From a virus, in the IMG/VR virus record IMGVR_UViG_3300032156_001766, positions 1 to 49,795 of that record: a stretch of 49,795 bases of DNA; one strand, 5' to 3'. The notes under the pieces are model-generated. The model made no database searches. It saw nothing but the letters and a program-made list of their open reading frames with translations, and was not told the DNA's origin. The position numbers and the translations under genes were made by a program. Shown here in pieces: positions 1 to 49,795 of the stretch (position 1 is the stretch's first letter; every line of letters starts with the position of its first letter).

Positions 1-354
1 CCTCCTGATTATCGGTGGAATTAAAATCACTTTTTCTTTATCCCGACCATGCCAGACTTTTTTGTCGTTCAGTCCAAGATAATGAGGCCCAATGAAAACA
101 TCGTCTTCAACAATTGCATTCCTCGTGATAATCGCATGCGGCCCCATTGTGACTCTATCACCTAAAATACAGCCGCCTTCAAATATACAGTAATGACCAA
201 TAACGCAGTTTTTTCCTATTCTTGTATTTGCTCTCAGCACACATCCAACTCCCAGGAAAGTACCATCACCAATGACACAGCCTTCTTCAATTACCACATG
301 AAGGCTGATTCTTGTGCCTTTCCCAAAAACCGTGCTTGGATGAACCCCTTCCAT
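1..354 (-). CDS. Left-handed beta-helix acyltransferase (partial, 3' end outside window)
   Basis: 118 residues are visible, starting MEGVHPSTVFGKG and running open off the left edge. The sequence is built from hexapeptide repeats of the I-G-x-x-x-x type (CVIGDG, TRIGKN, CVIGHY, CILGDR, VFIGPH), the signature of left-handed parallel beta-helix acyl- and acetyltransferases such as WbbJ/LpxA relatives. By family knowledge these transfer acetyl or acyl groups from CoA or ACP to sugars. The ATG shares one base with the TAA of the upstream glycosyltransferase (TAATG), so it is translationally coupled to the glycan cluster. The most likely job is acetylation of a phage or host surface sugar; the substrate cannot be read from the sequence. 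Confidence 0.8.
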   Translation of the reverse strand, partial: MEGVHPSTVFGKGTRISLHVVIEEGCVIGDGTFLGVGCVLRANTRIGKNCVIGHYCIFEGGCILGDRVTMGPHAIITRNAIVEDDVFIGPHYLGLNDKKVWHGRDKEKVILIPPIIRR

Positions 355-1142
355 TAAGTTACCTCATAAATTAAATCAGAAAATAATTCCTGATTTTTAA
401 AAAGATACTCCGGAAATGTTTCGTCGATCCGAACATATTTGACAATTCTATCCTTCGATCTTTCAGTGATGTGAACTCCGCCTTCAACAATTTCCTCTAT
501 CTTTCCAGATTCCAGGAGACTCGGATTATTCAATTCTGCATGAGCGCACGACTTTATTTTTTCCGCAATCTTCTCATGACCTCCTATCCAACTAAAATGC
601 CATGCCCCATCCCTTATTGCCTGAAATTTTCTCTGACCATTCAACCATTTAAAATTGTGAAACCCTTCGTATTGGCCGACGATTTGTCCGAAGTAACCCA
701 TGACAGGCCCACAGGTATAATCTTTTGTTACAAGGCCATTGAGGTAGTAATAGAAAAGCCAAGGATCGAAGGTCACTGGACTTTTTAGATCACTTATAAT
801 CGCTTTGATTTTTTCGGCTCTTGGTATCTCATCCATATCAGAAAGGATAATAACATCTTCCGGCTTGGCTTTATCCTCAAGTAAAGAGAATATCAGACCT
901 CTCTGCTCTCTCTCCCTTGCCCACGAATCTATTCCGGCCAACAGAACATTACCGTATATTATTTTATGCTCAAATGCTTTGAACCTCTCTGCACTCTCTT
1001 TAAAATAAAGCGGCTTCAAACTTCCTTGGTGTGTCTTTTCTGACTCAGCAATAACAAAGTAATCAACAACCGCATCTAATTCATGCATCCTGATTTCGAG
1101 CAGATCCAACTCATTAAAGAATGGAAAGCAATCAAATATCAT
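354..1142 (-). CDS. Glycosyltransferase, GT17-like
   Basis: 262 residues from the ATG that overlaps the upstream methyltransferase stop (ATGA); an ATG five codons earlier lies inside that gene and is less likely. The opening MIFDCFPFFNELDLLEIR, with E and R/H in fixed places, is characteristic of the GT17 family, named for beta-1,4-mannosyl-glycoprotein N-acetylglucosaminyltransferase. VIILSDMDEIP near residue 100 supplies the metal-binding DxD, and a WHFSWIGG motif follows. In phages and bacteria GT17 members usually sit in glycan clusters of unknown acceptor. Here it lies between a methyltransferase and an acyltransferase, all coupled. Confidence 0.85.
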   Translation of the reverse strand: MIFDCFPFFNELDLLEIRMHELDAVVDYFVIAESEKTHQGSLKPLYFKESAERFKAFEHKIIYGNVLLAGIDSWAREREQRGLIFSLLEDKAKPEDVIILSDMDEIPRAEKIKAIISDLKSPVTFDPWLFYYYLNGLVTKDYTCGPVMGYFGQIVGQYEGFHNFKWLNGQRKFQAIRDGAWHFSWIGGHEKIAEKIKSCAHAELNNPSLLESGKIEEIVEGGVHITERSKDRIVKYVRIDETFPEYLFKNQELFSDLIYEVT

Positions 1143-1726
1143 GCCATCACCATCCAATCATCTCCAACCAATTTTGATCCATTCACACGGGTTATAACTC
1201 TTTCCCCAAACACCGCATTAACCGCCCTTGCCACTCCAGCGGGGTGATCAAAATCGTGCCCTCCAATCAAACCACCTGGCTTAATCATCGGAAGCCATGA
1301 CAATATATCCCCTCTAACCATATCTTCCGCATGATCTCCATCGAGATAGACAAAATCAAATTGAAGACCAAGAATTTTCGAGACATCAGAAGACCATCCC
1401 TTGATAAAGATGATCTCCCTTTTACCATGCAATCTATGCCACGTCTCAGCAAAATTGAGGTTATTCATCTGCCCACCTGAGGCGTCCCATGAATCGATGA
1501 GAATCAACAACTTTGGATGAAGCTCATTCCATATATACTCGGCGTTGAGACCGCACTGAACCCCTATCTCTGCAATCACAAGATCATCTCTATTTTTGAA
1601 ATGATTCTTTGCAAAAAGGATTGAACCACGAGGAGTAGCCTTAACGTCAGTGACATCTCCTTCAATCTTGAAGATGGTGCCGTTAACGTTAGATGTTAAA
1701 ATTACCTTTTTAAAAACCTCTGGCAT
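1139..1726 (-). CDS. Class I SAM-dependent methyltransferase
   Basis: 195 residues. LVIAEIGVQCGLNAEYIW is a glycine-rich SAM-binding motif I. FDFVYLDGDHAEDMVRGDI followed by a WLPMIKPGGLIGGHDF segment matches the methyltransferase-24/CmcI-like family, where D and H near the carboxy end bind a metal. The start is the ATG behind a clear GGAGG nine bases upstream. Neighbours are glycosyltransferases, so O-methylation of a sugar is a reasonable guess, but this family also acts on small molecules. Confidence 0.8.
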   Translation of the reverse strand: MPEVFKKVILTSNVNGTIFKIEGDVTDVKATPRGSILFAKNHFKNRDDLVIAEIGVQCGLNAEYIWNELHPKLLILIDSWDASGGQMNNLNFAETWHRLHGKREIIFIKGWSSDVSKILGLQFDFVYLDGDHAEDMVRGDILSWLPMIKPGGLIGGHDFDHPAGVARAVNAVFGERVITRVNGSKLVGDDWMVMA

Positions 1727-1741
1727 TCAATTGCCTCCAAT

Positions 1742-1894
1742 CTAACTATATCTACGCTTAAGTAAAATAGAAATGCAAAACTTTAACCTTTTTTTAAATG
1801 GTAAACCCATAACTGCTTTCACAAAACCAACGTAGGTTTTATATACATTTATTTCGGCTTCTTTTCTAATCTTCTTCGATATTCTTCCGTTCAC
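1742..1894 (-). CDS. Small basic protein, unknown function
   Basis: 50 residues from a GTG start that overlaps the upstream stop (GTGA), with GGAGG five bases before it. A longer form from an upstream ATG at 1927 has no ribosome site and would overlap the neighbour by 37 bases. The protein is lysine/arginine-rich with a short hydrophobic stretch (KFCISILL) near its end. I do not recognise it. Confidence 0.5.
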   Translation of the reverse strand: MNGRISKKIRKEAEINVYKTYVGFVKAVMGLPFKKRLKFCISILLKRRYS

Positions 1895-2640
1895 CTCATA
1901 CCTCCTGCCAACCTTTTCGGATCCCACGTGGAGTTTTCAAGCTGCCCGAGATGCCTCATCATTGGAATGACCATAACCTTCTTCTTTTGATTGAAACCAC
2001 AGTTTGGTGAGGCCGCTCCTTTATCAAATCTCGATCTGCTGTAGCACCCGGTAAACCAGACATCTAAATTTGATCCCTTTCCGTCACTTGGAAATCCAAT
2101 CGGATGACCATCGGGATTAAATCTCGGCACCTGTCCTATCGACTCCCAAAACTTCTTCTCGGCTATAACGTTTGGGAAACCCTGAGAAGCTTTGATAAGT
2201 ATTTTTCTGCTCCTCCAGTCGATTGATTCAAGGGTTGGATGCTCGATGCAATCAAAGCCTGAAAAAAATCCGATGTTGTATTTCTCCTTCAACTCCTCAT
2301 ATGCTTCAAGAAGAATCCCAAGCCACTCGTCTTCCAAGATCTCCACATCGTCTTGGAAATAACAAAGGTAAGGAAAATCTTCATAAAAGTTGTCATACCA
2401 CTTGGCTTCTGACCACAGGAGATTAAACCCATATCGAACGCCATGTCGTTTCTTACTAAGCGAAACATGGCAAAGATTCTCATGACTCAATCGGGATAGG
2501 TACTCCGGAGTCTCGTCCGTCGAGCAATCGTCAATGATGAAGAGCCTGTAAGGAATGTCCTGCGTCTTTTTAAATAGACTATCTAAGGTCTTCTTTAAAA
2601 ATTCAACCCGATTATAGGTCGTCATTAAAATATCGATCAT
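1891..2640 (-). CDS. Glycosyltransferase family 2 (GT-A fold)
   Basis: 249 residues. MIDILMTTYNRVEFLKKTL and FIIDDCSTDETPEYL are the classic GT2 nucleotide-sugar binding start, and CYFQDDVEILEDEW carries the DxD-type metal site. The ATG overlaps the upstream deacetylase stop (ATGA). Family 2 enzymes transfer a sugar from a nucleotide donor with inversion. Donor and acceptor cannot be told. It belongs to the coupled glycan cluster behind the capsid gene. Confidence 0.88.
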   Translation of the reverse strand: MIDILMTTYNRVEFLKKTLDSLFKKTQDIPYRLFIIDDCSTDETPEYLSRLSHENLCHVSLSKKRHGVRYGFNLLWSEAKWYDNFYEDFPYLCYFQDDVEILEDEWLGILLEAYEELKEKYNIGFFSGFDCIEHPTLESIDWRSRKILIKASQGFPNVIAEKKFWESIGQVPRFNPDGHPIGFPSDGKGSNLDVWFTGCYSRSRFDKGAASPNCGFNQKKKVMVIPMMRHLGQLENSTWDPKRLAGGMR

Positions 2641-3197
2641 TTCTCAATCGCCTCGGATACAAACATAAACTCTTGGTCTGGAGACCATCTTCTCAGAAGC
2701 ATTCGCAAGTCTTTCTTCACCCAGTTGTCCTCAGCATCTCCTGCATGACTGTGCCAGGCGTCATACTTTCTTCCATAGATATAAAAGCCATTAGAACAGG
2801 ACTGAGCAAAAGAATGAAAGTGTTTCCTATGAAGAGCAACCCACAATCCTAACTCGTTACATATCTCCACTCCGGCCTTGTTGATTCTCCATCCCGGTGC
2901 CTTAAATCCTTTGACAAAGGTCGTAAAATCAATTCTGGAAAAAAAGCCAAGGATCTCGTCCCTTGAAAGAAGCAGCATCTCATCGTTCGAGTTATGCTTA
3001 AATCCATGCACGGCTATCTCTACCCAGTCAAGTTTTTTCATCTCATTAAGATGATCAGGGCTTGTCTTAAAAGGAATCGTAAAAAGTGTGACCTTAAATT
3101 TTGGGTATTTTTCCTTTAGAGCAAACATCTCTTCAACACAACGATAATGCCTGTCGCTAAAATCATCAATGTGAAAAACTGTTTTTCCATTATTCAT
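2637..3197 (-). CDS. Polysaccharide deacetylase-like protein (NodB fold)
   Basis: 186 residues from the ATG that has GGAG eight bases upstream and follows the neighbour's stop; an ATG six codons earlier overlaps that gene. FHIDDFSDRH gives the catalytic and metal-binding Asp pair, VEIAVHGFKHN the HxxxH metal motif, and KAPGWRIN the arginine-bearing third motif of carbohydrate esterase family 4. It is shorter than most family members. It probably removes N-acetyl groups from a sugar. Lying between two glycosyltransferases, it would tailor the same glycan. Confidence 0.8.
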   Translation of the reverse strand: MNNGKTVFHIDDFSDRHYRCVEEMFALKEKYPKFKVTLFTIPFKTSPDHLNEMKKLDWVEIAVHGFKHNSNDEMLLLSRDEILGFFSRIDFTTFVKGFKAPGWRINKAGVEICNELGLWVALHRKHFHSFAQSCSNGFYIYGRKYDAWHSHAGDAEDNWVKKDLRMLLRRWSPDQEFMFVSEAIEK

Positions 3198-3199
3198 TC

Positions 3200-4012
3200 T
3201 TAAATCTCCATCCACAAACCAAGACCATACCTATCAATCAACTCACCGGTAATTTCGACCTTCTGATTATATCTTTCCTTATCTATCTCAAGTCTTCCCG
3301 AAAGGTTATTTCCCGTATTGGTGACGATACAATATGCAAAATCAAGGTTACGTAATGGTATAAAATCTTTCGCCGCTCGACCTTTAAAGAGAGAGTGGTC
3401 AGAATTCATATAGAACCACTCCGGAGATAATCTTTTGTTCTCACCAATTTTAAACTTCAAGGCATGACAGGTGGTTGAATAAGGGTAACGATGAATTGCC
3501 ACCTCTTTCTTTTTTGGGTCAAACATATGACATGTCATGTTATAGACCGCTTTCACCCCTTCTTTTTCAAGGTCATGTATCCTTTTGATCGTGTCTCTTG
3601 CAAGCAGGTCATCAGAGTCCATCCGGAGAAGCCAGAAGTCCATCAGTCCTTCCTTGTAGTAGGCCCATCGAACGGCTTCAATTACCGAATTCTCAAGCTT
3701 TCGGCTCAGATCATCTTCTCCGCTTCCGTATGGGGAGGATTCATAAAAAATTTCTTCGTCCACGACACTCGGCCTCTTTAGTGGAATCCTTGTGAAAGTC
3801 ATTTTAACATCAGACTCAAGAGCCATTGGACACCACTCAATGAATTGATCATCGGCCTTTGTCTTAGGTCGGTCGTGATAAGAAAGAAAGAGTTTAAAGT
3901 TCGCATCTGTTTGCTGTCTCAGAGAATTGATGAAACCTTCAAAGGTCTTCTCCATCATCTCTTGATCTGGATACATCCGCCTTGCTCCAAGTCCCGAAAG
4001 AATAAGGATCAT
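3200..4012 (-). CDS. GT-A type glycosyltransferase, putative rhamnosyl-like
   Basis: 270 residues. The centre holds WLLRMDSDDLLARDTI, a DxD motif in the setting seen in GT2-like putative rhamnosyltransferases. The amino end (SGLGARRMYPD, then SLRQQTDANFKLFLSYHDR) fits the same group, where an opening strand is followed by a stretch of the form 'S...Q..xxF.L'. It starts a few bases after the upstream glycosyltransferase stop without a strong ribosome site, so coupling is likely. The exact sugar is unknown. Confidence 0.7.
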   Translation of the reverse strand: MILILSGLGARRMYPDQEMMEKTFEGFINSLRQQTDANFKLFLSYHDRPKTKADDQFIEWCPMALESDVKMTFTRIPLKRPSVVDEEIFYESSPYGSGEDDLSRKLENSVIEAVRWAYYKEGLMDFWLLRMDSDDLLARDTIKRIHDLEKEGVKAVYNMTCHMFDPKKKEVAIHRYPYSTTCHALKFKIGENKRLSPEWFYMNSDHSLFKGRAAKDFIPLRNLDFAYCIVTNTGNNLSGRLEIDKERYNQKVEITGELIDRYGLGLWMEI

Positions 4013-4016
4013 CGCT

Positions 4017-5339
4017 TCACACCGCGCATATTGCCTCGTGAAATTCAGGAACCACCTTTACTGAATTGACTCTCTTCATTCTGTCATCGATCTCGAGCCA
4101 GAAGAGATACGGGGCTTTTTCCAACCACTCTCGAATGACAATCCCACTGGTCAGGTTTACGTTGAAACCTTTACTACCCCAACTTCGAGCTCCCACCATC
4201 TTATTCATTACGATCTCACATCCACAAAGTGCTGCTTCCCAAATAACTCGCTCATTGGCCCCCCATCCATCGAGAAGATGGACCAAATATTGATAAGCGG
4301 AATAGACTTCTGGCATCTTCTCATAGGGAACCATGGAGGATATTTTTACGTTATCCCCGTGCACAGGAGGTCCTCCATTGGATAAGACTGTAAATGCAAT
4401 TTCCGGATGAGCGGTAATGTAGGTCTGAAGATTCTTCCATGATTTAAAATTTCGAACATTACATATTAGAGCTGTATTAGTCTTTCTCTCAATTGATGAA
4501 ATTAAATGAAAGAAGTCAACGTCAATCGCAAGAGGAAGACAAATCCCCTCACATCCAAGAATCTGCCGATGATTATCTAAATGGATCGGCGATAAGAAAA
4601 CATTAAGGATTGAATTTGCGAAAAGCTTTCTTGAGAACTCTGGCCTACTAAGTTCCCGGTGATCATGCTCATATTTTACGTAGGGCTTCATTCCATGCGA
4701 GATGAATTCATCAATGACTTTTATTTGAGAAGAATCAAAAGCCCAAATGTTATTGAAGATAACGAGGTCAGCCTTCTCAAACTCAGATTTTAAGTTGACA
4801 ACTTTAGGGGTGAATACTGAGATGCTAAACCCGCAATCAATTCCTACCTTAATAACGAGTTCATTACTTATCTCTGCGCCGCCACGGATTGAGGAGTCCT
4901 GTATCCATGCTACCGTCTTTTTTTTTACACCCTTTGTTTCATAAGAGGATGTAAAACCACTTGGCAACATCATCTTGTTGTCATACCCTTGACCGGGTCC
5001 ACTCCTCATGATCTTCCACTTTCCTGCCTTTTCTCCACGGTCAGCATCTTTTTGGCTATAAGTACCGTATTTTCCGTACGAACGGATAAGCGCTTGCTCA
5101 AGATACTCAACCATTATCAGACCTGCGTTATTAATCATAAGACTTCCTTCTTTGTTTCTTCTTCTTCTTATGATACACAAACCCCGAGCTTCCATTGCAA
5201 TGGCTTTGTCGATATCGACAAACTTTCCGGCTGGATCGTTAGCTCTTAAAGCAGAGTCGACCATATCAATTCTCACCATACTGCCATCTTCTGTCGTTTC
5301 AAAATTACTTACATCCACCATATTAATCATGACCTTCAT
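4017..5339 (-). CDS. Glycosyltransferase (GT4/GT-B-like) with unrelated amino-terminal extension
   Basis: 440 residues. From about residue 140 (VAWIQDSSIRGGAEISNE) the protein follows the GT-B pattern: GGAE near the start, VRNFKSWKN before the sugar-nucleotide lobe, and E..LCGCEIV with G-A-R-S-W in the carboxy lobe, as in retaining GT4 enzymes. Residues 1 to about 135 do not look like a glycosyltransferase and include a short repeat-like basic patch (IIRRRR). They may be a separate virion or adaptor-like domain. It is the first gene after the capsid gene, separated by a GC-rich hairpin. Several ATGs lie near the start and the first is chosen tentatively. Confidence 0.7.
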   Translation of the reverse strand: MKVMINMVDVSNFETTEDGSMVRIDMVDSALRANDPAGKFVDIDKAIAMEARGLCIIRRRRNKEGSLMINNAGLIMVEYLEQALIRSYGKYGTYSQKDADRGEKAGKWKIMRSGPGQGYDNKMMLPSGFTSSYETKGVKKKTVAWIQDSSIRGGAEISNELVIKVGIDCGFSISVFTPKVVNLKSEFEKADLVIFNNIWAFDSSQIKVIDEFISHGMKPYVKYEHDHRELSRPEFSRKLFANSILNVFLSPIHLDNHRQILGCEGICLPLAIDVDFFHLISSIERKTNTALICNVRNFKSWKNLQTYITAHPEIAFTVLSNGGPPVHGDNVKISSMVPYEKMPEVYSAYQYLVHLLDGWGANERVIWEAALCGCEIVMNKMVGARSWGSKGFNVNLTSGIVIREWLEKAPYLFWLEIDDRMKRVNSVKVVPEFHEAICAV

Positions 5340-5360
5340 TCCTCACTAATAGATTAATAA

Positions 5361-5389
5361 CTGGCAGGCTATTCAGACCCGCCTGCCAG
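5361..5389 (-). terminator. GC-rich hairpin between capsid and glycan cluster
   Basis: CTGGCAGGC at 5361-5369 and GCCTGCCAG at 5381-5389 form a perfect 9-bp stem with an 11-base loop. On the minus strand it follows the capsid gene and is trailed by TTATTAATCTATT, which is T-rich but not a clean run. It probably acts as a partial terminator or an mRNA 3' end that sets capsid expression above the glycan genes. Confidence 0.55.
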
Positions 5390-5424
5390 GGGGCTAAGAG
5401 AAAAGAAGGCAGCGGAGAAAACTC

Positions 5425-6702
5425 TTATGACTCAGGCGTGCTGTCCAATACTGAGAAAGCAATACTCACGCCGGGTTTACCATCCTGCCGCATCACAAAC
5501 CGAATGGCTGTTGCATCGTACTCAAAATAACGTTCCTTGCTCAGGTCAATTGTCATCTCCTGACGAACGGCCCACATATAAAAGCCAAGATCCCCAAGAA
5601 TGATATCTCCCATGAGACCAAGACCAGGAACGTTTCTGGTTTTGGCAATCGGATAATCCAGAATGGTTGGAGTCTGCCCCATTGGATAAATATCTCGATA
5701 CACAGGCTGCCCAACCGTATCCTTCTGCTTACGCAAAGCATTGAGGGTTGCCCTTCTGGAAAGCCAAGTCAAATCGATGAAGTTCTCATCAATAGCAGAC
5801 TCCAGGTTAAGAATGTCGTCATACTTAACTTGGAGGTTGGTCGTTCTTCCAACTATGTTAATAGCACCATCTGCTAAGATTCCTGTCATCTGACCAAGCA
5901 ACCCTGTCCCTGCAATGACCTCCGATTCAGTCTTGTACTGGAAGGCCCGGACAAACACCCCTGTAATGTAATTAATGATACTAATGGCTGAGTCCATAAC
6001 CAGCTCATCAGACAAGGGGCAAAGACCAATCAGCTTCTTGGCAGTAAATTCCTTGTAGGTCAAGGAAGGCTCTGTGATCTTCTTGGAGGTTAACTCGTCT
6101 GGATGATAGAGCACAATGCCTCCAAAATATGACCCTGCTGACTGGGAAAGCTGAGGAATTCTCGTGGTCATAGAACCCATTGGAATTCTCCACAGCTTAG
6201 GAAGGATTGCAGACTGGGCCGTCGCAAACTCGATCACCGTGGCAAGGAATTCAATTGGAACTAAAGCTCCGGCGTCGGTCGTGGTAAGACCCGACATCGT
6301 ATCCTTTTTATTCCAATCCATAACTTCCTTGTTCCAATCCTGCAACCCGAAAGGAGAACTGAACTTCTGTTTGCAATGTTCCGCAAACTTCTGCATCACA
6401 GGAGAGAGCCTTAAGAACGGCCCTCCTGAAGACATAAGCACTCTTCCAAGGGTGGCTCCATCCACCTGTCCTCCCCTCTTGTTTGAAAAATCTTTGTAGA
6501 AGAAAGACGTATCAACAACTGTCTTTCCTTCTTTGTCCATGAGGTTTCCATCTCCTCCGGTAAAAATTTCCTTCTTTTCTACTTCCAGAGCTGACTTCAC
6601 CTCGCTTTTGATAGCCTGAACTGTTCCCTCTCGGATAGCTGTTTCAAGGGCACCCGTGTCCAGGTAAAACTTACTATCCTTTTCCACCAACTGAAGTTCC
6701 AT
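5425..6702 (-). CDS. Major capsid protein, HK97 fold
   Basis: 425 residues. After an amino-terminal region that looks like a scaffold-type delta segment, the body carries HK97 capsid features: TTDAGALVPIEFLATVIEF before the core, then MTTRIPQLSQSAGSYFGGI, LIGLCPLSDELVMDSA and a carboxy-terminal ILGDLGFYMWAVRQEM segment as in phage_capsid family proteins. The start has GGAGG eight bases upstream. Position directly after portal and protease is the normal order. The protein probably loses its amino-terminal segment to the protease. Confidence 0.93.
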   Translation of the reverse strand: MELQLVEKDSKFYLDTGALETAIREGTVQAIKSEVKSALEVEKKEIFTGGDGNLMDKEGKTVVDTSFFYKDFSNKRGGQVDGATLGRVLMSSGGPFLRLSPVMQKFAEHCKQKFSSPFGLQDWNKEVMDWNKKDTMSGLTTTDAGALVPIEFLATVIEFATAQSAILPKLWRIPMGSMTTRIPQLSQSAGSYFGGIVLYHPDELTSKKITEPSLTYKEFTAKKLIGLCPLSDELVMDSAISIINYITGVFVRAFQYKTESEVIAGTGLLGQMTGILADGAINIVGRTTNLQVKYDDILNLESAIDENFIDLTWLSRRATLNALRKQKDTVGQPVYRDIYPMGQTPTILDYPIAKTRNVPGLGLMGDIILGDLGFYMWAVRQEMTIDLSKERYFEYDATAIRFVMRQDGKPGVSIAFSVLDSTPES

Positions 6703-6730
6703 AACAATTTCCTCCTTGAATTTTATTTTC

Positions 6731-8536
6731 TTACTTTACTTTCCCTCGTAGTCGATCCATCTCTTCCTTGACGATTTCTGGAATCTTCTTGATTACTTCT
6801 CCAATTTGGATGACTACGGGCTCAAGCATTTCGGATAACTGCTTTTTCCGGTCTTGCTCGGCTTTCTTCCTATCTCCTTCGGTAAAAATGACAATCTTTC
6901 TCGGTTCCGGTGGATGAACGGCTGGCAACTCTTTTCCCACTTCCGGTTCAGCGGGAGGAGCTTCTCGCAAGCCATACTTTACGGCAACCTGTTTAATTGC
7001 CTCATCAATATCCTTTTCAAACGCCTCCTTTTGTTCTTTTATCAAACTGGCACCAAGAGAGTGGACTTCGTATCTTTCAGTCTGGTTGTCCCACCTTATG
7101 GTCTGACCTCGACTATGAAAATGGTTTCCATCATGCATAAAATAATGCAGATCTTTTTCGTCGTGGCTCCCTCCTCCTTCCATCTCAGGTTCCATCATAT
7201 GAAAAGCCCACTTGCCAGAGATGGAACCTATTTCCTTGCACTGAATCAAAGTCGCACTGCAATATTTCATCATCTCTCGCTCGACAAAAAGCCACATCTT
7301 CTGCTTCATGATATCTGCGTCTGTCATCCTTTGGTCAACCCAAATCTCCGGCTCAGGGATAAAGTCGAACACATAATGGTGGCCCCCATGAATAAAATCC
7401 TCTGTCCCGTTGTCCTTTCGTACTGCATCGGCATCCACCATAACAAACCCCACATCCTCGTCAGATTCTGGATCGAAGGGAAGCTCTTCTGCATCACCGT
7501 CGGTTGTTTGCTTATCTTCCAAAGCATCTTTCTTTTCCGGTTTCGGTTTATTACACCTTTTACACAAGCCTTTATCGTCAACTTCCCCGTCGCAGGAGCA
7601 TACCTCGTCAGCCTTGCACTTGGGACACACATACTCAAAATCCAAGACGCAAGACTTCTCACACTCGGTCTTCAGGTCAAACATCTCCGCCCATGCAATC
7701 CCCATCGTCTCTCCGCACTTCTCACATTTCTCTGAAGCGGGTTCAAACAGCTTACACTTATACTTGTGATCCTTGATCCAGGCTCTGGCTTCAGCAGCCG
7801 TAAACTTACTCTTAGTCAATCGTATGGCCTGAAGCTCCACAGGCTTCCCACCCCCCTGAACCCCCCAGATGGCGTGAATGCCTTTGCCGAACTTATCGTT
7901 CTGACGCCGGATGCGAATGTATTTGTCTGGATCTTCCAACCGGCAGGCGTGCTCGTTGGGGTAGGGTTTCTCTTCCCAGGGGCCTTCGTCCTTCTTCCAA
8001 CCAACAAGCTCTCCAAACCGATCCTCTTCCTCTGGAATCATTTTAAAAAGGAAGGACTCGACTTCTCCCGTCTGAGCATCCGGCTGCATCGGCACTCCGA
8101 CAATTGAATACTCCAGAAGCTCCCACTCATAGACGTGACGGATATCTCCTTTTACTTCAACCTTACCCTCCATCGGTCTCCATCCCACAGACCAGTTGGG
8201 CATATACCCTTCGCTCGTTTTCTTAAAGAGCCTCTTGCCAAGGTCGTCGGGAAAGAATTGCGTCTTGCACTCGATACCATTTCTGTCCTTAAACTTTGCC
8301 ACCTTAATTGAAATAGGTTTGGCTATTGGCTCCATCCCCATCTCACCCCAGCCATGTTGCTGAAGGACAACGGGTCTCCCAAACATAACCATGCCTGCCC
8401 CCTTACTGTTCTTGGCGGCATAGAGGATATCTCCTCCCCTGTCGGGCAACTCGCTGGAGATAAAGTGAACAACCGACAAATCCTTTTCATCATATTCCTT
8501 GATTTCTGAGTCGCAGACTTTTCTTTGGATAGCCAT
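6731..8536 (-). CDS. HK97-type prohead protease with long zinc-ribbon extension
   Basis: 601 residues from the ATG with AAGGAGG just upstream; an upstream in-frame start would overlap the portal gene. Residues 1 to about 155 are the U35/S78-type prohead protease: HFISSELPDRGGDIL, the catalytic-type His in LQQHGWG (about residue 61) and Ser in MPNWSVGW (about 116), then ELLEYSIVGVPMQPDA. Most family members stop soon after. Here a linker containing NEHACRLEDPDKY leads to a cysteine-rich stretch (about 271-328, several CxxC pairs, likely two zinc ribbons), an acidic middle and a charged helical tail. The protease matures the capsid; the extension may be a scaffold. Confidence 0.88.
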   Translation of the reverse strand: MAIQRKVCDSEIKEYDEKDLSVVHFISSELPDRGGDILYAAKNSKGAGMVMFGRPVVLQQHGWGEMGMEPIAKPISIKVAKFKDRNGIECKTQFFPDDLGKRLFKKTSEGYMPNWSVGWRPMEGKVEVKGDIRHVYEWELLEYSIVGVPMQPDAQTGEVESFLFKMIPEEEDRFGELVGWKKDEGPWEEKPYPNEHACRLEDPDKYIRIRRQNDKFGKGIHAIWGVQGGGKPVELQAIRLTKSKFTAAEARAWIKDHKYKCKLFEPASEKCEKCGETMGIAWAEMFDLKTECEKSCVLDFEYVCPKCKADEVCSCDGEVDDKGLCKRCNKPKPEKKDALEDKQTTDGDAEELPFDPESDEDVGFVMVDADAVRKDNGTEDFIHGGHHYVFDFIPEPEIWVDQRMTDADIMKQKMWLFVEREMMKYCSATLIQCKEIGSISGKWAFHMMEPEMEGGGSHDEKDLHYFMHDGNHFHSRGQTIRWDNQTERYEVHSLGASLIKEQKEAFEKDIDEAIKQVAVKYGLREAPPAEPEVGKELPAVHPPEPRKIVIFTEGDRKKAEQDRKKQLSEMLEPVVIQIGEVIKKIPEIVKEEMDRLRGKVK

Positions 8537-8549
8537 AATGTCCTCCTTT

Positions 8550-10844
8550 TTACTCTTCTTCTCCAACCTTAGAGTAGTAAATGGTGCAACGACAATTGAT
8601 GTTCTCTTCTGCCAATGATCCAAGACCAGGAGCCTCCATATAATCCTGGCCTACTTTAAAATCTTCATCTACTCCAATCCCTTCACCGGAGTATTCCTTA
8701 TCCGCTGCAAGGTGAGTTTCTCTGGTGTTATCATCTCGTGAGGATAGCCAGTGTTTTTGAAGGAGATCTTCCAACTCCAGTTGCCTGACCGACTCAAGAT
8801 CTGATTTATTCATTGCTGATATTGTCTCTGTTCGGGCAATCAAAGAGGCTCGGTATTGTTCCCACGACTCAAACTTTCCCCTCAATGTCTCGGAAACCGT
8901 AACGATCGAGTCTCCTTCTGCAAAGCCTTCTCTTAAAATAGCTTCAATCTCATCAAATGTCGTTCCTGCTACCTCTTTAGAAAACTGTTTCATCCTCGAA
9001 CCCAACCACTTGAGGACTCTTGGATCGTTGACATTAAACTCAACGGCAATGGCTTTACCTTCTCCTTGATTGGCGGCCTTGCCTGTAAAATTTAACTCCT
9101 CTATTCGAACATCCCCATATTCTTTCATGATAGTCTGGACGACTGGGGTAAACTTTTTGACCAAAGCCTCCCTTTCCTCTTTCTGATTTATATTGATGGC
9201 TCTGAGGTTGGTTTTATTTTCCTTCAGGTGTTGGCGTATCCTCTGACGTGACCAGCCTGCATATTGACCAACAACCTTTTTCCATTCTCTGTTAAGTCTC
9301 TGGATGACCTCCTCACATTGTGCCTTAAAATATTGTTGCATAGGGACAAGGAGGATCTGCTCAAGCCCCTCTTCCTCAGACGCAAAGGTCTTCCAATAAG
9401 TATCTTTCCTTTCATCTGTCCAAAAGGTTAGGTCAGCCTGTTTTGTCAGGAGTCTCTTTCCTTCTTCTTCCTCTTCAGGTTTCACAACGGGTTTGGGCTT
9501 AGAAATAGCTGGGCTACTCGATAACTGAATATCACCCCAAGTTCCCCACGGCCTATCTCCCCAATCTACAGGCTCCATACCAAGATTCTCTCTCTCCTGG
9601 TTAATTACAGTGACTTTAGTTCTGATTCTTGTTTCCATGGCCCGGAGTTCGTACTCTTGGTCTTCAGTAGATGGAAGCTCAAAGTCACAAGTCAGCCCTT
9701 GATCGTAGTCAGGCAGGAAGAAGGCTTCGATTGATTCTTCCATCAGCATGCACTTCGGCCTCATGCACTCGTGGATGAAGGTCCTGTCGAGCCCCGCCAT
9801 ATTGGCTCGATTGACATCCTCTACCAAACCCACCTTTGCAGGAGATAGGTCAAAGGCTGTGATGAGTTTATCTCTTGCAAACCTACCCACTTCATCAATC
9901 ATAGACTGTCGGGCAGTTTGGCCAATCGCAGAAGCCTTGAGACCTGAATGAGTGATGAGAGTATCTCCTGCCTTCAACGAACCTGTATATTGCTCATGAA
10001 TAGTCGCCTTCAACTCATCGACTTGATCTTTGTGAAGATTCTGGTCTGTCGTAAGATGAAGACCTGGAGTTGCGCCATGTTCAAAAAAGGATTTCTGTTG
10101 TTGCATCAGAAAAAGGTCAATATCGTAGGGATAGGTCTGAGCCATGAGAGGCGACATCCCCTGGAATGGAGATGCCGGATGAGGATAGATCATAGGGAAA
10201 ACCTGCTCAGGAGTAAACTCCTGATAAATGTTTCCATCCCTGTATTCCCAATAGTCAAGGTCAGCCACACTGGTTACTTTAGCTCTTAAAGTAGCCCACT
10301 TGGTCAAGGGAAGAGGAAAGATCTGACGGGTCACGTTGAGGTTATCTCTGAGCTTCAACCAACCACAGAGACCCGACAACTCAAGCCGAATCATGGTGTT
10401 ATACCAAAGCGTAAAGCGTGTCATGAACTTATTGGGTCTTGAGATGAGCTCCAAGAAAGGATGCTCTATCAGCTCTTCCCTTTCAAGATTAAGATTCTTG
10501 AGGAAATACTTTTGATCTTCCTCTTTCTCAAGCATCCGATAGTTTGCTTTCCACTGGACATCCCGAATGATCTTCCCCGTTTGTTTTGACCGATAGATGA
10601 AAAGCTTCAAAGGAATCATGGCTATTGACTTGCCCAGCTTATCAATACAGGTATATACCCATGACTTATAAGCATCCACCAGTTGCCAGTATTCTTTCTC
10701 TGGAGTAACCCCGGCTCCAACATTAGTATAGTAGGCTCCAACAATAGGAACACCAGGGGGAGGAGGAGTCTTATCAGGTTTGGCTATCTTAACAATCGCA
10801 GAAGGATTACGAAGACGATCAAGATACCCTATGGCAGTATTCAC
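8550..10844 (-). CDS. Portal protein fused to MuF-like minor head protein
   Basis: 764 residues, starting at a GTG that overlaps the upstream stop (GTGA). Residues about 40-430 follow the HK97-type portal family (a VYTCIDKLGKSIA helix, then PLMAQTYPYDIDLFL and an AKVGLVEDVNRANM region). The carboxy third is the Mu F/SPP1 gp7 head-morphogenesis domain: IARTETISAMNKSD, HWLSSRDDNTRETHLAAD and the conserved cysteines in ENINCRCTIYY. A proline/acidic linker (PKPVVKPEEEEEG) joins the two. The portal is the DNA entry ring; MuF-type proteins are ejected or sit at the portal. Fusion in one chain is known but not the rule. Confidence 0.92.
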   Translation of the reverse strand: MNTAIGYLDRLRNPSAIVKIAKPDKTPPPPGVPIVGAYYTNVGAGVTPEKEYWQLVDAYKSWVYTCIDKLGKSIAMIPLKLFIYRSKQTGKIIRDVQWKANYRMLEKEEDQKYFLKNLNLEREELIEHPFLELISRPNKFMTRFTLWYNTMIRLELSGLCGWLKLRDNLNVTRQIFPLPLTKWATLRAKVTSVADLDYWEYRDGNIYQEFTPEQVFPMIYPHPASPFQGMSPLMAQTYPYDIDLFLMQQQKSFFEHGATPGLHLTTDQNLHKDQVDELKATIHEQYTGSLKAGDTLITHSGLKASAIGQTARQSMIDEVGRFARDKLITAFDLSPAKVGLVEDVNRANMAGLDRTFIHECMRPKCMLMEESIEAFFLPDYDQGLTCDFELPSTEDQEYELRAMETRIRTKVTVINQERENLGMEPVDWGDRPWGTWGDIQLSSSPAISKPKPVVKPEEEEEGKRLLTKQADLTFWTDERKDTYWKTFASEEEGLEQILLVPMQQYFKAQCEEVIQRLNREWKKVVGQYAGWSRQRIRQHLKENKTNLRAININQKEEREALVKKFTPVVQTIMKEYGDVRIEELNFTGKAANQGEGKAIAVEFNVNDPRVLKWLGSRMKQFSKEVAGTTFDEIEAILREGFAEGDSIVTVSETLRGKFESWEQYRASLIARTETISAMNKSDLESVRQLELEDLLQKHWLSSRDDNTRETHLAADKEYSGEGIGVDEDFKVGQDYMEAPGLGSLAEENINCRCTIYYSKVGEEE

Positions 10845-11020
10845 TTCTCTTCCTCCTTCTTCTGCTCATTAAAATGTTTATCTAAAAACCCCTTCAGTCC
10901 GTCCAAAGTTTCAAAGACATAAAGATCTTTCTCACTCTTTGTCAGATTTGTAACCTCTTTAGGATTAACAATCCAACCATTCACCACTCGCTCAATAAGA
11001 ATTGGTTCTCCTGGAATCAT
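10841..11020 (-). CDS. Small protein between terminase and portal
   Basis: 59 residues starting MIPGEPILIERVVNGWIV, with a charged tail (NEQKKEEEK). The ATG lies just after the terminase stop with GGGAGA about ten bases upstream, and the stop overlaps the portal GTG (GTGA). Coupling on both sides argues for a real gene. I do not recognise it; small proteins in this place are often of unknown function. Confidence 0.7.
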   Translation of the reverse strand: MIPGEPILIERVVNGWIVNPKEVTNLTKSEKDLYVFETLDGLKGFLDKHFNEQKKEEEK

Positions 11021-11024
11021 TTTC

Positions 11025-12452
11025 TTAGTCTCCCTTTAGCCATCTTTGCATTGCCACATCTCTATCTCTTCCTCCTTTGATGACATGATCTTGATAGGCA
11101 ATAATTTCCCCCGCTTGCCTCTCTTGCTTATGTTCCTCTGCCTTAGGAGTGGTAGATGCTCCGGCAAAAAACAAACCCGGTACAGCCCTTGCCGAAATCA
11201 AAGGCTCAAGCGCATACCTAATAGCGTCCCAACAATGGTTATTCTTGTCGATGATATCTGGAAGGACATCTCCGGTCAACTGATCGACCTTATGCTTGTA
11301 GGTCCGACTCTCTTCATCTGTATGGGCACAACGGGGATGAATGACAATCTTTTCAAAGGCTCTTAAGAATGAGATCCCATCCTCTACACTTCCCGGCCCT
11401 TTTGAAGCACCTACTACCCGGGGATAACCATGCCGCTGAAGATGTCGGATTGTATCGGGTCTCGAATTATCGGCTCTCGCCGTATGTTCTTTGGCCCCCG
11501 AAACTGTATCAAATTTCTTGGGTATGTCGTCGAGCTCAACCTCAAGACCCCAAAACTCTTCTTCAATATAAAGCCTGTTATCAAAGATCCACATCTTGAT
11601 GAGTGTCACTGGATCGGTGGAGAAGCCCCAGTCTATACCATAATAAGGGCCATTCCAATCAGGAGCTGGGATGAAGGAATCTAAAATACATTTGCCTCTC
11701 ATCACTTGAGAGCTGCTTCTCTTCTGAACCTGCCCATCCCACACATGATCGTAGGCGTCTTTGTCGACTCGAGCTAAGTAATCTTTTTCTGCCCGCAACT
11801 CTTTCGAGAGCCAGGGATTATCTCTCCAACTTGTTTCTACAACCACTGATCCTGGAAATTCTTTCAAGATCGCTTCACGGTTAACAATAAATCTTTTGTA
11901 TGTAGGATCTGTTTCTTCGTGAGGATTGAAGGACACCCAAAGCTCTGACCCCGACTCTCGTATGGTCGGAATCAGGATAGACCAGGAATTCTCACTGACC
12001 TTTTCTGCTTCCTCAACCCAGCAGATATCGATCCCTTCCATCGACTTTATCTTATTGACGTTATTCTTGAGTCCTGCAAATATGAACTCTGTGCCCGTGA
12101 TTCCTTTTATCTCAATATTAGAAGGATTTGGATAATAATCCTGAAGACCTGTTAGCCTCATCTGGTCGCAAAGAAGCTGGTGAACAGATTCCTTGATAGA
12201 GTTTTGAAATTCCCGGGCACATAAGACCCGAATACAAGAACGGGCTCCTTTAATAAGGAGTGCCCTTGCAAACGACCAAGACTTAACACCTCCTCTTCCT
12301 CCATAAGCCACTTTATATCTGGCAGGATGAAAAAGAAACTCCATCTTTTCGGGAATTTGAATTCTTGCTATATTTTGTTGTTGAAAATTAGATTGTTCAG
12401 CGAGTTGTTCTTTGACCATTAATGCACTGCGGGTGAAACGACAGGTTGTCAA
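11025..12452 (-). CDS. terL: Terminase large subunit
   Basis: 475 residues. The ATPase half shows Walker A GGRGGVKS (51-58) and Walker B IDICWVEEAE (141-150); the nuclease half shows the acidic residues of the RNase H fold in YGIDWGF (D274), ARADNS (D328) and WDAIRYAL (D409). It resembles the terminase_3/PBSX group. It cuts concatemeric DNA and pumps it into the prohead. The start is probably a TTG overlapping the upstream stop (TTGA) with GGAGG six bases before it; an ATG at 12419 is the alternative but has no ribosome site. Confidence 0.93.
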   Translation of the reverse strand: MTTCRFTRSALMVKEQLAEQSNFQQQNIARIQIPEKMEFLFHPARYKVAYGGRGGVKSWSFARALLIKGARSCIRVLCAREFQNSIKESVHQLLCDQMRLTGLQDYYPNPSNIEIKGITGTEFIFAGLKNNVNKIKSMEGIDICWVEEAEKVSENSWSILIPTIRESGSELWVSFNPHEETDPTYKRFIVNREAILKEFPGSVVVETSWRDNPWLSKELRAEKDYLARVDKDAYDHVWDGQVQKRSSSQVMRGKCILDSFIPAPDWNGPYYGIDWGFSTDPVTLIKMWIFDNRLYIEEEFWGLEVELDDIPKKFDTVSGAKEHTARADNSRPDTIRHLQRHGYPRVVGASKGPGSVEDGISFLRAFEKIVIHPRCAHTDEESRTYKHKVDQLTGDVLPDIIDKNNHCWDAIRYALEPLISARAVPGLFFAGASTTPKAEEHKQERQAGEIIAYQDHVIKGGRDRDVAMQRWLKGD

Positions 12453-12874
12453 TCCTTTCCTCCGTTTTCTTTTATCCCATTTGACTTTACAAACTCAACC
12501 TCCAGCTTCTGCAACGGGATCGGACCACCACCAGGACCCGCTATCCTTGTTTCCTTTGGAGGAAAATGTCCACTAAGCTCATGGGCACTTATCCGAGCCT
12601 TCTGTCGAATTGACCAATCAATCAAACCCTCGGAGTAAATAACCTTATGGGTGACAGATTTGACTCTCTTCTTCGTTTTCTTGTCCATGCGAAACACACT
12701 TACCTTACCCAGAAACTGTTCTGTCTTAAAAGCATTCAGCTCTTCCTTGAGTTTCTCGGCCAACAGATCCCATCCTATTCCTCTTTCTTCCAAGGCTAAC
12801 CGAGAAACATCAACGGCCCTCTGTGCTGCTTCCTTACTCTGCTCTTTCGTAGGTTCATGACCTGCCATACTCAT
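12449..12874 (-). CDS. Terminase small subunit-like protein
   Basis: 141 residues, directly before and coupled to the large terminase gene. The protein is charged, with a helical amino half and a glycine/proline patch (AGPGGGPIPL). No clear motif identifies it; the assignment rests on position, size and charge. A helix-turn-helix could lie around residues 10-50. It would recognise the packaging site and stimulate the large subunit. It is the first gene behind the promoter at 12919-12947. Confidence 0.55.
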   Translation of the reverse strand: MSMAGHEPTKEQSKEAAQRAVDVSRLALEERGIGWDLLAEKLKEELNAFKTEQFLGKVSVFRMDKKTKKRVKSVTHKVIYSEGLIDWSIRQKARISAHELSGHFPPKETRIAGPGGGPIPLQKLEVEFVKSNGIKENGGKD

Positions 12875-12918
12875 TAACCCATTACCATTTATCTATTGTT
12901 GTTACAATCACACACAGG

Positions 12919-12947
12919 AGTATATAGGAATAGAAGAAAAAAATCAA
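12919..12947 (-). promoter_or_regulatory. Sigma70-like promoter upstream of the packaging genes
   Basis: On the minus strand TTGATT (-35, 12942-12947), a 17-base spacer and TATACT (-10, 12919-12924). It lies about 45 bases before the small terminase start and probably drives the packaging and head operon. The surrounding 12875-13093 stretch holds no convincing gene other than the doubtful mini-ORF listed separately. Confidence 0.6.
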
Positions 12948-12973
12948 GACATCATCTTGAGGGAGTTATGACA

Positions 12974-13057
12974 TTAAGATGAGAACCCGGCCGGATAGTC
13001 TTCCCTGACTACACCTATTTGTAGGATACACATTGCATCTATAAAAATCTTGCCCAT
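12974..13057 (-). other. Doubtful mini-ORF in line with the preceding gene's TGA
   Basis: 27 codons from ATG (13057) to TAA. The same frame is open right back to the TGA that ends the 47-residue zinc protein, giving 39 sense codons (INVGEKVYSND...YPAGFSS) that look protein-like. There is no ribosome site before the ATG. It could be a read-through extension, a decayed gene end or chance. Confidence 0.2.
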
Positions 13058-13093
13058 TCTATCGTTTGAATAAACCTTTTCCCCAACATTGAT

Positions 13094-13237
13094 TCATTTC
13101 TTTTTCATCTCCTTACATTTCTTGCAAGTTACCTTTTCCCAATAAAGACTAAATTTAGAACTATCTATTTTGTTATTACATAGATTATAGATACCATGAC
13201 AGGAACAAGCCCCCTTATGGACTATCTTCTTTTTCAT
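13094..13237 (-). CDS. Small zinc-binding protein
   Basis: 47 residues with CxC near residue 11, a single Cys at 20 and CKKC near 38-41, so four or five cysteines that could hold one zinc. A GGGAG ribosome site lies five bases before the ATG, and the gene begins two bases after the upstream stop. Such mini zinc ribbons are common in phages; the function is unknown. Confidence 0.6.
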   Translation of the reverse strand: MKKKIVHKGACSCHGIYNLCNNKIDSSKFSLYWEKVTCKKCKEMKKK

Positions 13238-13238
13238 T

Positions 13239-14171
13239 TCATCTCCCTTCTGTTATTCCCGGAGACTTCATCCTTTTGGGATTATTGTTGGCAAACCTTT
13301 CAAAGGCTGAGATTCTTTCTGCAACCCCTAAAATCTGATAATCCGTACAGTTGGCTTTGACGGAGAGATGTAAATAGGCCTTGAGCAGGGCTACCGCAAG
13401 ATTATCTCTTGCCCGGACCAGAATCAATGGTTCATCATCTGGGATTGGTTCTCCATTTGATGTCTTTATAATCTGTTCCCCTTCAATATGAAACTTTGGA
13501 TCTATAACTCTCATTTTTCCCCTCCTATTCCAAAAACTTTTATGCCAGAGTTCAATTCTTCCTTTTAGACTCTTAGAAGTGGCCTTTGACATACAATGTT
13601 CTTCGTAGGCTTCGTTATCAAATGTTCTAATTCCCTCCTCCAACTTCTTCACCCTTTTCTGACTTTGTTCCAATTGCTCAAAATATTGTTTAGCCCATCT
13701 GGTTTCACTATCTCGCTCTGACCCTAACTCCTCAATACGCTTTTCTTTTGCATGGAGAGCCTTGCAAACCTTCTCATAAGCATCGGCGGTTGGATATGGT
13801 TGTCGGTCATGTAAAATTGCAAGTTTAAGTTCTCTCTCCAACTCCTTCACTTTATTCTCGGCCATCCCCAACCTGTCTACCAATTTCACTCCGTGTCTTG
13901 TATCAACCATTCTCAACTTCTCGTTCTGTTCCTCCAACTTCTTCACCCTTATCACTAAATCAAAATGGTCAGAGGGATAATTCTCCTTTATAAAATCTTT
14001 TAACCTCTCACATTCGGAGAGGAGAAGTTCGGCCACATGTAATATTTTGTCTATATTACCGAATATCTTTTGCTCATCTTGGGATTGTGAAACATCTATT
14101 GAGTGATTAAGGGAAGCCCTTGATAAAGCCAAAACATTTTTCATTTCATCATTTGTCATCTTCTCGTCCAT
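13239..14171 (-). CDS. Coiled-coil phage protein with conserved carboxy-terminal domain
   Basis: 310 residues. Residues about 60-190 are heptad-rich and charged (KKLEEQNEKLRMVDT, NKVKELERELKLAIL, QSQKRVKKLEEGIR), a clear coiled coil. The last 80 or so (IPDDEPLILVRARDNLAVALL, then YLHLSVKANCTDYQI) form a compact domain that I recall from other phage proteins of unknown role. A GGAGG precedes the start. It lies before the packaging genes, so it might act in assembly or be a late regulator. Confidence 0.7.
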   Translation of the reverse strand: MDEKMTNDEMKNVLALSRASLNHSIDVSQSQDEQKIFGNIDKILHVAELLLSECERLKDFIKENYPSDHFDLVIRVKKLEEQNEKLRMVDTRHGVKLVDRLGMAENKVKELERELKLAILHDRQPYPTADAYEKVCKALHAKEKRIEELGSERDSETRWAKQYFEQLEQSQKRVKKLEEGIRTFDNEAYEEHCMSKATSKSLKGRIELWHKSFWNRRGKMRVIDPKFHIEGEQIIKTSNGEPIPDDEPLILVRARDNLAVALLKAYLHLSVKANCTDYQILGVAERISAFERFANNNPKRMKSPGITEGR

Positions 14172-14187
14172 CTTTTAATACCTCCAC

Positions 14188-14394
14188 CTATCTCTTATCC
14201 TGTGTTTTCCACCATATTCCCACGGATATATTCATTTCTTCCCTTTTTTTATTTTCATACCAGTCTGCTAAACGTCGTAAATTTTTATTTAACTTTTCCC
14301 ATTCTTTAATTGTTCTTGGTGTAGGGATCATTGCTAAAAATGATTGCATCCTATAATTTTTAAAAAAACATTCCAAAATAACCTTCTCATCCAT
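14188..14394 (-). CDS. Hypothetical protein
   Basis: 68 residues, aromatic- and charge-rich (WEKLNKNLRRLADWYENKK), probably helical. Its opening MDEK is shared with the next gene (MDEKM), and both have similar upstream bases, which may reflect a local duplication of the translation start. Function unknown. Confidence 0.55.
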   Translation of the reverse strand: MDEKVILECFFKNYRMQSFLAMIPTPRTIKEWEKLNKNLRRLADWYENKKREEMNISVGIWWKTQDKR

Positions 14395-14407
14395 CTTTGC
14401 CTTCTTC

Positions 14408-14527
14408 TCATCCCGAGGATGTACAACCAGAAATTAGTATTAAAATAACGATGATTAAAAATCCCAGGAAAAACCAGAAGGAGTTACAGGTCTCCTTCTG
14501 ACATCCTTCCCATATTATTCTTTTCAT
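14408..14527 (-). CDS. Mini membrane lipoprotein
   Basis: 39 residues behind a strong GGAGGGACGGAG ribosome site. One hydrophobic segment (about residues 18-33) ends in LISGC, a fair lipobox, leaving only five residues (CTSSG) after cleavage. Two further cysteines lie near the amino end. Such tiny lipoproteins resemble colicin-type lysis peptides or outer-membrane spanin subunits in shape only. Being downstream of a terminator, it would need read-through or its own promoter. Confidence 0.5.
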   Translation of the reverse strand: MKRIIWEGCQKETCNSFWFFLGFLIIVILILISGCTSSG

Positions 14528-14544
14528 CTCCGTCCCTCCAAAGG

Positions 14545-14576
14545 AAAAAAGGAAGGGGATTGTTTACCCCTTCCTT
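14545..14576 (-). terminator. Rho-independent terminator
   Basis: On the minus strand a perfect 10-bp stem, AAGGAAGGGG with CCCCTTCCTT (14567-14576 and 14549-14558 on the plus strand), an 8-base loop and then TTTTTT. It ends transcription of the secreted-protein gene just upstream. Confidence 0.9.
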
Positions 14577-14603
14577 ACTCATATCCTTACTCATATTTAG
14601 AGT

Positions 14604-14701
14604 TTAGTTCTTAAAATCCTGCACCCGGACATAAATAATGGTGTAAAGATTTGAAGATTTTGAACGACCAACTTGTGGCATAATCCCGCCAGAGGCACCG
14701 G
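14604..14701 (-). other. Open alternative-frame tail after the secreted-protein stop
   Basis: Immediately past the TAG of the secreted protein, the minus-one frame stays open for about 32 codons to a TAA at 14604-14606, just before the terminator. It encodes a protein-like tail (AGASGGIMPQVGRSK..., then LYTIIYVRVQDFKN). It could be the true carboxy end joined by a frameshift, a sequencing slip (a GGGGG run lies just upstream), or a small ORF from the internal ATG. Confidence 0.4.
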
Positions 14702-15487
14702 CTATAGTTGAGTTGTTCCAATTTGGCCAACACCGTTTCCAGAAAGACTACCCCCTGTTGTCCACGACTTAGCACTGGCTGCTTCACGGATCTGATATCT
14801 CACCGTTTTGACATTCAATTTCTGGACTTCATTACTTCTCAGACCTTTTAAAACTTCTTTATAGAGGTCTTTGAATTTAATATCATTTGACTGCCAAAGC
14901 ACATCGACGATACAATCAGAATTTTGCAAAGGAAGAATCACTCCGCAACCAAACTTAGGTAGCAGGGTCTGAACATCTCTTTCGTTTGGAGAAACAAAGT
15001 TCAACTCGCCAGGTCCAACTACATTCGGAGCAGAACCGACAGCAACCCGACTCGGAGCCGTGATATTAATTTCCTGACTGGGTGCAATTACCTGATCATT
15101 ATTCTGGTTCTGACCTTGCCCTTGACCTTGCTGCTGTCCTTGTATCTGTCCTTGCTGTTGTTTATTGATATTTATATTTTTATTGTCAATGTCAACAGCC
15201 CCCCTCTCAATAGTAGCCGTAGCTGATGGAGAAAATGACTTATTCCCAATCCCCACGTTGTTGCCAATATTAACATCGTTGTTAATCTCAGGTTTCACCT
15301 GAATATTTGGATTCACATTGATGTTCGGACTAATTGTTGAATTTAAACTCTGCCCCTGACCTTGCTGTAAATTTGCCCCTACAGGAGACAAATTACCCGT
15401 ATCAGGTCCAGTAACAGTAACCTGTGCAAATGCAGGAACCACCATAACCAGTATCAAAAACATTGTTAATGCTAAAATCTTTTTCAT
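14702..15487 (-). CDS. Secreted Gln/Asn-rich protein
   Basis: 261 residues with a textbook signal peptide (MKKILALTMFLILVMVVPAFA, cut before Q22). The mature part opens with Asn/Ile/Val patches (ISPNINVNPNIQV, DVNIGNNVGIGN), then a glutamine/glycine run around residues 109-130, then a more globular end with two cysteines (FGCGVIL, NSDC) that could form a disulfide. It has its own promoter and terminator. Export by a phage gene suggests a periplasmic or surface role, such as a lysogeny or superinfection factor. I know no family. See the open frame beyond its stop. Confidence 0.75.
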   Translation of the reverse strand: MKKILALTMFLILVMVVPAFAQVTVTGPDTGNLSPVGANLQQGQGQSLNSTISPNINVNPNIQVKPEINNDVNIGNNVGIGNKSFSPSATATIERGAVDIDNKNININKQQQGQIQGQQQGQGQGQNQNNDQVIAPSQEINITAPSRVAVGSAPNVVGPGELNFVSPNERDVQTLLPKFGCGVILPLQNSDCIVDVLWQSNDIKFKDLYKEVLKGLRSNEVQKLNVKTVRYQIREAASAKSWTTGGSLSGNGVGQIGTTQL

Positions 15488-15568
15488 GTTTCACTTCTCC
15501 TTGTAATAGATTTGTTAAGTTAACATCTCAGATCACTCCAGCCTTTCGTCTCACCTCCTTTATCCTAT

Positions 15569-15596
15569 ATTATATACAAACTTCAAAATTTTGTAA
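15569..15596 (-). promoter_or_regulatory. Phage promoter, TATAATAT class
   Basis: TATAAT at 15569-15574 inside TATATAATATAG, a 16-base T-rich spacer and TTACAA at 15591-15596. It is one of five near-identical sites and sits about 75 bases before the secreted-protein start, with AAAGGAGGTGAG in the leader. Confidence 0.6.
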
Positions 15597-15616
15597 TGTT
15601 TTATGAAGTTGTTAAA

Positions 15617-15808
15617 TCAAGGTTGAAATTTATATAACTTATGATCATCTTCCACCAACCTAAAATAATCTGGATTGTTTGGATCTTTGGAATGATGACC
15701 ATTCAGGAGTGATACTATTCTTTCTCCCCACCAATTGTCCACCTTCTCCACTATCAATTTGTCACTTATGTTTTCTCTGTTGAAGTTATCTACCATTATT
15801 ATTTTCAT
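15617..15808 (-). CDS. Hypothetical protein
   Basis: 63 residues (MKIIMVDNFNRENISD..., then WWGERIVSLLNGHHSK and YFRLVEDDHKLY). It looks like a small folded, globular protein of the kind common in phage accessory blocks. It lies between a small membrane protein and the promoter of the secreted protein. Function unknown. Confidence 0.6.
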   Translation of the reverse strand: MKIIMVDNFNRENISDKLIVEKVDNWWGERIVSLLNGHHSKDPNNPDYFRLVEDDHKLYKFQP

Positions 15809-15820
15809 TTTTTCTCTCTC

Positions 15821-15925
15821 TTAGTCTGGCAACAATGCAATCACCTTCCACATTATCCACACCAATGTAGAGATGAAAAAGGGTTCACTCATTTCAAGTA
15901 ATAAACCAATCAGTAAATATCTCAT
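15821..15925 (-). CDS. Small hydrophobic protein
   Basis: 34 residues, starting MRYLLIGLLLEMSEPFF and ending VWIMWKVIALLPD. Most of the chain is hydrophobic and could cross the membrane once or twice. AAAGGGA lies seven bases before the ATG. Being near the lytic transglycosylase, it could be a holin-like peptide, but there is no direct support. Confidence 0.35.
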   Translation of the reverse strand: MRYLLIGLLLEMSEPFFISTLVWIMWKVIALLPD

Positions 15926-15939
15926 CCTTCATTTCCCTT

Positions 15940-16188
15940 TTAAATCCTTTTTATGTTTTTGAGTTTTTGAATAACAAACTCATCCATCTCACCTTTACCC
16001 TTTCCAACAATATCACAAAGCCCCACAATCCACTCGACCAAAGTTGCTCTGGCAATAGTCACCTTCCCACACAAACGAGCATGGGGCATTTCATACCTTT
16101 TGGCTATTCTTTTCATAACCTGAACACTAACCCCACACGCCCTGGCTATATCATGCCATCCTATAAGAATTAAATGTTCATTTATCAT
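15940..16188 (-). CDS. Helix-turn-helix DNA-binding protein
   Basis: 82 residues. GWHDIARACGVSVQVMKRIAK reads as a helix-turn-helix of the excisionase/MerR-like or AlpA-like kind, followed by a wing-like strand (ARLCGKVTIARATLVEW). It probably binds DNA as a small regulator of the neighbouring lysis or late genes. Confidence 0.6.
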   Translation of the reverse strand: MINEHLILIGWHDIARACGVSVQVMKRIAKRYEMPHARLCGKVTIARATLVEWIVGLCDIVGKGKGEMDEFVIQKLKNIKRI

Positions 16189-16217
16189 TTCCTTTTACCC
16201 CGTTTACCATTCCCCCT

Positions 16218-16838
16218 TCACTCCAGTTGAGTTTTATATTGTGTGGCTTTCTCCATCACAAGGTTTACATATCGATCAGGTTTTTTGCTTACAAAACCAC
16301 CATACACAGTAAGCACCTTTTTCAAGTCACCATACTGCTTTAACAGATCCCCAAGATATGTTATGCCAATCCTTACGTTCAAGGCAGCATTATGCTTACT
16401 TCTCAACCCCAACAACTCTCCCCCTGCATACATATTCCATGTCGCAGGCATAATCTGCATCAACCCCCTTGCCCCAACAGTACTAACTGCATCAGCCCGA
16501 AACTCAGACTCTACAGCCACAATGCCAAGAACCACATGAATTGGAACCTCGCTTGATCTTGCCTCATCCATTATCACATCGGCTATCTCAAGAGCCTGAC
16601 CAACAGTAAGAGGTTTATTGCGCAAGATTTCAAGAAGGATATATTTACTTTGCCTTTCTTTTAAATGATATTTCACCGTTTGGTAACTGCCTCTTATTAA
16701 ATCCATACTCGCCTTTTCCGTCCATTGGAAAAGAAGAGAAGTAATAAGCAGGGCAATCAAAATCCCATAAGCAAACCGTGCTCTCCTTTTAACTCTTCTC
16801 AATATCTTTTCATGAGTTTCTTTTAATATAACAGACAT
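16218..16838 (-). CDS. Membrane-anchored lytic transglycosylase (SLT family)
   Basis: 206 residues. A basic amino end is followed by a membrane segment (about 24-38, YGILIALLITSLLF). The catalytic domain shows the soluble lytic transglycosylase pattern: VESEF with catalytic Glu near residue 110, then GARGLMQIMPATW and NVRIGITYL with a tyrosine near the end (VLTVYGGF). It cleaves the MurNAc-GlcNAc bond of peptidoglycan to a 1,6-anhydro product. Anchoring suggests a signal-anchor-release endolysin or a periplasmic lysis/entry enzyme. A GGAGGG precedes the start. Confidence 0.85.
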   Translation of the reverse strand: MSVILKETHEKILRRVKRRARFAYGILIALLITSLLFQWTEKASMDLIRGSYQTVKYHLKERQSKYILLEILRNKPLTVGQALEIADVIMDEARSSEVPIHVVLGIVAVESEFRADAVSTVGARGLMQIMPATWNMYAGGELLGLRSKHNAALNVRIGITYLGDLLKQYGDLKKVLTVYGGFVSKKPDRYVNLVMEKATQYKTQLE

Positions 16839-16857
16839 TGTCTTATCCCTCCTGTTT

Positions 16858-17127
16858 TTAGATTTTAAATACTTCCTTGATTCTACCTATAAATGACTTG
16901 CTGATCCCCTGATCCTCCTTTGCTTCTCTCACATTCTCTGGCCTCACAGATGCAGGGTGAATATATTCAATATTGACCTCCAACCCTTTTTTATCCTTAT
17001 AGACCTTCATTTCTCCAAGATTTTTAAATTCTTTTTTCTTCCCTTTTATAACAAGCACTGCCGAATGGTCAAACCTTACAATCGCTGTCGCCTTTGGTTT
17101 TCCATTTAACATCCTGAAATCAACCAC
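16858..17127 (-). CDS. Hypothetical protein
   Basis: 89 residues from a GTG with GGAGG ten bases upstream, overlapping the end of the split SbcC gene. The first 60 or so residues alternate in a beta pattern (ATAIVRFDHSAVLVIKGKKK). No family recognised. Coupling to the SbcC carboxy half suggests it is translated with the recombination genes. Confidence 0.55.
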   Translation of the reverse strand: MVDFRMLNGKPKATAIVRFDHSAVLVIKGKKKEFKNLGEMKVYKDKKGLEVNIEYIHPASVRPENVREAKEDQGISKSFIGRIKEVFKI

Positions 17128-17764
17128 TTTGTACCATCCTCCTTTTAATATTGACTTGGGTCATTCCTTCTTTGTCCTTCACAAATTCAAAAACCTGATC
17201 CGCCCCTTCAATCTGATCTGGGATATGAGAAACAATAAGCATTTGCAAACCCAAACTATGACTTATAGATTTAATCATTAACGCTCCTCGTTCCGGTAAA
17301 TCTCCTCCCTTCAGAAAACGAGCCGGCTCATCCAAGAACATAATATTTCGAGTTCGAGGACATTGAAGAGACCACATAGCAAACTGCAACCCCAAAGCGG
17401 CTACATCTGCTTCCCCTCCTCCACCGCCATAACGAATATCGCCAGACCCTCTTCCATCTGACTTTTGCCAATGGAGATCACATTCTGTTTTTCCTCTCCT
17501 TAAAACAAAATCCAATTTCAAAGACCAGGGATCGTCAAACACACTGGCCTGAGCCAAACTAACCAACTCTCCAACCCGATATTCCAACTGTTTCTGAGTC
17601 TGACGGGCAACCGCCTGAATGATGACCTGAGCCTGCTCGGAAAAAGAGACCTGTCTCTCAAGTTCCTTTGACAGATTTTCAAGCTCTATAGTCCGACGTT
17701 CAATGATATCTCGTTCTCCCTTTTTTCGTTCTAAAGTATGACGAAGGGCTTTTAAGTCAATCAT
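17120..17764 (-). CDS. SbcC/Rad50-like ATPase, carboxy-terminal half
   Basis: 214 residues. After a short coiled coil (1-70) the chain carries the carboxy ATPase lobe: the ABC signature region GGGGGEADVAALG (113-125), Walker B NIMFLDEPARF (140-150) and a switch histidine in LIVSHI (H180). There is no Walker A; that lies in the separate gene at 22059-23243. Together they should make one Rad50/SbcC-type head that works with the SbcD-like nuclease encoded between them. A GGGGGA lies six bases before the ATG. I recall such split forms in other phages. Confidence 0.85.
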   Translation of the reverse strand: MIDLKALRHTLERKKGERDIIERRTIELENLSKELERQVSFSEQAQVIIQAVARQTQKQLEYRVGELVSLAQASVFDDPWSLKLDFVLRRGKTECDLHWQKSDGRGSGDIRYGGGGGEADVAALGLQFAMWSLQCPRTRNIMFLDEPARFLKGGDLPERGALMIKSISHSLGLQMLIVSHIPDQIEGADQVFEFVKDKEGMTQVNIKRRMVQSG

Positions 17765-17789
17765 TTTTAATCCCCCATTTGATTTTCAT

Positions 17790-18212
17790 TCAAATCTTAC
17801 CCCCAGGAATAAATGGCTGTTTATTAATTGTCCCAGCCAATGTTTTCAATGCTTCCTCCAACTCTTTCCTTGCTTTTGGAATATTCTCAATCCACTGCCA
17901 ACTCCCTTCTCCCTGCTCCCAAACATACTTGGACAACCCACAATCATCACAAACAATTATCCCTCCACCGTCCGGCCAATCCTCACCATGAGTTTTTAGA
18001 TGGAAGCAGACAGATCTCAACTTAGTTCCAAGCTCTTTAACGTGATCCTGCAAAGCCGTATACCTTTTCATGTATTGATCTTTCCAATCCGGTTCAGAAT
18101 CAATCCATTGTTGAGCCTCAGACAGTCTGATTTCCAATTCCTTAACTTTCTCACACTGATCAAGGTCACACATCATATATTGATTTTTAGTTTTCTTCTT
18201 ATTGCCAGGCAT
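17790..18212 (-). CDS. Hypothetical protein with zinc-finger-like cysteines
   Basis: 140 residues from the ATG behind GGAG, overlapping the upstream gene slightly. The amino half is helical (CEKVKELEIRLSEAQQW); the middle has CFHLKTHG and IVCDDCGLSKY, likely one zinc site (Cys, His, Cys, Cys). It lies between coiled-coil and SbcC-like genes. Function unknown. Confidence 0.55.
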   Translation of the reverse strand: MPGNKKKTKNQYMMCDLDQCEKVKELEIRLSEAQQWIDSEPDWKDQYMKRYTALQDHVKELGTKLRSVCFHLKTHGEDWPDGGGIIVCDDCGLSKYVWEQGEGSWQWIENIPKARKELEEALKTLAGTINKQPFIPGGKI

Positions 18213-18444
18213 ACGCTTTCTCCAATTCTGCAACCCCCTGTTCCAACTCTTTTTCAGACTTGGAAAGCTCGGCATCCATTTGATCAAGCTTCTTCTTAGC
18301 TTCCGCCAAAGTCTTAACTCCATACTGCTTCAACTGACCATCCAGTTGCTCAAGAGTTCCACGAAGCCGGTCAGCTTTGGACTTCGCTTGATCGATCTGT
18401 TCTTTCATCTTCAAAAGTTTATTTGTTTTGTCTTCTGTTGCCAT
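18199..18444 (-). CDS. Small coiled-coil protein
   Basis: 81 residues, almost entirely heptad repeats (KMKEQIDQAKSKADRLRGTL, LDQMDAELSKSEKELEQ). It begins MATED, much like the next upstream gene (MATEN), hinting at shared start sequences. No enzyme motif. It may be a structural or partner subunit in the recombination block. Confidence 0.6.
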   Translation of the reverse strand: MATEDKTNKLLKMKEQIDQAKSKADRLRGTLEQLDGQLKQYGVKTLAEAKKKLDQMDAELSKSEKELEQGVAELEKAYAWQ

Positions 18445-18447
18445 AAA

Positions 18448-18693
18448 TCAATTCCTCCCTTCACATTCCTTTTTATATGATTCAAAAAAGACAGGATTAT
18501 TGTCAGGACATATTTTCTGATAACAATCATCACAAACCATATCACATTCACTTATTGGAATACTTCCAAAATCTCTCTCAAGTTCCTCTTTTGCTTTTTC
18601 ATCATTCCATTCCCCATCCACCTGAAAATCAAAAATACCTCCGCACTTCGCACATTTATACTGTCCTTCTCCTACTTCATTTTCTGTCGCCAT
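18448..18693 (-). CDS. Zinc-ribbon protein
   Basis: 81 residues with two CxxC pairs: YKCAKCGG near residue 14 and MVCDDCYQK near residue 54, separated by an acidic helix. This is a four-cysteine zinc site. Function unknown; it may bind nucleic acid or a protein partner. Confidence 0.6.
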   Translation of the reverse strand: MATENEVGEGQYKCAKCGGIFDFQVDGEWNDEKAKEELERDFGSIPISECDMVCDDCYQKICPDNNPVFFESYKKECEGRN

Positions 18694-18844
18694 GAACTAT
18701 CTCTCTCCTTATCTTTGTTTCCAATAAAAATACTCGCCCGCAGACACGACATCTCGACTTTAGTATTGATTCACTGTCTCCCTTTCTCAATTGAACCACT
18801 GCTTGATAACAGAACAGGCAAACAGATATTTGTTTATCAGACAT
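18677..18844 (-). CDS. Small zinc-ribbon protein
   Basis: 55 residues with CLFC near residue 9 and CRVCG near residue 36, a compact zinc ribbon. AAAGGTAG lies about seven bases before the ATG, and the end overlaps the next gene by 17 bases. Function unknown. Confidence 0.55.
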   Translation of the reverse strand: MSDKQISVCLFCYQAVVQLRKGDSESILKSRCRVCGRVFLLETKIRREIVHGDRK

Positions 18845-18865
18845 TTTGAACTACCTTTTCATCCT

Positions 18866-19546
18866 TTATTCATATTTACTCCAAATGATTTTCTTATATA
18901 ACCTTTCCCAACGATATTTGCCATTAGCCCTCCCATTACAAGAATTACATAAGGTAATTAGATTAAATTGAGAGCAATTATCTTTATTATGGTCAATATG
19001 ATGAACAGTTAACTTTTTTAATAAACGATTACAGAAAGGATTTTGACATTCATTGTTATCCCTGTCTCTTATAAATTGTTTAAGTTCTCTATTGAAGGTA
19101 AGGGGATAAGGGAAAAAAGATATTCCTCCTCTCCAGTTAGGACTTTTGTCTCCAAACTTTCCTTTATGAAAAAGACTCATTTTTCTTTTCGTTTCTCCTG
19201 AAAGAAATCTTCCCTTCATAACTTCAGATATTTTCTTTTTATGATCTTCCGTAAGAGGTCTTCCTTTCAATGCTTTTGACAACTTTCTTTTTGTCCTTTC
19301 CGAAAGAGGTTTTTGAGATTTTCCCTTTTTAGCTATTGACATTCTTTTTTTAACTTCTTCCGAATGAAGTTTTCCTTTCATCGCATCCGCTATTCTCTTT
19401 TTATGTTCTTCAGAAAGATGTTTTCTCCTCTGAGAAAAACTCATTTTCCTTTTTGTATCTTCTGACATTTCATAAGGCTTCCTCCCCTTCAAAGTATTGC
19501 TTATTTTTCTCTTTGTCTCTTCTGATACTTTAAAACCTTTTTTCAT
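18866..19546 (-). CDS. Free-standing homing endonuclease, NUMOD3 array plus HNH
   Basis: 226 residues. The first 140 are about six tandem NUMOD3-type DNA-binding modules (SEETKRKISNTLKGRKP, SEDTKRKMSFSQRRK and so on). The end is an HNH nuclease domain with NECQNPFCNR, LTVHHIDHNKDN and LITLCNSCNGRAN (Cys pairs and the His-His). It ends in KIIWSKYE, shared almost exactly with two other copies in the window. Such genes insert between phage genes and cut sites without the insert. It sits within the SbcC/SbcD block. Confidence 0.88.
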   Translation of the reverse strand: MKKGFKVSEETKRKISNTLKGRKPYEMSEDTKRKMSFSQRRKHLSEEHKKRIADAMKGKLHSEEVKKRMSIAKKGKSQKPLSERTKRKLSKALKGRPLTEDHKKKISEVMKGRFLSGETKRKMSLFHKGKFGDKSPNWRGGISFFPYPLTFNRELKQFIRDRDNNECQNPFCNRLLKKLTVHHIDHNKDNCSQFNLITLCNSCNGRANGKYRWERLYKKIIWSKYE

Positions 19547-19747
19547 TTAACTAATCTCTTTTCTTTTTGATATTAACTCGGCTTTTCTTTTGAACCAAGC
19601 CAAAGAATGAAACCCCAACCCGTAATTCAATCCGTTTATAAATCTTCGGCACATTACTTCTGATGAACGGTAAACATAAATATAAGGCGGAATTAGAATT
19701 TTAACCAAGTCGGGATATTGATATGAAATCAACTCAACTTTCTTCAT
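19547..19747 (-). CDS. Hypothetical protein
   Basis: 66 residues, tyrosine- and arginine-rich, starting MKKVELISYQYPDL. No family recognised. It lies between a membrane protein and a homing endonuclease and overlaps the upstream gene by an ATGA. Confidence 0.45.
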   Translation of the reverse strand: MKKVELISYQYPDLVKILIPPYIYVYRSSEVMCRRFINGLNYGLGFHSLAWFKRKAELISKRKEIS

Positions 19748-19938
19748 CTCAATATTATCTCAACAAAACATACAAAACATAAAATAAGAATCAGAACAAC
19801 AATGACAGGAATCCATCTGCGCAACATGCCTTCATTATAACTCTTTGCCCTCAATAACTCTGCCCTTCGCTCAAGATACCAATGCTCTCGACTTTCGCCT
19901 TTCATCAATGGTCTTTCAGGAGGAGGAACATAACCCAT
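19744..19938 (-). CDS. Small single-pass membrane protein
   Basis: 64 residues. A charged soluble part (REHWYLERRAELLRAKS) is followed by a strong carboxy-terminal membrane segment (about 43-63, PVIVVLILILCFVCFVEIIL). The tail-anchored layout means the bulk faces the cytoplasm. Role unknown. Confidence 0.6.
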   Translation of the reverse strand: MGYVPPPERPLMKGESREHWYLERRAELLRAKSYNEGMLRRWIPVIVVLILILCFVCFVEIILR

Positions 19939-19953
19939 TTTAGTATTCTCCCT

Positions 19954-20868
19954 TCATTTTGGCATTGCCGCCCACACTTTATCCTGGACAGGCTTTCTGA
20001 TCCGATTACTTTTAAAATAGGACTCAAGATTTCCTTCAAACGATAAACCTATCTCCACTTCCTCTGACAAACGAGACACGTAAGCTTCTATCCTTTCATC
20101 CTTCGCTTCCTGAAGATCAATATGCGTCCGGTCAATCACATTATCTTCTATTGGAAGGTAGACAGGTTCACAACTTTGGCCGTCCCATAAATACACACAA
20201 GGAAGATGATCGAATTGATCCGTTGTCATACGTAAAATTGATCCGGGATTTACAAGTAAGCGTCCTTTATCTTTAGCAATAAAAGATTTATGATTATCAC
20301 CAGAATGGATTATCTGAAAACATTCAAAAGACTTTAACAAAGATAAAGCAAGACTTCCTTGATCTTCTTGCCATTTACCCCTCTGTGCATTAAACACCAA
20401 CTGATGAATCATCGCTAAACGGGGTTTATCTCCCTTTCTAATCCTAACCCCAGAAATCGGTATTCCATAAGGATAAGCACAAACAATGAAATCATCAAAC
20501 TCCCAACTATTTTGAAGATCTTCAGGACCGAGTAAGGTAATAACTTCTGATGCATACAAAACACCAATAGCACAATTCTTCCAAGAATCTAACCGATGAT
20601 TTAAAAGATCATGTTGACCTGGAATAACGAAAATTTTCAGATCCTCTGTAACTTTTGAAATAAACCATTCTAATAATCTGCAAGACCACTTTGGAGAATG
20701 CCCTAAATCTCCAGCCACTAATATAGGACAACTAAACTTTTGAGCGAGAGAAAAAATGAAATCAACCTTCTTCTCCATTGCCTTAAAAAAATCATCTGTT
20801 CGACATATTGGAACAGTTTCCCTTAAATGCCAATCAGACGTTAAAATAACGAGCGATTTACGCAGCAT
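19954..20868 (-). CDS. SbcD/Mre11-like nuclease
   Basis: 304 residues. Metallophosphoesterase motifs appear in order: SDWH (D12, H14), AGDLGH (D54), PGQHD (84-88, Gln in place of the usual Asn), MIHQ (H155) and SGDNH (190-193, replacing the common GHxH). This is the exonuclease partner of SbcC/Rad50, like T4 gp47, trimming DNA ends for recombination-dependent replication. Its two likely ATPase partners flank it at some distance. The Gln and GDNH variants may mark a phage subfamily. Confidence 0.85.
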   Translation of the reverse strand: MLRKSLVILTSDWHLRETVPICRTDDFFKAMEKKVDFIFSLAQKFSCPILVAGDLGHSPKWSCRLLEWFISKVTEDLKIFVIPGQHDLLNHRLDSWKNCAIGVLYASEVITLLGPEDLQNSWEFDDFIVCAYPYGIPISGVRIRKGDKPRLAMIHQLVFNAQRGKWQEDQGSLALSLLKSFECFQIIHSGDNHKSFIAKDKGRLLVNPGSILRMTTDQFDHLPCVYLWDGQSCEPVYLPIEDNVIDRTHIDLQEAKDERIEAYVSRLSEEVEIGLSFEGNLESYFKSNRIRKPVQDKVWAAMPK

Positions 20869-21682
20869 ATCTATATCTCTCCAACATTATTTCTTGATAA
20901 AAATTCTCCCAAAATTCTCGATTAAAATTTGCTCTGACATTACACGAATAGCACAAGGTTATAAGATTTAATGGGTCACAATCTTTCTTATCATAATTTA
21001 TATGATGAGGACATTTCCTTTTTGAAAGTCCCTCACAACCAGGATTCTGACAAATATTCTTGTCTCTCTCAAAAATGAAAAGCTTAAGAGTCTTGTTAAA
21101 TTCTGGAGTATAAGGTTCAAACGACTTTCCTCCATGCCATCCAGAAGCATTTTCTCCGATTAATCTATTTCTAAATTCAGAAGTCGCCCATGCATTTTTC
21201 ATAAACTGGCGAATTCTTTTCCTGGTTTTTCTTGTATGTTTCCTTCCAACCCAAGTACGCAATTTATCCCGTATTTCAGGACGTTCCCTAAGAGCTTTAG
21301 CATTACCAATTCTTATTTTATTCTTATGATCTTCTGAAAACACTTTCCCTTTATGAGCATCCCCAATTTTTCTTTTTGTTTCTTTAGATAACTTACATCC
21401 CTTTCTTGGAGAAGATCTCCCTTTACAAGACTCGGACAATTTCCTTCGAGAATCATCCGACCATTCCATTCCAGTATGAAGCTCTATATGTTTCTTTTTT
21501 CTTTCAAATGTCCATGCTGCTTTTAACTTTGCTTTTGTTTCTTCGGTATGAGGTCGAGAAATCCCTCTTGAATTATGGCCAGTTATAAATCTATTCCATC
21601 TTTTCTTTCCTCCTCGATTCCAACAAACCTTCTCACCACATCCACATAAACAAAATGAAAGCTTTCGACTAAACTTTTTCAT
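20858..21682 (-). CDS. Free-standing NUMOD3/HNH endonuclease, larger type
   Basis: 274 residues. The amino end has a zinc module (LCGCGEKVCWNRGGKK, then ITGHNSRG) typical of one NUMOD3 class, then repeated modules (SDDSRRKLSESCKGR, SKETKRKIGDAHKGK, SEDHKNKIRIGNAK). The HNH domain shows NICQNPGCEG, CPHHINYDKKD and LITLCYSCNVRAN. It is diverged from the other three copies and lacks their shared end. It overlaps the start of the SbcD-like gene. Confidence 0.85.
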   Translation of the reverse strand: MKKFSRKLSFCLCGCGEKVCWNRGGKKRWNRFITGHNSRGISRPHTEETKAKLKAAWTFERKKKHIELHTGMEWSDDSRRKLSESCKGRSSPRKGCKLSKETKRKIGDAHKGKVFSEDHKNKIRIGNAKALRERPEIRDKLRTWVGRKHTRKTRKRIRQFMKNAWATSEFRNRLIGENASGWHGGKSFEPYTPEFNKTLKLFIFERDKNICQNPGCEGLSKRKCPHHINYDKKDCDPLNLITLCYSCNVRANFNREFWENFYQEIMLERYRYAA

Positions 21683-21946
21683 TTACATCTCCGGAGGATT
21701 TGGTGCTGGACCACTTGTCGGTTTGATCCCTCCCAGCACTATTTGCTTTTTTCCAGACGGAATAAGTCTTGTTTCATCAAGCCATACCCATTCATCTGGC
21801 TTTCCCTTTTCTGTCAGTGTTCGAGAAATGAGTCCGTAGTGATTGCAACCCGTAAAGTATTGCGTTCTTCCCATTGCCACACCTTCAAAACCAGTAACAA
21901 TGTCTTTTAAAACTGTTCCGAGTGCAAACTGAAATGGAATTGTCAT
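21683..21946 (-). CDS. Conserved small phage protein
   Basis: 87 residues starting MTIPFQFALGTVLKDIVTG, with YFTGCNHYGLI and WVWLDETRLIP. From memory this pattern (a GCNxY stretch and a W(F/L)DE stretch) recurs in small phage proteins of unknown function with an SH3-like beta fold. The ATG overlaps the upstream stop. Confidence 0.65.
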   Translation of the reverse strand: MTIPFQFALGTVLKDIVTGFEGVAMGRTQYFTGCNHYGLISRTLTEKGKPDEWVWLDETRLIPSGKKQIVLGGIKPTSGPAPNPPEM

Positions 21947-22047
21947 CTTTTTCTCCTTTTTAATAAAAAGTGAACTGATTCTCCCCTCTCTATTTGTTCT
22001 TGAACTTCTTTCACCCTTTCAACCAAAGCAAATGTGCTATGCTTCAT
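21943..22047 (-). CDS. Very small hypothetical protein
   Basis: 34 residues (MKHSTFALVERVKEVQEQIE...), charged and helical. The end overlaps the next gene by ATGA, and AAGGA lies about ten bases before the start. The context fits a real coupled gene; function unknown. Confidence 0.4.
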   Translation of the reverse strand: MKHSTFALVERVKEVQEQIERGESVHFLLKRRKR

Positions 22048-22058
22048 TATCTATTTCC

Positions 22059-23243
22059 TTATCCCTTGCCACAAAGTGGACAAATGTCAGGCATCAATCG
22101 GGTAAATTCTTTTTGTAATCTCTCACCCTCCTTTTTTATTTGAATCAATGATTCAGAAGCCTCGGAGACAGACCTGATAAGATCGACCAATCCCATCTTG
22201 TTTGTCCGTGATTTTCCTATACTAAAATTCAAATTTTCCAGACGTTCAAATTCTTCTACAGCCTTCAATAACCAATCATAAGAAGCAATCTCCTTTTTGG
22301 TCCTACCATGATCAGAAACCAAATCAAAAAAGGCATAATACTTTTTCCTTTTATCTCTGATTCCTTCTTCCAAAGCCAACAACCGCCTGACCTCTGATCC
22401 CATATCCTCCAAAGGAATCAAGTTCTCTAACTCTTTTCCTGCCTTTTCATACTGATCAATGATAGCTGCCAATTGTTCCCATTGGGTATTCTGCTTTTCA
22501 ATTTGAGTATGAAGATTGAGAAGTCGATCTACTTCCTTTGAAAAAAACAATATATTCTGAACAGCGACTAAGACAATAGCAGTTTGCTCATATTCCTCAA
22601 CAATAGTTTGAACACCAATCGCCTCTTTATTTAAACATAAGATCCTCTCTTGCAGCTTCTCCAATTCCACCAACTTCTCGTCTGCCCCTGGAAGCCAATC
22701 ATACAAAACCAATTGCTCCTGAGTCGACTCTAAATCCTTTTTTGTCTGTCCCAAATCTTCTTTTTCTTTGCGCAAGGTAGAAGCAATACTGCTAAGAGCT
22801 TGATCAATAATATCTAAATGAGCGGCTTTGTTTAAATAGCGAGCGACTTCCCCTGACGAATTTGAAATCAAGAAAGAAGGATCGGTCTGAGCCTGAAAGT
22901 TAACGTCCGACAAATTCAATAAATCAAGTACGGGTTGAGGAGGAGGGCCTTTTCCAAATGCCTCAAACTTCTGTTTATCAATATAATAATAATTTTCAGA
23001 ATCAGTTCTAACCCGACCAATCCGTTTGCTCTCCTTCAGGGTAATTTCGACTCGGGTATCTCCGCCCCACCAAGAACGATACTCATCCCCCAGAGGGCGA
23101 TTGCGAAAAAGCCAATCCAACGATTTGAACACAACTGACTTTCCTGCTCCAGTCAAGCCAATAAGAGCGTTGACCCCTTCGTGAAGATCAAGAGTGGTTT
23201 CACTATGGCTTTGGAAATTTTGAATTTTAATTTGGGAGATCAT
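22059..23243 (-). CDS. SbcC/Rad50-like ATPase, amino-terminal half ending at the zinc hook
   Basis: 394 residues. The start IKIQNFQSHSETTLDL and Walker A GLTGAGKS (29-36) are those of SbcC/Rad50 and T4 gp46. A Q-loop-like stretch (VNFQAQTDPSFLISN) follows, then about 230 residues of coiled coil. The chain ends in CPLCGKG, so the CxxC (388-391) is a zinc hook placed at the carboxy end. Signature and Walker B are missing and lie in the gene at 17120-17764. The two coils differ in length (about 230 against 70), so they cannot simply mirror each other. The ATG overlaps the upstream stop. Confidence 0.87.
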   Translation of the reverse strand: MISQIKIQNFQSHSETTLDLHEGVNALIGLTGAGKSVVFKSLDWLFRNRPLGDEYRSWWGGDTRVEITLKESKRIGRVRTDSENYYYIDKQKFEAFGKGPPPQPVLDLLNLSDVNFQAQTDPSFLISNSSGEVARYLNKAAHLDIIDQALSSIASTLRKEKEDLGQTKKDLESTQEQLVLYDWLPGADEKLVELEKLQERILCLNKEAIGVQTIVEEYEQTAIVLVAVQNILFFSKEVDRLLNLHTQIEKQNTQWEQLAAIIDQYEKAGKELENLIPLEDMGSEVRRLLALEEGIRDKRKKYYAFFDLVSDHGRTKKEIASYDWLLKAVEEFERLENLNFSIGKSRTNKMGLVDLIRSVSEASESLIQIKKEGERLQKEFTRLMPDICPLCGKG

Positions 23244-23425
23244 TTATTTTCCCAAGGCATTGGTCTATCCCCTAAAGCCCGACGATAGCAAATATCCACC
23301 CAATCATCCCAACTTGTTGTCGTAGTCTGAGCAAGATCCCTGATTTTTTCTTCAAGAATCTGACGACCCAAGTTCTTCCTCGCCAAAAGAATGATTCTAA
23401 TTTTATCTTCAGAATTAAGAATCAT
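23240..23425 (-). CDS. Hypothetical protein
   Basis: 61 residues (MILNSEDKIRIILLARKNL..., then SWDDWVDICYRRALGD). It is helical and coupled by overlap to both neighbours. I do not recognise it. Confidence 0.5.
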   Translation of the reverse strand: MILNSEDKIRIILLARKNLGRQILEEKIRDLAQTTTTSWDDWVDICYRRALGDRPMPWENK

Positions 23426-23676
23426 TTCTCCATCACCAAAATCTCAGTATATCCCATACGACTGGAAATGTCAGAAGGCCGAATTACCTTCTTTTTTGTT
23501 TTAACAATTGGCAAGACTCCGGTTGGATGCTCTTTCAAATCCTGTTCAATTCGAGTATCAACAGAATGAGGATAAATTCCCAGTCCTTGCCAAAAAGCTT
23601 GAGCCAGTTCATAACTTCGAGCAAGAACAACCGATTCAACAAAGCCATCACAATTTTTAGCCACAAAAATCGGCAT
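23422..23676 (-). CDS. Hypothetical protein
   Basis: 84 residues starting MPIFVAKNCDGFVESVVLAR, with a mixed alpha/beta pattern. It overlaps the gene after it (ATGA) and follows the RuvC-like resolvase directly. No family recognised. Confidence 0.5.
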   Translation of the reverse strand: MPIFVAKNCDGFVESVVLARSYELAQAFWQGLGIYPHSVDTRIEQDLKEHPTGVLPIVKTKKKVIRPSDISSRMGYTEILVMEK

Positions 23677-24158
23677 TATCTTTTTCCTACATAAATTCTT
23701 CTTCCGTATTCGGCTATTAAAAGCGCATCTGCTCTTCCAACATCCATCTTACGACTAAGTCGATCAACAGTTTGAGGAAAAAGTTGCTGTGCCCTGATCC
23801 TTGCTGCATCTTTGTCTCTCATCCCCTGCATCAATTCCTTCTTCCACGCCTGCGGAGTTACAAAAGTATATGGGATATGTAAAGCGCAGAGAATCCCAAT
23901 CCACAGACCAAATCCCATTCCAAATCCAAATGTTGAAACAGATCCTTGATCTGGCATAGAATGAACCTTCTCTATAAAACAATGTGCAACACGAGACTTA
24001 AGAAGTTCAAGATCTTGAGTCATCTGAGCAGGAAGATATTCCAACTTCGTCCTTTTGCCCTTCTTAACTGTGATCGTCGGAGTATCGTAGAAGGAAACCA
24101 CACCCCTCTCAATCGCTGCTACACATCCAGTTACGCCAGGATCTATCCCTAAGATCAT
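23676..24158 (-). CDS. RuvC-like Holliday junction resolvase
   Basis: 160 residues. GIDPGVTGCVA gives the first catalytic Asp (D6), CFIEKVHSMPDQG the Glu (E63) and the carboxy-terminal VGRADALLIAEYG the last Asp (D144), all in the RuvC order and spacing. RuvC cuts four-way junctions and branched DNA; in phages it also resolves DNA before packaging. It stands next to the recombination genes. No RuvA or RuvB partner is seen. Confidence 0.88.
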   Translation of the reverse strand: MILGIDPGVTGCVAAIERGVVSFYDTPTITVKKGKRTKLEYLPAQMTQDLELLKSRVAHCFIEKVHSMPDQGSVSTFGFGMGFGLWIGILCALHIPYTFVTPQAWKKELMQGMRDKDAARIRAQQLFPQTVDRLSRKMDVGRADALLIAEYGRRIYVGKR

Positions 24159-24352
24159 TTTTCAATTTCTCCTTTCAGAAAAATATCAAGCCGCTCTTTA
24201 TCAACATACCAACGGCCTCCAACTTTCTTTCCTAAACAGTATTTCTTAATCCACGTTAACAAAGAAGTTCGGGTGCAAGAGATACCACTCTCCTTGACTA
24301 TCTCCATTGCCTGATTGGTATTGATCCAATCTTCTCTTTTTTGAATTCGCAT
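24155..24352 (-). CDS. Excisionase-like helix-turn-helix protein
   Basis: 65 residues: WINTNQAMEIVKESGI, then TRTSLLTWIKKYC and a VGGRWYVDKERL wing. This is the layout of helix_turn_helix_17/excisionase-type proteins. It could regulate transcription rather than excision, since no integrase is seen. It overlaps the RuvC-like gene. Confidence 0.65.
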   Translation of the reverse strand: MRIQKREDWINTNQAMEIVKESGISCTRTSLLTWIKKYCLGKKVGGRWYVDKERLDIFLKGEIEK

Positions 24353-24357
24353 TTTTA

Positions 24358-24810
24358 TTAACCTCTATGCCGGATGATATTCACTTTTCTTTCTTCATCT
24401 TCCTCTTCAACTTCCACATAATCAAGAAGCCCTTTGATTCTTATACAAGATTTGGAAAGCATCTTCCTTTCTTCTTTGGACAAATTTCCTAAACTCTTTC
24501 GCATTGTTGGTAAAAGTGGGGTTGCAGGTTTTACGCATATCATCAACCCGCTGAAGGTTTTCAATATCCAATCAATCCAAGAACTCAAACTTTGAGCTAT
24601 CTCTATATCATCCTGAATCATTTCTTTATCAACTAAGAGAATCCCATTTTTATCATGGATGATGCATTCTCCATCTCTTCTTAATTCCCTAAGTCGATTC
24701 CTCACCGTCTCACTCGAAACATCAAAAATCTTCGCAAGACCATTAACTGTAACCTGCCCCTCTTCATCAAGAATATCTAAAACTTCTTTCGCAGTCAGCT
24801 TCTTGTTCAT
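24358..24810 (-). CDS. DeoR-like winged-helix protein
   Basis: 150 residues. Residues 5-55 (TAKEVLDILDEEGQVTV, then GLAKIFDVSSETVRNRLREL and a CIIHDKNGILLV wing) form a DeoR/HTH_11-type winged helix. The remainder is helical with an acidic tail. It may be a phage transcription regulator for this operon. The ATG overlaps the upstream gene. Confidence 0.65.
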   Translation of the reverse strand: MNKKLTAKEVLDILDEEGQVTVNGLAKIFDVSSETVRNRLRELRRDGECIIHDKNGILLVDKEMIQDDIEIAQSLSSWIDWILKTFSGLMICVKPATPLLPTMRKSLGNLSKEERKMLSKSCIRIKGLLDYVEVEEEDEERKVNIIRHRG

Positions 24811-25457
24811 TTAAATACCTCCAATCTTTTCATTAATATTTTAGCTTTGGCCGTAGCTTCTTTAAGAGCAATCTCATCCCATTTCTTAGGAGGTTTCTGA
24901 GGCAAGATGCTAATACAACGATCAAGCGCATTAATATAAATAGTCTCTTCAATCGTAATCAAAGCCTTTGATTCAGTCCTTTTACTTTCCGCACCCTCAT
25001 GTCTTTTCTTTTCCTCAACATGCCGTATCTCATTTACAACAGCCGTCCTCGTCGGGATGTCCTCATTCTCCCTGGCCTGAGCCTTCACACGCTCGACGAT
25101 GTCGGGATGCTTAGCAATGGCACGGGCAGTATGGGCACGACGCGAGGTCATTTCTTGAGGTAATGACCTTTGGCCAGCTCCTGCCCTTTGTCGGACTTCT
25201 TTTGTTCCCATTTCTTCAACACTCGGCAACAACTCCCCAATCCTCGTCTCAATATCCAGAAGCATCTCACCTGCCTCCTGGCCGTCTTTGAGAGTTCGCT
25301 TTCGTTGTACCTCGGTCATTTTAAGCTGATCAAACCCTTTAATCATTTGCCGATAGAATGTAACGGCAGTTTGACCGATGAAAGACAACGGCACAAGATC
25401 CTCCATTTTTGCAGGCAACATCCCTTTGGCCTTTACGATTTTAAATATTTCCATTGC
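24807..25457 (-). CDS. Hypothetical ParB/KorB-like helical protein
   Basis: 216 residues from the ATG behind AAAGGAG; a start five codons earlier is less likely. IETRIGELLPSVEEMG, LPQEMTSRRAHTARAIAKHP and DIVERVKAQARENED resemble the helical DNA-binding part seen in many plasmid and phage proteins adjacent to ParB-like domains. No nuclease or ParB box is seen. It directly follows the recombinase gene. Function uncertain. Confidence 0.5.
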   Translation of the reverse strand, partial: AMEIFKIVKAKGMLPAKMEDLVPLSFIGQTAVTFYRQMIKGFDQLKMTEVQRKRTLKDGQEAGEMLLDIETRIGELLPSVEEMGTKEVRQRAGAGQRSLPQEMTSRRAHTARAIAKHPDIVERVKAQARENEDIPTRTAVVNEIRHVEEKKRHEGAESKRTESKALITIEETIYINALDRCISILPQKPPKKWDEIALKEATAKAKILMKRLEVFK

Positions 25458-25487
25458 TTCTTCTCCTTTCATTTAAGCCTCCCTTTT

Positions 25488-26651
25488 CTACTGAAATCTT
25501 GGTCTTCTAATGACTTGAGTATTTGCCTCTATCTCCTTCCAATATCCCTCAACTACATCAACCAACTTCTCATAAATCTGAGGATCATTATCGGCTGCCT
25601 CAACTAATTGCTCTCGACTAACCTTCTTATCAAAACTTTCTCCAAAAGCAATTTGAATCCGATCCGAAGGAAGAAAATCAACCATGGAACCAATATTATC
25701 GAGTCCATAGTCAAAGAGAATATCCACCTCTGCCTCCCGGAAAGGAGGGGCTACTTTTGAACGTTCAAATTTAGCACGGATCGTTACTCCATAAACCCGC
25801 TTCTCTTTATCATACTCTTTCTTCAAACGACCAGCCGTAGAAAGCCACGAAACTTGGTGGGTGTAAAAGTCCAGAGCCTTGCCCCCGGCTCGTATCTGCT
25901 TCTTCTCGAACATCCCAGCATTGATATTATCCCTGACCTGACTGATCAGAATGAGGGTAAAATCCTTCCCTTCCATTTCGGAACAAAGATTATTGAAGAG
26001 ATCAGCACTGAAATATTTAGCCCTCTCAGTCCCAGTCCCATAACTCCCTTTTATCTTTTCAGCCTTCTCTCCATCAGCCAGAGGCTCATCCTTTTTAATT
26101 GACTTGTCCAACCTAACTTTTCCAGCTTCGGTTCCAAGAGAATCGATTGAATCCAAAATCCCGAGAAATTGTTGTCCCGGTTTATGAGCGCGAACACACC
26201 GAAAGACGTCTCTTCCCCACTGCTCCGCCGTCTGGCACTTATCCGACCAATCAATGGACTTAGAGAATGATGGTCCATACATTTTTTCAAGAGGAAAATC
26301 CATCACAGTCTCTTTATTCCAATAGACAATATTGACCTCTTCAACCTTCGGAAAGAGTTTCGTCTTGATCTTCTTTCCATAGTAATGAAGTTGAGCCGCA
26401 GCCTCAAGGGCAAGAAGAGTCTTCCCCGTTGATCCGTCTCCAACCAGATTAATGATTCTCCCTCTTGCCCATCCTCCATCACGAGCCTTCTGAGAAGCTG
26501 CAAGATTAAGAATAATAGACCCACTATTGATAAACTCAACTCTACCTTTCTCTAAAACAGGAGGAAGAGTATAGGCTCTATGTCTGACTTGATCGACCGT
26601 AGAAGAGCTTTTTTGGTTTGAATTCCCTCTTGTTCTTGTTTTTTCTGTCAC
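25488..26651 (-). CDS. RecA/UvsX-like recombinase
   Basis: 387 residues. Walker A GDGSTGKTLLA (71-81), Walker B-like QFLGILDSIDSLG and a later FTLILISQVRDNINAGMF match the RecA core, with loop L2 near the SYGTGTERAKYF region. The amino end lacks the usual RecA oligomerisation helix pattern and is rich in Ser/Arg. It should coat single-stranded DNA and drive strand exchange for recombination-dependent replication, with the gp32-like protein encoded just before it. Confidence 0.88.
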   Translation of the reverse strand: MTEKTRTRGNSNQKSSSTVDQVRHRAYTLPPVLEKGRVEFINSGSIILNLAASQKARDGGWARGRIINLVGDGSTGKTLLALEAAAQLHYYGKKIKTKLFPKVEEVNIVYWNKETVMDFPLEKMYGPSFSKSIDWSDKCQTAEQWGRDVFRCVRAHKPGQQFLGILDSIDSLGTEAGKVRLDKSIKKDEPLADGEKAEKIKGSYGTGTERAKYFSADLFNNLCSEMEGKDFTLILISQVRDNINAGMFEKKQIRAGGKALDFYTHQVSWLSTAGRLKKEYDKEKRVYGVTIRAKFERSKVAPPFREAEVDILFDYGLDNIGSMVDFLPSDRIQIAFGESFDKKVSREQLVEAADNDPQIYEKLVDVVEGYWKEIEANTQVIRRPRFQ

Positions 26652-26685
26652 CTATCTCTCCCTCCTGTCTATTCTATCGACTTGA

Positions 26686-27837
26686 TTACCTTCTTCTCGT
26701 CCGGCTCGACGAGGCTGCCGCTACGGGCTTCTCAGATTCCTTTGTAGCTTTCTGTTTCTCTGCTTCTGCTTCCTTCGACAGCTCTTCATGTCGTTTTAAG
26801 CAGGCTTCATAAACCGCTTGATCGCAGGCCTCGTCTTTGCAGGCCTGAATCTTACCACAATCAATACCCAACTTCCCTCCCGCCGGACATTCATCCAACT
26901 TTGGAGGAACGACTTCCTTTTCTCCTCTTGTCCGAACCCCTTTAGAAGCTTCTGTTGATGGAGAAGACTCTGTTCCTGATCTTGTTCTGCTACGAGGAGC
27001 TTCATGATCAACAGGAGGAGGAGCTTCGGGTTGTTCGGTCCCATCATATCTCTTATCGTCTTCTCCTTCCAATCCATAATGAGCCACACGAATTTCTTCG
27101 TAGGTCGGAATAATTAAGGCACTGTCGAGAGAAGGCAATTTGCTAATTACCGAATCGTCGTAAGGATCTCGTTTATGAAAGGTAATTCCTTCCGCCTCAA
27201 TAAACGGGGTGCTTCCCAACTTCTTTTCTCGGCCTTTAAATTCAACCGACCGACCATCCTGAAGATCCCAAGGAACAACCATCCCTCCTTCGTCAATAGT
27301 GACTTTCAGTTCATCCAGAAGGTATTTCTCAAACATCTCATAACTGATCTCCCAAAGCTGAAAGCCTTTGTCCGGGTCGTCATAGTCAAAGATGATATAA
27401 AAGTCTCGCCAAGAAGGCTGGCAACTTTTGGCTCTCTTCTCATCAAACTCCCGGCTTCCATCTTTCCTTTTTTGAAACTCCGAAAACATTTCTTCACAAA
27501 TGGGATCATTCTTTCCCAAAGCCTCCCGAAGACAAAGCATCAGATCCTTAGCAGGACCAATATTACCATGACGAGCAACCTCCAATTTATAATCACAATC
27601 CCCTGGATCAAGACCCGTTACGACTCCGGCCCGAGTATGAAGGTTTTTATACCAGGACTGAGTTACTTGCCACGGCATGATATCAATATAATTCTTATCC
27701 CTGCCGCTTCGAGGAGTCCAAACCGGCAACTTAATCATCCCCAAATCAAGGATGCTTTTGCGGCCCAAGCCTCGACTATCTTTGTTGACCGCTGCTTGGT
27801 GGGTTCTGTTCTTTAGTTTTTCTTTCCAATCGCTCAT
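26686..27837 (-). CDS. gp32-like single-stranded DNA-binding protein
   Basis: 383 residues. The middle (IDIMPWQVTQSWYK..., WRDFYIIFDYDDP, then KGFQLWEISYEMFEKYLL) matches the OB-fold pattern I recall for T4 gp32-type proteins in distant phages. The carboxy part is a flexible Pro/Ser/Glu-rich linker, then a cysteine cluster (CPAGGKLGIDCGKIQACKDE, CDQAVYEAC) that may bind zinc, and a charged tail. It protects single strands and recruits recombinase and polymerase. Position before the recombinase supports this. Confidence 0.7.
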   Translation of the reverse strand: MSDWKEKLKNRTHQAAVNKDSRGLGRKSILDLGMIKLPVWTPRSGRDKNYIDIMPWQVTQSWYKNLHTRAGVVTGLDPGDCDYKLEVARHGNIGPAKDLMLCLREALGKNDPICEEMFSEFQKRKDGSREFDEKRAKSCQPSWRDFYIIFDYDDPDKGFQLWEISYEMFEKYLLDELKVTIDEGGMVVPWDLQDGRSVEFKGREKKLGSTPFIEAEGITFHKRDPYDDSVISKLPSLDSALIIPTYEEIRVAHYGLEGEDDKRYDGTEQPEAPPPVDHEAPRSRTRSGTESSPSTEASKGVRTRGEKEVVPPKLDECPAGGKLGIDCGKIQACKDEACDQAVYEACLKRHEELSKEAEAEKQKATKESEKPVAAASSSRTRRR

Positions 27838-27931
27838 AAAAATCCTCCTTTTTTTTGAAATAGAATGAAATGAGAATACTGGCGACTACAAGAACTAAAA
27901 TCGCCAATCCTACGACATGCCAAACATTCAT
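27776..27931 (-). CDS. Small membrane protein overlapping the SSB gene
   Basis: 51 residues. MNVWHVVGLAILVLVVASIL is a membrane segment, followed by a charged tail (FKKKEDFYERLERK). GAGGG lies five bases before the ATG, which falls right after the upstream stop. The last 62 bases overlap the SSB gene in another frame. The site is odd for a membrane protein; it may be genuine because the ribosome site and hydrophobic run are strong. Confidence 0.45.
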   Translation of the reverse strand: MNVWHVVGLAILVLVVASILISFYFKKKEDFYERLERKTKEQNPPSSGQQR

Positions 27932-27933
27932 TC

Positions 27934-28476
27934 CTACCCTCTTCGCGAACGAGGCCGATCACCTTGACCAGACTCCTGAGAAGCCGGCTTATTCATCTCT
28001 TCCCGCATCCGACTTGAGACTTTACCCCTGGCGATATCAACAATTCGTTTTCCTCCAGGGATGTCTCTCGGTTCTTTCGGACCAGAAAAATAACTTCCTA
28101 ACCACAACTTGACTTCATTTTCTAAAGCCGATCGCTTGTGATCAAGAGCCCGAACCGCAGACTGAAGCATGTTCAGTTCATAATTAGCCTCGGTCAAGTC
28201 ATTAACCCCCTTCTCATATTTAGGCTGAAGAAGAATAGTAGCCGCAATACTTGCTTCCTTAACATTTTCCAGTTTGAACTTAGTTGGATTCTCTCTAATG
28301 TCCCGATCCAATTCTGCTTTTATCACCTCCAATCTTTCTTTTAATTGATCCCGCCGCTTTTGAGCCTCGGCTGCCAATAAACTGTACTTCATATACAGTC
28401 CAGGTTGTTTCAGCCATTCTTCATCCAAACAATAAGGATCAATGGCAAGATCTTGTTCGTAGTTAAGTTCTGTCAT
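27934..28476 (-). CDS. Conserved helical phage protein in the SSB operon
   Basis: 180 residues. Residues 25-130 are strongly helical and charged (AAEAQKRRDQLKERLEVI, LQSAVRALDHKRSALENEV), with an acidic amino end and a basic, disordered tail (DRPRSRRG). Proteins of this look lie beside SSB and recombinase in other phages and may help load the recombinase. That role is inferred from position only. Confidence 0.6.
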   Translation of the reverse strand: MTELNYEQDLAIDPYCLDEEWLKQPGLYMKYSLLAAEAQKRRDQLKERLEVIKAELDRDIRENPTKFKLENVKEASIAATILLQPKYEKGVNDLTEANYELNMLQSAVRALDHKRSALENEVKLWLGSYFSGPKEPRDIPGGKRIVDIARGKVSSRMREEMNKPASQESGQGDRPRSRRG

Positions 28477-28567
28477 TTTTAATTGTCTCCTTTCTTCCCT
28501 CTGGATGGTGCTTATGAAGGATGGCTTTTTTTATAGGGGCTGTTCTAATGAAATGATTAGTTATCAC
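28463..28567 (-). CDS. Short ORF sharing its start with the gene at 49175-49360
   Basis: 34 residues from a GTG. The first residues (MITNHFIRTAPIKK) nearly match those of the 61-residue gene at 49175-49360 (MITNRFVRTAPIKT), and the DNA is similar too. After that the two differ. GGGAGGAG lies 11 bases upstream. It is the first ORF behind the promoter at 28596, so it could be a leader peptide or a truncated copy. Confidence 0.4.
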   Translation of the reverse strand: MITNHFIRTAPIKKAILHKHHPEGRKETIKNDRT

Positions 28568-28595
28568 CTTATTATTTTCTCCTCCCTTTATCCAT

Positions 28596-28623
28596 ATTAT
28601 ATAGAAAAACAAATATTTTTAAA
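28596..28623 (-). promoter_or_regulatory. Phage promoter, TATAATAT class
   Basis: TATAAT at 28596-28601 in TATATAATATGG, a 16-base T-rich spacer and TTTAAA at 28618-28623. It lies right after the clamp-loader gene and before the SSB/recombinase operon, which it probably starts. Confidence 0.65.
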
Positions 28624-28627
28624 GAAA

Positions 28628-29566
28628 TTAAAATGGCACTACATCTTCCAAATCCACCATCGACCGATAGACCGCAAAAACAAAGCCTGCCTTTCCGGTG
28701 TTATAAAATGGTTCCTTAAAAGCATCATAAATCAAAGCCGCTCTCGCATCCTCTTGCCCTTTCATCATCCCTGCCGCAGCCAGACCAATTATAGCCCTAC
28801 GCGGAGATTCAGGATTAGAAAGATCCACTTGAGCCAAAAGAACAGAAAGTTTCTTCCAAGAATCCTTTTTCATAAGCCCATTATAAAGATCTAAAACTTG
28901 TTTTTCCGAATAAGCAAATGAGATAATAGCCCCTTCCATCTCCTCCAACTCCATGTCGACAATTTGATCCAAAATTTTGAGTGCATCACGAGGACAACCG
29001 TCTGAAGCTTCTGCAATCTTCTTCAACATCGTCATTGAAATATGATCAACCTTCTCTTGCTTCAATACACGTTGGAGAAGAAAAATCGTTTCCCTTTCAG
29101 TTAAATATTGGACCTCAAACGTATGACAACGACTACGGAGAGCAGGAATCAACCGAGAAGGGTCTGTCGTGCACAACAAAAAATAAGCATGCACCGGAGT
29201 GTCCTCCAAAGGCTTAAGCATTGCATTTTGAAAGTCTCCAGTTGTCATATGAACTTCGTCCAGTAAGTAAACCCGAGATTTTCCCATCATTGGTCTAAAT
29301 CTTGAACCCTCCATAATTGACCGAGCAGTTCCAATGCCCCGATCGTTAGAAGAATTGATCTCAATAAAATCATTTCCACGACATTCAAGTAAATCAACAA
29401 TGATACGAGCAATCGTAGTCTTACCACAACCTTTTGGTCCTTGAAGCAAAATCGCATGAGGCCAATCACTCTTTCGTTCATAAATAGATTTGAGACTGGC
29501 AATAGTTGACTTATTCCCTAACATTTCATCAAAAGACTTTGGCCTGTAATCGGTGTTAAGCGGCAT
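28628..29566 (-). CDS. DNA polymerase III clamp loader subunit, DnaX-like
   Basis: 312 residues. The start YRPKSFDEMLGNKSTIASL, Walker A GPKGCGKT (43-50), Walker B YLLDEVHMTT and the arginine-finger motif LRSRCHTFEV are those of DnaX/RFC small-subunit ATPases. The length matches the ATPase and lid plus a short collar, without tau extensions. It loads the phage sliding clamp at 35929-36945. Encoding clamp, loader and DnaE together makes replication largely host-independent. Confidence 0.92.
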   Translation of the reverse strand: MPLNTDYRPKSFDEMLGNKSTIASLKSIYERKSDWPHAILLQGPKGCGKTTIARIIVDLLECRGNDFIEINSSNDRGIGTARSIMEGSRFRPMMGKSRVYLLDEVHMTTGDFQNAMLKPLEDTPVHAYFLLCTTDPSRLIPALRSRCHTFEVQYLTERETIFLLQRVLKQEKVDHISMTMLKKIAEASDGCPRDALKILDQIVDMELEEMEGAIISFAYSEKQVLDLYNGLMKKDSWKKLSVLLAQVDLSNPESPRRAIIGLAAAGMMKGQEDARAALIYDAFKEPFYNTGKAGFVFAVYRSMVDLEDVVPF

Positions 29567-29605
29567 AAGTTATTTACTCTCCTTTCATTTTTACACTCAT
29601 TTTTA

Positions 29606-29827
29606 TCACTCCTCAAATTTAATCTTCGGTATCGATACCTTCCAGACCATCATCCTCTCCTCATCAATCGCATATAAATCGGCTTCATCATTTAGAGATT
29701 CCCCATTATCCTCCCTTGAACGATATAGATAGATAGCCGCTTCTCTTGGGGAATCAACGATCACTCTGATCTGTATAGATTGAATCATTGATGATTTGTC
29801 ACTTTTCGTTACCAATAAGTAATGCAT
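29606..29827 (-). CDS. Hypothetical protein
   Basis: 73 residues starting MHYLLVTKSDKSSMIQSIQI. A longer in-frame start exists upstream, but it would cover the preceding gene and lacks a ribosome site; AAAGGA lies about ten bases before the chosen ATG. The amino end reads as beta strands and the tail is charged. Unknown. Confidence 0.55.
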   Translation of the reverse strand: MHYLLVTKSDKSSMIQSIQIRVIVDSPREAAIYLYRSREDNGESLNDEADLYAIDEERMMVWKVSIPKIKFEE

Positions 29828-29834
29828 TTTAGAT

Positions 29835-30068
29835 TTATTCCTTTCTTGCCTTATTAAGAATTTCATTTTCTTCCGGGGAAGCATAATCAACACCAACTGT
29901 ATAATCATGGCATTCCCAAACCTTAAGCCACATTCCTTTAAACCCAGAAGGAACAAAATGAATAGAATACCCATCTTCCTTCGGAGATAGATTCGTCTTC
30001 GAGAAACAAGATGTCTTCTTCACTTTCAACTCAAACTTTTGCTCAGGCTTTCGGACTTTCTTTTCCAT
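29835..30068 (-). CDS. Hypothetical protein
   Basis: 77 residues starting MEKKVRKPEQKFELKVKK, then a beta-rich part (YSIHFVPSGFKGMWLKVWE). The chosen ATG lies behind AAAGGGGG and overlaps the end of the upstream gene by 26 bases. Unknown function. Confidence 0.5.
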   Translation of the reverse strand: MEKKVRKPEQKFELKVKKTSCFSKTNLSPKEDGYSIHFVPSGFKGMWLKVWECHDYTVGVDYASPEENEILNKARKE

Positions 30069-30357
30069 ACAACAACCCCCTTTCAACTTCATTCATATGA
30101 TCAATCTCTTTTTGAACTTCCTGATTAAACCCCTCTATTGTCCGGCCAAGATGCTTGCAAGTATCTTCAACCATCTTTTTCCACCAATCAGCAGCATTCT
30201 CCAATCCACCAATACAAACGGTATTAGCTATCAGAACCCACCACGGATGAGCATTGGCATCAAGACATTCCTTACAGTAGGCACAGGAAATTGGAACCGC
30301 AGGAACGCAATAAACTCCTATCGCCTGATTTTTATTACAAACTTCGCAAATAGGCAT
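30043..30357 (-). CDS. Zinc-ribbon phage protein
   Basis: 104 residues. PICEVCNKNQAIGVYC and SCAYCKECLDANAHPWW form a four-cysteine zinc ribbon of a type common in phage genomes. The ATG has GAGGTG eight bases upstream; a GTG four codons earlier lacks one. The rest is helical. Function unknown. Confidence 0.65.
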   Translation of the reverse strand: MPICEVCNKNQAIGVYCVPAVPISCAYCKECLDANAHPWWVLIANTVCIGGLENAADWWKKMVEDTCKHLGRTIEGFNQEVQKEIDHMNEVERGLLYGKESPKA

Positions 30358-30370
30358 TTGAACTTTCACC

Positions 30371-30757
30371 TCAAACTACTTCCTTCTTTTCCTCTTTACT
30401 AATACTTCCAGTCAATGCTATGACCTTCATCTTCTGCATAATCTCTCCCCCATTCATCACCAAACAAACTCGTGGGGATTCAAAGAAAAGAGAAAACCTT
30501 TTAACGAAACCCGCCCACCTGATCATAGGACTCTTTCCTTTAACTAATTGAACCATCAGTCCTGTTTTTTCTTCATTAGAACAAGGAAGAATACCAATCT
30601 CCTTAGTCTCCGAATTGAAAAAAAGGCGAACCCTTTCGCATTTCAAAAGAGAACCAGACCAAAAGCTATCTCCCAACCTCAGATATTGATTTGAGGCAAT
30701 CACACTATCTTTCCAATCTTCTCGCCGTTCTTTCACAAAATATTCTTGAAAGGCCAT
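30371..30757 (-). CDS. Hypothetical protein
   Basis: 128 residues from the second in-frame start, which has GGGAG at good spacing. The sequence alternates strands and short helices (QYLRLGDSFWSGSLLK, ERVRLFFNSETKEIGIL). I do not recognise a family. Confidence 0.55.
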   Translation of the reverse strand: MAFQEYFVKERREDWKDSVIASNQYLRLGDSFWSGSLLKCERVRLFFNSETKEIGILPCSNEEKTGLMVQLVKGKSPMIRWAGFVKRFSLFFESPRVCLVMNGGEIMQKMKVIALTGSISKEEKKEVV

Positions 30758-30787
30758 AATCAATCTCCCTTCTCTTTTTAATTTCTA

Positions 30788-30991
30788 TCAGTATAATCCT
30801 TTCTGCTCTGCCAACCGAACCGGAACCTCTACTGTATTTGACCATTCCCGAAAGTCTATCTGGCTTTTTGGAAGCCAATATTTCTTGTCTTCTATTCTTA
30901 TATGTATAGCGTTTGGTCTATTTTCTATCAGTTCATCAAATATAACCTCAACCATTTCCCTTGATCTCGATACAATCCAGTTTCTTCCCAT
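30788..30991 (-). CDS. Small phage protein, first gene after a promoter
   Basis: 67 residues. The part HIRIEDKKYWLPKSQIDF and the end RLAEQKGLY fit a widespread small phage family in which a (Y/W)(W/L)PKSQI core is followed by a carboxy-terminal LAE-K-G-L. It may bind nucleic acid or a host factor. It lies about 25 bases behind the promoter at 31023-31050. Confidence 0.6.
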   Translation of the reverse strand: MGRNWIVSRSREMVEVIFDELIENRPNAIHIRIEDKKYWLPKSQIDFREWSNTVEVPVRLAEQKGLY

Positions 30992-31022
30992 ATTACCTTC
31001 CTCTCTTCTTACTTATAAATAT

Positions 31023-31050
31023 ATTATATAAAAAAACTAAAATTTTTGAA
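31023..31050 (-). promoter_or_regulatory. Phage promoter, TATAATAT class
   Basis: TATAAT at 31023-31028 within TATATAATATAT, a 16-base T-rich spacer and TTCAAA at 31045-31050. The -35 box lies inside the last codons of the PAPS-reductase-like gene. It drives the small-gene and clamp-loader operon. Confidence 0.6.
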
Positions 31051-31837
31051 CCTGAATTTCTAATCCTTTTCTTCCATTTTTAACTTTACCTTTAAACGAA
31101 TAAAACAACCACCAATTCATTACATCCTCAGGGGTATTCCACTTAATCTTTCTTCCTTGATCCAATGCTTTCTCTTTCCGACTTTCTAACATCTTTCCAA
31201 AAGCCCTCAAATAAGCTTGATAAAACTTTGGATATTCTTTTGCATCTATAAGTCTTTGTTTAAGAGGCTTCTGAGGACACATTAAACATCCCAACCTTTT
31301 TCTTCCTCTATCATACAAACTGCAATATAAAAGTTTTTGATCTTTTAGAAAACTCCAAACATCTCTTTCTGTCCAGTCTATTATAGGATTAAGATAATGC
31401 TTCTTTTCATCCTTGAAACATGTCTCAAAAACTCTTCTATCTTTCCTGGCCGAAGACTCTTGACTTCTTACCCCCAACATTACTACCCCTTGGCCGTGTC
31501 TTTCTTTTAAATATCTGCAGCAATACCTTATCCTTTTTGTCGGAGGAAAATGATTCTCAACAATTAACTTCCACATCGTTTTTTCTGGCAAATCTCGTTT
31601 AACCTCGGGATAATTTTTTCGTATAAAATAAACCAATTCTGGAGGATCAACCCCCGTAATATTATAATGAGCCTCAAAAGGAACTTCACTTATCTCAGCC
31701 AACCTATAAATCACTTGAGAATCTTTTCCTCCACTAAAGCCCAGCCAAATCAAACTTCCATCTCTTGGTCGATGAAGTTTGATTCTTTCTATTGCCATCT
31801 CCACTTTGCCATACACGGAAGGAAAAAAACCTTTCAC
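31037..31837 (-). CDS. PAPS-reductase-like PP-loop protein
   Basis: 266 residues from a GTG overlapping the polymerase stop (GTGA). SGGKDS (35-40) is the PP-loop that binds ATP or adenylyl groups; RIRYCCRYLK, VMLGVRSQESSARKDR and a CSLY...GCLMCP cysteine set follow. This is the phosphoadenosine phosphosulfate reductase/DndC-like superfamily. Phage copies are common and of uncertain role: sulfur assimilation, DNA or tRNA thio-modification, or nucleotide chemistry. Its coupling to the polymerase suggests a DNA-linked task. Confidence 0.75.
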   Translation of the reverse strand: MKGFFPSVYGKVEMAIERIKLHRPRDGSLIWLGFSGGKDSQVIYRLAEISEVPFEAHYNITGVDPPELVYFIRKNYPEVKRDLPEKTMWKLIVENHFPPTKRIRYCCRYLKERHGQGVVMLGVRSQESSARKDRRVFETCFKDEKKHYLNPIIDWTERDVWSFLKDQKLLYCSLYDRGRKRLGCLMCPQKPLKQRLIDAKEYPKFYQAYLRAFGKMLESRKEKALDQGRKIKWNTPEDVMNWWLFYSFKGKVKNGRKGLEIQVQKF

Positions 31838-34800
31838 TTTTTCTTTACCTCTTTATTAAAAGCTTCTGCAAACACCTCTATTCCTTTTCGAAACGGGTCA
31901 ATATTAGAACGCCGATTACGAAGAACTGCCGACGGATGAACACACCAGACAACCCAAGCCTTCACTTTTTCAACCCACTCCATCTGCCCACTTATAGAAG
32001 TGATGCCCGATTCTCTTCCCGTTAGAGCATAAAGGGGCAGATTACCAGTAGCCAGAATCAAGCGACAATTCATAGAGAAGATTTCTTTGATCATCCATCG
32101 ACCAAAGCATTCATCAATTTGCTCTTTAGAAGGAGTCCGACTTTTTGAAGGCCAGCACTTGCAACAATTTCCCACATGAATCATACGGCGAGTAATTCCA
32201 TACGATTTCATTTCATCCCAAAGCAACTGCCCGGCATCTCCAACAAAACCCCTACCTCGTTCATTTTCGTCCTGACCAGGAGCTTCTCCAAGAGCCAAAG
32301 CATTATACATACCAAGAGATGAAGGCACAACTTGACCTGCTTGCTGATGCAGTGGACAAGCAACACACCTTCTAACAGAAGGATCAATTAACATCTGCTT
32401 CCTAACGATCTTAACTTGGCTTCTTTTATCTTCTTGCTCTCCAATTGAATATTGGAAATAGTCCAGAAGGTTTTCTGGTCTGGCAGATGGAGCGGGATCA
32501 AACGCACAAATATCAATTAACAACTTCTCTAACTTTCCTTTTACCTCAAAAGTTTGTGACTCCTTTAACCCAAAAAAACCTTTCCTTGCTTTTTCCGCTA
32601 CAACTGTAGGTCTCATAGAAACACACTTATCAGCTTGGGTTTCTCCTATTCCTTTTATCTCTACAAATGGCATGTAAAGAAACTTATCTCGGGCAATCCA
32701 ACATCGAACATCTGAAATCCCAACTTTTGGAGTGACAATTGTCATTCCTTTTCTTTCGGCTTCCTTAACCACACTTTCTTTTTCAGTCCCATAAGTCAAC
32801 TGAGCGCAAAAGAACTCAGTTGAATAGTAGATCTTTAGCCATGCAGTCCAGTAACCAATCATTGTATACTCGACGGCATGAGCTTTTACAAATCCATAAC
32901 TTGCCCACTCCTGCAAACCCTGCCAAAACTTTTCAGCCTGCTGTTGAGTCAAGGTTTTCTTCTTCCAACATCCTTCCAAGAAAGCTTGCCTATAAGGTTC
33001 AAACTCTTCCGGGCTCCTCGTCTTACTAATAACTTTTCTAATTTGATCTGCATCTGAATTACTGAAACCAGCCAGACCCGTCATCACCTTCATCATTTGT
33101 TCTTGATAAATAATGACGCCATAAGTATCTTTTGTTATGGCTTCATAAACATGATGTAAAGGTTGCCATTTTTTTCCTTTCTTTCTCTCAACATAAAGCT
33201 CTGTCATTCCTGATTCCGCTGGACCAGGACGAGCCAAAGCAGTAATGGCCACCATATCTTCAAAACTATTAATTTCTATCTTCTTACATAATTCAGTACA
33301 AGAATAACCAGAAAATTGAAACACACCAGAAGTATTTCCTTGAGAAAGCATCTGAAAAACCTTCGGGTCATCTAAAGTCAAGTCTTCGTACTGAAAACTA
33401 ATTCCTTGAAGCGCCAATAACCGCTTTGCCTCATTTAAAACAGTCAACGTGCCTAACTTTAAAACATCTATCTTTATCAAGCCATTATGTTCACAGTCTT
33501 CCATATCCCAATTACAGACCAAGACGTCCGCCTTCTGACAAAGATTTCCACTTTCTCCTCCCCTCAAATCTTTAGCCGACAAGATAAGCCCCGCGGGATG
33601 TTGACCCCCAGTCTTTATTGTCCCTTCTAAAATACACATTAAACGAAACTCTTCTGGATACTTTTGGGCAAAATACTTACCTTCTTTTGTTTCCTGTCCT
33701 GCGTCAGCAACAACATCTTCCTCATGAGCTTCTGCTCGAATAGACTTGGCAAATGTATCTACATCCCAAACAGGCAAATCAAAAACTCGACCTACATCTC
33801 GAACGACTGCACGTCCTTTCATACGAAGAAATGTGCTAATACCAACCACATTATATTGACCATACTCTTCTTCCAAATGTTGCCGGACAAGATGGCATTT
33901 CACATCCTCAAAGTCCAAATCAATATCAGGACAGTCAATTCGATCCTCACTAATAAATCGTTCAAACAATAGTCCATAACGCAGGGGATCAACCTGGGTT
34001 ATAGTGAGCAAGTATGCAACCAAGCTCCCCCCGACTGACCCCCTACCGGGACCAACCATAATCCCTTTTTCTCGACACCATTGAACAATCTCAAAGACCA
34101 TTAAAAAATAACGAGCAAATTCTTTTCTATAAATCATCTCCATTTCGTGAGCATAACGAGCCCGATATTCAAATTGCCACTGGCCACTCTGCTGCATCTC
34201 TTCTGTTTTAGCAGAACAAAACTGAGCAAGAATCTCATCAGCTGTCATCTTTGGAAATTCTTTTTCATAACGGGTTTGTGGCAGATCCATATTTTGCTTC
34301 GGTAACTTAAAATCCCAGCACTTCTCAGCAATAGTCATCGTGTCCATCATAGTCTGATAATATTGAGTTCGATTTAAAACTCCCTGTTCCTTAAACATAT
34401 GGATCATCTCATCTGCTGTTCTCAGATAAAGACCATCAACTTCAAATCTCCAACGATCAGAATCTTTCCATTTTGCTTGCCTCTGAACAGCAAGCAAAAC
34501 TTCCTGAGCCTTAGTATGTTCGGCTTGAACATAATGACAATCATTTGTAGCCACAAGAGGAATTTCATACTTTCTTCCCAAATCAAGACACATCTGATTA
34601 ACAGTCTTTTGCCCCTCTGTTAAATGAGGCATAACTTCCAAATAACAATCAACCTCCCGAACCCTCAACTGGAGGAGCAACTCCTGTCCTTCCGGCATCA
34701 ATAAAAATGAAGTAGCACAACCAGTCAAGACAATCAAACCAGAATTAACGTGCTCCATAAAAGCCTGACTATCTATACGAGGACGATAATAAAAACCCTC

Positions 34801-35130
34801 CAGATTAGCAATTGTAAGCATCCGAGCAAGAGCCTGCCAACCAGACAAATCTTTAACCAGCATGGTAATATGACCATGAGGAGCTTTTCTTTCCTTCTTC
34901 TTCATATCCGAGACGAGATACATCTCGCAGCCCAAAATGGACTTTAACCCAACCTTTGCACAAGCTTTCTGCCATTTGAGATGAGCGTCAATATTTCCAT
35001 GATCTGTTACGGCCAAAGCCTTAAACCCCAACTCCTTAGCCCTTTCAATATAATGCTCCGGCTTTCCAAGACCATCCAGAAGACTGTGCTCAGAATGAAC
35101 ATGAAGGTGAACAAAATCCGAGTTACGCAT
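31834..35130 (-). CDS. DNA polymerase III alpha (DnaE) fused to family-4 uracil-DNA glycosylase
   Basis: 1098 residues. The amino end is the PHP domain (HLHVHSEHSLLDG, then AVTDHGN). The polymerase shows GPGRGSVGGSL and the catalytic CPDIDLDFED. From about residue 912 the chain is a complete family-4 uracil-DNA glycosylase: CVAC, GEAPGQDENERGRGFVGD (motif A), a third cysteine in CKCWPSKSRTP and a fourth 16 residues on, then CVHPSAVL (motif B). So all four iron-sulfur cysteines are present. The usual DnaE tail (OB fold, tau-binding end) is absent or replaced. It should copy DNA and remove uracil as one protein. Confidence 0.93.
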   Translation of the reverse strand: MRNSDFVHLHVHSEHSLLDGLGKPEHYIERAKELGFKALAVTDHGNIDAHLKWQKACAKVGLKSILGCEMYLVSDMKKKERKAPHGHITMLVKDLSGWQALARMLTIANLEGFYYRPRIDSQAFMEHVNSGLIVLTGCATSFLLMPEGQELLLQLRVREVDCYLEVMPHLTEGQKTVNQMCLDLGRKYEIPLVATNDCHYVQAEHTKAQEVLLAVQRQAKWKDSDRWRFEVDGLYLRTADEMIHMFKEQGVLNRTQYYQTMMDTMTIAEKCWDFKLPKQNMDLPQTRYEKEFPKMTADEILAQFCSAKTEEMQQSGQWQFEYRARYAHEMEMIYRKEFARYFLMVFEIVQWCREKGIMVGPGRGSVGGSLVAYLLTITQVDPLRYGLLFERFISEDRIDCPDIDLDFEDVKCHLVRQHLEEEYGQYNVVGISTFLRMKGRAVVRDVGRVFDLPVWDVDTFAKSIRAEAHEEDVVADAGQETKEGKYFAQKYPEEFRLMCILEGTIKTGGQHPAGLILSAKDLRGGESGNLCQKADVLVCNWDMEDCEHNGLIKIDVLKLGTLTVLNEAKRLLALQGISFQYEDLTLDDPKVFQMLSQGNTSGVFQFSGYSCTELCKKIEINSFEDMVAITALARPGPAESGMTELYVERKKGKKWQPLHHVYEAITKDTYGVIIYQEQMMKVMTGLAGFSNSDADQIRKVISKTRSPEEFEPYRQAFLEGCWKKKTLTQQQAEKFWQGLQEWASYGFVKAHAVEYTMIGYWTAWLKIYYSTEFFCAQLTYGTEKESVVKEAERKGMTIVTPKVGISDVRCWIARDKFLYMPFVEIKGIGETQADKCVSMRPTVVAEKARKGFFGLKESQTFEVKGKLEKLLIDICAFDPAPSARPENLLDYFQYSIGEQEDKRSQVKIVRKQMLIDPSVRRCVACPLHQQAGQVVPSSLGMYNALALGEAPGQDENERGRGFVGDAGQLLWDEMKSYGITRRMIHVGNCCKCWPSKSRTPSKEQIDECFGRWMIKEIFSMNCRLILATGNLPLYALTGRESGITSISGQMEWVEKVKAWVVWCVHPSAVLRNRRSNIDPFRKGIEVFAEAFNKEVKKK

Positions 35131-35175
35131 TTTATTAAATCCTTTTTCTCCTCTTTCCCAAAACTCCCCTTTCCA

Positions 35176-35261
35176 AAAACACGTCTTTTAAGGTATTATT
35201 TTTTAGGGGTATGATACTTTATATAAGGTTTGCCCCGATCTCACCTTAAAAGACGTGTTTT
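35176..35261. repeat. 19-bp perfect inverted repeat with 48-base spacer
   Basis: AAAACACGTCTTTTAAGGT at 35176-35194 is exactly mirrored at 35243-35261. The spacer holds a GGGG/CCCC pair that could extend an inner stem, and an A/T-rich core (TTATATAAAGTATCAT on the minus strand). It lies in the non-coding gap just before the polymerase gene. It may be an operator, a structured RNA or a replication site; the long spacer is against a simple terminator, although a T run follows on the minus strand. Confidence 0.75.
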
Positions 35262-35274
35262 CCAATGAATTTGA

Positions 35275-35550
35275 CTATAAATTCAATGATTTCATCCTGA
35301 GTTTTACCCGTTTTTTCACCCGGCCAAGCCCTCTCAGACCCTTTTTCCCCAAAAGTCGAAGACCTCTGGGAGAAGAGTCAATGCAGCCTTTTTCCCAAAA
35401 CCGGCGAAAGGCTCTGGAGAAGGTAACTCTTCCTCTCTTCGTCCTTCTATCAGGATAGGGGTTATCTCTTTTAGAAAGCCCACAGGAACCTGCCAATAAC
35501 CCTTTTTTATAAGCACAAATAAAAGCTTTACTGTTTGTCTGCGGAAACAT
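35275..35550 (-). CDS. Doubtful basic ORF upstream of the inverted repeat
   Basis: 91 residues, very rich in Lys/Arg with little hydrophobic core, starting MFPQTNSKAFICAYKKG. GAGG lies just before the ATG. Other frames in both directions are also open here, so coding is uncertain, and 35262-35527 may instead be non-coding. Confidence 0.25.
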   Translation of the reverse strand: MFPQTNSKAFICAYKKGLLAGSCGLSKRDNPYPDRRTKRGRVTFSRAFRRFWEKGCIDSSPRGLRLLGKKGLRGLGRVKKRVKLRMKSLNL

Positions 35551-35707
35551 CGGCCTCTTTCAATTTCTCTTGAACACACCACCAAGACTTCCAATCAGGC
35601 TTCTTTCTTAAAATAAAAAAGTAAGACTCCAAATGGTTTTTGATCTTCATCTCTTGATTATGACCCAGAAACTCACGCTGAATAGTATCCGCAAGGTATA
35701 TTTTCAT
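35528..35707 (-). CDS. KIYFAG-family mini-protein (copy h)
   Basis: 59 residues from the ATG that overlaps the upstream copy's stop (ATGA). It opens MKIYLADTIQREFLG and carries NHLESYFFIL, the family's second strand motif (RLLSYF in the others). The tail is charged. It is the last of seven paralogs and the most diverged. The family is described in the findings; from memory it resembles the first strand-helix-strand of phage DpdA proteins. Confidence 0.65.
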   Translation of the reverse strand: MKIYLADTIQREFLGHNQEMKIKNHLESYFFILRKKPDWKSWWCVQEKLKEADVSADKQ

Positions 35708-35904
35708 TTCTGCTTTTTGATCCACAAATTAAATGTATCAATTAAATTTTTTAAATTTCCACTATCTGATCTATCTCTTTTCTTCAAACCTTGCACACAA
35801 TAAAAATAATACGAAAACAATCGACACAAAATAAAAGTTTTGTCAATCAACTCCTTTTCTCCTTTTGGCCCTCCGCCAGAAATCCCGGCAAAATATATTT
35901 TCAT
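35704..35904 (-). CDS. KIYFAG-family mini-protein (copy g)
   Basis: 66 residues: MKIYFAGISGGGPKGEKELI, then FILCRLFSYYFYCVQGLKKR and a charged tail. It is preceded by two more ATGs at 14-base intervals in a tandem repeat, each followed by an early stop (MRICV and MKICV), so this third ATG is the working start. It lies right after the sliding clamp and is coupled to copy h. Confidence 0.7.
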   Translation of the reverse strand: MKIYFAGISGGGPKGEKELIDKTFILCRLFSYYFYCVQGLKKRDRSDSGNLKNLIDTFNLWIKKQK

Positions 35905-35932
35905 ACACAGATTTTCATACACAGATTCTCAT
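35900..35932 (-). repeat. Tandem 14-base repeat of a gene start
   Basis: ATGs at 35932, 35918 and 35904 (minus strand) are spaced exactly 14 bases, each in the context ATG(A/G)AAAT-like plus TGTGT between. The first ATG overlaps the clamp stop. The first two open only five codons. This looks like slippage duplication of the mini-protein's start. Confidence 0.7.
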
Positions 35933-36945
35933 ATCAAAGAGATCACATGCTCAAATTTTTCGCCACCAAAATAAAGCTTGTCGTCACTAACCTTCATCTC
36001 CTTCACATGAGAAAGAATTTCAATAAGGGCTTCAGGTGACACCTTGACCTCAAAATCCTTCTTCTTATAATCGACTTTAAACTCTTCCTCAATCCAGCCC
36101 AAAGCTCCTTCCCCCCGACAAGTCAACTTACCTGACTTATAAACTCTGATCTGAATTAAATCATCTACTTCAGTAATTTGTTGCGAGAAAATCTTTGCTC
36201 GATCAAGTGATTCTTTCAACCCTTCTGGAATTACAATAGAATCTCCTTTCTGAGTAAACAACCCCCACACGTCTTCTTGTGGATATTCACCCTCTATAAC
36301 CCGGCTACTGAAAATTACTCCATCCGCATTCTTAAAATGAATCCATGCTCCTTCCGCTTCTATCACATAATGAGTTGGAGAATGCTTTGCAAGCTCCTGA
36401 GCAACAGTGGCAGGAAGAAGAAACTCAGGAAGTTTGGAATCCATTTCATATTTTGTTGCCCGAAAATTGTCCGAAGACAAAACATAGTTGTTGTTGATAC
36501 AAAGGCAAGTCAACTCTTTCATCAGCATATTGCGATCGGCTGAAAAAGAGCAAAAACGAATAGCGTCAGAAAAGTTCTTGGGTAACATAAACCATCGTTT
36601 TGTCTTGATGATAATGGCAGGGCATTTAACTTCAGCGGCCGTGACTATTAACCCTTTTATTGACCCTTTCGTTTTCTCAATAGTAATGCTTAGAGAACCT
36701 TCACTTTCACTTAACTCAATTTCCTGTGACTCAATTTTAGAAATGAGCTTAAAAAACTCATCGGCTTTGATAGCCAAATGAAACCCGGACTTGAAAGGAT
36801 AACTAATGGCAATTCGATCATTATACGTACGGACGTAATCATTATCAAAAATAAAATGATCCGTCTGCTCAATGATCGCCTTATCCGAAAGCGCAGGTTT
36901 TACCTTGGAAAGGGCCTCAAACAACTCACTCTTTTTTACTTTCAT
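35929..36945 (-). CDS. dnaN: DNA polymerase III beta sliding clamp
   Basis: 338 residues in the three-domain layout of bacterial beta clamps: ELFEALSKVKPALSDK at the start, LAIKADEFFKLISKIES in domain 1, WFMLPKNFSDAIRF and CLCINNNYVLSSDNFRATK in domain 2, and ALIEILSHVKEMKVSDDKLYF-type strand-helix order in domain 3. It is slightly shorter than E. coli DnaN (366). It tethers the DnaE-UDG polymerase and is loaded by the DnaX-like ATPase. KIYFAG-type mini-protein genes lie on both sides, coupled by overlap. Confidence 0.85.
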   Translation of the reverse strand: MKVKKSELFEALSKVKPALSDKAIIEQTDHFIFDNDYVRTYNDRIAISYPFKSGFHLAIKADEFFKLISKIESQEIELSESEGSLSITIEKTKGSIKGLIVTAAEVKCPAIIIKTKRWFMLPKNFSDAIRFCSFSADRNMLMKELTCLCINNNYVLSSDNFRATKYEMDSKLPEFLLPATVAQELAKHSPTHYVIEAEGAWIHFKNADGVIFSSRVIEGEYPQEDVWGLFTQKGDSIVIPEGLKESLDRAKIFSQQITEVDDLIQIRVYKSGKLTCRGEGALGWIEEEFKVDYKKKDFEVKVSPEALIEILSHVKEMKVSDDKLYFGGEKFEHVISLI

Positions 36946-37108
36946 CAGATAATTCCTCCCTTCTCATATTTTGAACATATTTAGAAAGAGCGTCCGTTGA
37001 CTCATCTCTACAAAAGAAAAAGGATAAAAGCCGACATCCCGCCCTTTTCTTACAAAGACTTTCTTCTTGAGAATGTTCCATAATCCAGGTAGCAAGATAA
37101 ATCCGCAT
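36926..37108 (-). CDS. KIYFAG-family mini-protein (copy e)
   Basis: 60 residues: MRIYLATWIMEHSQEE, then KKRAGCRLLSFFFCRDES and a charged tail. The ATG is one base past the upstream stop, and the end overlaps the clamp start by 20 bases. An upstream in-frame ATG exists but lies within the neighbour. The family motif pair (IYLA and RLLSFF) is clear. Confidence 0.7.
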   Translation of the reverse strand: MRIYLATWIMEHSQEESLCKKRAGCRLLSFFFCRDESTDALSKYVQNMRREELSDESKKE

Positions 37109-37109
37109 A

Positions 37110-37334
37110 CTAAACTGTTTTCTCTCTTTCCATAAAAGCAACAACATCTTTCTTTTCACATATTTCTAACCCCTCTGCCCTCCGAAGGATTTCAAGACTA
37201 AATGTATCTAAACGATACTCATAACTAATTCCTTCAGCATATAACTTATTAGAAAAACGTAAGGCATTTCTTAGCCTGCCATGCTCTCCCGAATCTCCAT
37301 CGTGATTATCATCCAGTTTAAAATAAACTTTCAT
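37110..37334 (-). CDS. Hypothetical protein, possible distant KIYFAG relative
   Basis: 74 residues starting MKVYFKLDDNHDGDSG, then LYAEGISYEYRLDTF. Only the opening MKVYF and a loose ISYEY match the neighbours, so membership in the mini-protein family is doubtful. The ATG overlaps the stop of the frameshifted copy f. Confidence 0.6.
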   Translation of the reverse strand: MKVYFKLDDNHDGDSGEHGRLRNALRFSNKLYAEGISYEYRLDTFSLEILRRAEGLEICEKKDVVAFMEREKTV

Positions 37335-37508
37335 CCCCGTTTCCTCATCTTTTTCTCCCCAAAATAAAATTGCAAATCCTTTTTAAATGAAGTCAAAGAA
37401 TAATAAGAAACCAATCTCCCTCCTCTCCTCCTTTTTCTAACCAACTGGACTATCCATCTTTGACATTTCCTTGGAGATATATTTTCCCCCTCCAAAATAA
37501 ATTCTCAT
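37331..37508 (-). pseudogene. KIYFAG-family mini-protein (copy f), frameshifted at a G5 run
   Basis: The ATG overlaps the DpdA-like stop (ATGA). Frame zero reads MRIYFGGGK and ends after 23 codons. Dropping one G from the GGGGG run (37486-37490 on the plus strand as CCCCC) gives an intact 58-residue protein, MRIYFGGENISPRKCQRW..., with GGRLVSYYSLTSF, and a stop that overlaps the next ATG. This is a one-base sequencing error, a true mutation or a programmed frameshift; the intact coupling at both ends favours the first or third. Confidence 0.75.
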
Positions 37509-38416
37509 ATCAAACCAAATCCCTTTTTTGATCCCTTAAAAGGCCACGGCCATTCAGGCAACGATTTCTCCAGATCTAAGAAATAGATGATATTCATTTC
37601 ATCCCGCAGCTTATAACTATTACAAAGTCCTTCCTCTATCTTCAACTCCACTTCTTTTACTCCATTTACCTCATCCCCGTTCCACCGCTCATCCTTCTTA
37701 AGTTTATAAGACACAGGCTCCATTCTAAACTTCGATTTGCCAATTTTATATCCCTTCTCCTCAAAGTAATGAAGAATAATTTTCTGCACTTCAGGAGTAA
37801 ATGTATCAAAATGCTGTCCCTCTTCTTCTTTATTAGAAGAACGGGAAGAGACAGCTACCTTCCAAGAGTTCTCATCATAAATCCACTTTCCTCCCTTAAA
37901 ACGAGGAACAAAAACAGATCCCATTCGAGACGTCATGACCCAGGAAGTACTATCGACACTGTACCACGGATAACGCATAATCAAATCAAGAGACGTCATT
38001 CCAAATCCGTGGACTTTTACTTTTGGCATTCCATCATCCCCACAGATTATACCAAAACAATTATCAAAGTGTTGTTTCAATACCCCTCTCTCTGCACCCC
38101 TTGAAATCTTGGCAACTCCACCCAAAGCAATGAAGCTATACTCATCCACATATTTTCTCAGCCAATTGTAAGGCTCTTTGTGATGAAAAGTAATTATCGG
38201 ATGAAGTCCCTTTGACTCCATATACTTCTGGTTCTCATACGTCTTTTCTGGATTACCAATAACATCCAAGCCAGCGTATACATCAATCCACTCCTCATTT
38301 TTTTTTATGAAATCGATGTATTCGTCAATATCAATTTTTATTCCCTTCGTCCATGCAGAATAGGCCCCAGAATCCAGAAACAAACTTATTCGTCCTTCTT
38401 TTCCTCTTATTCTCAT
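37505..38416 (-). CDS. DpdA-like DNA guanine transglycosylase
   Basis: 303 residues. LFLDSGAYSAWTKG (D15), GLDVIGNPEKTYENQ, HPIITFHHKE, FIALGGVAK and KVHGFGMTSLDL, then YSVDSTSW (D155) follow the TIM barrel of tRNA-guanine transglycosylase relatives in phages, with D15 and D155 the likely acid and nucleophile. Phage DpdA proteins swap guanine in DNA for a 7-deazaguanine base. The barrel begins directly at the second motif; the usual opening strand-helix-strand is missing and may be supplied by a mini-protein. It is coupled to the ArcS-like gene. Confidence 0.82.
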   Translation of the reverse strand: MRIRGKEGRISLFLDSGAYSAWTKGIKIDIDEYIDFIKKNEEWIDVYAGLDVIGNPEKTYENQKYMESKGLHPIITFHHKEPYNWLRKYVDEYSFIALGGVAKISRGAERGVLKQHFDNCFGIICGDDGMPKVKVHGFGMTSLDLIMRYPWYSVDSTSWVMTSRMGSVFVPRFKGGKWIYDENSWKVAVSSRSSNKEEEGQHFDTFTPEVQKIILHYFEEKGYKIGKSKFRMEPVSYKLKKDERWNGDEVNGVKEVELKIEEGLCNSYKLRDEMNIIYFLDLEKSLPEWPWPFKGSKKGFGLI

Positions 38417-39288
38417 ATAAGAGCCCTCCTTAAAGCTCCAATTCTTTGTTGATCCAAAAGATCAACATAATTAAAATAAAACTTAATGGGGTTGACAAAA
38501 ATCTTCTCCGCTGAGCTATTTATCAATCCCTTTTCAATTGCCTCATTATAGTAATCACAATAAACGACAATCTTTTCATATGTATACTGGGAGAAATACC
38601 AAGAGACTATCTTCATTAAACGCCATTCATTTGGTAATCCTGAGTCATACCAAGGCATGATAGACCACAACTCCATCGGGACAAGACCAAGAACCCCTGT
38701 AGCCACTATAATATGATACTCAGGAGGCAACATTTCCAAAATGGCTTTATGCAGCTTAGACGGATATGGTTTATCCGCTGCACAAGGAACAAGGACACAA
38801 CACTTTTTAGAGGGTACAAACTCTCTTAATACAGACAAATAATCAAGAACTTCCTTCCGATGAAAAGAACCATTATTAGTAATAACAAAATCTTTTTTTG
38901 CCACCCTTCTCTCCACCACCCACATTTGAGGACTCTTTCTCAACGGCCATTCCATATCTGATTTCCACAATGCATCAACCAACTCAGGTCTGAATCCGGT
39001 AAGGGTTTCAAGAAGAGTTCTATCTCTGAGAATTTTTCCCTTCGTTAACTTTTTCTCATCAACCAGACAAATTACTATATCATCATGTTCAAAATAACAT
39101 TGCCCTCCTTCAACTTCAGCTCCCAACCACCACAGCAACGGAATCCAACACCCCGGAGGATTCTTTATTACCACAGGCTTTTCACTCATATAAACAGATT
39201 CAAAAACCTTCAAATATTGTCCATAACGATCCTCGTAAGTAAGACCAGACGGCATTTTAATCAAATCAACGATCTCATTACTATCCAT
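38413..39288 (-). CDS. ArcS-core-like archaeosine synthase homolog
   Basis: 291 residues from the ATG with AAGGGG upstream; an earlier GTG overlaps FolE. VLVPCAADKPYPSKLH (about 166-181) resembles the ArcS core motif PC-x3-KPY-x2-S-x2-H, here with one residue fewer before Ser. It is followed by LGLVPMELWSIMPWYDSGLP, as in the DUF5591-type domain. In archaea ArcS adds lysine to preQ0 in tRNA on the way to archaeosine. Here it probably modifies preQ0 in DNA. The amino 160 residues are not recognised. No RaSEA partner is seen. Confidence 0.7.
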   Translation of the reverse strand: MDSNEIVDLIKMPSGLTYEDRYGQYLKVFESVYMSEKPVVIKNPPGCWIPLLWWLGAEVEGGQCYFEHDDIVICLVDEKKLTKGKILRDRTLLETLTGFRPELVDALWKSDMEWPLRKSPQMWVVERRVAKKDFVITNNGSFHRKEVLDYLSVLREFVPSKKCCVLVPCAADKPYPSKLHKAILEMLPPEYHIIVATGVLGLVPMELWSIMPWYDSGLPNEWRLMKIVSWYFSQYTYEKIVVYCDYYNEAIEKGLINSSAEKIFVNPIKFYFNYVDLLDQQRIGALRRALI

Positions 39289-39308
39289 TTCATTTGTCCC
39301 CTTTCTAC

Positions 39309-40217
39309 TTATTTTTTCCACAAAGCCATCAACTCATTCCGAGCAGCAACACCAGCCGGAGAACTCTCCAAAAATACCCCCTTCAAAGAACTATAACCCA
39401 TAATTGAATGCTGTTTCTTAATTCCCCGACAAGCCATACAAAAATGCCGAGCTTCTATTAGGCAAGCCGCTCCAAACGGTTTTAAATACTCCATCAAAGC
39501 ATTGGTAACCTGCTCACCAATCCGCTCCTGCATTTGAAATCGGCAAGCATAAATATCAAGAAGTCGAGCCAATTTAGATGCTCCAATGACTGGCCCGTTT
39601 GGAATATAAGCGATGAAAGCCTGTCCCGAAAAGGGCAACCAATGATGCTCGCATGTCGAATAAAATTCCACATCTTTCATATAAACCAACCCACCAAACT
39701 GTTCTTTTTCATCATCAAAAGTTTTAAACACTTCCCGGACATCTTGTTTATAACCAACGAACATCTCCTCCCAAGATCTTATCATCCGATCAGGAGTCTC
39801 CTTCATTCCTACTCGACATGGATCTTCCCCAATATATTCAATGAGCCGAACAATATGATCTTGAACCGATGATTCTTTTTCCTCCCAAAAATAGTTGATC
39901 CACTTATTTTCACATTTAACATAAAACGTAGGATAAAATTCATGAGGAGTGCTTTCTTTAATATGGATAGATGCAAAATCAAACCTCTGAAATCGAGCAC
40001 GAGTCTTACCTGAATCAACGACATCATCAACGACAAGAGTATCACTATCAGGATGGTCTGTAATAGGCAAACTCAACTTCTGGGCCAAAGTTACCGCCAA
40101 GGGAATTCCTCCTCTCGGAACCCCATAGATAGAAGAATAATTACAATTACAAATTTTATGAGCGAGAATCTCAACATCTTCAAAAAACACAACCGGAGAG
40201 TAATAAACATGCTCCAC
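39309..40217 (-). CDS. folE: Phosphoribosyltransferase-GTP cyclohydrolase I fusion
   Basis: 302 residues from a GTG with AAGGAG nine bases upstream. Residues 1-105 are a type I phosphoribosyltransferase: IYGVPRGGIPLAV and the PRPP loop LVVDDVVDSGKT (61-72). From about 118 it is GTP cyclohydrolase IA: EFYSTCEHHWLPFSG (zinc Cys189 and His), LARLLDIYACRFQMQERI and EARHFCMACRG (zinc Cys263). The second part makes dihydroneopterin triphosphate, the first precursor of preQ0. The first part may salvage a purine or deazapurine base. The fusion is unusual. Confidence 0.88.
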   Translation of the reverse strand: MEHVYYSPVVFFEDVEILAHKICNCNYSSIYGVPRGGIPLAVTLAQKLSLPITDHPDSDTLVVDDVVDSGKTRARFQRFDFASIHIKESTPHEFYPTFYVKCENKWINYFWEEKESSVQDHIVRLIEYIGEDPCRVGMKETPDRMIRSWEEMFVGYKQDVREVFKTFDDEKEQFGGLVYMKDVEFYSTCEHHWLPFSGQAFIAYIPNGPVIGASKLARLLDIYACRFQMQERIGEQVTNALMEYLKPFGAACLIEARHFCMACRGIKKQHSIMGYSSLKGVFLESSPAGVAARNELMALWKK

Positions 40218-40232
40218 TATTTTGTCTCCTTC

Positions 40233-40892
40233 CTATTGATAGCTAATGAGATCTTTTCCCCCAACCTTTCTAAATGCTTCCAATCTTTCCTGACAACTTC
40301 CGCAAACTCCACAACTCAATGGCTGATTCTTATAACACGTCCTGGTAAGATGATAAGGAACAGGTGGAGACATCGACAATCCAATTTTAAGAATTTCAGT
40401 CTTATTCAAATATTGAAATGGAGATTCCAAATGAACCCGATTTCCTGACCCTTGGATCACCGCGGAATTCATTGCAGCAATAAATCCTGCCCGACAATCC
40501 TCATAAATTACATGATCACCTCCATGAACTCCTACCATGATAACTTCTGCTCCAATACTCCAAGCGTATCCCATCAGGATAGAAATGAAAATAACGTTTC
40601 TTCCGGGTACAACAGTCAGCTTCATACTCTCTGACTCATAATGCCCCTCTGGAATTTCTCCTCCACTTATTAACAGATTTGATTTAAACAACTCCCCAAT
40701 AAAAGGCAGTTTAACTATTTTCCCTTCTAAACGATAATGCCCCACCAGCTTTAAAGCGGCCTCCTTCTCATATCTTCCATGTTTTGATCCATAATCAAAA
40801 AAGACGGGAAACACTTCATCCCCTCTGGCAAGAGAGAAAGCCAGCAAAGTTGCCGAATCCATACCTCCTGACAATCCTGACACGACTTTCAT
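40233..40892 (-). CDS. queC: 7-cyano-7-deazaguanine (preQ0) synthase
   Basis: 219 residues. GLSGGMDSATLLAF holds the PP-loop (8-13), then DYGSKHGRYE, the VPGRNVIFIS motif and the zinc-type end CYKNQPLSCGVCGSC. QueC turns 7-carboxy-7-deazaguanine into preQ0 with ATP and ammonia. All four steps from GTP to preQ0 are encoded within 4.5 kb. Confidence 0.93.
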   Translation of the reverse strand: MKVVSGLSGGMDSATLLAFSLARGDEVFPVFFDYGSKHGRYEKEAALKLVGHYRLEGKIVKLPFIGELFKSNLLISGGEIPEGHYESESMKLTVVPGRNVIFISILMGYAWSIGAEVIMVGVHGGDHVIYEDCRAGFIAAMNSAVIQGSGNRVHLESPFQYLNKTEILKIGLSMSPPVPYHLTRTCYKNQPLSCGVCGSCQERLEAFRKVGGKDLISYQ

Positions 40893-40915
40893 TTGTCCAC
40901 CCTTTCCTGAACAAC

Positions 40916-40947
40916 AATGTGGGGGAATTAGTTAATTTCCCCACATT
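40916..40947. other. Hairpin upstream of queC
   Basis: AATGTGGGG and CCCCACATT (40916-40924 and 40939-40947) pair over 9 bp, and AATT/AATT inside could extend the stem. No T run follows on either strand, so it is a weak terminator candidate or an mRNA processing or control element before queC. Confidence 0.4.
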
Positions 40948-40979
40948 GAAAAACTCTGACATAAGTAAAGGGAAAATTC

Positions 40980-41579
40980 TTATTTTACAAATAAAATCTT
41001 TCCCTCAACCACTTTCACCCGGCCCAGCCTTTTCAAAGTTGCAAGAGTGCCAAAATAAGTGGCAGAGTTTTCATTCCACTTGGCCTTCTTCACCTCTTCC
41101 ATCGTGGTCCCGGTTTTTCCAGCATTTACGATCATCTTTGCAAACTGACTTGCTTTCGATTCTTCTCGAAATCCAAACTGATCCTTCTTTTTCTCTTCCA
41201 CCGCGGCCTTAGCAATCTTGGCTGGCTTAGTGACCTTAGCTGTCTTAGCAGCCTTAGCGGTCTTAGCAATGGGAGTTTCTTTTCCTCCCATCTTTGCCCG
41301 AATCCCTTCAACCTTCAATGCCTCAAGGACATCGATCGTTGCGGAAGTCACTTTATCAGTGGCCTGAAGAAGAGCAACCCCTCCATCATCTTGTCCGGTT
41401 GCCACTTCCACCAGATCCTTCTCCAGTTGCTCCATGAACTTCTTCTCTTGATTCTTCAGTGCCACTCCTTTCTCCGTCGACTTGAACTCAGTCACAATCT
41501 TCGGATTCAACTCCAAAACCTTATTCAAATCACTTGCCGCCGCCACCAACATCTCTTTTGTTAACTCCTTCTCTTTCAT
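40980..41579 (-). CDS. Lys/Ala-rich winged-helix protein, histone H1-like linker
   Basis: 199 residues. A helical amino half (1-100) is joined by a low-complexity KTAK/KPAK linker (about 103-127, AKTAKAAKTAKVTKPAKIAK) to a carboxy-terminal winged helix (SKASQFAKMIVNAGKTGTT, then NSATYFGTLATLKRLG and VKVVEGKILFV). The linker resembles bacterial AlgP- or histone H1-like tails that bind DNA without sequence preference. It may be a chromatin-like or regulatory protein. It lies among the modification genes. Confidence 0.7.
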   Translation of the reverse strand: MKEKELTKEMLVAAASDLNKVLELNPKIVTEFKSTEKGVALKNQEKKFMEQLEKDLVEVATGQDDGGVALLQATDKVTSATIDVLEALKVEGIRAKMGGKETPIAKTAKAAKTAKVTKPAKIAKAAVEEKKKDQFGFREESKASQFAKMIVNAGKTGTTMEEVKKAKWNENSATYFGTLATLKRLGRVKVVEGKILFVK

Positions 41580-41638
41580 CTCTTTTTCCTCCTTTGGGTT
41601 TAGGTTAAATTGTTAACTGCTATTTGACCTTTTACATC

Positions 41639-42217
41639 TCATTCATACTTGCTCCAAATAATTTTTTTATATAATCTTTTCCAACGATAAATGTTATTTG
41701 CTTTTGCATTACAAGGATTACATAAAGTGATCAAATTAAATTGGGAGGAGTTGTTTTTGTTAAAATCGATATGATGTATGGTCAACCTTCTATAATCTCC
41801 AGAACAATAAGGATTTTGACATTCGTTATTATCCCTGCTTCTTATAAACTGTTTAAGTCCCTTATTAAAAATTGGAGGGTAAGGTAGGAAAGATACCCCT
41901 CCTTGCCAGTTAGGATGTTTCTCACCTTTTTTAGCTTCTGATAATTTTTTTCTATGCTCTTCTGAATGAGGATTAGATTTACCCTTCATAGGACTGGGTT
42001 TTCCTTTATGAGAAAGACTTAGCTTTCTTTTAGTTTCTTCGGAATGTTTTCTCCCTTTTTGAGCTTTTGACATTTTTTGTTTTGTTTTTTCTGAACGAAG
42101 TCTTTCCTTCATAACTTCCGACAATTTCTTTTTTGTTTCTTCTGAATGAAGTCTTCCTGTCAGAGTTTTCGATATTTTTTGTTTTGTTTCTTCTGACATT
42201 TTAAAACCTTTCCTCAT
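41639..42217 (-). CDS. Free-standing NUMOD3/HNH endonuclease
   Basis: 192 residues from the ATG with GGAG six bases upstream. About five NUMOD3-type modules (SEETKQKISKTLTGRLH, SEETKKKLSEVMKERLR and so on) precede an HNH domain with NECQNPYCSG, LTIHHIDFNKNN and LITLCNPCNAKAN, ending KIIWSKYE. It is close to the copies at 43008 and 18866. It has its own TATAATAT promoter. Confidence 0.88.
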   Translation of the reverse strand: MRKGFKMSEETKQKISKTLTGRLHSEETKKKLSEVMKERLRSEKTKQKMSKAQKGRKHSEETKRKLSLSHKGKPSPMKGKSNPHSEEHRKKLSEAKKGEKHPNWQGGVSFLPYPPIFNKGLKQFIRSRDNNECQNPYCSGDYRRLTIHHIDFNKNNSSQFNLITLCNPCNAKANNIYRWKRLYKKIIWSKYE

Positions 42218-42252
42218 AACCATCTCCTACAATCTCAATTCTATACATCTAT

Positions 42253-42280
42253 ATTATATAAAAAAAACGAAAAGTTTAAA
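42253..42280 (-). promoter_or_regulatory. Phage promoter, TATAATAT class
   Basis: TATAAT at 42253-42258 in TATATAATATAG, a 16-base T-rich spacer and TTTAAA at 42275-42280. It lies between queE and the endonuclease gene and probably restarts transcription for the second half of the modification island. Confidence 0.65.
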
Positions 42281-42288
42281 GGTTTTTT

Positions 42289-42969
42289 TCACCGAACCGA
42301 CAACAATTTATGCATCTGGATATTTACCGCTACATCCCATTGAAGGTCTCTGATTAGCCAATCAACCAAATCATGCGGAGAAAGCATAAATTTTGACTCC
42401 TCGTCTCTGTCCACATCTCTTCCAAAAATTCCAGCGGCCGGAGAAAAAGCAAAAGAGGCTTTTGACCCTGCCTGCCTTAACCAATTCTTAATTCTAATTG
42501 CCTCTTTGTAATCATTTTCACCTTCAATCACGATCTTAATCCAATGACAAGAAGATAAAATATTTGCCATCATTCCTATCTGCATCTTCTCAGGGAATTC
42601 CAACTTATAATCAAAAATCCAAGAGAGCCACTTGTCCTGAAAATAAATCAAAGGAGGGACAATGCTACCATTGGTCTCAACTGAAATCTTATAATCATAT
42701 TTAAGTAACAAATCAATCAATTGAAGAACCCCCTCCATCTGAACCAATGGTTCACCCCCAGTGATGGTAACTTTATGACAACCCAACTTTTGAATCTTCT
42801 CAAAAATCTCATCCACCAATAACTCAACTCCCGGAACTTTAGATTGAGGAGTGTCGCACCATCGACAACGAAGATTACACTGAGAGGTCCGAATGAATGT
42901 TGACAATCTCCCTTGGCCCCAAGGATTCACTTCTCCATCCACGCTCTGAAAAATCTCTGCAACCTGCAT
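42289..42969 (-). CDS. queE: 7-carboxy-7-deazaguanine synthase, radical SAM
   Basis: 226 residues. IFQSVDGEVNPWGQGRLSTF, the radical-SAM CxxxCxxC in CNLRCRWCDT (C31, C35, C38) and VTITGGEPL are clear QueE features. It converts 6-carboxy-tetrahydropterin to 7-carboxy-7-deazaguanine. A strong AAGGAGG lies upstream of the ATG. Confidence 0.93.
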   Translation of the reverse strand: MQVAEIFQSVDGEVNPWGQGRLSTFIRTSQCNLRCRWCDTPQSKVPGVELLVDEIFEKIQKLGCHKVTITGGEPLVQMEGVLQLIDLLLKYDYKISVETNGSIVPPLIYFQDKWLSWIFDYKLEFPEKMQIGMMANILSSCHWIKIVIEGENDYKEAIRIKNWLRQAGSKASFAFSPAAGIFGRDVDRDEESKFMLSPHDLVDWLIRDLQWDVAVNIQMHKLLSVR

Positions 42970-43007
42970 CCTTTTTTCCCTCCTTTTAACAAATTCATTT
43001 CCAAATC

Positions 43008-43559
43008 TTACTCATACTTACTCCAAATAATTTTTCTATATAATCTTCGCCAACGATGTTTATTATTTGCTTTCCCATTGCAAGGAAAACATAAGGTAAT
43101 TAGATTAAATTGAGAACAATTGTCTTTATCATAATCAACATGATGTATAGTTAATGTTTTGGAAACATCGCTACAATAAGAATTTTGACATTCATTACTA
43201 TCTCTATTCTTTATAAACTGTTTAAGTTCATTGTTGAAAACTGGAGGATAAGGAAGGAAAGATGCTCCTCCCTTCCAGTTAGGACTTTTATCTCCAATAT
43301 ACCTTCCTCTTTTGACTTCTGACATTTTCCTTTTCGTTTCTTCTGAATGACGCCTTCCTTTCAAACCTTCTGATATTTTCTTCCTTATCTCTGGTCTGCG
43401 ACTACCGTTGTTAACGCTTATCTTTCTTTTTGTTTCTGGCCTATGAGCCCCATTGTTAATGCTTATTTTTCTTTTTGTTTCTTCTGATACTTTATGACCC
43501 TTTAAGATGTCTGACATCTTCCTTTTTGTTTCTTCTGAATGTTTTGATCCTACTTGCAT
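43008..43559 (-). CDS. Free-standing NUMOD3/HNH endonuclease
   Basis: 183 residues from the ATG with a purine-rich ribosome site; an upstream ATG at 43607 would overlap the mini-protein c. NUMOD3-type modules (SEETKRKMSDILKGHK, SEETKRKISINNGAHR, and two shorter RRPEIRKKI types) lead to an HNH domain with NECQNSYCSD, LTIHHVDYDKDN and LITLCFPCNGKAN, ending KIIWSKYE. It has inserted between the mini-proteins and queE. Confidence 0.87.
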   Translation of the reverse strand: MQVGSKHSEETKRKMSDILKGHKVSEETKRKISINNGAHRPETKRKISVNNGSRRPEIRKKISEGLKGRRHSEETKRKMSEVKRGRYIGDKSPNWKGGASFLPYPPVFNNELKQFIKNRDSNECQNSYCSDVSKTLTIHHVDYDKDNCSQFNLITLCFPCNGKANNKHRWRRLYRKIIWSKYE

Positions 43560-43696
43560 CTCTTTTTCCTCCCTTCCTCCATTAAGAATGGTCGTTCGAT
43601 GATCCAAAAATAAGACAAAAGCCTGAGTTTGACTAACTTATAAAATCCTCGTTTCTCACGAGGGGTAATACTATTTCCTGCAAAATAAATCTTCAT
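43550..43696 (-). CDS. KIYFAG-family mini-protein (copy c)
   Basis: 48 residues: MKIYFAGNSITPREKRG, then FYKLVKLRLLSYFWIIERP and a basic tail. GAGGAG lies close before the ATG. It overlaps copy b by 26 bases and the endonuclease by 10. It is the shortest family member, so the two strand motifs and the helix between them form the whole core. Confidence 0.75.
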   Translation of the reverse strand: MKIYFAGNSITPREKRGFYKLVKLRLLSYFWIIERPFLMEEGRKKRCK

Positions 43697-43856
43697 TCTC
43701 CTCTTCCAACTTAAAAATAATTTTTCTCGTAATCTCAAGCCACTCCATATAATAGTACGATGCCAGACGACAAAGCGAACCATTTCTCTCAAGAGAAATT
43801 CTCTTCAAATTTATTTCTCTCGGTTCAACCAGATTTCCTGCAAAATATATTTTCAT
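43671..43856 (-). CDS. KIYFAG-family mini-protein (copy b)
   Basis: 61 residues: MKIYFAGNLVEPREINLKR, then NGSLCRLASYYYMEWLEI and a glutamate-rich tail. The ATG overlaps the stop of copy a (ATGA). PRE after the first strand is shared with copy c and, as SPR, with copy f. Confidence 0.75.
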   Translation of the reverse strand: MKIYFAGNLVEPREINLKRISLERNGSLCRLASYYYMEWLEITRKIIFKLEEENEDLFCRK

Positions 43857-44023
43857 CTTAGAGAGTCTCTAAACTTCTTGTAGGCGCTCCATCCTTTACC
43901 CGACAACTTTCCCTCACTTTCTTCTTTAATCAAGAAAAAACTGAGCAAACGATTCTGAATCAATTTAAACCATCCTTGCTGACGTCTCTCAGACATCGTG
44001 TCACCTGCAAAATAAACTTTCAT
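43853..44023 (-). CDS. KIYFAG-family mini-protein (copy a)
   Basis: 56 residues: MKVYFAGDTMSERRQQGW, then FKLIQNRLLSFFLIKEESEG and a basic end. The ATG overlaps the queD stop (ATGA). It is the first of three tandem copies, all coupled, at the head of the modification island. Confidence 0.75.
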   Translation of the reverse strand: MKVYFAGDTMSERRQQGWFKLIQNRLLSFFLIKEESEGKLSGKGWSAYKKFRDSLR

Positions 44024-44385
44024 TTTGTCCACTCACACCAAGAATCTGGAGTTTCATAAAGGCGAATTCTTCTCAACCCTGGCAATCGATCTTTTAAAAG
44101 AGCATAAATCCATGCAACAATATTCTCAGCAGTCGGGTTATCAAAGAAATCATTCAGCCACTGATGATCAATTTCTTTGATAACAAGTTCTTGAACAATC
44201 TTTTTCAAATCACCAAAATCGGTAATCATCCCCGCCTTCGGCCCTTCATCAATTACAGGCCCCTCAATCTCAATTTCCAAAACAGCATTATGTCCATGCT
44301 GATTTTGGCACTTGCCATCATGATAAGGAAGCCGATGGCCATAACAAAACTCAAACCTTTTTGTAACCGTTAAATTATTTCTCAT
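44020..44385 (-). CDS. queD: 6-carboxy-5,6,7,8-tetrahydropterin synthase
   Basis: 121 residues; the ATG shares a base with the helicase stop (TGATG). FEFCYGHRLPYHDGKC with QNQHGHN gives the zinc histidines and catalytic Cys26, and the end carries RLYETPDSWCEW with the conserved Glu. It turns dihydroneopterin triphosphate into carboxy-tetrahydropterin, the second step to preQ0. Confidence 0.93.
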   Translation of the reverse strand: MRNNLTVTKRFEFCYGHRLPYHDGKCQNQHGHNAVLEIEIEGPVIDEGPKAGMITDFGDLKKIVQELVIKEIDHQWLNDFFDNPTAENIVAWIYALLKDRLPGLRRIRLYETPDSWCEWTK

Positions 44386-45968
44386 CACTTTTCTCCTTCC
44401 TTTTTCACAAGTCGACACGAATCGATATACGGCCTTCCAATCGACAACTGCTGGAGAATCACCACCTCTGCTGCTCGCTCCATCTGACCATGTCTCTTTT
44501 TAGCAAGACTCGCCCTCATGATACCAGAAGCTTGATCTTGAGCCGACTGATTGAAGGCAATCCCCAAATCCAATAAATGTTCCTTCTCCTGAGTCTCCCC
44601 CCACGATCCCCGCCCAACCTGTTTGCCAGAACGCATAGTATTGGACTGACTCGCCGTTACAACCAGACAATGTTTCTCTTGGGCTAAAGCCTTATGCCCA
44701 TCCCATATTTGAGCAATGCTAATACGAGGATCGTTTGGAACACTCCACTTCAATTTATCAGCATAGTCAGTAACAATAACAGATGGAATGAATCCTTCAT
44801 AGTATTCTAAATTATTGAGGTAAGCCAAAAGATCTTCCATTGTATATCGCCGACTTGCAAACTCTACAAGATGAAATCTTCCGGCCTTCTTCAATACCCC
44901 ACTTCGATCTAACATAGCATGCTTAGCAAGAGCAGAGGTAGGATCAAGGCGATCTCGTTTTCCCGCCACTCGCCACCAAGCAGACACTTCAAACTCTGGC
45001 TTCCCCCGACATCGGGAGCAAGGACGATAGCTGGATGGGACATCCCGATAAGCAGGATGAGCACCTCTTTTATCTCCATTATACAAAGCTATGTTGCATC
45101 CTTCTTTGCATTCATTAGTTTGATTTTTCTCACAATCAAAAACAGGAATAAGCAACTGTCCATCTAAACTTAACTGATAAGCAGGGATAACCGTCGACGG
45201 AGAACCCGTAACAGATTGCCAGATGCGAGGCGCCATCTTTCTATTGCTCATCTCCATACTAAAAAACACGGTATCATAACCCGAGAAAACTGCTAATTGA
45301 GAAAGAAGCCAAAGCCACCAAGTTTTACCCACTCCTGACTCTGCCTGCACAGCGGCAAAGAAACCCCGCTCCAACGGACCCGCTGCCTCTCCTAAATCTC
45401 CTGGTAATCGAAGAATGATATCGGGATTACTTTCTTCCGGAGTTAAAGCCTCAACAATAAAATCCACATCTCTCAATGGATCAACCCCTTGGCTTCTACG
45501 TCGAGCCGGGCGTCGATAACTTCTAACAAACTCTTCTGCCTCTTCTGATCTTCCTCCAATGATTGACTGATGGAGTTTATTCTGAAGGCCTTTTAAAGCA
45601 ACCAAACGAAAATGTTGCTCTGCTTTATCTAAAACATACTCAACATTAAAACCTCCAACTCGCTCATACTCTTCACTGATCCCCGAAAGAAACTCCTCCA
45701 AGACAGCCGCCTCTTCCTCTGGAACCTCCGCCTTATGTTGAAGATAAAGATCTTCTATATGCTTCTCCGGAGGCTTACCATATTTTTCGTGATAATCAAA
45801 ACACCACTGAGCTACCCGACGAGCGAAATCAGCTTGCAAAGAATCAGGAGAATAAAGAGGACGAATCTCACGAAGGAAACGATCACTAACAATCATTGCC
45901 ATAATGATCTGTCGTTCCACACGTGTATCAATCGCAGGCTTACGTCGTCGAATATCAGGAGTCGTCAT
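44385..45968 (-). CDS. DnaB-type replicative helicase with zinc insertion
   Basis: 527 residues. An amino-terminal helical domain is followed by a RecA-type core: Walker A ESGVGKTWW (about 210-218), FFSMEMSNRKMAPRI, Walker B SVIVTDYADKL and VVTASQSNTMRSGK. Between the first two core motifs and Walker B is an inserted cysteine set (C279, C287, C291, C317, C320), probably a zinc site, seen from memory in some phage DnaB proteins but not in bacterial ones. It unwinds the fork ahead of the DnaE-type polymerase and works with the primase. Confidence 0.9.
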   Translation of the reverse strand: MTTPDIRRRKPAIDTRVERQIIMAMIVSDRFLREIRPLYSPDSLQADFARRVAQWCFDYHEKYGKPPEKHIEDLYLQHKAEVPEEEAAVLEEFLSGISEEYERVGGFNVEYVLDKAEQHFRLVALKGLQNKLHQSIIGGRSEEAEEFVRSYRRPARRRSQGVDPLRDVDFIVEALTPEESNPDIILRLPGDLGEAAGPLERGFFAAVQAESGVGKTWWLWLLSQLAVFSGYDTVFFSMEMSNRKMAPRIWQSVTGSPSTVIPAYQLSLDGQLLIPVFDCEKNQTNECKEGCNIALYNGDKRGAHPAYRDVPSSYRPCSRCRGKPEFEVSAWWRVAGKRDRLDPTSALAKHAMLDRSGVLKKAGRFHLVEFASRRYTMEDLLAYLNNLEYYEGFIPSVIVTDYADKLKWSVPNDPRISIAQIWDGHKALAQEKHCLVVTASQSNTMRSGKQVGRGSWGETQEKEHLLDLGIAFNQSAQDQASGIMRASLAKKRHGQMERAAEVVILQQLSIGRPYIDSCRLVKKEGEK

Positions 45969-45975
45969 AAAATTA

Positions 45976-46119
45976 TCAAGACCGTTCAGAAAGAGAAGTA
46001 ATTATCAAGGCATCGTCACAAACTTTTAAATCAATGTCTTCTGCTCCCTTATTAATTGGTAAATCTCCGTAGTTTTTTTCTACAGCCTCTAACTCCTCAA
46101 TTAAATCTTTAATTTTCAT
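45976..46119 (-). CDS. Small hypothetical protein
   Basis: 47 residues (MKIKDLIEELEAVEKNYGD..., ending in a beta stretch DALIITSLSERS). GGAGGG lies four bases before the ATG, which directly follows the initiator stop. Similar short KIKDLIEEL-type proteins are frequent in phages; function unknown. Confidence 0.6.
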   Translation of the reverse strand: MKIKDLIEELEAVEKNYGDLPINKGAEDIDLKVCDDALIITSLSERS

Positions 46120-47529
46120 TTAACCCTCCTCATAGGGAATTGAACGAAAAACACCTTTCCAATACCGATTGACAGATATCATAAACTCCTGCCATGCCCA
46201 AAAATCAGGCTTAATCATTCCGACATGAATCTGCTCCAAAGCAGAACGAGAAGGACGAATATCTGAAGTCTCCCCTTTCATCCACTTCACATACCCCATG
46301 ATTAAAGTGTAGGGATCACCACTTCGTCCTCCCCTAAACATCTGACGTGCCCCATAATTACTCCAATCAATATCCTCCAAACATTTTGCTATTCCCTTAA
46401 CCCCATCAAGATATCGCTTCCAGTCATCCGACTTTACCTGCTTCAAATCAAGAATTCCTTCTTTGACCAAGGCCTCTGTAATATCAGGATATGGATCATG
46501 TCCTACTTTGTTTTTTAGTTGGCCAGGAGAATCGTAATAGGCTTGTATAAAAAAACTGGTTTGTGTTCTGGAATTATAAAAGGCATCTGCAACGCTTTTT
46601 GGAAGACGGTCTTTACTCTGAGGCCAATAGCCATCTTTATACATATCAGCCAATGGACCTTCGATCGTCCGACAAATTTCTCTGATTGTCCACTTCTTCT
46701 CCGCAAATACTTGAAGATTAATCTTATGCTTGTCTAACCACCTCCCGTCCCACTTCCTTCGACTCGGGTCGCCAAAAACCCCATTGCGCATCTGTCCAAT
46801 AAACTCAGCAATGTGCTTAACCGTCTTGGTGTTGAGTTTTGTATGGGCGTATGCTGGTCCAGGTAATTTATTCCAAGAACAAAGGACAGCATACTCGCCT
46901 GTTTGGGGTTTAATAAAATCAGGAAGGATTTTCTTTTGGGAAGATTTATTATCTTTTTTGAAAAAGGGTTCTTCAGAACCCTTTAAAGGAATATTCTTAT
47001 ATTCCTTATTTATTATGTTTTTATCTTTTATGTTTTTATTATATTTATGATTTTCCATGATCCCTTTTATGATTTTCCATAATCCCTTTTTTGAGAAATC
47101 ATAATAGGAATAAAGATAATCATGAGCAACCTCTATAATGGGTTTGTATAACTCATGATATTCGGTTCTTTCATAAATTCTACGCTCAAAAGTTCCATCT
47201 CTTTTTTTAATTTCAATAATTTTAATATATCCATAATCTCTTAGATTTGATAAAAGAAGAGAAGTAGATGTTCTATTACGACCAATCAATTGACTAAGAA
47301 ACAAATTTGAAGCCCAACAACCTCTACTTGATTTTGAAAGGCTACGGATAAAGCCAAATAAAATTTTTTCTGTTGATGAGATAAAAGGATTAAAAAGAAT
47401 CTCTCCCGGAATGATTATGGCTGGAAGACTTATTTTTTGTTCGTCTTCATTTTTATATTCTTGAAAGTCTTCTTGAATAGAGTCTGGAAATTTACGTCTT
47501 GGTTTATTGAGTGGCTTTAAAACTGACAT
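46120..47529 (-). CDS. Putative replication initiator/helicase loader with winged helix
   Basis: 469 residues from the ATG with GGGGAGG five bases upstream; the longer start at 47613 would place coding sequence over two hairpins. Residues 45-125 (FISSTEKILFGFIRSLSK, SQLIGRNRTSTSLLLSNLRD, YIKIIEIKKRDGTFERRI) form a winged helix like those in RepA/DnaD-type and lambda O-like initiators. The carboxy half is helical and unrecognised. It lies between primase and helicase, so an origin-binding or helicase-loading role is likely. Confidence 0.7.
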   Translation of the reverse strand: MSVLKPLNKPRRKFPDSIQEDFQEYKNEDEQKISLPAIIIPGEILFNPFISSTEKILFGFIRSLSKSSRGCWASNLFLSQLIGRNRTSTSLLLSNLRDYGYIKIIEIKKRDGTFERRIYERTEYHELYKPIIEVAHDYLYSYYDFSKKGLWKIIKGIMENHKYNKNIKDKNIINKEYKNIPLKGSEEPFFKKDNKSSQKKILPDFIKPQTGEYAVLCSWNKLPGPAYAHTKLNTKTVKHIAEFIGQMRNGVFGDPSRRKWDGRWLDKHKINLQVFAEKKWTIREICRTIEGPLADMYKDGYWPQSKDRLPKSVADAFYNSRTQTSFFIQAYYDSPGQLKNKVGHDPYPDITEALVKEGILDLKQVKSDDWKRYLDGVKGIAKCLEDIDWSNYGARQMFRGGRSGDPYTLIMGYVKWMKGETSDIRPSRSALEQIHVGMIKPDFWAWQEFMISVNRYWKGVFRSIPYEEG

Positions 47530-47557
47530 ATTAACCTCCCCGCGTAAGGTTAAAATT

Positions 47558-47623
47558 GACTTGGGAAGGTGATGCGGGCACCTTCCCAAGTCTGAGGATT
47601 CCTGCCCGGCCAAGGTCAGGAAT
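47558..47623 (-). promoter_or_regulatory. Two tandem hairpins in the initiator leader
   Basis: Hairpin 1: GACTTGGGAAGGTG (47558-47571) with CACCTTCCCAAGTC (47579-47592), a perfect 14-bp stem and 7-base loop. Hairpin 2: ATTCCTG (47598-47604) with CAGGAAT (47617-47623), a 7-bp stem with an inner CC/GG. Both lie in the 5' leader between the promoter and the initiator start, about 30 bases before the ATG. They may form an attenuator, an autoregulatory operator or part of the origin. Confidence 0.7.
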
Positions 47624-47639
47624 TTTTAAATAGGACCAT

Positions 47640-47668
47640 ATTATAAAGGATAACTTTTTAAAACTCAA
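47640..47668 (-). promoter_or_regulatory. Sigma70-type promoter of the replication initiator
   Basis: TTGAGT (-35, 47663-47668), an exact 17-base spacer and TATAAT (-10, 47640-47645) on the minus strand. This is the best sigma70 match in the window and should be used by unmodified host polymerase early in infection. Confidence 0.75.
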
Positions 47669-47694
47669 GAGAAATTTTAAATATTTTTTAAACC

Positions 47695-47868
47695 TTATAA
47701 TTTCAATGCCATACGAGTAAAGCGATCGGAGATAGGAGGTTCTATTGGTTTATCTTCTTTCTTTTCGGGCAATCTCCATTTATTAAATTTCAACATATCT
47801 GAAAGGGTTAATTGGCTTGTTGTTTTTCCAATTTCTTTAGCAAATTGAACAAGAAGATAATCATTCAT
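47695..47868 (-). CDS. Small hypothetical protein
   Basis: 57 residues (MNDYLLVQFAKEIGKTTSQL..., ending DRFTRMALKL). AAGGAG lies six bases before the ATG. The amino end could be a short helix-turn-helix-like segment. It sits between the SLOG gene and the initiator promoter. Confidence 0.6.
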   Translation of the reverse strand: MNDYLLVQFAKEIGKTTSQLTLSDMLKFNKWRLPEKKEDKPIEPPISDRFTRMALKL

Positions 47869-47880
47869 TTTCTTCTCCTT

Positions 47881-48273
47881 TCATCTATCAAGTATCAGTA
47901 CTGGCTGACCTGTTTTTCTTGCATATCTGATTGTTGCCCAGGTGCCTGATCTAAGCTCTTCCTGAAGAGAAGAAGGTGCTGCAATTAAAAGACGGGTCTC
48001 TTGAACAATCTGAATATTTCTTTCTAAATACGGAAGCTCGTATCTGGTAACATCTCCTTTTTTAAATGCTCTTTTAGAAGGGTTAGACGGAGGGTGAATA
48101 ACAATCTCCGTGTCCTTACTCATGTTCCGGACAATGTCGTGAGCTTCAGAGTCTGCACCTATACAATCCCCGTGATGAAACTCAATCATTTTTAAACTTA
48201 AAATCAGTCTTGTGAAACCCGAAATCTGATATTGAGACATCCCTTTCTGTGTCCCCGTAAATCCAATTTTCAT
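47881..48273 (-). CDS. SLOG-fold (YspA/DprA-like) nucleotide-binding protein
   Basis: 130 residues. KIGFTGTQKGM opens a Rossmann fold, FHHGDCIGADSEAHDIV matches the GD(C/A)xGAD core of the DUF2493/YspA-type SLOG family, and LIAAPSSLQEELRSGTWAT gives the second phosphate-binding stretch. SLOG proteins bind nucleotides or their derivatives. The ATG overlaps the primase stop. A role in sensing or modifying nucleotides during replication is inferred. Confidence 0.75.
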   Translation of the reverse strand: MKIGFTGTQKGMSQYQISGFTRLILSLKMIEFHHGDCIGADSEAHDIVRNMSKDTEIVIHPPSNPSKRAFKKGDVTRYELPYLERNIQIVQETRLLIAAPSSLQEELRSGTWATIRYARKTGQPVLILDR

Positions 48274-49175
48274 TTTCTTACCTCTTTCATAATTTCATCA
48301 GATATTTCTTGAGGCATATCCCCACTATCGCAATTCAACGGTTCGAGAATTTCAACCTCCCGCCCCATAGCCCCCAACTCCCAACCCATTCGTTCTGCAG
48401 CATTTTGTCCGGGTTCATCCCCATCATAAAGAATACGAATTTCATCAAAGGATTCGGAGAGAAGTAGTAATTGAGAAGCCGTGTATTCAACCCCAAAAGT
48501 TGCCACCGATCCAGGACCCAATTTCCAAACTCCAGTCACTCCTTCTACAACCACTCCGGTTCTCCACCGAGCTTTATCTAATCCATAAAGTAATTGTTTA
48601 TGATGAAGAAGCTCTTGTTCTTTTGGGCATGGCAAATATTTTGCTTTCTGTTTATCAGTAATATCTCGGCTCTGCCAACTAACAGTTTCGCCATGAAAAG
48701 TAATCGGAGCGATAATCCGAAAGGCATAGAATCCCCAGTGACGAGTCCCTCCAATGTCCCATTCCCTTTCCAATTGTTCTGGATTGAAACCTCTCTTCAG
48801 AAGGTAATTTTTATGAGCATCAATCATCTTCCCATAACCCTCTGGCCATTTCAACTCCTCGGTTTTTTCGTAAGGCTCTTCCTTTAGACCGGACTCAAGT
48901 AACTGGCCTGCGGCAATATAATTGAGAAGTATTTTTTTGACTTGTTGTTTGTCAGTTTTAATCAAGGTCTGAATAGTTAGATCGACTGGATGCCATCCAC
49001 ATCCAAAACAAAAGAAATATCCCTTCGTCAGATTGTAGCCAAGATGATAGCCTCCAGCCGACCCCTGATGAAAAGGACAGGTGGTATTGATCCATCCTTG
49101 CCGACTATGTTTATGATGACGGGGAGCAATTGGGATTCTAAAATCGTTATATAAATGTATAATGTCAAGAAGCAT
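48270..49175 (-). CDS. DnaG-type primase (zinc ribbon plus Toprim)
   Basis: 301 residues. The amino zinc site is CPFH followed by CFGCGWHP, as in DnaG and CHC2 primases. The Toprim domain has VVVEGVTGVWKLG (catalytic Glu) and RILYDGDEPGQNAAERM (DxD). The length matches compact phage primases without a helicase-binding tail. It makes RNA primers for the phage fork. The ATG shares a base with the upstream stop (TGATG); a GTG one codon earlier is an alternative. Confidence 0.9.
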   Translation of the reverse strand: MLLDIIHLYNDFRIPIAPRHHKHSRQGWINTTCPFHQGSAGGYHLGYNLTKGYFFCFGCGWHPVDLTIQTLIKTDKQQVKKILLNYIAAGQLLESGLKEEPYEKTEELKWPEGYGKMIDAHKNYLLKRGFNPEQLEREWDIGGTRHWGFYAFRIIAPITFHGETVSWQSRDITDKQKAKYLPCPKEQELLHHKQLLYGLDKARWRTGVVVEGVTGVWKLGPGSVATFGVEYTASQLLLLSESFDEIRILYDGDEPGQNAAERMGWELGAMGREVEILEPLNCDSGDMPQEISDEIMKEVRK

Positions 49176-49360
49176 CACTCTTCTCCTTCTTCCTTATTCT
49201 GATTTCGGTATAAGCAGGAGTCGCTCGGGCATCGTCCTTTGGTTTGTCGGGATTGACACATCTCATAAGTTAAATGAGTCTCCCCTTTATCTTTGCAACA
49301 GATAGAGTATCCTTCAGGAGTTTTGATAGGAGCTGTTCGAACAAAACGGTTAGTTATCAT
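49175..49360 (-). CDS. Small cysteine-rich protein
   Basis: 61 residues with YSICCKDKG, YEMCQSRQTKGRCPSDSCLY: six cysteines that could bind zinc or iron-sulfur. GGAGG lies eight bases before the ATG. Its opening MITNRFVRTAPIK is repeated at 28463-28567. It is coupled to the primase gene. Confidence 0.65.
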   Translation of the reverse strand: MITNRFVRTAPIKTPEGYSICCKDKGETHLTYEMCQSRQTKGRCPSDSCLYRNQNKEEGEE

Positions 49361-49398
49361 TTCATCGGCCTCCTTTCTTTTTCATCTTTTCGTTCCTC

Positions 49399-49668
49399 CT
49401 ATTTTGCCCCTCGACTAAATCGACTTGTCCGAATCCCTTGAGCTTTCTTTGCCCTCTCCCATGATTCATCAAGTCGTTGTTTCTGAAGAGAAGGAGCATC
49501 CTCTTCTAACGATAATGATAAGGGACGATTTATCTTCGAGTGATCAATAGATTCGTGAGGTCCTAAAATACCACTTGTCTCATCGCAAGACTCACAAATA
49601 TAAATACCACAGCCATGGCATTTATCTTCTTCCCCTGCTCGACCTCCACAAAGGGTGCATATTGCCAT
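49399..49668 (-). CDS. Zinc-finger protein, first gene behind the right-hand promoter
   Basis: 89 residues from ATG with AGGAGGA six bases upstream (a GTG two codons earlier is possible). MAICTLCGGRAGEEDKCHGC and IYICESCDE form a cross-brace-like cysteine set that probably binds two zincs; the rest is charged. Function unknown; being first after a phage promoter it may be an early host-interaction factor. Confidence 0.65.
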   Translation of the reverse strand: MAICTLCGGRAGEEDKCHGCGIYICESCDETSGILGPHESIDHSKINRPLSLSLEEDAPSLQKQRLDESWERAKKAQGIRTSRFSRGAK

Positions 49669-49706
49669 CTCCACTCCTCCTTTCCTTTTCCTTCTCTTTC
49701 CCCTAT

Positions 49707-49733
49707 ATTATATAGGAAATAGAAAATTTTAAA
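49707..49733 (-). promoter_or_regulatory. Phage promoter, TATAATAT class
   Basis: TATAAT at 49707-49712 in TATATAATATAG, a 15-base spacer and TTTAAA at 49728-49733. It lies about 40 bases before the zinc-finger gene. The last 60 bases of the window hold no other feature that I see. Confidence 0.6.
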
Positions 49734-49795
49734 GGTTTTTAGCAAAAACTCCTATTTTAACCCTTGAGTCACCCCCAGACTACCCCCTTTACCCC

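Follow-up and report, generated by a model that had tools for sequence, protein, structure and literature searches.

A single gene in the window, which is the whole 49,795-base IMG/VR viral record analyzed here, joins a C-family DnaE-type DNA polymerase to a uracil-DNA glycosylase (UDG) that, by its sequence, is a divergent family-4-type member with all Fe-S cysteines and active-site motifs present. The initial annotation had proposed such a single-frame fusion, in which DnaE motifs are followed by a whole family-4 UDG with four cysteines and both active-site motifs while the usual DnaE carboxy end is missing. Its coordinates are exact, the frame encodes 1098 residues, and Pfam and alignments agree on the content of both halves (Table 1).

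Table 1. Coordinates of the fusion gene, its parts and its conserved neighbors in the window
Feature	Position	Strand	Basis and remarks
DnaE-UDG fusion gene	31834..35130	minus	Single ATG-to-stop frame, 1098 aa; Pfam domains; same fusion in relatives
PHP domain, Pfam-matched part (residues 8-141, 5e-33)	34708..35109	minus	Pfam
C-family polymerase core, DNA_pol3_alpha (residues 300-557, 2e-68)	33460..34233	minus	Pfam; catalytic D402, D404, D555
PDIDLDF catalytic motif	33910..33930	minus	Sequence; D402, D404, D406 invariant among aligned relatives
Finger domain (residues 561-724, 4e-45)	32959..33450	minus	Pfam
Single helix-hairpin-helix, PFVEIKGIG... (about 821-838)	32617..32670	minus	Alignment; second HhH of cellular DnaE reduced
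RKGFF motif (849-853), putative clamp-binding peptide	32572..32586	minus	FF recurrent in most aligned relatives
Polymerase-UDG linker (about 860-911), partly disordered	32398..32553	minus	pLDDT <50 at 846-852, 898-907
Family-4-type UDG domain (912-1095)	31846..32397	minus	PF03167; structural match to Tth UDG 1ui1
Fe-S cysteines C922, C925 (CxxC)	32356..32367	minus	Kept in 46/46 fused UDGs
UDG motif A, GEAPGQDE (948-955)	32266..32289	minus	Alignments; intein insertion site in L035, L046
Fe-S cysteines C992, C1008 (C-x15-C)	32107..32157	minus	Kept in 46/46 fused UDGs
UDG motif B, HPSAVL (1065-1070)	31921..31938	minus	Alignments
Sliding-clamp-like processivity factor	35929..36945	minus	phrog_947; near DnaE-UDG in 20 related loci
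Clamp loader	28628..29566	minus	phrog_5846; in 27 related loci
Weakly UvsY-like conserved neighbor	27934..28476	minus	phrog_231, 2.5e-5; 35 related loci
Conserved neighbor, possibly ssDNA-binding	26686..27837	minus	40 related loci; without convincing family match
UvsX/RecA-like recombinase	25488..26651	minus	Family matches; 31 related loci

The fused protein and its predicted structure

The polymerase half has the PHP domain, Pol3 alpha core, finger and catalytic Asp triad of a C-family DnaE-type enzyme, and it scores 713.8 bits against TIGR00594 (DnaE, N-terminal 890 residues; NCBIfam cut-off 434). The catalytic Asp residues are present in all 39 rows of the alignment of relatives, and the PHP metal-site-like residues (H10, H12, D19, H44, E69, H87, C138, D197, H199) are conserved among relatives as well. 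By analogy with M. tuberculosis DnaE1, the solved structure nearest to it, the enzyme may thus plausibly have a 3'-5' exonuclease of its own. Scores against the DnaE equivalog models fall short (PRK05673, 706 versus 1002), and we therefore describe the fusion as a DnaE-type polymerase rather than a DnaE1. A complete cellular DnaE1 ends in an OB fold and a tau-binding C-terminal domain, and other phage DnaEs end with HHH_6 and/or OB-like domains. In the 1098-aa fusion protein Pfam finds no match to HHH_6, OB or CTD; neither the OB fold nor the tau-binding end is present, and the UDG, which starts ∼30 residues past the end of the polymerase part, stands in their place.

The UDG half matches PF03167 at residues 945-1082 (E 1.2e-18, 67.9 bits versus a Pfam gathering cut-off of 24.3). 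Its four cysteines, motif A and motif B align with those of the Thermotoga and Thermus family-4 UDGs, and the family-4 signatures CxxC...C-x15-C, GE(A/G)PGxxE (motif A) and HPxxxL (motif B) are all found. Among NCBIfam models, the last 180 residues are nearest to those for family-4 UDGs, TIGR00758 (87.8 bits versus a cut-off of 125.3) and NF040953 (89.3 versus 250). We note that scores below the curated family-4 cut-offs count against a role in uracil excision. From its intact motifs, the domain is probably catalytically competent. In UdgX, a covalent uracil binder, the last two Fe-S cysteines are separated by an extra loop that carries the reactive His109. The 15 residues between C992 and C1008 of the fusion, CWPSKSRTPSKEQIDEC, include no His and lack this loop, and the UdgX model TIGR03914 stays below its cut-off (82.7 versus 190), so the domain does not show the marks of a UdgX.

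An AlphaFold2 model built with 39 window and locus sequences as input (mean pLDDT 89.2, pTM 0.74) predicts that the polymerase and the UDG are two well-formed bodies joined by a flexible, disordered tether; confidence is low (pLDDT <50) at 846-852 and 898-907. The polymerase part matches M. tuberculosis DnaE1 (5lew, Z 47.7, 838 residues) and DNA-bound Taq DnaE (4iqj and 3e0d, Z about 43), and residues 912-1095 match the Thermus UDG 1ui1 (Z 25.0, rmsd 1.9 over 181 residues) and a Sulfolobus family-4 UDG (Z 23.5). Because the tether is disordered, the place of the UDG relative to DNA or template is not fixed by the model. This bears on a further suggestion of the initial annotation, that the domain checks template uracil before it is copied, as archaeal polymerases do by stalling; the structure model that it called for predicts no fixed position for the UDG. 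On this reading the UDG would scan single-stranded template in front of the polymerase and halt it at uracil. The OB fold in Taq DnaE faces the single-stranded template, the UDG takes the place of that fold in the chain, and the alignment to DNA-bound Taq 3e0d reaches into the UDG (model 1-1086), a weak hint in the same direction. However, archaeal PolB holds a non-catalytic uracil pocket in the N-terminal domain of a family-B polymerase, whereas the fusion polymerase belongs to family C and the active site of its UDG is of the excising type rather than a binding-only pocket. When taken with the disordered linker and the missing UdgX loop, these differences leave read-ahead of this kind unsupported and quite improbable. 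Excision of uracil from a single-stranded template would itself do harm, a consideration that counts against the excision reading discussed below.

Relatives, selection and decay of the UDG

Single-protein queries of viral_contigs returned one relative each, and 57 viral loci were recovered when a two-sequence alignment served as the query; in these, UDG presence was scored with a profile built from clear members. DnaE and UDG, with its Fe-S cysteines, share one frame in 43 of these 57 contigs, so the fusion is not peculiar to this phage. Three loci have decayed UDG domains (L043, L047, L049), one has lost the domain where it should begin (L023), and the remainder have ordinary DnaEs or are cut off by the contig end. 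To the 43 we added L003, whose contig starts inside the frame and whose UDG tail is 89% identical to that of the window, and L078, another in-frame fusion on a contig of a WWE3 MAG, which may be mis-binned phage. L078 is also the only one of the best 80 genome_contigs loci in which the match extends through the UDG, which, within those 80 best loci, speaks against a widespread fusion in cellular genomes.

In the resulting set of 46 sequences, which includes the window (about 40-55% identity), the four Fe-S cysteines are kept throughout, and motif A, the uracil-specificity Asn and motif B are kept in 45, the exception being L027 (GGVPG / VTF / SP). A stop or frameshift between the domains was looked for in relatives and none was found; motif loss, likewise checked, is confined within this set to L027. 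Compared with L003, the UDG part of the window shows a dN/dS of 0.12 at a dS of 0.68 (clamp loader, 0.11) and is under purifying selection. Dozens of contigs from different samples share the one-frame fusion, and its UDG is under selection; this leaves a negligible chance that we are looking at a chimeric assembly, a sequencing error or a non-functional passenger, and the independent contigs and the dN/dS rule out an assembly artefact or frameshift. Several relatives also carry inteins as large in-frame inserts, most of them containing an HNH endonuclease (PF14890). They lie inside UDG motif A (L035, L046), directly before an Fe-S cysteine (L034, L039) or in the polymerase near residue 745 (L052, L053), and L055 has two. 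Inteins favor conserved active sites, and those at UDG sites are therefore an independent, if indirect, pointer to functional importance.

When only the DnaE core is used to build a tree (66 rows, 838 columns), every DnaE with a UDG, whether intact or decayed, falls in one clade with an SH-aLRT of 93, where 95 is the threshold for firm support; the ordinary phage DnaE of L050 adjoins this clade, and bacterial DnaE falls outside. Such monophyly in the sequence tree favors a single fusion event. The same tree shows no fewer than four losses of the active site, in L027, in L043, in L047/L049 and in a group made up of the SSU5-like phage Cyrano, Rhizobium phage N1_15 and an Acinetobacter phage-plasmid, and one loss of the whole domain, in L023. 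L027 and L043 retain the Fe-S cysteines, PF03167 still scores above its Pfam cut-off without catalytic motifs in the Rhizobium phage (39.8 bits), the Acinetobacter element (45.2 bits) and L049 (32.9 bits), and in Cyrano all four cysteines and both UDG motifs are gone. That several lineages keep the fold after losing catalysis indicates that the domain has some further role. With the polymerase kept throughout, these losses also indicate that excision is not indispensable, which counts against it as the function.

Replication genes and the proposed function

The window encodes terminase, portal and major head protein along with a DnaB-like helicase, primase, clamp, clamp loader and UvsX-like recombinase, and its 49,795 bases hold no second DnaE-type polymerase, so that the fused gene is most likely the replicase of a tailed phage. 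In each of 15 fusion-bearing phage records (50-115 kb), the fused UDG is the only one. In these 15 records, which may be incomplete, neither a trimeric or dimeric dUTPase nor an AP endonuclease above the cut-off was found, and ThyX occurs in three. This suggests, for records that may be partial, that the fusion phages do not themselves control dUTP nor encode full base-excision repair.

Synthesis coupled to uracil removal, as the initial annotation had it, is the best-supported function, one that we infer, and we give replisome-tethered uracil excision a slightly better than even chance. The second HhH of DnaE would have been reduced, and its OB fold and tau-binding end swapped for a family-4-type [4Fe-4S] UDG, which a flexible tether would hold in working form at the phage fork. 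There it would excise uracil from DNA passing the replisome, whether it arose as dUMP incorporated from the dUTP pool or by deamination of cytosine, leaving abasic sites to host enzymes or to recombination by the phage UvsX system, and such excision may substitute for the dUTPase absent from these phage records. The domain probably adds DNA grip besides, most simply by replacing the lost OB fold, and this grip would explain why the UDG persists in lineages with a decayed active site. Excision is supported by the in-frame conservation, intact motifs, dN/dS, UDG-site inteins, Z 25 match, conserved clamp, polymerase, clamp-loader and recombinase island and missing dUTPase. Counting against it, the 15 records show no AP endonuclease over the cut-off and hence no sign of an excision-repair pathway encoded by the phage. 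Uracil removal is normally performed by enzymes separate from, or loosely recruited to, the replicase. A complete UDG hard-wired into the main phage polymerase makes replication-coupled uracil excision testable in one purified chain, and the sister lineages with naturally dead UDGs are ready controls for distinguishing excision from DNA holding. More speculatively, the fusion suggests a phage alternative to dUTPase, or a counter to dUTP-raising defences.

The vaccinia E9-A20-D4 holoenzyme likewise incorporates a UDG in a viral replicase; D4 is a separate subunit held by A20, belongs to another UDG family without Fe-S and works with a family-B polymerase. The essential role of D4 in processivity and the polymerase complex is independent of glycosylase activity (PMC1936997; PMC3946371, PMC10253040). 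By this precedent (PMC1936997; PMC3946371), the fused UDG could be mainly a DNA-holding or processivity module that replaces the OB fold, its catalysis secondary or vestigial, and the retention of the fold after at least four active-site losses, the position of the UDG where the OB fold would be and the absence of both dUTPase and AP endonuclease from the 15 records all fit. We nevertheless consider this main rival less likely, since the predicted uracil-pocket and catalytic residues are all kept in 45 of the 46 sequences at large divergence, which DNA binding alone would not need, and since the fusion phages have their own clamp and clamp loader. An account that combines excision with DNA holding is offered tentatively, as possible rather than probable in its entirety: one ancient fusion would have produced a phage clade whose replicases unite polymerase, PHP exonuclease and an active UDG in a single chain, fork uracil removal would have replaced dUTPase, and the UDG would also hold DNA, so that catalysis could be lost at least four times with the fold kept, in a bacterial-virus parallel to the poxvirus recruitment of D4.

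Relation to known polymerase-UDG combinations

The architecture itself is already published, although it has drawn very little notice. Some strains of Yersinia pestis and Salmonella enterica are reported to have extra DnaEs in which PF03167 takes the place of the OB and CTD (Timinskas et al. 2013/2014, PMC3919608). These proteins share with the window's a PHP-Pol-HhH core followed by a UDG-superfamily domain, but they are described as additional polymerases of bacterial strains, whereas ours would be the core replicase of a phage. We infer that they are SSU5-type phage-plasmid polymerases; Cyrano, taken here as their nearest proxy, is without the four cysteines and both motifs, whereas the UDG of the window is complete. 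We found no published work on this phage DnaE-UDG clade in the open-access literature, and what appears to be new is a large environmental phage clade with a complete Fe-S and active-site set, the core-replicase use, the repeated decay, the UDG-site inteins and the lack of dUTPase.

UDG-PolA fusions are known in phages of the PaBG / Lupandier group (PMC7412058), with further examples in Thermus phage phiLo and MW202455. These also join a UDG-superfamily domain to a phage polymerase, but the polymerase is of family A and the UDG is N-terminal. In the window the polymerase is unrelated to PolA and the UDG lies at the opposite end of it, which points to an independent fusion, and the window's clade is a further viral lineage with a UDG in the replicase, beside poxvirus D4 and phage UDG-PolA. 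The Thermus and Thermotoga family-4 UDGs (1ui0, 1ui1, 1vk2) have the same fold as the fused UDG (Z 23.6-25.0) together with the four cysteines and the motifs, but are stand-alone repair enzymes, about 28-31% identical to it.

Variation and loss of the glycosylase domain

In five of the related loci (L024, L025, L028, L030 and L040), motif A of the UDG domain takes the form GQDPG(F/Y)DE, which resembles the GQDPYH motif of family-1 UDGs. The four Cys residues are kept in all five and the frame is of the family-4 type; a shift in catalytic chemistry is possible. In the related locus L023 (5998-8757), the polymerase of this clade stops exactly at the expected start of the UDG, and the next gene encodes the clamp loader. 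Elsewhere in the L023 locus, no UDG was found.

Inteins and homing endonucleases

Inteins were observed in several DnaE-UDG relatives, where they interrupt motif A, at the glycosylase active site (L035 and L046), adjoin an Fe-S Cys of the UDG (L034 and L039) or lie in the polymerase part (L052, L053 and L055). The L034 intein carries a DUF559/Vsr-like nuclease instead of HNH. In the L045 protein, ∼240 residues (844-1083) separate polymerase and UDG and were not identified as an intein. The window, a single 50-kb phage record, holds four NUMOD3 homing-endonuclease-like genes. NUMOD4 HNH genes split the DnaE of SSU5-type elements, in Klebsiella plasmid CP052423 (L070) and in Acinetobacter plasmids; as a result, the annotations give its decayed C-terminal UDG portion as a separate "uracil-DNA glycosylase".

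Neighboring genes

The stop codon of DnaE-UDG in the window is overlapped by the GTG start of a PAPS-reductase-like gene, which was found around the fusion in none of the relatives. The window also contains a 7-deazaguanine DNA-modification gene set. DpdA is present in nine relatives whose polymerase is either the DnaE-UDG fusion or its UDG-less sister.

Features of the window discussed here
Feature	Position	Strand	Remark
NUMOD3 homing-endonuclease-like gene 1	18866-19546	-	
NUMOD3 homing-endonuclease-like gene 2	20858-21682	-	
PAPS-reductase-like gene	31037-31837	-	GTG start
DpdA/TGT-like gene	within 37505-44418	-	phrog_887
DUF5591 protein	within 37505-44418	-	possibly archaeosine-synthase-like
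GTP cyclohydrolase I	within 37505-44418	-	
QueC	within 37505-44418	-	
Radical-SAM QueE-like protein	within 37505-44418	-	
QueD-like protein	within 37505-44418	-	
NUMOD3 homing-endonuclease-like gene 3	41639-42223	-	
NUMOD3 homing-endonuclease-like gene 4	43008-43607	-
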